Assembly (NCBI GenBank): GCA_013368375.1
Contig: JAACJP010000094.1
Location: forward strand, 1-22,389
Origin: Tricholomella constricta
Taxonomy: Eukaryota > Basidiomycota > Agaricomycetes > Agaricales > Lyophyllaceae
DNA length: 22,389 nt
Direction: 5' to 3'
A model generated the notes under the pieces. That model saw only the letters and a program-made list of their open reading frames with translations, searched no databases and was not told the origin of the DNA. Both the position numbers and the translations under genes were made by a program. This document shows, one piece after another, positions 1-22,389 of the stretch. The first letter of the stretch is position 1. Each line of letters begins with the position of its first letter.

Positions 1-206
1 GGCTTCGCGTGCTCAGCTCGGACCTCATACAGATCAACATATTGCATGTTCTCGGGATGTACATGAGGTTCGTTTAATTGTTCGCTAAGGTCCACAGGAG
101 CTAACGGTGAGTCCTCGCACCCCGCCTGCGCGCGTGCGAGGACTCCAGTTTCTTCCGCCTGTTCGAGGGTCGTCCGATCGGCATCTAGTCGGACGACCCT
201 TGTCCT
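1..206 (-). CDS. pol: pol of element A, N-terminal fragment
   Basis: An open frame of 68 codons runs from the slippery heptamer to the window edge in the -1 frame relative to the gag C-terminus. It starts with basic residues (RTRVVRLD) and continues acidic (LEQAEETG, PVDLSEQLNE), as in linker regions before a Ty3 protease. No protease, RT or integrase motif is reached, so the assignment rests on position after gag, the open frame and the frameshift signal. It has no start codon of its own and would be made as a Gag-Pol fusion. Confidence 0.6.
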
Positions 207-212
207 TTTCCC
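166..212 (-). promoter_or_regulatory. -1 ribosomal frameshift signal, element A gag/pol
   Basis: On the minus strand the heptamer GGGAAAA (212-206) is phased G GGA AAA in the gag frame, the canonical X XXY YYZ form. After a 5-nt spacer an uninterrupted 12-bp stem follows, pairing 200-189 with 177-166 around an 11-nt loop. The gag stop codon TAG (187-185) lies in that loop. A -1 slip enters the frame that stays open to the window edge. Heptamer phase, spacing, stem and downstream frame all agree, so chance is unlikely. Confidence 0.88.
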
Positions 213-1431
213 GCCTCGTTCTGCTGTTCGAGGAGTTCGGCGTAGATTTGTGCCCGCACTTCTGCCTCCAAGTGCTGGCGTAGCTCCCCCGCAATTCGCG
301 CTCTGTATTCCGCCTCCGGTATGAACGAGCTCTCACCCCCCCCACGAAGTTGACCGCCGCCGTGGTTGCTCCCCTTGACAGCGCGTTCTTGATCGAGTTG
401 GCTTTCCTTCTCCACTTGATCTCGACCTCGGGTAGCTTCGTCGACGACGTGCATGCTCCCGACGAGTGCCCCATGTGGCCACAGTCGTTGCATTCACCGC
501 TGCCAAGTGCGCAGGTTCCGGGTCGCAAGGGGTATGGCCGATCCTCCGTTGCTGCATTTCTCCCGGGGAAGGTGGTGTGCCACGCCGCGACCTGTCCCTG
601 GTAGATGACCCTGTTGGCCGGTGTGTCTGTCGCTGGTGCTGGGAGCTGCTTTATGATCTCCCACTTTGCAGCGTCGGTGCGTCCCTGCGGTGCGGTGCTC
701 GGTGTCGCCGGGCTGGTGTATTGGGGGTTGGCAGCTCTTGGTGCGGGGTACGGTAGGGTTGGCAGTTGTGGGCTGAGTCCCATTTGACTGAACTTCGCTA
801 TGAGCGACTGCGCGGGTGGTCGTTGTCGCAGTGTCTTCAGTTCCTTCAGGTCCGCCTCCATCTTCCTGCTTCTCTCTCCCTCTTCCTTCTTCTCCTTCAA
901 CTCCGCCACATCCACGTCCTTTACCGCCCTGCAGAACGTTGCCCACGTGTTGTTGGAGCGTGACACTAGGGCTTTGAGCGATGGTGCCATCCCGTCCCGC
1001 GTCGTCTGGACGAGTAGGTTATTGTCGTCGGGGATCGCCCTTGCCAGCCGTTCCACCTTGTCAGCCCATGCGACGTGCGTCCATACCTCCACTCCGTTCA
1101 CTTTTGTCTTCACCCCCAGCGCCGCCTCTTCTATCTTTGCCTCCGCTAACTCCGCCTGCCTCTCCTCCTGCGTCTTGCGCGCCACCGTCTTCGCTGGCCA
1201 TCGCGCCGTGAATGCCGTGCGGAGGTCCGCCCATGAGATGGTGCTTGGGAGCGCTTCGTACCATTCCTCCGCTGGACTGCCGCCCTGGAGGTTCAGCCCG
1301 AGCCACTCTATCTTCTGCACGTCGTTCCAGCTCTTCTGCATGAAGGTCCTCTCCAACCCCTTCATGAAGTCCTTCGGTGATTCGTTTTCGTCATCGTCGC
1401 CCCCGTGGAAGGTTATCTCCTTGTCTACCAT
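185..1431 (-). CDS. gag: gag of element A, with an internal frame break
   Basis: This is a nucleocapsid/capsid-like protein of a Ty3 element. The first in-frame ATG is at 1431 (MVDKEITFHGG), followed by an acidic patch, an alpha-helical capsid-like region rich in Trp and Arg (residues about 20-200), and a zinc knuckle CNDCGHMGHSSGAC at residues 314-327 (CX2CX4HX4C) for RNA binding. At a run of eight G (343-336) the frame must step by -1 to give the helical, Glu/Gln/Arg-rich C-terminus that ends at TAG 187-185. Without the step the upstream frame runs into unrelated Arg-rich residues. The step could be a lost G, a sequencing error or slippage. An open frame also extends upstream of the ATG (next entry). 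Confidence 0.82.
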
Positions 1432-1800
1432 GCTGTCCTGGTGTCTTGGTGCTGCTGGCAGTGGTGATACGTTTTTCGGGGTGCTGGGCGGCGCTGCTGG
1501 GAACACGGGGGTGTGTGGCCTGGTTATCAAGTCTTTGAAGCTGACGAGATCGTGCGATAGTGATGACGGGGATGATGACAAGCTGGGTAGGCTGGATAGT
1601 GTGGGTAGCGAGGATAACGGGGACGGTCCGAAAGGCTGTTCTACGGCCTGGGTCTGCGCTGGTATCAGTTTCGGTATGAAGCGGCCCCTCTCGTCTCGGA
1701 CGGGCAGTTGTTTTGGGGCCAGTTTCGCAGATGGGCACGCGGCACAGAAACAGAAGCAGAATACGCAGAGCGGTAACCAGGTTAAGTTCAAATCGCGCTG
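1432..1800 (-). other. ATG-less N-terminal extension of element A gag
   Basis: The gag frame stays open for about 123 codons upstream of the first ATG, back to a TGA inside the primer binding site, with no Met. It would encode a hydrophobic, Cys/Phe-rich start (LPLCVFCFCFCAAC), a basic segment (VRDERGRFIPK) and a Ser/Pro-rich stretch. The length without a stop suggests it is or was translated, from a non-AUG codon or after splicing from an upstream exon. Element B has a similar arrangement. Confidence 0.5.
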
Positions 1801-1809
1801 TTGTCACCA
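1786..1809 (-). other. tRNA-type primer binding site, element A
   Basis: The minus strand reads TGGTGACAACAGCGCG and then ATTTGAAC. This fits the complement of a tRNA 3' end: CCA, discriminator A, a 7-nt acceptor strand, a 5-nt T stem and a T loop TTCAAAT. The primer tRNA would begin 5'-GACAACA, which resembles fungal serine tRNAs; that identification is from memory and unconfirmed. It lies 2 nt from the proposed LTR edge at 1812. Confidence 0.65.
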
Positions 1810-1811
1810 GA

Positions 1812-1982
1812 TGGAGTAGCGCAATCCGACTGTAGATAGTTGAAGTTCTTCTATTATCGATTGTGTTGTCGTCTACTTGCTACGAATCCCCGTGTCTACC
1901 CCGACGCTCTAGCCAAACAATGCCAAACACTGGTTATGTTCCCTGATCCGCTGAGTAGGGAGTATCGCAACGCGATACTCCA
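1812..1982 (-). mobile_element. Possible short LTR of element A
   Basis: The inner edge is set by the primer binding site and a TG start on the plus strand. The outer edge is proposed because 1812-1822 (TGGAGTAGCGC) and the complement of 1972-1982 (TGGAGTATCGC) match at 10 of 11 bases, like LTR terminal repeats. At 171 bp it would be short, and no clear TATA box was found. The second LTR is outside the window, so the true length is not testable here. Confidence 0.35.
1959..1981. repeat. Perfect 10-bp hairpin
   Basis: GGAGTATCGC (1959-1968) and its exact complement (1972-1981) flank the 3-nt loop AAC. The right arm overlaps the proposed end of the element A LTR, and the left arm resembles the LTR's first bases. 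Function is unknown. It may be a remnant of insertion or recombination. Confidence 0.6.
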
Positions 1983-2140
1983 ACGGCACTCCGGAAATCC
2001 TCCACCACCGGACTCGAGCTCAAGGCTTTTCAACAATTTACGAAGCCAAGATAGCGCAGAGGGCCCGCCGTGCAGGGGGCTTCCACACCATCTTTGAGGC
2101 TGCGACCCAAGCCGCGGGGCCCGCGGGGCACGACATCAAT

Positions 2141-3089
2141 ATGAGCCCCGCTGCGCTCAAAAAAATATTTCACCCGGAGGCGACAGTGGGACCGCTGGCG
2201 TCGGACTTTGGGGGGGACCTTCCATCCGGAGACGAGACGGGGTCATATTCAGAATCAGACAATGAGTTGGGGGCAGGCTCTGACAGCCCAAGGTATGAGT
2301 CACTGGCAAACGATGTCATTGAGCCCAGGGAGCTGCATCCGGAGGAGTTCCCGGACCACTTCCAACAGCCGCCACTTCGAGCTGTTGATGTGGAGTACCA
2401 GAGTTACTACCAGCAGACGTCGAAAGGGTCCGACAAGAATGCCGCGGGCGCCGCGGGCATGGAAGGTAAGCAGAAATCTCTCCATCCCCTCACTTGTATC
2501 CATCCCTTCAATGTCTCCAGATTATGTTCCATCCGCTGGCGGCGACCCAAATGTTGTATTTTCTGATGACGACCAGCCCGCGGAGCTGGGAGGGCATGAC
2601 CCCAATGTAGTGTTTTCGGATGACAATGGTTCGGATGATGGGAGGCCCGCGGAGCTGGAACAGCATGACCCCGACGTTGTGTTTTCAGATGACGATGACG
2701 GGTCCGCGGAGTTGGCGCAACACGACCCCGACATTGTGTTTTCGGATGACGATGACAGGTCCGCGGCGTTGGCACAACACGACCCCGACGTTGTATTCTC
2801 GGATGACGATGACGGGCCCGCGGAGTCCGCACAACACGACCCGGATGTTGAGTTTTCAGACGATTCAACTGTCCCGGAAGTTTTGTCGCTTTCTGATACC
2901 TCAGGTGAGGAAGAGTTCAGAGTCAGGCCCCGACGCCGACCTGTTAGAGGACCTCCCTTTGAGATGCTTGAAGGCTTATTACAATTTTCAGACAATGAGA
3001 TCAATCAGGAGCTTGCAGTTCGAGTACCCCGCGGCCCTTACACTCCGGCCTCCTTTGCTCATATACCATCAAATATTCTAGATGACTAG
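2141..3089 (+). CDS. Unknown acidic-repeat protein, two exons
   Basis: The product is not recognised. Exon 1 runs from the first in-frame ATG (2141) to 2465, the intron is 2466-2520, and exon 2 is 2521-3089 (TAG), giving 297 residues. The frame stays open upstream of 2141 to a TGA near 1951, so the start could be further left, with an earlier exon cut off by element A. Residues 115-225 hold six repeats of 17-23 residues with the core DP(N/D)VVFSDDDD, each hydrophobic residues then Ser and Asp. Two related motifs follow: VLSLSDTSGEEE (229-240) and LLQFSDNE (261-268). Such motifs resemble SUMO-interaction motifs and CK2 sites (inference). A basic patch RVRPRRRPVR lies at 242-251. No catalytic domain or membrane segment was seen. 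It is the only host-like sense gene in the window. Confidence 0.7.
2466..2520 (+). other. 55-bp intron of the acidic-repeat gene
   Basis: The donor is GTAAGC and the acceptor is CTCCAG, with a pyrimidine-rich 3' half. Removal joins codon phase 1 exactly and links two frames that both look coding: exon 1 in its own frame and exon 2 with the acidic repeats. The size is typical of basidiomycete introns. Confidence 0.8.
2538..2870 (+). repeat. In-frame tandem repeat encoding acidic units
   Basis: Six imperfect units inside exon 2, about 57 bp for the last four, encode HDPDVVFSDDDDG-x-AELAQ-like segments. Variation between units sits mainly in the spacer residues, while the VVFSDD core is kept (one unit has IVFSDD, one VEFSDD). 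Units preserve the reading frame. Most contain the string CCGCGGAG or a one-base variant. Confidence 0.85.
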
Positions 3090-3425
3090 GAATGATAGTT
3101 TTGAATTGGCCTTTTGTAATGAATTCTTCTCTGGTCCTGAGTAATATACAGGCTTGTGTTTGAACCTATTTTTGGGCCCCGCGGACATAATTTTTTTTAT
3201 ACATCTGTAATTCTGAAAAGTTCGGGGATGTCCATAACAGATCCACTGGAATGTGCGACACGCAAAATGTAGTGTGCTGTGATTGTGGCTGGAAATGTCC
3301 GCGGCAATAGGACATGAAACCCCCGCCCTGGACAGCCCATATAGCACATGTACTGACCCGCGGACAGGCGTCAAAGTCCACTCAATTGCGGAGGTGCATT
3401 GCCCCGCGGACATGGAACCCCCAGG
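3090..3425. other. Intergenic stretch with scattered CCGCGGAC motifs
   Basis: No credible gene was seen. After the stop codon the sequence is AT-richer, then the motif CCCGCGGACA or a close variant recurs near 3175, 3297, 3357 and 3402 with unrelated spacers. These look like degenerate outliers of the tandem array that follows. A polyadenylation region for the upstream gene may be here, but no clear AATAAA was found. Confidence 0.5.
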
Positions 3426-4243
3426 CCCGCTGCAGTTCTGGGTGTGCCCCAAAACAACGGCCCGCGGAGGTTCGCTGACGGCAATCCCCCGCTGCAGTGC
3501 TGGGTGTGCACCAAAACATTGACCCGCGGAGGTCCGCCCAGGGGTGGGCAATCCGCCACTGCTAGGCCCGCTGCAGTGCTGGGTGTGCCCACGGACAACG
3601 ACCCGCGGAGGTCCGCAGGGGTGGGCAACCCCCTGCTGCTAGGCCCGCTGCAGTGCTGGGTGTGCCCCAAAACAACGACCCGCGGAGGTCCGCAGATCCC
3701 CCGCTAGCCCCCCCCCCCCGATGCAGTGCTGGGTGTGCCCCAAAACAACGACCCGCGGAGGTCCGCAGGGGTGGGCAACTCCCCGCTGCTAGGCCCGCTG
3801 CAGTGCTGGGTGTGCCCCAAAACAACGACCCGCGGAGGTCCGCAGGGGTGGGCAACTCCCCGCTGCTGGCCCGCTGCAGTGCTGGGTGTGCCCCAAAACA
3901 ACGACCCGCGGAGGTCCGCAGATCCCCCGCTAGCCCCCCCCCCCCGATGCAGTGCTGGGTGTGCCCCAAAACAACGACCCGCGGAGGTCCGCAGGGGTGG
4001 GCAACCCCCCGCTGCTAGGCCCGCTGCAGTGCTGGGTGTGCCCACGGACAACGACCCGCGGAGGTCCGCAGGGGTGGGCAACCCCCTGCTGCTAGGCCCG
4101 CTGCAGTGCTGGGTGTGCCCCAAAACAACGACCTGCGGAGGTCCGCAGATCCCCCGCTAGCCCCCCCCCCCGATGCAGTGCTGGGTGTGCCCACGGACAA
4201 CAACCCGCGGAGGTCCGCAGATCCCCCGCTAGCCCCCACCCTG
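3426..4243. repeat. GC-rich minisatellite, 11 units of about 75 bp
   Basis: Units begin CCCGCTGCAGTGCTGGGTGT (or CCCGATGCAG) near 3426, 3488, 3567, 3644, 3717, 3794, 3870, 3943, 4020, 4097 and 4169, spaced 62-79 bp. Each has a PstI-like CTGCAG or GATGCAG, a centre that is either CCCCAAAACAACG or CCCACGGACAACG, the motif CCGCGGAGGTCCGC, and one of two tails (AGGGGTGGGCAAC or AGATCCCCCGCTAG plus a C run). The variant order recurs, so blocks of units were duplicated together. Unit length is mostly not a multiple of three and the long open frames shift between units, so it is not coding. Confidence 0.92.
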
Positions 4244-4286
4244 CCACCCCCACAGCACTGTATAGGCCCGCTGCAGCACCAGCGGG

Positions 4287-4457
4287 CCCGCTGGTACAGT
4301 GCCACACGGCTACATGTAGGGGCCCCGCTGGCACCGTGCCAAACGGCTACATGTAGGGGCCCCGCTGGCATTGCAGCGGCCCCGCTGCCGTCAAGTACGG
4401 TACAATGTATTGCCCCGCTGGACAGTAGGACACGCTACATTGTAGTGCCCCTACCTG
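4287..4457. repeat. Second minisatellite, units of about 36 bp
   Basis: Five units begin CCCCGCTGG or CCCCGCTGC at 4287, 4323, 4360, 4380 and 4413. The first two are almost identical and include the palindrome CTACATGTAG. Later units are shortened and diverged. The array ends abruptly at 4457, where the truncated LTR of element B begins. The 4244-4286 spacer holds GC-rich debris of both repeat types. Confidence 0.75.
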
Positions 4458-4949
4458 AGTTCTCCTCTCTGGGCGCACGGAGTACGGGATGCCGGATAGC
4501 CTGTCGACGACCACGCACGTTCGCATGCCAAGGCCCCAACCCGGCGACAACCAGACCCGATTGGAAATTAACCTACGAAAACGTCTTGCCCAGTCGTTCG
4601 CCGAAGATCCGGCCGCACCACGGAGTCCCGCCTCCAGGAGCCACGCCTGATCACGAGCTCAACCCGATCACGAATCCGACCCGACGACTCCAGCCGATCA
4701 AAAGTTCCCTTTGCCAAGTCGACGAGCGCCACACTCCTTAAAAAGGGTCGCGCGGTACCAAGCTTGGCGGCGCTTCTCTCAATAAACCAGTAAAAACACC
4801 TGCCTCGCCGGCTCGCGAAAGACGAGTCGGTTGCATAGTATAAAACATACCCATGTAGTACCTACTTCCCGCAGTGAATTACAGCCCGTATTTTCCCTCA
4901 CACTCAGAGTGAATAGCTCAAAAACCGTCGTCTCTGTCGTCTCTGCACC
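4458..4949 (+). mobile_element. 5' LTR of element B, confirmed part
   Basis: This stretch matches 16583-17077 with four substitutions and two indels (2 nt and 1 nt). It contains TTAAAAA (4738-4744), TATAAAA (4839-4845) and AATAAA (4781-4786), so promoter and polyadenylation signals are present. Compared with the 3' copy, about 180 bp of U3 are missing at its left edge, which directly abuts the minisatellite. The right end of the LTR is not fixed, because the 3' copy is cut at 17077; it probably continues toward about 5220. Confidence 0.9.
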
Positions 4950-5256
4950 GTTCTCACCGTACAAACCGTCGCCGCCATCGCAAAACTCGTAACCGCCGTC
5001 TCTGTCACCTCGTATTCGTCGCCCGAACCCGTGAGTTCTCCGTATTAACTTCGTTCGTCTCGTTGTCGCACGACCGACATCAAAGTCGCATCGCCGACCC
5101 GTTCTATCTGGAAGCGTCGTACCCCATCGCCTTCGTCGTATCACCGTCGGTTCGACTATTTACGAGTCGGATCGCCTTTTACCTACATTAAACAACCCTT
5201 ACAAAGCCTGCACACTCGCGTGTTTGGGAACTTTTAACACTTCTCGCCCCCCATAG
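4950..5256 (+). other. LTR end and leader of element B
   Basis: No gene was seen. It should contain the end of the LTR and the primer binding site, but no convincing tRNA complement was found. The TGG-containing candidate at 5225 lacks a T-loop complement. A GTGAGT donor-like site lies at 5031. The last bases, TTAAC, a pyrimidine-rich stretch and TAG at 5254-5256, form a good splice acceptor exactly where the gag frame opens. Confidence 0.4.
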
Positions 5257-5796
5257 TTGTTAGTTGTTTTGTTGTTGTGCACAGCACCTACAGGCCTACT
5301 AGCTCTATCATTCTGGAGCCCACCGCGAGGGTTTTTAAAAGCCACCGCCGAACACGCAGCTTCATTCCTCGATTTCATAAAAACCTACGACTTGGCGACC
5401 ATTCCGCCAGCAACTCGTCAAGAAGCTAAAACCCGAACCCTCCGTGCCAAAATCCGTGCTGCGTTCGGACAAGCCGACACCGACTCAGAATCGCTCTCTC
5501 CGTTCTTCCGCTCAGTAACCCCACACCGCGCAGCCCATAACAACCTCAGCCCGCTCTTCTATAGTCCCTTGTCAACACCATCGTCGCTTGCCCTGACCGA
5601 TCAAACACCGTTCCCCGAACCAACCGTTCAAACCAACCCAGCTTCCGACCCCTTTACATCGGAACCTCCTACTACCGATCAAGGAGTAGAATTTAGACTC
5701 CCGCCTCTATCGCCCACGACCCCAGAAACCTCAGATTCCCCCTCTCCGTCGTATTCCCCCTCACCGTCCCCTCTTCCGAAACCAACACTATCTATC
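5257..5796 (+). other. ATG-less N-terminal extension of element B gag
   Basis: The gag frame is open for 180 codons before the first ATG, bounded on the left by TAG 5254-5256. It predicts a hydrophobic start (VVLLLCTAPTGLLAL), an alpha-helical basic region (RQEAKTRTLRAKIRAAF) and a long Ser/Pro/Thr-rich linker ending at MAQPP. The TAG may be a splice acceptor rather than a stop. If translated, initiation needs a non-AUG codon or an upstream exon. Confidence 0.5.
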
Positions 5797-8100
5797 ATGG
5801 CACAACCACCAATCATTGTAAAACCGATGCCCGCACGCGGACAAAGCTCGGCGCCGACGTTCGTGCCCGAACGCGCGCGTGAACTGCGCCGATATTTCTC
5901 GGACTTAAATCATCTCTTCATCGAGTGTAACGTCGTAGATGAACAAGAAAAGAAAACGCACACTACGCGATACACCGACATCGATACCGCGGATCTGTGG
6001 GAGCAACTGGATGAGTTCGCAGTCGGTACCACACACGACGAGTGGCAAAAAGCGATAATGGCGCTTTACTCAGGCGCAAGCAAAGAAAGAAAGTATTCAA
6101 TGGCCGACCTCGACTACCTGATCAGAGAACGACACCGACTCGGGATCCAGTCGAATAGTGATCTCGGGGAATATTACCGACAGTTCCTTTCTGTTACCCA
6201 GTTCCTTGTCAGCGAAAACCGACTTTCGGTAAACGAACGCGACCGCCAATTCCGTCGCGCGTTCCAGTCCGATCTATGGTCAAAAATCCATCGCAGGCTC
6301 GAGATCCTAAATCCGAACCACCATCCCGATGACCCCTACGCCACTGAAACCGTCTGCGCTGCGGCTGAACATATCCTCCACGGGACAAACGCCGTCCAAC
6401 GACAGGAAGCGCCACCGGGCGCGCCCCCACAAGTTACGATCACGCCAAGCGGGTCGTTAACAGGCGCGACCAGGTCGCCTAGCACGGGACAGCCCCTCAA
6501 GTTGGAAGAGCTCTACGAAAGAATCAACCTGTTGGAACAACATATCCAACGCTTAGGACAAGACAAAGGAGGCGACGGCGGCCGACCGAACCAGTCAACT
6601 AACGACAACTGCCACTTTTGCGGTGGTGAAGGACATTACATTCCTAACTGTCCCGTACATCAAGCATACGCGACAGAAGGACGCTGCCGACGAACCGACG
6701 ACAACAAGATAGGTCTACCAAGTGGCGCGCGCATACCAGCGGGAACTCCAGGTCGATACATAAAAGACAAGCTGGACGAATGGCACAGGCGCAACCCCGG
6801 CCAAATGGCGACGGGACAGCTATCAGCGGACGCGAACCCGACCGAAAGCATGATGCTGGAAATACTACAGTTTAACGACATCACCGACCATGACCTGAAA
6901 ATCGAGGATCGCATGATCGTGTTAGAACGAGAACTCAACACCCTGCGCGCGAGGAAAGAGGTATTCGACGGGGTAGAACTTATTAGCCGCGCACCGCAAA
7001 AGCGACCTGTCACGATCGAGACCGTTCCAGACGCCGATCAACCGAGGATCGCACCGAGTAACAAATCAGCACCCGCATCGCAACCTGTCTCGGACGCGGC
7101 GATAGGCAAAGCCAAGGCTCCTCCGCCACCGTCCAACATACCTCTAACCCCCAGTACCAAGACCGACGCCACAGGCAATGCGCGCGACCAGACTCCAGTA
7201 CATCCTTTCTCTAACATTCCTGAGAACCGATACGTCCCCCCTACCACGCGAAACTTAGCCGCTACCGAGAAGGCGAAAGCCGACAGTGCGTACCGTACAC
7301 AAGCGCCCATCACAGATCCGACCAAGTCAACGACTCTGTTCGAGCGCGCACTCGACGCCACCATACCAATCACGGTTCGGGAACTCTGCGGAGTAGCACT
7401 GGAGGTTCGCGGAAAGTTTAGGGAAGCTAATACGCCGAAACGCATCATCGCTAGCAACCTTGCAACGGTGTACCAAGAAGTCCCCACGTCGGCGTTTATC
7501 GAGGAACTCGACGCGCTCCCCTGCGAATCCAACAGCGACAACGCGACGCCACCGCCCGGAGCGCTAGTCACTGGCGACATCTACGACACGTATTACCAGA
7601 CCCTACTACCCGGCGAACACCCAGACCGATTGATCGTCGCAATGGAATCACATGAACTCAGATCGATCATGATAATGGTCGACGCGAGGGAACAGATAGA
7701 AAGCATCGTCGACAGCGGATGTCAAATCATCGCAATGTTGGAAGAAGTCTGCCATGGACTGGGAGTCAAATACGACCCGACTATCGTTCTCCAGATGCAA
7801 TCAGCGAACGGAACAACCGACCCGTCGCTCGGCCTAGCAAGAAACGTACCCTGTACGATAGGAGAAGTCACGCTCTACCTACAAATGCACGTCATTCGCA
7901 ATCCTGCATACGACATACTCCTTGGTCGCCCGTTCGACGTGCTTACTTGCTCTAACGTGAAAACAAGATCCGCCGACGATACGATCATAACCATCACCGA
8001 CCCAAACACTCGAGAAGTCATCGCAATACCGACCTTCGCGCGCGGACAACGTCGCCGCCCCAAGACCGACGTAAATTTTCGTATACTCTCGAGGAAATAA
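5797..8100 (+). CDS. gag: gag-protease polyprotein of element B
   Basis: From the first in-frame ATG the product is 767 residues. An N-terminal capsid-like helical region (about 20-200, with RRYFSDLNHLF and YYRQFLSVTQFL) is followed by a Gln/Pro-rich linker and a short helical segment (LEELYERINLLEQHIQ). A zinc knuckle CHFCGGEGHYIPNC (CX2CX4HX4C) lies at 272-285. A Pro-rich linker leads to an aspartic protease with active-site IVDSGCQI (catalytic Asp639) and the later ILLGRP motif. It forms particles, packages the RNA and cleaves the polyprotein. The frame ends at TAA 8098-8100, just after the AAATTTT slip site that feeds the pol frame. No internal stop or frameshift is seen. Confidence 0.92.
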   Translation: MAQPPIIVKPMPARGQSSAPTFVPERARELRRYFSDLNHLFIECNVVDEQEKKTHTTRYTDIDTADLWEQLDEFAVGTTHDEWQKAIMALYSGASKERKYSMADLDYLIRERHRLGIQSNSDLGEYYRQFLSVTQFLVSENRLSVNERDRQFRRAFQSDLWSKIHRRLEILNPNHHPDDPYATETVCAAAEHILHGTNAVQRQEAPPGAPPQVTITPSGSLTGATRSPSTGQPLKLEELYERINLLEQHIQRLGQDKGGDGGRPNQSTNDNCHFCGGEGHYIPNCPVHQAYATEGRCRRTDDNKIGLPSGARIPAGTPGRYIKDKLDEWHRRNPGQMATGQLSADANPTESMMLEILQFNDITDHDLKIEDRMIVLERELNTLRARKEVFDGVELISRAPQKRPVTIETVPDADQPRIAPSNKSAPASQPVSDAAIGKAKAPPPPSNIPLTPSTKTDATGNARDQTPVHPFSNIPENRYVPPTTRNLAATEKAKADSAYRTQAPITDPTKSTTLFERALDATIPITVRELCGVALEVRGKFREANTPKRIIASNLATVYQEVPTSAFIEELDALPCESNSDNATPPPGALVTGDIYDTYYQTLLPGEHPDRLIVAMESHELRSIMIMVDAREQIESIVDSGCQIIAMLEEVCHGLGVKYDPTIVLQMQSANGTTDPSLGLARNVPCTIGEVTLYLQMHVIRNPAYDILLGRPFDVLTCSNVKTRSADDTIITITDPNTREVIAIPTFARGQRRRPKTDVNFRILSRK

Positions 8101-8135
8101 GTCAAGATCATGGCGATCTTGCACTCCTCCTCGAG
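8073..8135 (+). promoter_or_regulatory. -1 ribosomal frameshift signal, element B
   Basis: AAATTTT (8073-8079) is phased A AAT TTT in the gag frame. After an 8-nt spacer an outer 8-bp stem pairs CTCGAGGA (8088-8095) with TCCTCGAG (8128-8135). Inside it a 7-bp hairpin pairs 8103-8109 with 8115-8121. The gag stop TAA (8098-8100) lies inside the structure. Slipping by -1 enters the frame that is open from here into RT. Confidence 0.85.
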
Positions 8136-10262
8136 TACGACCCACTAAGCTATACCCCGACTGTCATTTCTTTCTGCGAACTATTAACCGAACTTAATAG
8201 CGACACCGCTTACGACACGCGACTAGCCTCACTCTATGTCACGGCATCCGAGCTAACTCCACCAACAATCACCGACCAAACCGCTAATACCAACCCTACC
8301 CCCCCCGAACGAACAACCCTCCGCTCTATTTTACCGAACAGCGAGCGCCACATTAACCGCCACACCCACATTCTGACCAACACCACCAACGCCTTCGCTG
8401 TGAAAATCAAAGGCGTACAAACCAAAAAGAAGTACAAGCCAGTGGCGCAGAAAGTACGATCGATTGTCGCAAGCTGTCCCGACCACTTCCGAATCGAACG
8501 CAAAATACTAGGCGATCCTCTCGCCGACATGCCGATTTTGCTTCTCAACCCACCACCGTTTCAACCCACAGGCCGCTACACGCTAGAGAGAAAAGAAGAC
8601 CTAGACCGCGAACACCCGGAATTCCTAACACCCGCTGAACGCGCCATCATGCATGATCTCATGTGTAAACAAAACCTCGTGTTCGCATGGGACGATTCCG
8701 AGCGCGGCAGCTTTAGGTCGGACTTCTTTCCACCCATCGATATTCCAGTCGTCGCACACACGCCTTGGATCGAGCGCAATATCCCCATACCTCCTGGCAT
8801 CTACGACGAAGTTTGCGACATTATCAAAACTAAGCTCGCCGCTGGCGTTTACGAACCGTCCAACTCCAGCTACCGATCGCGTTGGTTTTGCACGCTGAAG
8901 AAGAACGGCAAGTTCCACCTCGTCCATAGCCTTGAACCACTCAACCGTGTAACAATCCGACACTCGGGGGTCACTCCGATACCAGACCATGTCGCCGAAC
9001 AATTCGCCGGTCGTATTTGTGGCGCAATGTTAGACTTGTTTGTCGGCTACGACGAACGGCTAATCGCGCCTTCGTCGCGCGACCTTACTACGTTCCAAAT
9101 GCCTTTCGGCGCGTTACGCCTAGTCACCTTACCCATGGGCTGGACCAACTCCGTCCCAATCTTCCATGACGATGTCACTCACATCCTGCAACCGGAGATC
9201 CCGGACTATACGCTGCCTTATATCGATGACGCTGCTATAAAGGGACCTGCAACGTGGTATCCCGACCCAGACACAGGATTACCGAAAACACACCCCGACA
9301 ATGCCGACGTACGATTCGCGATCTGGGAATTCTTCAACGACGTCAACCGAATTCTTCAGCGCATGAAGTACTGCGGCGGCACCTTCTCCGGCAAGAAACT
9401 AATCTTATGCGCACCACAATTCAAAGTCCTCGGACACGTCTGCACGCCTGACGGTCGCATACCCGACGCGGACCGACTCACCTTACTGCGTAATTGGAAG
9501 TCGTGCGCCACCCTATCGGAGTTACGCGCGTTCTTAGGAACGGTCGGTGTGCTGAGGATTTTCGTCAAAAACTTTGCTCATTGTGCACACCACCTCGTGA
9601 AACTAACCCGCAAGGATGCAGTCTTCGAGTTTGGCCCCGACCAGATCGCAGCACAGCGCGACATCGTTGAGGCGATCGCTGAAGCTAAACCCCTCATACC
9701 CATCGACTACGCCTCAGATGACCCGGTCATCCTAGCTGTCGACACTTCACACATAGCAGTCGGATTCTACCTCTGTCAAGCCGACCCCGTCGACCGGAGA
9801 CGACGCAGGTACAACCGGTTCGGTTCCATCACACTAAACGACTGCGAATCACGATTTTCCCAACCCAAACTCGAACTTTACGGCCTATTCCGCGCGCTTG
9901 GCGCTTTACGACTGTACGTTATAGGCGTCTGCAACCTGGTCGTGGAAGTCGACGCGCGGTACATTAAAGGCATGCTCTCAAACCCCGATATCCAACCATC
10001 AGCTTCCATAAACAGGTGGATTGTATCCGTACTCATGTTCCACTTCGAGCTTGTCCACGTTAAAGGCACGTGCCACGGGCCCGATGGCCTATCCCGTCGC
10101 CCTCGTCAACCCGACGACCCGACCGACAACTACGACACGGAAGAAGCCGACTTCGAAGATTGGGTCGACCGGATGCAAGGACTCATGCACATTATTCAAC
10201 CGCTGCCACGGCCGCCGTCACCCTTGCATGTTTGTCAGATCTTCGCTATGGCCCAGATCTAA
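8079..10262 (+). CDS. pol: Reverse transcriptase-RNase H of element B
   Basis: This is read by -1 frameshift from gag and has no start codon of its own. After a variable linker comes the conserved pre-RT segment (ERHINRHTHILTN, GDPLADMPIL). RT motif A is LDLFVGYDER (Asp codon 9033). The catalytic box YIDD is at 9219-9230. The thumb/connection (FLGTVGVLRIFVKNFAHCAHHLVKLT) follows, then RNase H with AVDTSHIAVGFYLCQ (first Asp codon 9741), KLELYGLFRALGALRL and VEVDARYIKGML, then HGPDGLSRRP. It copies the genomic RNA and degrades the hybrid. It ends at TAA 10260-10262, in frame with the integrase ORF that starts 12 nt later. In related elements RT and integrase are normally continuous, so this TAA may be a nonsense change or a real division. 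Confidence 0.93.
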   Translation, partial: SYTLEEISQDHGDLALLLEYDPLSYTPTVISFCELLTELNSDTAYDTRLASLYVTASELTPPTITDQTANTNPTPPERTTLRSILPNSERHINRHTHILTNTTNAFAVKIKGVQTKKKYKPVAQKVRSIVASCPDHFRIERKILGDPLADMPILLLNPPPFQPTGRYTLERKEDLDREHPEFLTPAERAIMHDLMCKQNLVFAWDDSERGSFRSDFFPPIDIPVVAHTPWIERNIPIPPGIYDEVCDIIKTKLAAGVYEPSNSSYRSRWFCTLKKNGKFHLVHSLEPLNRVTIRHSGVTPIPDHVAEQFAGRICGAMLDLFVGYDERLIAPSSRDLTTFQMPFGALRLVTLPMGWTNSVPIFHDDVTHILQPEIPDYTLPYIDDAAIKGPATWYPDPDTGLPKTHPDNADVRFAIWEFFNDVNRILQRMKYCGGTFSGKKLILCAPQFKVLGHVCTPDGRIPDADRLTLLRNWKSCATLSELRAFLGTVGVLRIFVKNFAHCAHHLVKLTRKDAVFEFGPDQIAAQRDIVEAIAEAKPLIPIDYASDDPVILAVDTSHIAVGFYLCQADPVDRRRRRYNRFGSITLNDCESRFSQPKLELYGLFRALGALRLYVIGVCNLVVEVDARYIKGMLSNPDIQPSASINRWIVSVLMFHFELVHVKGTCHGPDGLSRRPRQPDDPTDNYDTEEADFEDWVDRMQGLMHIIQPLPRPPSPLHVCQIFAMAQI

Positions 10263-10277
10263 AGTAAGGAGGAGATG
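10262..10277 (+). promoter_or_regulatory. Internal polypurine tract at the RT/integrase junction
   Basis: AAGTAAGGAGGAGATG is identical over 16 nt to the tract at 16389-16404 that primes plus-strand DNA beside the 3' LTR. It overlaps the RT stop and includes the integrase ATG (10275). By analogy with the central PPT of lentiviruses and the second PPT of Ty1 (established), it could give a second plus-strand start. Function here is inferred. Confidence 0.6.
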
Positions 10278-11840
10278 GTGGCAGTATACACCGACGCGGC
10301 ACCGCCAGAACCAACGACTCGCGAACTCGCAACCGACCCCCCACGACAACCCAGAATCCGTACCGACGATGATACAGGAATAACCGACCCAAATGCGAAT
10401 TCGACCGAAATGTCATACGATGATGTGCCCAGAACTGACGCCGCTAAAGCCCAAGACCAACGCATAAATACCGTCAGACAATGGCTGACCGACCTAGAGC
10501 GACCAGAAGGTATGTCCGACGATCAGTACGCCACTTTCATTCGCTATGCCACCGGATTCTTCCTAGATGGAACACGACTATGGAGGAGAGACGGGCAAGG
10601 AGCACATAAACTAGTTGCCCGCCCCAACGCGCGATTAGAGATTCTGCGATCGGTTCACGACAACCTCGGACACAAGCGCTTCTACGCGACACGCGCGACC
10701 TTACTAGAACGTTTCTGGTGGCCCAACGTCCGTGCCGACGTTGTATGGTTCGTCCAGACATGTCACATATGCCAGATCCAACAAACGACCAAGGTACTGA
10801 TTCCCCCGGTCGTCGCGACACCTGCACCACTGTTCGCAAAAATGTACATCGACACTATGCACCTGCCGACATCAAATGGTTTTAAATACATCGTCCAAGG
10901 ACGTTGCTCCTTGATTCACTTTCCCGAATGGCGGGCCCTCCGAAAGGAAAACAGCCGCACACTCGGTGACTGGATGTACGAAGACATCATCTGTCGGTGG
11001 GGAGGACTGCGCGAAATCGTAACCGATAACAGGCCAGCCTTCATCAAAGCCGCCAAACACCTCACAAAGAAATACCACATACACAATATTCGAATCTCGG
11101 GTTACAACTCTAGAGCCAACGGACTCGTCGAACGGTCCCATTTCGACGTCCGACAGTCCCTCTTCAAAGCCGCCAACGGCAACGAAAGCAAATGGTCGCA
11201 ATCCGCCTACTCAGTCTTCTGGGCTGAACGCGTCACAATCCGCAAGCGAATGGGATGTTCTCCCTACTACGCCGTGACAGGAACCCAACCCCTTCTCCCA
11301 CTTGATATAGTCGAAGCCACGTACCTCCAACCGCCCCCCGACTCTATCCTGTCCTCCACCGACCTCTTGACATGTCGCGCGATCGCCCTACAGAAACGGG
11401 CGGCCGACCTAGAGCAGCTACATTCAGACGTATACGCGGCGCGACGACAAGCGGCGATTAGCTTTGAAATTAAACACGCCAGAACCTTACGCGACTATAA
11501 CTTTAAACACGGAGACCTCATCCTCATGCGTAACACGAAGATCGAGAAGTCACTCAACCGCAAAATGCGATCTAGATACTTAGGACCACTAGTCGTGATC
11601 TCTCGCAACCGCGGAGGCGCCTACATCCTTTGCGAACTAGACGGTACCGTCTTACATCGCCCTGTGGCGGCATTCCGACTCACTCCCTACTTCGCGCAAA
11701 ACAACATCCTCCTACCCGATAGCGCTCTAGACATAGACACCAAACGACTCAGAGAACTGGAAGCGACGACAATAACCGACGACGAAGACCGACCCGAGGT
11801 CGTAGGCGACGAATCCGAATCGGAAGAAGAACAGAACTGA
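10275..11840 (+). CDS. int: Integrase of element B
   Basis: 521 residues from ATG 10275. An acidic N-terminal linker is followed by an HHCC zinc domain (His128, then ICQ-type CHIC at Cys163). The catalytic core has Asp193 (YIDTMHLP), Asp251 (IVTDNRPAF) and Glu286 (GLVERSHF), with 34 residues between the last two. A C-terminal GPY/F-like module follows (RYLGPLVVISRNRGGAYI) and then an acidic tail. It inserts the cDNA into the genome. The usual DNG after the second Asp is DNR here: AGG in place of GGG at a former CpG, probably a damaging mutation. The frame is the same as RT-RNase H and lies 12 nt beyond its stop. Translation could be by reinitiation or readthrough. Confidence 0.93.
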   Translation: MVAVYTDAAPPEPTTRELATDPPRQPRIRTDDDTGITDPNANSTEMSYDDVPRTDAAKAQDQRINTVRQWLTDLERPEGMSDDQYATFIRYATGFFLDGTRLWRRDGQGAHKLVARPNARLEILRSVHDNLGHKRFYATRATLLERFWWPNVRADVVWFVQTCHICQIQQTTKVLIPPVVATPAPLFAKMYIDTMHLPTSNGFKYIVQGRCSLIHFPEWRALRKENSRTLGDWMYEDIICRWGGLREIVTDNRPAFIKAAKHLTKKYHIHNIRISGYNSRANGLVERSHFDVRQSLFKAANGNESKWSQSAYSVFWAERVTIRKRMGCSPYYAVTGTQPLLPLDIVEATYLQPPPDSILSSTDLLTCRAIALQKRAADLEQLHSDVYAARRQAAISFEIKHARTLRDYNFKHGDLILMRNTKIEKSLNRKMRSRYLGPLVVISRNRGGAYILCELDGTVLHRPVAAFRLTPYFAQNNILLPDSALDIDTKRLRELEATTITDDEDRPEVVGDESESEEEQN

Positions 11841-12102
11841 TCAACTCGCGTCGATCACCCCTATACCCCTTTATTTAAATTCCATGTTACCAACAAGGCA
11901 TTCGCTCCGTCCGACGCCACCCCCCCCCTCTCAATCATAATCTTCATCACGCCTTAATTCACACCAAAAGGAAATGCATTACACTACAGTAAATTTAGCC
12001 CATTTTGCGGGCGCTCAGAAAGACGTACACCAAAATATATACAAGGGCAGGCGCGACCAAGACCCCAAGAAGCGCGCACGACCGACCGCCCACCGTTCGC
12101 CC
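11841..12102. other. Spacer between integrase and antisense gene 1
   Basis: No credible gene was seen. The two transcription units converge here. On the minus strand AATAAA (11875-11870) lies about 230 nt past the stop of antisense gene 1 and could be its polyadenylation signal. A run of C occurs near 11920-11928. Confidence 0.5.
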
Positions 12103-14139
12103 TCACTCCACCCCCTCCTCCCCGTAGACGTCGCTGCCCGCGTGCAGCGGGCCCTCGTAGTTCTCATCACTGGCCTCGCCATCGGAACCGCGACCTCCGC
12201 CATCAACACCGTCGGCCGCGCACATCTGGTCGTACCGATCCTGGAGGAGGCGGACAGCGACAGTCGTGTCCGCAAACTGGTCGTTCAGAGCTGCCAAAGT
12301 AGAGCGGAGGACCTCTACCCGCGCCTCGGTTGTCTGGGACTCCTGGACAAGGCTGCGAAGTAAGGCGTGTCGCGACGACAACGCTCTCCACGTCGGCACG
12401 AGAAAAGCGTGCAACTGCAGCAGCTGTCGCCTCCCGATCACGCCCCAACCCCACCAAGTCCACATCCGCCGGTAAACACGCACCCTCGGGAATCCGCCCG
12501 CGCCGAAGATAATCCGACCCCAGGAACGGGAGAGTCTCCGCACACTCCAGCGCGATACGTGTAGCGGGAGCACCGATCCCGAACGGCCCGTCGGCCGCGT
12601 ACAATCCGCGACGCGTGTCGGTGGGCGACAAAACGATCTGCACGTCGCCGTCGGAATCCTCAACGACGGGACGCGAAATGGGGCGACGACGAGGCCGCGC
12701 ACCCGAAGCTTTGCCACCAGGAGCGACCGACGGAACGCAACCCTTCGACTGTATCTTGCACCGGGCGCAAGTGCCGCTGCCCGGTCGCTGGATACAAGTC
12801 TGACTGGCGCGAACGCAACGCTTGCACTACCAAACGAAGTTAGAAAGAAGCGCCCGACAGAGGAGCCGACCGACACCTCGTACCGGAATGTCGCGAGCGA
12901 ACCAATCCGGACACTCGACCTTGAATTCCTCTAACTTCAGCTCCCAGGCGCTGGGGACCGCGGTCATCTTCCGCTTCTTCCCTGCCTCGACGATTACGAC
13001 CGATCCCTCATCGTCCTCCCCCATCACACGCTTGCGTTTTTTGTCGGGTTCCGGGGCGGCCGACGGTGTCGCTGGCTTCGCACCTGAGAAAAGAGTTAAG
13101 CGTCGCCCGCTCACAGGACAAAACACGACGCCAGGACAGAGGGTGGACTCACCCGACCCCACGGGGCGAGCCACTGGACGGGACGTCTGTCAAAATGTAG
13201 TCAGGAGGCGAACAAGGGAATGGGCGCAACGAGGACCTACACCGGGCACCACAGGGAAAGGAAGCGCTGTCGGGCGCCCTCCGCCCGCGGAGATGTAGGC
13301 CATCTTACGCGCACCACCGCCTTTTTTGCCCTCTCCCCGCGGGCGCACCGACGACTCTCCCCCACCAACGGCGGCGTGCGATCGACCGTCCAGAGCGACT
13401 TCGGAGACGGCGCGCGAGAGAGGCGCGAGCGGGTCCCGCATAGGCTCCTCGACGTCCCGCGCCATCCGCGCGGCCATGGCGGCAACGCTCGCTGCTTCCG
13501 ACGACCGACGAAATTCCTCCACCGTACGCGAAACACCATCAGTCGCCACCTTTCTTGCATAGTAGCGCCCGCCGGAACTACGGAAGCGGTACCGTCAGCC
13601 GCGGGGCCACCAAGGTCGGGAACCACGGGGGGCACCCCGCCCGCCTCGTCGTCCACATCCATAAGACTCGTCTCCACCGATGCCGCCGACTCGGCAACGG
13701 GAGTGACCACAACCTTTGACGACGCCGCGGGCTCCTCGGGCGCCACCGACTGCGATGCGCGGCTACCGATCCCCGAACCCAGACGCTGATGCCGCTCCCG
13801 ACGTCGGCGAGTGTACTCGTCCTAAGAGGCAAACACGTCAATAAACGTAAGAACACGAACAGCAGAGCGTACCTCGGGACGAAGGCCCAGAAATTGCACA
13901 GACCACTCCTTGTCGCCCTCAATGCCGGCCCAGATCGACGCTAGGGCTTCCGCCTCGTCACCCCACACTCGGCGCTCCCCACTGGCCACCTGAGAGCGCA
14001 GGGACTCCACGCCCTCCAGAATGTCCTCCAAGAGATCAGCATGCATAGGGCGTGCCGCGTCTGCGGGAAGCGATTGCCAGTCGGCCCAGTCCTTTCCCAA
14101 GTTCTCCAAGACGAGCGAGTAGTCGGGGGCAGGGGTCAT
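12103..14139 (-). CDS. Antisense gene 1: Zn(II)2Cys6-type DNA-binding protein
   Basis: It is antisense to element B. Exons and introns on the minus strand: exon 14139-13873; intron 13872-13822 (GTACGC/TTAG); exon from 13821 to 13241; intron 13240-13187 (CTGAC branch); exon 13186-13153; intron 13152-13084 (GTGAGT/CTCAG); exon 13083-12884; intron 12883-12827 (CTAAC branch); exon 12826-12103. Phases agree at these introns. The N-terminus has a domain with DWADWQSLPAD. Two basic signals, DKKRKRV and KKRKM, suggest nuclear import. CX2CX6CX8CX2CX6C at 12826-12737 is the GAL4-type signature. A coiled coil (LLRSLVQESQTTEARVEVL) and an acidic tail follow. Two frame breaks remain: a -1 step around 13600-13550 (missed intron or indel) and an apparent GA loss at 12384-12388. 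It could be nearly intact or a young pseudogene. Confidence 0.75.
12737..12826 (-). other. Zn(II)2Cys6 cluster of antisense gene 1
   Basis: Six cysteines spaced CX2CX6CX8CX2CX6C (CKRCVRASQTC, then CARCKIQSKGC) match the fungal binuclear zinc cluster, CX2CX6CX5-12CX2CX6-8C. The exon begins at the first Cys codon, directly after a TAG acceptor, as in the paralogue at 15609. The family typically binds CGG triplets. Confidence 0.8.
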
Positions 14140-14167
14140 TGCGAGTCAACAGGAAGAGAGGGAGATG

Positions 14168-14184
14168 AAAAAAAAAAAAAAAAT
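14168..14184. repeat. A17 homopolymer upstream of antisense gene 1
   Basis: Seventeen A on the plus strand lie 29 bp upstream of the ATG of antisense gene 1. Poly(dA:dT) tracts exclude nucleosomes in fungal promoters, so this could be part of the antisense promoter. It could also be simple slippage. Confidence 0.6.
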
Positions 14185-14255
14185 TGAACCAAAACAAGGC
14201 GCCAAAAATTTTTCGCACCGCCACCTCCTCCCACGCCACACACGCGCGACGCCTA

Positions 14256-14291
14256 GACTGAGGACAGTCAGCAGTTCAAGTAAGGAGGAGA
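14256..14291 (+). promoter_or_regulatory. Second polypurine tract with upstream hairpin
   Basis: This 36-nt block matches 16367-16402 at 33 positions. It contains GACTGAGGACAGTC, a 5-bp hairpin, and AAGTAAGGAGGAGA, a copy of the 3' polypurine tract. It lies upstream of antisense gene 1, as the other copy lies upstream of antisense gene 2. The gene and the tract were therefore duplicated together. Confidence 0.75.
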
Positions 14292-14939
14292 GAGGAGACG
14301 TGGCGCACACATGGCGCCCACATGGACCAACAAGTCACATGACTCAAACAGACCATACATCCTTACAAACAGTGGCGCAAACGATCGGACTCACCTTCAC
14401 AAAACGAGACGAACACGACCGACCCGACGCCGACGTCGCCACCGCTCCCACCCTCGGCAGCACTGTCGCCTCCGCCACCATCGCCCCTGAAAAAACTCCC
14501 ACTCCTGTCGGGGTCCATAGCCCCACCCTCTACACGGCCCCCGAAGATCTCGCGCACTAACTCGAAATTGTCGACCCGATAAGCACAGGATCCCCTGTAG
14601 CGACCCGAGGGGTGTCCCGACTTGGAAATTGCAGAAAGGCACGACGGGCAGACAAAGCGCGACCCATGCGTGACACAACCGACAATTGGCGACACATAGC
14701 TCGAGTCGTGCAGGTCTTCATGACGAGCGGCGATTATCTCCCAAGTAACCGGCACGGAAATGGCCTACGTACGGCGGCCGACACAATCAACCCGACAACG
14801 GAAGCGGCGACACAGACGACTGCCTTGCGACACCTAAGAACAAAACGCGAGCTACGGGAGGACGACCACAATTTTAGGGTCCATACGACTAAAAACAAGT
14901 ACACAAGGAATACCCGACCAAACTGCGCAACCCGGAGCC
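14292..14939. other. Spacer between antisense genes 1 and 2
   Basis: No gene is supported. On the minus strand an open stretch (about 14755-14400) would encode a Cys-containing peptide with FVCPSCLSAISKSG, but it lacks an ATG, a clear partner exon or a recognised domain. It may be decayed 3' sequence of the duplicated module. The frame of antisense gene 2 can also be read on to 14734. Confidence 0.4.
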
Positions 14940-16239
14940 CTAGACCGACGAACCCTCGCTGCCGCCGTCGCTCATGCCACCGTCGGCGCCGATCGCACTG
15001 CCGCTGCCCCCACTGATCACGCCGCCCCACGGGAGGCCCAAGAACTAACTCTGCACGCCGGGCCCGGAGCAAATCGAGGGCGGTCGATGTAGCTACGACC
15101 TGTTGGTAAAGCTGACGGGCCGACGAACGCATGATCTCCTGGCGTGATTCGAGGACCTGAGCCTCCTGGACCAAAGTACGCAGGAAAACGGTGCGTGCCG
15201 ATAACGCCCGATCGACATCCGCAAGACCGAACCGCGGAATAACCGACAGCGGCTGGGTGAAGCCCAGGCCCCGCAAATCTTCGTTATGAAGGAGGTCTTC
15301 CGGGCGAAGCACCGGACCCTGATAAAGAAGACCCGCGCTCAGGTCCGCCGAGCCTGCAGAACGAGTCACAGCAAGGCGCTGGGCGGCTCTCGCCAGATCG
15401 GGGGAACGGACCTCAGCGAACGGCAAGGGTGGCGTGCACGCGTCACAAAAGTGTCCCTCTCCCGAGCACGACACAAAGTGGTGCGGAGCGGGCAGAAACG
15501 ACCCCACCTCGTTCGTCTCACATCGCTTCGACTGAATCTCACAAACCGCGCAAGCGTCGATCCCGAGGCGCTGAACGCAGTCCAACGCGTAGCTCACGCA
15601 ACGGTCGCACTAGCCAATAAATGAGCGAGGGAGCAAGGTCGCACGAGAACCGACGGCTTACCGCTTCACTACGAGTGTAATGCTCGGGGTACTCCTCCTT
15701 AAATTCCTCAAGACGTGTCGCCCACAAATCACGTCGTCTCCGTTGCGCTGCCAATACCGACTCCCCAGAGATCTCGACCACTGACTCTTCCTCATCCGCG
15801 TCTCCAACAGAAGGGGCACACACACGCCAAACGACGGGCTCTGCCTCTTCTTCAGCTGAGGCGGCGCGCATACGCTCCCGAGCGACCGTCTCTCGGCGGG
15901 GTAATCAGACTACCAACTAGCGCGTTAGTACCCTGCAGGAACGACCAAATAACCAAAGAACGAACGCACACTCGGTTGTAGGACCGCGAACCGCTCGGAC
16001 TATTCGGAGTCGGACTTGATCGTAGACCATACGTTGAACAATGCCTCTTCCTCGTCGCGCCACATCCAACGCCAGGGGCTAGCTGTCGGCGACCTAAGCA
16101 CTTCGACGCTGTTTGACAAGTATTGCAGTATGCGAGTGTGTTCGTAACGAGGCGAGTCGGCCGACAGCGATTGCCATTCCCCCCAGTCTCGGTCCAAATT
16201 GCGGAGAATACGACGAAGATCGACAGGAGGTCCCGACAT
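14940..16239 (-). pseudogene. Antisense gene 2: decayed Zn(II)2Cys6 paralogue
   Basis: It is a paralogue of antisense gene 1. ATG 16239 starts MSGPPVDLRRIL and the shared DWGEWQSLSAD block. A TAG at 16002-16000 replaces a Trp found in the paralogue. The first donor is no longer recognisable and exon 2 needs a 1-nt correction near 15900. Exon 2 (LWATRLEEFKEEYPEHY) ends at 15662; intron 15661-15610 (GTAAGC/GCTAG) is clear. Exon 3 opens with CX2CX6CX8CX2CX6C (15609-15520), then a second Cys/His group (HHFVSCSGEGHFCDAC) and a coiled coil (FLRTLVQEAQVLESRQEIM). A further frame change at a G run near 15026 would give a Gly/Ser-rich end at TAG 14942-14940, resembling the paralogue's tail. Unlike gene 1, no nuclear signal was seen. 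Confidence 0.75.
15520..15609 (-). other. Zn(II)2Cys6 cluster of antisense gene 2
   Basis: CDRCVSYALDC and CAVCEIQSKRC reproduce the same cysteine spacing as antisense gene 1, with the IQSK motif kept between them. The cluster is intact although the gene around it is broken. Confidence 0.8.
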
Positions 16240-16270
16240 AACGATGGGTAAAACCAAACAGGGACCTGGG

Positions 16271-16284
16271 TATATATATATATA
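16271..16284. repeat. (TA)7 microsatellite
   Basis: A TA dinucleotide repeat 32 bp upstream of the ATG of antisense gene 2. On the minus strand it could serve as a TATA element for that gene. Confidence 0.75.
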
Positions 16285-16366
16285 TGTTGCCAGCGCATCG
16301 GCACCGCCACTCCCTCCTATCTCAGCCCCTTGCAAGACGTATGCCCCCTGACAGACGCACGGGACC

Positions 16367-16402
16367 GACTGAGGACAGTCGGTATTTCAAGTAAGGAGGA
16401 GA
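16367..16402 (+). promoter_or_regulatory. 3' polypurine tract of element B
   Basis: The hairpin GACTGAGGACAGTC and the purine tract AAGTAAGGAGGAGA lie directly before the TG that opens the 3' LTR (16403 or 16406). This is the standard site for plus-strand priming. Copies lie at 10262 and 14278. Confidence 0.8.
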
Positions 16403-17077
16403 TGATGAGCACCGTCCCGCGCTGTACACCGAACCAGCCCATAATACGGACATCAACCGCTGCGCCACGACGAACACGGTACCGAACACGACCGAAGCAC
16501 TACACGACCGACCGACTACACGACCGACCACCCGACAATACGACCGACGCACCGACCGAGAGACGAGGTAACTAGAAACACCAGTTCTCCTCTCTGGGCG
16601 CACGGAGTACGGGACGCCGGATAGCCTGTCGACGACCACGCACGTTCGCATGCCAAGGCCCCAACCTGGCGACAACCAGACCCGATTGGAAATTAACCTA
16701 CGAAAACGTCTTGCCCAGTCGTTCGCCGAAGATCCGGCCGCACCACGGAGTCCCGCCTCCAGGAGCCACGCCTGATCACGAGCTCAACCCGATCACGAAT
16801 CCGACCCGATGACTCCAGCCGATCAAAAGTTCCCTTTGCCAAGTCGACGAGCGCCACACTCCTTAAAAAGGGTCGCGCGCGGTACCAAGCTTGGCGGCGC
16901 TTCTCTCAATAAACCAGTAAAAACACCTGCCTCGCCGGCTCGCGAAAGACGAGTCGGTTGCATAGTATAAAACATACCCATGTAGTACCTACTTCCCGCA
17001 GTGAATTACAGCCCGTATTTTCCCTCACACTCAGAGTGAATAGCTCAAAAAACCGTTGTCTCTGTCGTCTCTGCACC
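16403..17077 (+). mobile_element. 3' LTR of element B, interrupted
   Basis: It starts TGATGAGCACC after the polypurine tract. The first 180 bp (U3) are absent from the 5' copy and contain clustered CGACCGAC motifs (about 16500-16560). From 16583 on it matches the 5' LTR. It stops at 17077, where element C begins. The remainder should follow C's 3' LTR outside the window. Confidence 0.85.
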
Positions 17078-17143
17078 TGTTAGGGGAACTCCTGTTTGCA
17101 CCCTCCGACGCTCACCGATTGTTCCCCGACTCATGCGATCGCC

Positions 17144-17237
17144 CCCGACTGACCGATCGCGAATCCCGACCCCGACTGACAATCGCGATCCCGACCCCGA
17201 CTGACCAATCGCGATCCCGACCCCGACGCTCTGACCC
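17144..17237 (+). repeat. U3 tandem repeat of element C
   Basis: Three units of 25-27 bp begin CCCGACTGAC at 17144, 17171 and 17196, with a partial fourth at 17222. Each contains TCGCGA and CCCGACC. Repeats in U3 often act as enhancers; that role is inferred. Confidence 0.8.
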
Positions 17238-17474
17238 AAGCGTCGGTGTATATACTTACACACTTCCTGTCGTTTCCCATCTCTCCCTGCGCGCGCCCGA
17301 CGCCGATCCCGACCACCCGACATCCCGACGTCGGCTGTCCCGCCTCATGCCCGTACCCTGAGCCACGAGGATCGGACAGCATCGGGAACGTGTCCATACA
17401 CGCGCCGCACACCATTCGTTATTATTACATTGTACAGTACACTCTGGAGGACCGGCCCTCACGTCCTACACTCG

Positions 17475-17519
17475 TATATAGTCGACCCTCTGGCATCGGG
17501 GAATCCTTTACACTATTCT
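17475..17519 (+). promoter_or_regulatory. TATA box and predicted start of element C RNA
   Basis: TATATA (17475-17480) lies 33 nt before TTACACTATTCT (17508-17519). That segment is perfectly complementary to the site just past the LTR, as expected if the RNA begins near 17508 and primes its own reverse transcription. Confidence 0.7.
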
Positions 17520-17600
17520 CTTCGGATTCCCCTTTGCCAGGTGAGCCTTACCTACATTCGCTACTGTACATCAATATAACTTCGGATTCCCCTTTGCCAG
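17520..17600 (+). repeat. 21-bp direct repeat spaced 60 bp
   Basis: An identical 21-bp sequence containing GGATTCCCCTTTGCCAG occurs at 17520-17540 and 17580-17600. The first copy is followed by GTGAGC and the second ends in CCAG, so the 60 bp between (17541-17600) has intron-like ends. Confidence 0.85.
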
Positions 17601-17637
17601 TGCGACCCAGCTCCGCTCCGAAGGTCGCCCTAACAGC

Positions 17638-17649
17638 AGAATAGTGTAA
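17638..17649 (+). other. Self-primer binding site of element C
   Basis: AGAATAGTGTAA lies 2 nt past the LTR and is the exact complement of 17508-17519. No TGG for a tRNA 3' end is present here. This is the arrangement of Tf1, in which the 5' end of the mRNA primes cDNA synthesis. Confidence 0.75.
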
Positions 17650-17761
17650 CCTGAGACCCGACGAAGCTGACCGATCAGCCTCCGCGCCGAAACACGTGTC
17701 TGCTACACGCAACCCGTTTCAGCGCGCGCCCGCTCCGATCGTCGCCCAGTCCCGTCTCGAG

Positions 17762-18978
17762 ATGTCCGACTTCGGTGAATTCGACACGCCTCCGTCTCCT
17801 GCTGCGCTCACGCCAGAGGAACGACTGGCAAGCCTCAAAACTGCAATGTCGGCTCTCTCCCAATCCAACACCACCAACTCGGCCACCATGGACCGCATCG
17901 CCGCTCTTTTAGATACCATCGTTTTGGGGAACCCCTCCGCTGCCTCCCCAGCAGCACCTACGACCCCCGCGACGCCGGCGCAGCCCCTGCCGACGTCCCC
18001 TCCCCCTCCGCGGTCGGGATCGCACACTCGGCCGTCGCCCCCTCCTGTTTACGACGGCGCTCGATCGGGCGGCCGCGCCTTCTGGAACGCGCGTGCCAGC
18101 TTTACTTCTCCCTGAGCGTCGGACAGTTCGCCGACGACCATGCCCGAATCAGCTGGGTGTTGTCGTACATGCAACACGGTCGCGCCGCCGACTTTGTCGG
18201 TCGGGTCTTTCAGTATGGGTCGGTAAAGCGCGCGTTCCCGACCTGGAAGGACTTCGCGTCGAACTTCGAGAAGGAGTTCTTCCTGTTCGACGAAGTCGCC
18301 GACGCTGCGCTCACCCTTGAGTCGACAGCGTACTTCCAGAATGGGCGCACCATCGACGAGTACATCGACTCGTTCAAGGCCCTGTGGATCAAGGCCGATT
18401 ACCCAGACGGCCGCCATCTGGTCCTCAAATTCCGTCGGGGCATGGACCCGAAGCTCTCAAGGAGACTTGGGAGCATCACCAGGGTCGGCCCGACGACTCT
18501 AAGATCGAGGACTGGCTAGCAATCGCCCGCTCGCAGGACTTCATCATGAGGACCGAGGAGGACTTCCACCGTCGGCCCCGACAGTCCTGACTGCGAGTCG
18601 CCCGACTGCCCCGTCCCGATGCCGGTGGTCGCGCCCATGCTCCGATGGCGACCCACTGCCCCTCCGACCGCTCCCGCTCGTGTGTCGGCACCGGCGCACT
18701 TTATCAACGCGCCCGTGACGCCGTCTCTCCCCCCAGGTGTCCCTATGGACATCGATCGGCTCCGCGGACGTCCTGTTCAGGACGACACCTGTCGTCGGTG
18801 CAAGCAGCCGGGGCACTTCTGGCGTGACTGCCCAAAGCGCTTCGACCTGCGCCACATCATGCCAGAGGAGCTGGATGAGCTGATCATGCAGCTGTTGGCG
18901 CGAAAGGACGCGATCCCGGCTGACCCGACGTCAGAGTCGGCCGACCCGACCATCTTGGACACAGAGGAGGATTTTTAG
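17762..18978 (+). pseudogene. gag: gag of element C, frameshifted
   Basis: The first in-frame ATG (17762) opens MSDFGEFDTPPSP, a helical region (LKTAMSALSQ) and a Pro-rich linker. Near 18082 one base is missing, and the capsid-like part (RISWVLSYMQHGRAADF, WIKADYPDGRHLVLKF) continues in another frame. A second shift lies near 18470 (then KIEDWLAIARSQDFIM) and a third near 18560-18590. The zinc knuckle CRRCKQPGHFWRDC (CX2CX4HX4C) starts at 18790, and the frame ends at TAG 18976-18978. The upstream frame is open back to the self-primer site but has no ATG. Confidence 0.85.
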
Positions 18979-19011
18979 TCGCACAACGGGTGAAAAGTAC
19001 GCCCCCGTTGT
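18969..19011 (+). promoter_or_regulatory. -1 ribosomal frameshift signal, element C
   Basis: GGATTTT (18969-18975) is phased G GAT TTT in the gag frame, directly before the stop TAG. After a 7-nt spacer an 8-bp stem pairs ACAACGGG (18983-18990) with CCCGTTGT (19004-19011) around a 13-nt loop. Slippage enters the pol frame. GGAUUUU is a known natural slip site in a plant virus (red clover necrotic mosaic virus). Confidence 0.75.
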
Positions 19012-22000
19012 CTAGTCGTAATCGGTTCGCCCCCCTATCTGTAGAGTACCCCAATATACTTAATATTGCTGCTACTTCTACGGGTGAACCAATCGACGAA
19101 GACGTACAACCCTCTCACGACCAACCGCCATCTCCTTCGGTCACTCCGACCAATCTGACCGTACCGTCGCGTCGCGGACTACCACGCTGGGAAAAGCGAC
19201 TGCCCCGTCGCTTCGTGATCGCCGCCTCCCCCGACTCCTTATCCCTGTCGCTCAAGGTCGAGCTCGAGACCACCGACACCCAAGAGACGCATTCGCTCAC
19301 TGCCCTCGTTGACAGTGGGGCTTCGGCCTGCTTCATCAACACTGCCTTCGTTGAAAAGCACAAGCTGAAGACGCGACGGCTGAATCGCCCGACGCGTGCC
19401 TACAATGTTGATGGAACCCCTAACGAAGCCGGCGCCATCGAATATGTCGTGGACGCAGTTTTACGTTACGACGGACACTCCGAGCGAGCTCTGTTCGCGG
19501 TCGCGGGTATTGGGAAGCAGGATCTCATTCTCGGATTCACCTGGCTTCGAGACCACAACCCCGACATTGATTGGGCGACGGGAAAGGTGAAAATGAGTCG
19601 AGCACCGACACGCTGCGACACCTGCAAGGTTGAAGTCAAGGAGGATCGTCGTTCACGCACCAAATTGCGAGCCGCCATTCGGGCTTGTCGGGCGGAAGGA
19701 ATCCCGACAGTCGAGCCCGACCTGCGAGCCCCGACCAGTCCCTACGTCGAGGACGACTCCGACACCGACGAGTTCCTCCCCTACACCCCAATCCTGGAGG
19801 AACCCGATCCAGAGTCGGGCGACTTCCTTACGGAGACCTTCCTGAATGGTGATCGCATCTTTGCGACTGCGATCCACCCTCCTCCGACCGAAGTGCACAT
19901 CCGTGCCAGTCAGACAACATCACAGCGACTCGCTGAAGCGTATGCTGCGGACTCTGTGCCCAAGTCATTCCGCGACGCTGTCCCGACGCATCTCCATGAC
20001 TTTGAAGACGTCTTCTCCAAGGTCGCGTTTGACGAGCTTCCCGATCGCAAACAGTGGGACCATGCGATCGAATTGGAACCAGGCGCGTCGCCGACTGGCA
20101 CGAAGGTCTACCCTCTGTCGCCCGCAGAGCAAGTCGAACTCGATGTTCCTCAGGGAGAACCTCGAGTCGGGTCGGATCCGACCGTCGAAGTCGCCTATGG
20201 CGTCGCCGGTGTTCTTCATCAAGAAGAAGGACGGGTCGCTCCGACTGGTGCAGGACTTGGACGCTCAACGCGATTACGGTGAAGAATCGATACCCGCTGC
20301 CCCTCATTAGCGAACTGGTGAATAACCTTCGCGGCGCGCGGTACTTCACCAAGTTGGACGTCCGATGGGGGTACAACAATGTTCGGATCAAGGAAGGCGA
20401 CGAGTGGAAGGCAGCGTTTCGGACGAACCGCGGTCTCTTCGAGCCGCTCGTCATGTTCTTCGGCCTCACAAATAGCCCCGCCACATTCCAGACCATGATG
20501 AATGATATCTTCCGTGATCTGATCGCCGAAGGTGTTGTTTGCGTGTACCTCGACAACATCTTGATTTATACCAAGACTCTAGAGGAACACCGTCGGGTCG
20601 CGCGACTGGTACTGGACCGACTCCGCGAACATCAGCTGTTCTTAAAGCCCGAGAAATGCGAATTTGAACGGACCAAAATCGAGTATCTTGGCTGATCATT
20701 TCGCAAGGGCAAGCGGAGATGGACCCGGTGAAGGTCGCAGGAGTGTTGGAATGGCCAGCACCGAAGAACAAGAAGGAAGTGCAAGCGTTCCTAGGCTTCA
20801 CTAACTTCTACCGACGGTTCATCCAGGACTTCTCGCATCACGCCCGACCCCTGTTCGATCTGACGGGCAAGGACGTCGCCTGGCGGTGGGGAGAGTCGGA
20901 GCAGTCGGCCTTTGACCTCCTGAAGTCTGCAATCACGTCGCGACCGGTGCTCAAGTTCCCCAACGACGACCGACCGTACCGCATCGAAGCTGACTCGTCC
21001 GACTTCGCGACGGGCGCGGTCCTGTCGCAAGAGTCGCCGTCCGATGGCAAGTGGCACCCGGTCGTGTTCTACTCGAAGAGCTTGAATGCAGTTGAGCGGA
21101 ACTACGAGATCCACAACAAGGAGATGCTGGCGATCATCCGGTCTCTGGAGGAGTGGCGACACTTCGTAGAAGGCACTAAGCACAAGGTGGAGATCTGGAC
21201 CGACCACAAGAACCTCGAGTACTTCCTCACCGCGAAGAAACTCAATCGGCGTCAAGCCTGATGGTCGCTCTATCTCGCCAACTTCGACTTTGCCCTCCAC
21301 CACCGTCCTGGACGCAGCATGGGCAAACCCGACGCGCTATCACGACGCGCCGATCATGGCGACGGAAGCGGCGACAATGCCGACATCGTGCTCCTCAAGC
21401 CCGAGTTCTTCGCGATTCGCGCGACCGAGGGTCTTGTACTGGTCGGAGAGGAGGACGATGTGGTAAAGGCGATTCGCAAGGGCAATCGCGACGGCGCACA
21501 AGAAGATGCAGTCGCTAAGGCGGCTCAACTGGTCAAGGCTTCCAAGGTCGCCGGCCGCTCCCTACGCTTCGGCGAGTGGGGGGAGGAAAGCGGTCTGCTC
21601 ACGTTCCGTGGACGGATCTATGTCCCGAATGTTCCTGACCTTCGCCGACGCATCGTGGAGCAGCATCACGACTCCAAGGTCGCTGGTCACCCGGGTCGCT
21701 GGAAAACATTAGAGCTGGTGTCGCGCAACTACTGGTGGCCCCAGATGTCGCGCTTCATTGGTTCATACACCAGTACCTGCGACATGTGCTTGCGCACAAA
21801 ACCCCGCCGCCAACTCCCCGTCGGACAGCTGCAGCCGCTCCCAATTCCCGAAGGCCGATGGAATGTCGTACCGGTGGACTTCATCACCGAACTCCCCGAG
21901 TCCAACGGCCACGACGCGATCATGAATGTCGTGGATTCAGTCGGAAAGCGCGCGCACTTCATCGCATCGCATACGACCTGTTCGGCCTTGGGAACTGCCA

Positions 22001-22060
22001 ACCTCTACCGTCGCCACGTCTGGAAGCTACACGGTCTCCCCGACGCATTTGTCTCCGATC
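18975..22060 (+). pseudogene. pol: pol of element C (PR-RT-RH-INT), broken
   Basis: Protease: LVDSGASACF (Asp codon 19311) and LILGFTWL. RT: frame shifts near 20140 and 20260 flank [18 protein letters not shown]. Motif A is [10 protein letters not shown] (Asp codon 20357). The catalytic box reads YLDN (codons 20546-20557) where YLDD is expected. A further 1-nt loss near 20693 follows EYLG. RNase H (EADSSDFATGAVLSQ, IWTDHKNLEYF) ends at TGA 21259-21261, where Arg (CGA) is expected. The frame then continues into integrase with an HHCC domain (VEQHHD to CDMC) and Asp codons 21877 and 22057. The reading frame is cut one base after the second, at the edge of element D. Confidence 0.9.
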
Positions 22061-22389
22061 TGTCACGAACGTCCCCAACGACCACCCCTAAAGTCACACC
22101 CACTACGCTTTCCCACGCACGTCCGCCGTACATATATGACACCACTTTCTTTTCGGACACCTCACCTCGATATTACCTACTGTTAAGACTAGTTCTCGAT
22201 TCTCGTTCTCGTTTCTCTCTCTCTCTCTCAATCTATTTGGCTTCACGCCCGTATCACTTGAGCTCTTTCGTTCGAATCAGCCCCGGTGAACACCTCCGTC
22301 AACGCTCACGACCTCCGAATACTCCTTCGTAGGTCGTCTTCCTTGACGGACGTCAGGCCTGTCCGCTTCGGTGTTCCAGAGTAACTCTG
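22061..22389 (+). mobile_element. Partial LTR of element D, inserted in C integrase
   Basis: Similarity to integrase stops at 22060 and a new sequence starts TGTCACGAACG, a typical LTR opening. It has an AT-rich CATATATG (about 22130) and a CT microsatellite (about 22210-22228), and no coding potential. No end, primer site or second copy is visible, so the orientation is a guess. Confidence 0.6.

Follow-up and report, generated by a model that had tools for sequence, protein, structure and literature searches.

A Ty3-type retrotransposon family of Tricholomella constricta with two recurrent antisense genes for predicted zinc-cluster/coiled-coil proteins

The window analyzed here is a stretch of 22,389 nucleotides, representing one contig of the 44.1 Mb genome of Tricholomella constricta (Agaricales), and it contains element B, a retrotransposon of the Ty3 type in which two paralogous genes lie in antisense orientation between pol and the 3′ LTR (Table 1). 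The assignment to Ty3/gypsy is based on the LTRs that flank gag-pol, the 5′ LTR being matched from position 181 onward only, and on the domain order in the window, i.e., protease (below the Pfam cut-off), RNase H and integrase zinc-binding domain. In the gag ORF, the protease scored E ~1e-4, which is below the Pfam cut-off, and the zinc knuckle scored E 0.06. The reverse transcriptase core gave no Pfam match in the window ORF; PF00078 is precomputed for several relatives of that ORF. The preliminary description of this DNA had placed two paralogous genes on the opposite strand between integrase and 3′ LTR, and the coordinates confirmed this, since both genes sit between the end of the integrase ORF (11840) and the 3′ LTR (16403-17051). 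Their paralogy was evident from a tblastx match (E 1.4e-30), with 45% identity between the first exons and 36% identity over 74 columns between the zinc regions.

Table 1. Positions of the parts of element B and of its antisense genes in the window.
Feature	Position	Strand	Remarks
5′ LTR of element B	4458..4924	+	homologous to 3′ LTR positions 181-649; first 180 bp unmatched
gag ORF	5257..8100	+	zinc knuckle; aspartyl protease at ORF end
Reverse transcriptase / RNase H ORF	7956..10262	+	TAA ends ORF ahead of integrase ORF; RT_RNaseH E 2.8e-10
Polypurine tract copy 1 (AAGTAAGGAGGAGA)	10262..10275	+	within pol, RNase H / integrase junction
Integrase ORF (525 aa)	10263..11840	+	Integrase_H2C2 E 2.8e-16
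Gene 1 exon 5	12103..12826	-	zinc cluster from first Cys (12826), then coiled coil; frameshifted in window copy
Gene 1 intron 4	12827..12883	-	junction same as in public model P0001
Gene 1 exon 4	12884..13083	-	basic runs KKRKR...GKKRKM, putative nuclear localisation signals
Gene 1 intron 3	13084..13152	-	69 nt, in frame, stop-free, conserved translation
Gene 1 exon 3	13153..13186	-	copy alignment
Gene 1 intron 2	13187..13240	-	copy alignment
Gene 1 exon 2	13241..13821	-	frameshifting gap in window copy
Gene 1 intron 1	13822..13872	-	copy alignment
Gene 1 exon 1	13873..14139	-	ATG start; predicted all-helical N-terminal domain
Inverted repeat ahead of gene 1	14253..14272	.	site alignment
Polypurine tract copy 2	14278..14291	+	
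Gene 2 exon 3	14941..15609	-	zinc cluster from first Cys (15609), coiled coil; lower limit approximate
Gene 2 intron 2	15610..15661	-	by inspection
Gene 2 exon 2	15662..15909	-	start frameshifted in window copy
Gene 2 intron 1	15910..15969	-	by inspection
Gene 2 exon 1	15970..16239	-	paralogue of gene 1 exon 1; window copy has an in-frame TAG
Inverted repeat ACCGACTG-AGGA-CAGTCGGT ahead of gene 2	16364..16383	.	site alignment
Polypurine tract copy 3	16389..16402	+	immediately before 3′ LTR
3′ LTR (649 bp)	16403..17051	+	

Gene 1 of the window has four predicted GT-AG introns of 51, 54, 69, and 57 nt, and GT and AG were present at the ends of all 40 introns in 10 aligned copies. A public gene model of T. 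constricta, P0001, splices a relative at the identical intron 4 junction. The zinc exon opens at the first Cys right after AG in both genes of the window and, for gene 1, in each of the 15 loci compared. Because it is in frame and free of stops and its translation is conserved, intron 3 may be coding in some transcripts, possibly as a retained or exonic intron. An acceptor for intron 2 at a CAG further downstream was rejected, as other copies do not conserve that CAG; likewise, the change of frame in exon 2 was attributed not to an intron but to a gap in the window copy. The presence and place of both genes thus stood as first described, but their intactness did not: compared with other copies, gene 1 is broken by two frameshifting gaps, and gene 2 carries an in-frame TAG in exon 1 together with small frameshifts, the frame of its exon 3 shifting close to the end. 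Open copies of the genes were found elsewhere in the genome, unlike the broken pair of the window.

The proteins had been read as Zn(II)2Cys6 factors with a full CX2CX6CX8CX2CX6C signature starting at the zinc exon's first Cys, and this spacing was exact in window genes 1 and 2. The defining spacing of the Zn(II)2Cys6 family (PF00172) is CX2CX6CX5-12CX2CX6-8C, to which the six cysteines conform in 16/16 aligned exon 5 sequences. The spacing therefore upheld the first reading, whereas membership in the Pfam family is not established: Zn_clus was matched in only one of eight exon sequences (E 0.038, short of the gathering cut-off) and was not reported in a scan of the window exons. Zn(II)2Cys6 proteins typically have a stretch of basic residues separating the second cysteine from the third; aligned by eye, the antisense proteins lack it (VRASQT, ADASVD, VDSGVD), the nearest approaches being RKQGVS and SKQGVA only, and basic residues are placed between cysteines 5 and 6 instead. 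A coiled coil after the zinc motif, also described earlier, was borne out by a heptad pattern in 11/11 sequences, with no more than 41 of 1000 shuffles as strong, and the putative nuclear localization signals of gene 1 were seen, by eye, as the KKRKR and GKKRKM runs. Structural modeling of the zinc region (62 residues, built from two sequences) gave an unusable pLDDT of 54, and no PDB relative was found. The N-terminal domain was modeled with pLDDT 77 and pTM 0.67; the best of the 89 matches from a fold search with this model had E 1.1, so that none reached E ≤ 0.001.

A survey of the genome asked whether the genes recur in position and orientation; recurrence at the same place in related genomes, with a dN/dS below 1, was the check proposed in the preliminary description. 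Among the matches listed, a zinc exon on the opposite strand followed the 3′ end at no more than 1.4 kb in 75 of 82 integrase copies, and a pair of antisense first exons stood within 5.2 kb in 57; a zinc exon on the same strand was found on that side in none of the 82. A reach of 9.5 kb (76/82 and 59) was dropped since it counted in neighboring elements. The dN/dS of exon 5 was 0.15 within class A, the class of the window's gene 1 (one pair), 0.15-0.23 between classes A and B (10 pairs), which is far from neutral, and 0.11-0.18 within class C (10 pairs); that of gene 1 exon 1 was at most 0.19 where defined. Gene 1 is under purifying selection. Selection on gene 2 is less clear, with values of 0.06-0.66 for exon 1 and of 0.69-2.09 for the second exon, the latter in three very close pairs with few changes. 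Together, recurrence among copies and dN/dS put the antisense genes far beyond chance. That they are functionless passengers decaying by chance, as the broken state of the window's two genes and of some other copies might suggest, is extremely improbable in light of the purifying selection and of the 140 of 150 listed zinc-exon matches that have no internal stop, and for gene 1 it is already refuted by the dN/dS of exons 5 and 1. The two refutations put forward in the preliminary description, absence of the genes from other copies and neutral codon change, both failed, and we therefore prefer the earlier suggestion of an element-encoded regulator; its companion, a mobile cargo, suits the antisense genes less well, as they resemble fixed components that belong to the element. 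It is also very unlikely that the acting agent is the antisense transcript, via double-stranded RNA or transcriptional interference, with the proteins secondary. The 3′ part of the sense genomic RNA does overlap these genes, and such RNA effects are discussed for plant elements in passages of PMC7264820, but an RNA-only role leaves the conserved cysteines and a dN/dS of 0.11-0.23 unexplained.

Upstream of both antisense genes lies an inverted repeat, mostly of the form CCG-N12-CGG, together with a polypurine tract. The arms of the repeat paired in 111 of 128 cells over 16 sites, compared with 2/96 to 24/80 when the arms were slid. Genome-wide, the repeat had 109 matches and a reversed control had none; of the 100 matches listed, 96 preceded an antisense first exon by 103-421 bp, in most cases by 130-170 bp. 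In the window the core of the repeat was found at two sites only and was absent from the LTRs. CCG-N12-CGG was present at 12/16 sites, including 7/7 ahead of gene 2, and missing from 4/9 gene 1 sites; those of classes A and B have CTA/CTG..CAG-type ends instead. Zn(II)2Cys6 proteins bind CGG triplets, and the match between this preference and the upstream sites is suggestive only. A different role for the repeat in reverse transcription is conceivable because polypurine tracts adjoin it, and repeat plus tract might form a reverse-transcription or recombination signal that provides extra plus-strand starts, the proteins then acting elsewhere, e.g., on chromatin or in integration. We consider this unlikely. 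It would suit the repeat's position 5 nt before the tract in all 16 sites counted, the threefold occurrence of the exact polypurine 14-mer within the element in 17 of the 37 copies whose contigs are fully listed, and the cassette edge mapped in L014, which falls just ahead of the repeat-tract module and has left the donor's module as a decayed remnant. On the other hand, the pol-internal tract (present in 26 of the same 37 integrase copies) has no inverted repeat beside it, so that not every tract needs the repeat, and the distance from the repeat to the antisense ATGs is kept.

The history of gene 1 was judged by synonymous-distance contrasts with bootstrap. Comparison showed that gene 1 comprises classes of ancient divergence in elements whose pol, LTR and gene 2 resemble one another, and that one subfamily carries a gene 1 cassette of another lineage, with its edges mapped; gene 1 thus shows traces of cassette-like exchange between element lineages. 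An AU topology test on nine sequences was uninformative because one unrooted tree can satisfy both constraints. Simple co-variation of the LTR with gene 1 class was unsupported, the LTRs of other families being 79-85% like that of the window whatever their gene 1. Lambdoid phages carry diverse regulator cassettes in their immunity regions on a shared replication chassis. By a likeness of working only, with no homology, gene 1 might give retrotransposons an equivalent of phage immunity or of incompatibility groups, in which ancient, interchangeable self-recognition regulators, handed from one pol-LTR chassis to another in a cassette bounded by the internal polypurine-tract module, would allow elements of different gene 1 class to coexist and amplify in one nucleus. 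This type-specificity system is doubtful in our estimate. If the proteins do regulate by class, the principle, known until now from phages and plasmids, would extend to retroelements. The ancient class diversity, together with proteins predicted to be nuclear and of a DNA-binding type, could also point to proteins directed at the host, which counter silencing or reprogram host genes, with diversity reflecting an arms race or a choice of host targets. This is quite unlikely, however, as selection within and between near classes is purifying, not diversifying, and the 96 listed copies of the candidate binding site noted above are inside the elements.

The reading that we favor, to which we would give slightly less than an even chance, is that the conserved antisense genes are spliced as predicted and encode nuclear zinc-cluster/coiled-coil proteins that likely bind the inverted repeats and likely regulate transcription at the 3′ end of the element. 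Because of their antisense orientation, the introns stay in place through reverse transcription of the sense RNA, and spliced genes can therefore persist in a retroelement. After splicing and entry into the nucleus, the proteins would pair through the coiled coil and bind the CCG-N12-CGG repeat; this binding would set antisense transcription running against the sense genomic RNA, and in this way limit or time expression of the element. With no inverted repeat in the LTRs, the sense promoter could be controlled only indirectly. Gene 1 may supply a variable specificity, with gene 2 as its more constant partner, although class-specific recognition is hard to square with an inverted repeat that keeps one sequence across zinc proteins only ~33% identical at their most divergent. 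In one lineage, where the zinc exon is absent from gene 2, the product could pair without contacting DNA.

In the wider databases, a search for homologs of the 605-aa gene 1 of L014 gave none among 7989 candidates, a profile search with the exons matched one protein, from T. constricta, and 12 pattern matches in viral contigs included no relative. The reverse transcriptase region had 1378 relatives at E ≤ 1e-20, and set against the single exon-profile match this indicates either a narrow distribution of the antisense genes or poor annotation and masking.

To our knowledge, no function has been established for the accessory genes that LTR retrotransposons carry in antisense. With dozens of related open-frame copies, several ancient classes, exchange edges and candidate sites in one genome, their role becomes open to direct binding and reporter tests. 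The HBZ protein of HTLV-1 is a bZIP protein made from a spliced transcript. It is mentioned in PMC11963269 as a nuclear regulator encoded antisense from the 3′ end of a retroelement, a likeness to the present genes in description. In the plant Ty3 elements Retand, Grande and RIRE2, the portions of PMC11963269 and PMC7264820 devoted to them place antisense ORFs in the interval from pol to the 3′ LTR, report Retand-type genes in nearly all recent copies, with a suspected DNA-binding regulator as product, and, in PMC7264820, describe a nuclear product and an own antisense promoter for Grande gene23. Element B resembles these elements in the place and recurrence of its antisense genes and in a suspected regulatory product. 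The reported Retand-type genes encode TRP28 (PF04195) according to the same portions of the two papers, and this family was not reported in our Pfam scans of the window exons and eight exon sequences; the element B family differs in its zinc-cysteine motif, two tandem paralogues, apparently exchangeable classes, and inverted repeat with polypurine tract, as well as in its predicted introns, the word ‘intron’ being absent from the main texts of PMC7264820 and PMC11963269. The preliminary description knew of no fungal Ty3 family with such cargo, but an antisense gene in an element of this kind has a precedent in brtn, which belongs to the Boty-like elements found in Botrytis (Zhao et al., 2011, as cited in PMC7264820 and PMC8365987). 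The passages on the Boty-like Ty3 element in PMC4227169 and PMC5987419 describe one additional antisense gene and do not mention a zinc motif, and brtn is, by description, like the present genes in being an added antisense gene of a fungal Ty3 element. Antisense genes at this place are therefore already known from Retand, Grande and Boty brtn, and what is new here are the gene 1 classes on a similar chassis, the exchanged cassette with mapped edges, the gene 2 of one lineage that has no zinc exon, and the inverted repeat with its tract.

The two antisense genes between integrase and 3′ LTR of element B, the Ty3-type retrotransposon in the window, recur in other copies of the element, as shown by searches of the Tricholomella constricta genome (44,086,424 bases, 118 contigs; the window is the complete contig C93). 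An integrase search gave 82 scored matches from 728 candidates, 75 of which have an opposite-strand zinc exon, i.e., the exon starting at the first Cys of the six-cysteine motif (exon 5 of gene 1, exon 3 of gene 2), no more than 1.4 kb away in the 3′ direction; a same-strand zinc exon was found on that side in 0/82. Two opposite-strand first exons lie within 5.2 kb in 57/82, and both 75/82 and 57/82 are lower bounds in which near-identical copies are counted. Among the seven integrase copies with no zinc-exon match within 5.2 kb are C6:1442524, where the contig ends 2.6 kb away, and an integrase that is only distantly related (48%). With exon 5 of the window's gene 1 type (class A of the diverged classes A–F) as query, 152 genome matches were obtained; among the 150 listed, identity descends from 100 to 31% and 10 contain an internal stop. 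NG86 dN/dS was calculated for exon 5 from 16 sequences (31 pairs with dS < 1.5; saturated class C, D and E cross-pairs left out), and the values were below 1, the limit named for this check in the preliminary description: 0.15 for A against A, 0.15–0.23 for A against B, 0.11–0.18 within C and 0.17–0.43 within B, where the upper values come from very close pairs. Exon 1 of gene 1 gave at most 0.19 where defined. For gene 2, exon 1 gave 0.06–0.66, two of three zinc exon pairs gave 0.17 and 0.18 (the third had no synonymous change), and the second exon of three very close class B copies gave 0.69–2.09 on few changes, values that are uninformative.

Element B has the Ty3 domain order of gag, protease, RT/RNase H and integrase, and its RT region has a partial relative at 79% identity named Sphagnurus paluster, which like T. 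constricta belongs to Lyophyllaceae. The RNase H and integrase frames, parted by a TAA in the window, form a single frame of up to 1305 aa in many other copies; the integrase frame is 525 aa in contigs C93, C102 and C66. Since C92, C93, C102 and C103 are 99–100% alike and C93 and C102 have a 5′ LTR truncation in common, these four may be duplicates of one insertion. In two related loci, L016 and L017, the 3′ LTR leads directly into another gag-pol stretch, which is about 90% similar to window 4501–8839; here, neighboring elements have one LTR in common.

Features of the window
Feature	Position	Remarks
Gag-like frame	85–1803 (−)	apparently from another retroelement
ORF	2145–3089 (+)	acidic 19-residue repeat (57-nt period) at 2564–2868; between two retroelement stretches
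GC-rich 73-nt unit	3426–4241	11 direct copies, just upstream of truncated 5′ LTR of element B
TAA	10260–10262	between RNase H and integrase frames
Tract AAGTAAGGAGGAGA, site 1	10262–10275	in pol; identical to site 3
Gene 1	12103–14139	antisense
Gene 1 intron 3	13084–13152	69 nt
Tract, site 2	14278	before gene 1
Gene 2	to 16239	antisense
Tract, site 3	16389	directly before 3′ LTR
3′ LTR	16403–17051	649 bp
Gag-pol frame	17180–22332 (+)	apparently another retroelement; reaches near contig end, 3′ part outside view

Comparison of ten copies showed gene 1 to have five exons and four GT-AG introns, with GT and AG kept in 40/40 and varying donors (GTACGC, GTGAGT, GTGCGT and others). Gene 1 is open up to a terminal stop (605 aa) in L012 and L014 and lacks internal stops over the aligned part in L015, L016 and L018; a single internal stop interrupts it in L013, and frameshifts do so in L019, L020 and the window copy; in L011 it is stop-free but changes frame close to its end. 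The public T. constricta protein P0001 (D9615_010527), identical over 215 + 29 residues to the translation of the related gene L054, has intron 4 spliced out between the GT and AG that were predicted here; in it, exons 4–5 of gene 1 (class E) are fused with a DUF6534 protein to which they are unrelated, probably a gene-model artefact. Intron 3 measures 69 nt in 13 of the 15 loci scanned, 63 nt in L053 and 70 nt in one class B copy (L015); in L056 the scan took another GT (65 nt), and a visible GTAAGT gives 69 nt by eye. It has no stop in its neighbors' frame, ends in a branch-like CTNAY or similar plus NAG, and encodes a translation (F[SC]P..G.PLT-like) that the different classes conserve; it may be an exonic intron, which some transcripts would splice out and others keep as coding sequence. 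In L014, gene 2 consists of three exons, of which the last begins at the first Cys. The zinc exon stretch of gene 2 is absent in L015, L018, L019 and L020, and in three of these (L015, L018 and L019) exon 2 stays open over 193 aa that do not contain the cysteine motif. Class E elements such as that of C7 match gene 2 by the coiled-coil part only, and have likely lost the zinc exon also.

The assignment of the proteins to Zn(II)2Cys6 is tentative: the six-cysteine spacing is present in 16/16 exons, but Pfam Zn_clus matched only 1/8 sequences (E 0.038). A PDB search for zinc-exon relatives returned no related sequence, and a small zinc-region model was of poor quality. The coiled coil described after the motif is backed by heptad statistics. 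The N-terminal exon model was all-helical (pLDDT 77, pTM 0.67), with no significant match in PDB.

The polypurine tract AAGTAAGGAGGAGA has 204 genome matches, versus 1 for the reversed pattern. Of the 37 integrase copies on the 14 fully listed contigs tallied (ten rows of C19 left out), 26 have it at site 1, 27 at site 2, 24 at site 3 and 17 at all three; 79 of the 90 matches on these contigs fall to these copies. An inverted repeat precedes the two tracts adjoining the antisense genes. Among 16 sites of classes A–F (L064, a 17th stretch without tract, was dropped), 111/128 cells of the arms pair, versus 2/96 to 24/80 with arms slid, and one inner pair is changed on both sides from C-G to T-A in two sites. 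The pattern CCGACTGRGGRCAGTCGG gave 109 genome matches (reversed control, 0), and 96 of the 100 listed precede an antisense first exon by 103–421 bp, mostly by 130–170. CCG-N12-CGG occurs in 12/16 sites (7/7 before gene 2, 5/9 before gene 1); Gal4-type proteins use CCG/CGG triplets as half-sites, and for that reason the inverted repeat is read as a likely operator.

Gene 1 and integrase relationships were compared between elements. Class A gene 1 is present in both L024/L014 (C34) and L026/L012 (C66), with exon 5 pS 0.115 (CI 0.073–0.160); despite this near-alike gene 1, their integrases differ at pS 0.342 (0.279–0.400). The C34 integrase is nearer to that of L050, which carries class C gene 1 (pS 0.198, 0.143–0.257; exon 5 saturated at 0.734, 0.668–0.798). 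Elements of this kind are mosaics, whose edges can be placed by sliding identity: for L014 against L012 it is 23–35% in the post-pol spacer (1601–1900), 87–100% across gene 1 (1901–4400) and 52–59% beyond 4400. Against class C L044 the left side is reversed, with 80–90% over most of the spacer and 33–46% from 1901, and against class C and D upstream stretches identity leaps to 92–97% at 4446, the inverted repeat. Besides the recipient's intact inverted repeat and tract (L014:4477), L013 and L014 retain a decayed pair of class A type with two mismatches (L014:4166). Among 58 elements with all three parts, one gene 2 type (first exon 98–100% like that of C34) is found beside gene 1 of classes A, C and D. 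That copies of LTR retrotransposons recombine with each other is already known, to judge by the titles PMC5668417 and PMC1950507.

The literature searched, mostly outside subscription papers, contained no description of fungal Ty3 elements whose antisense genes encode zinc-cluster proteins. Lentiviruses have a central polypurine tract, which the tract of element B recalls by its position inside pol. Antisense genes in the same element position have precedents in the plant Retand/Grande group and in brtn of Boty-like elements.
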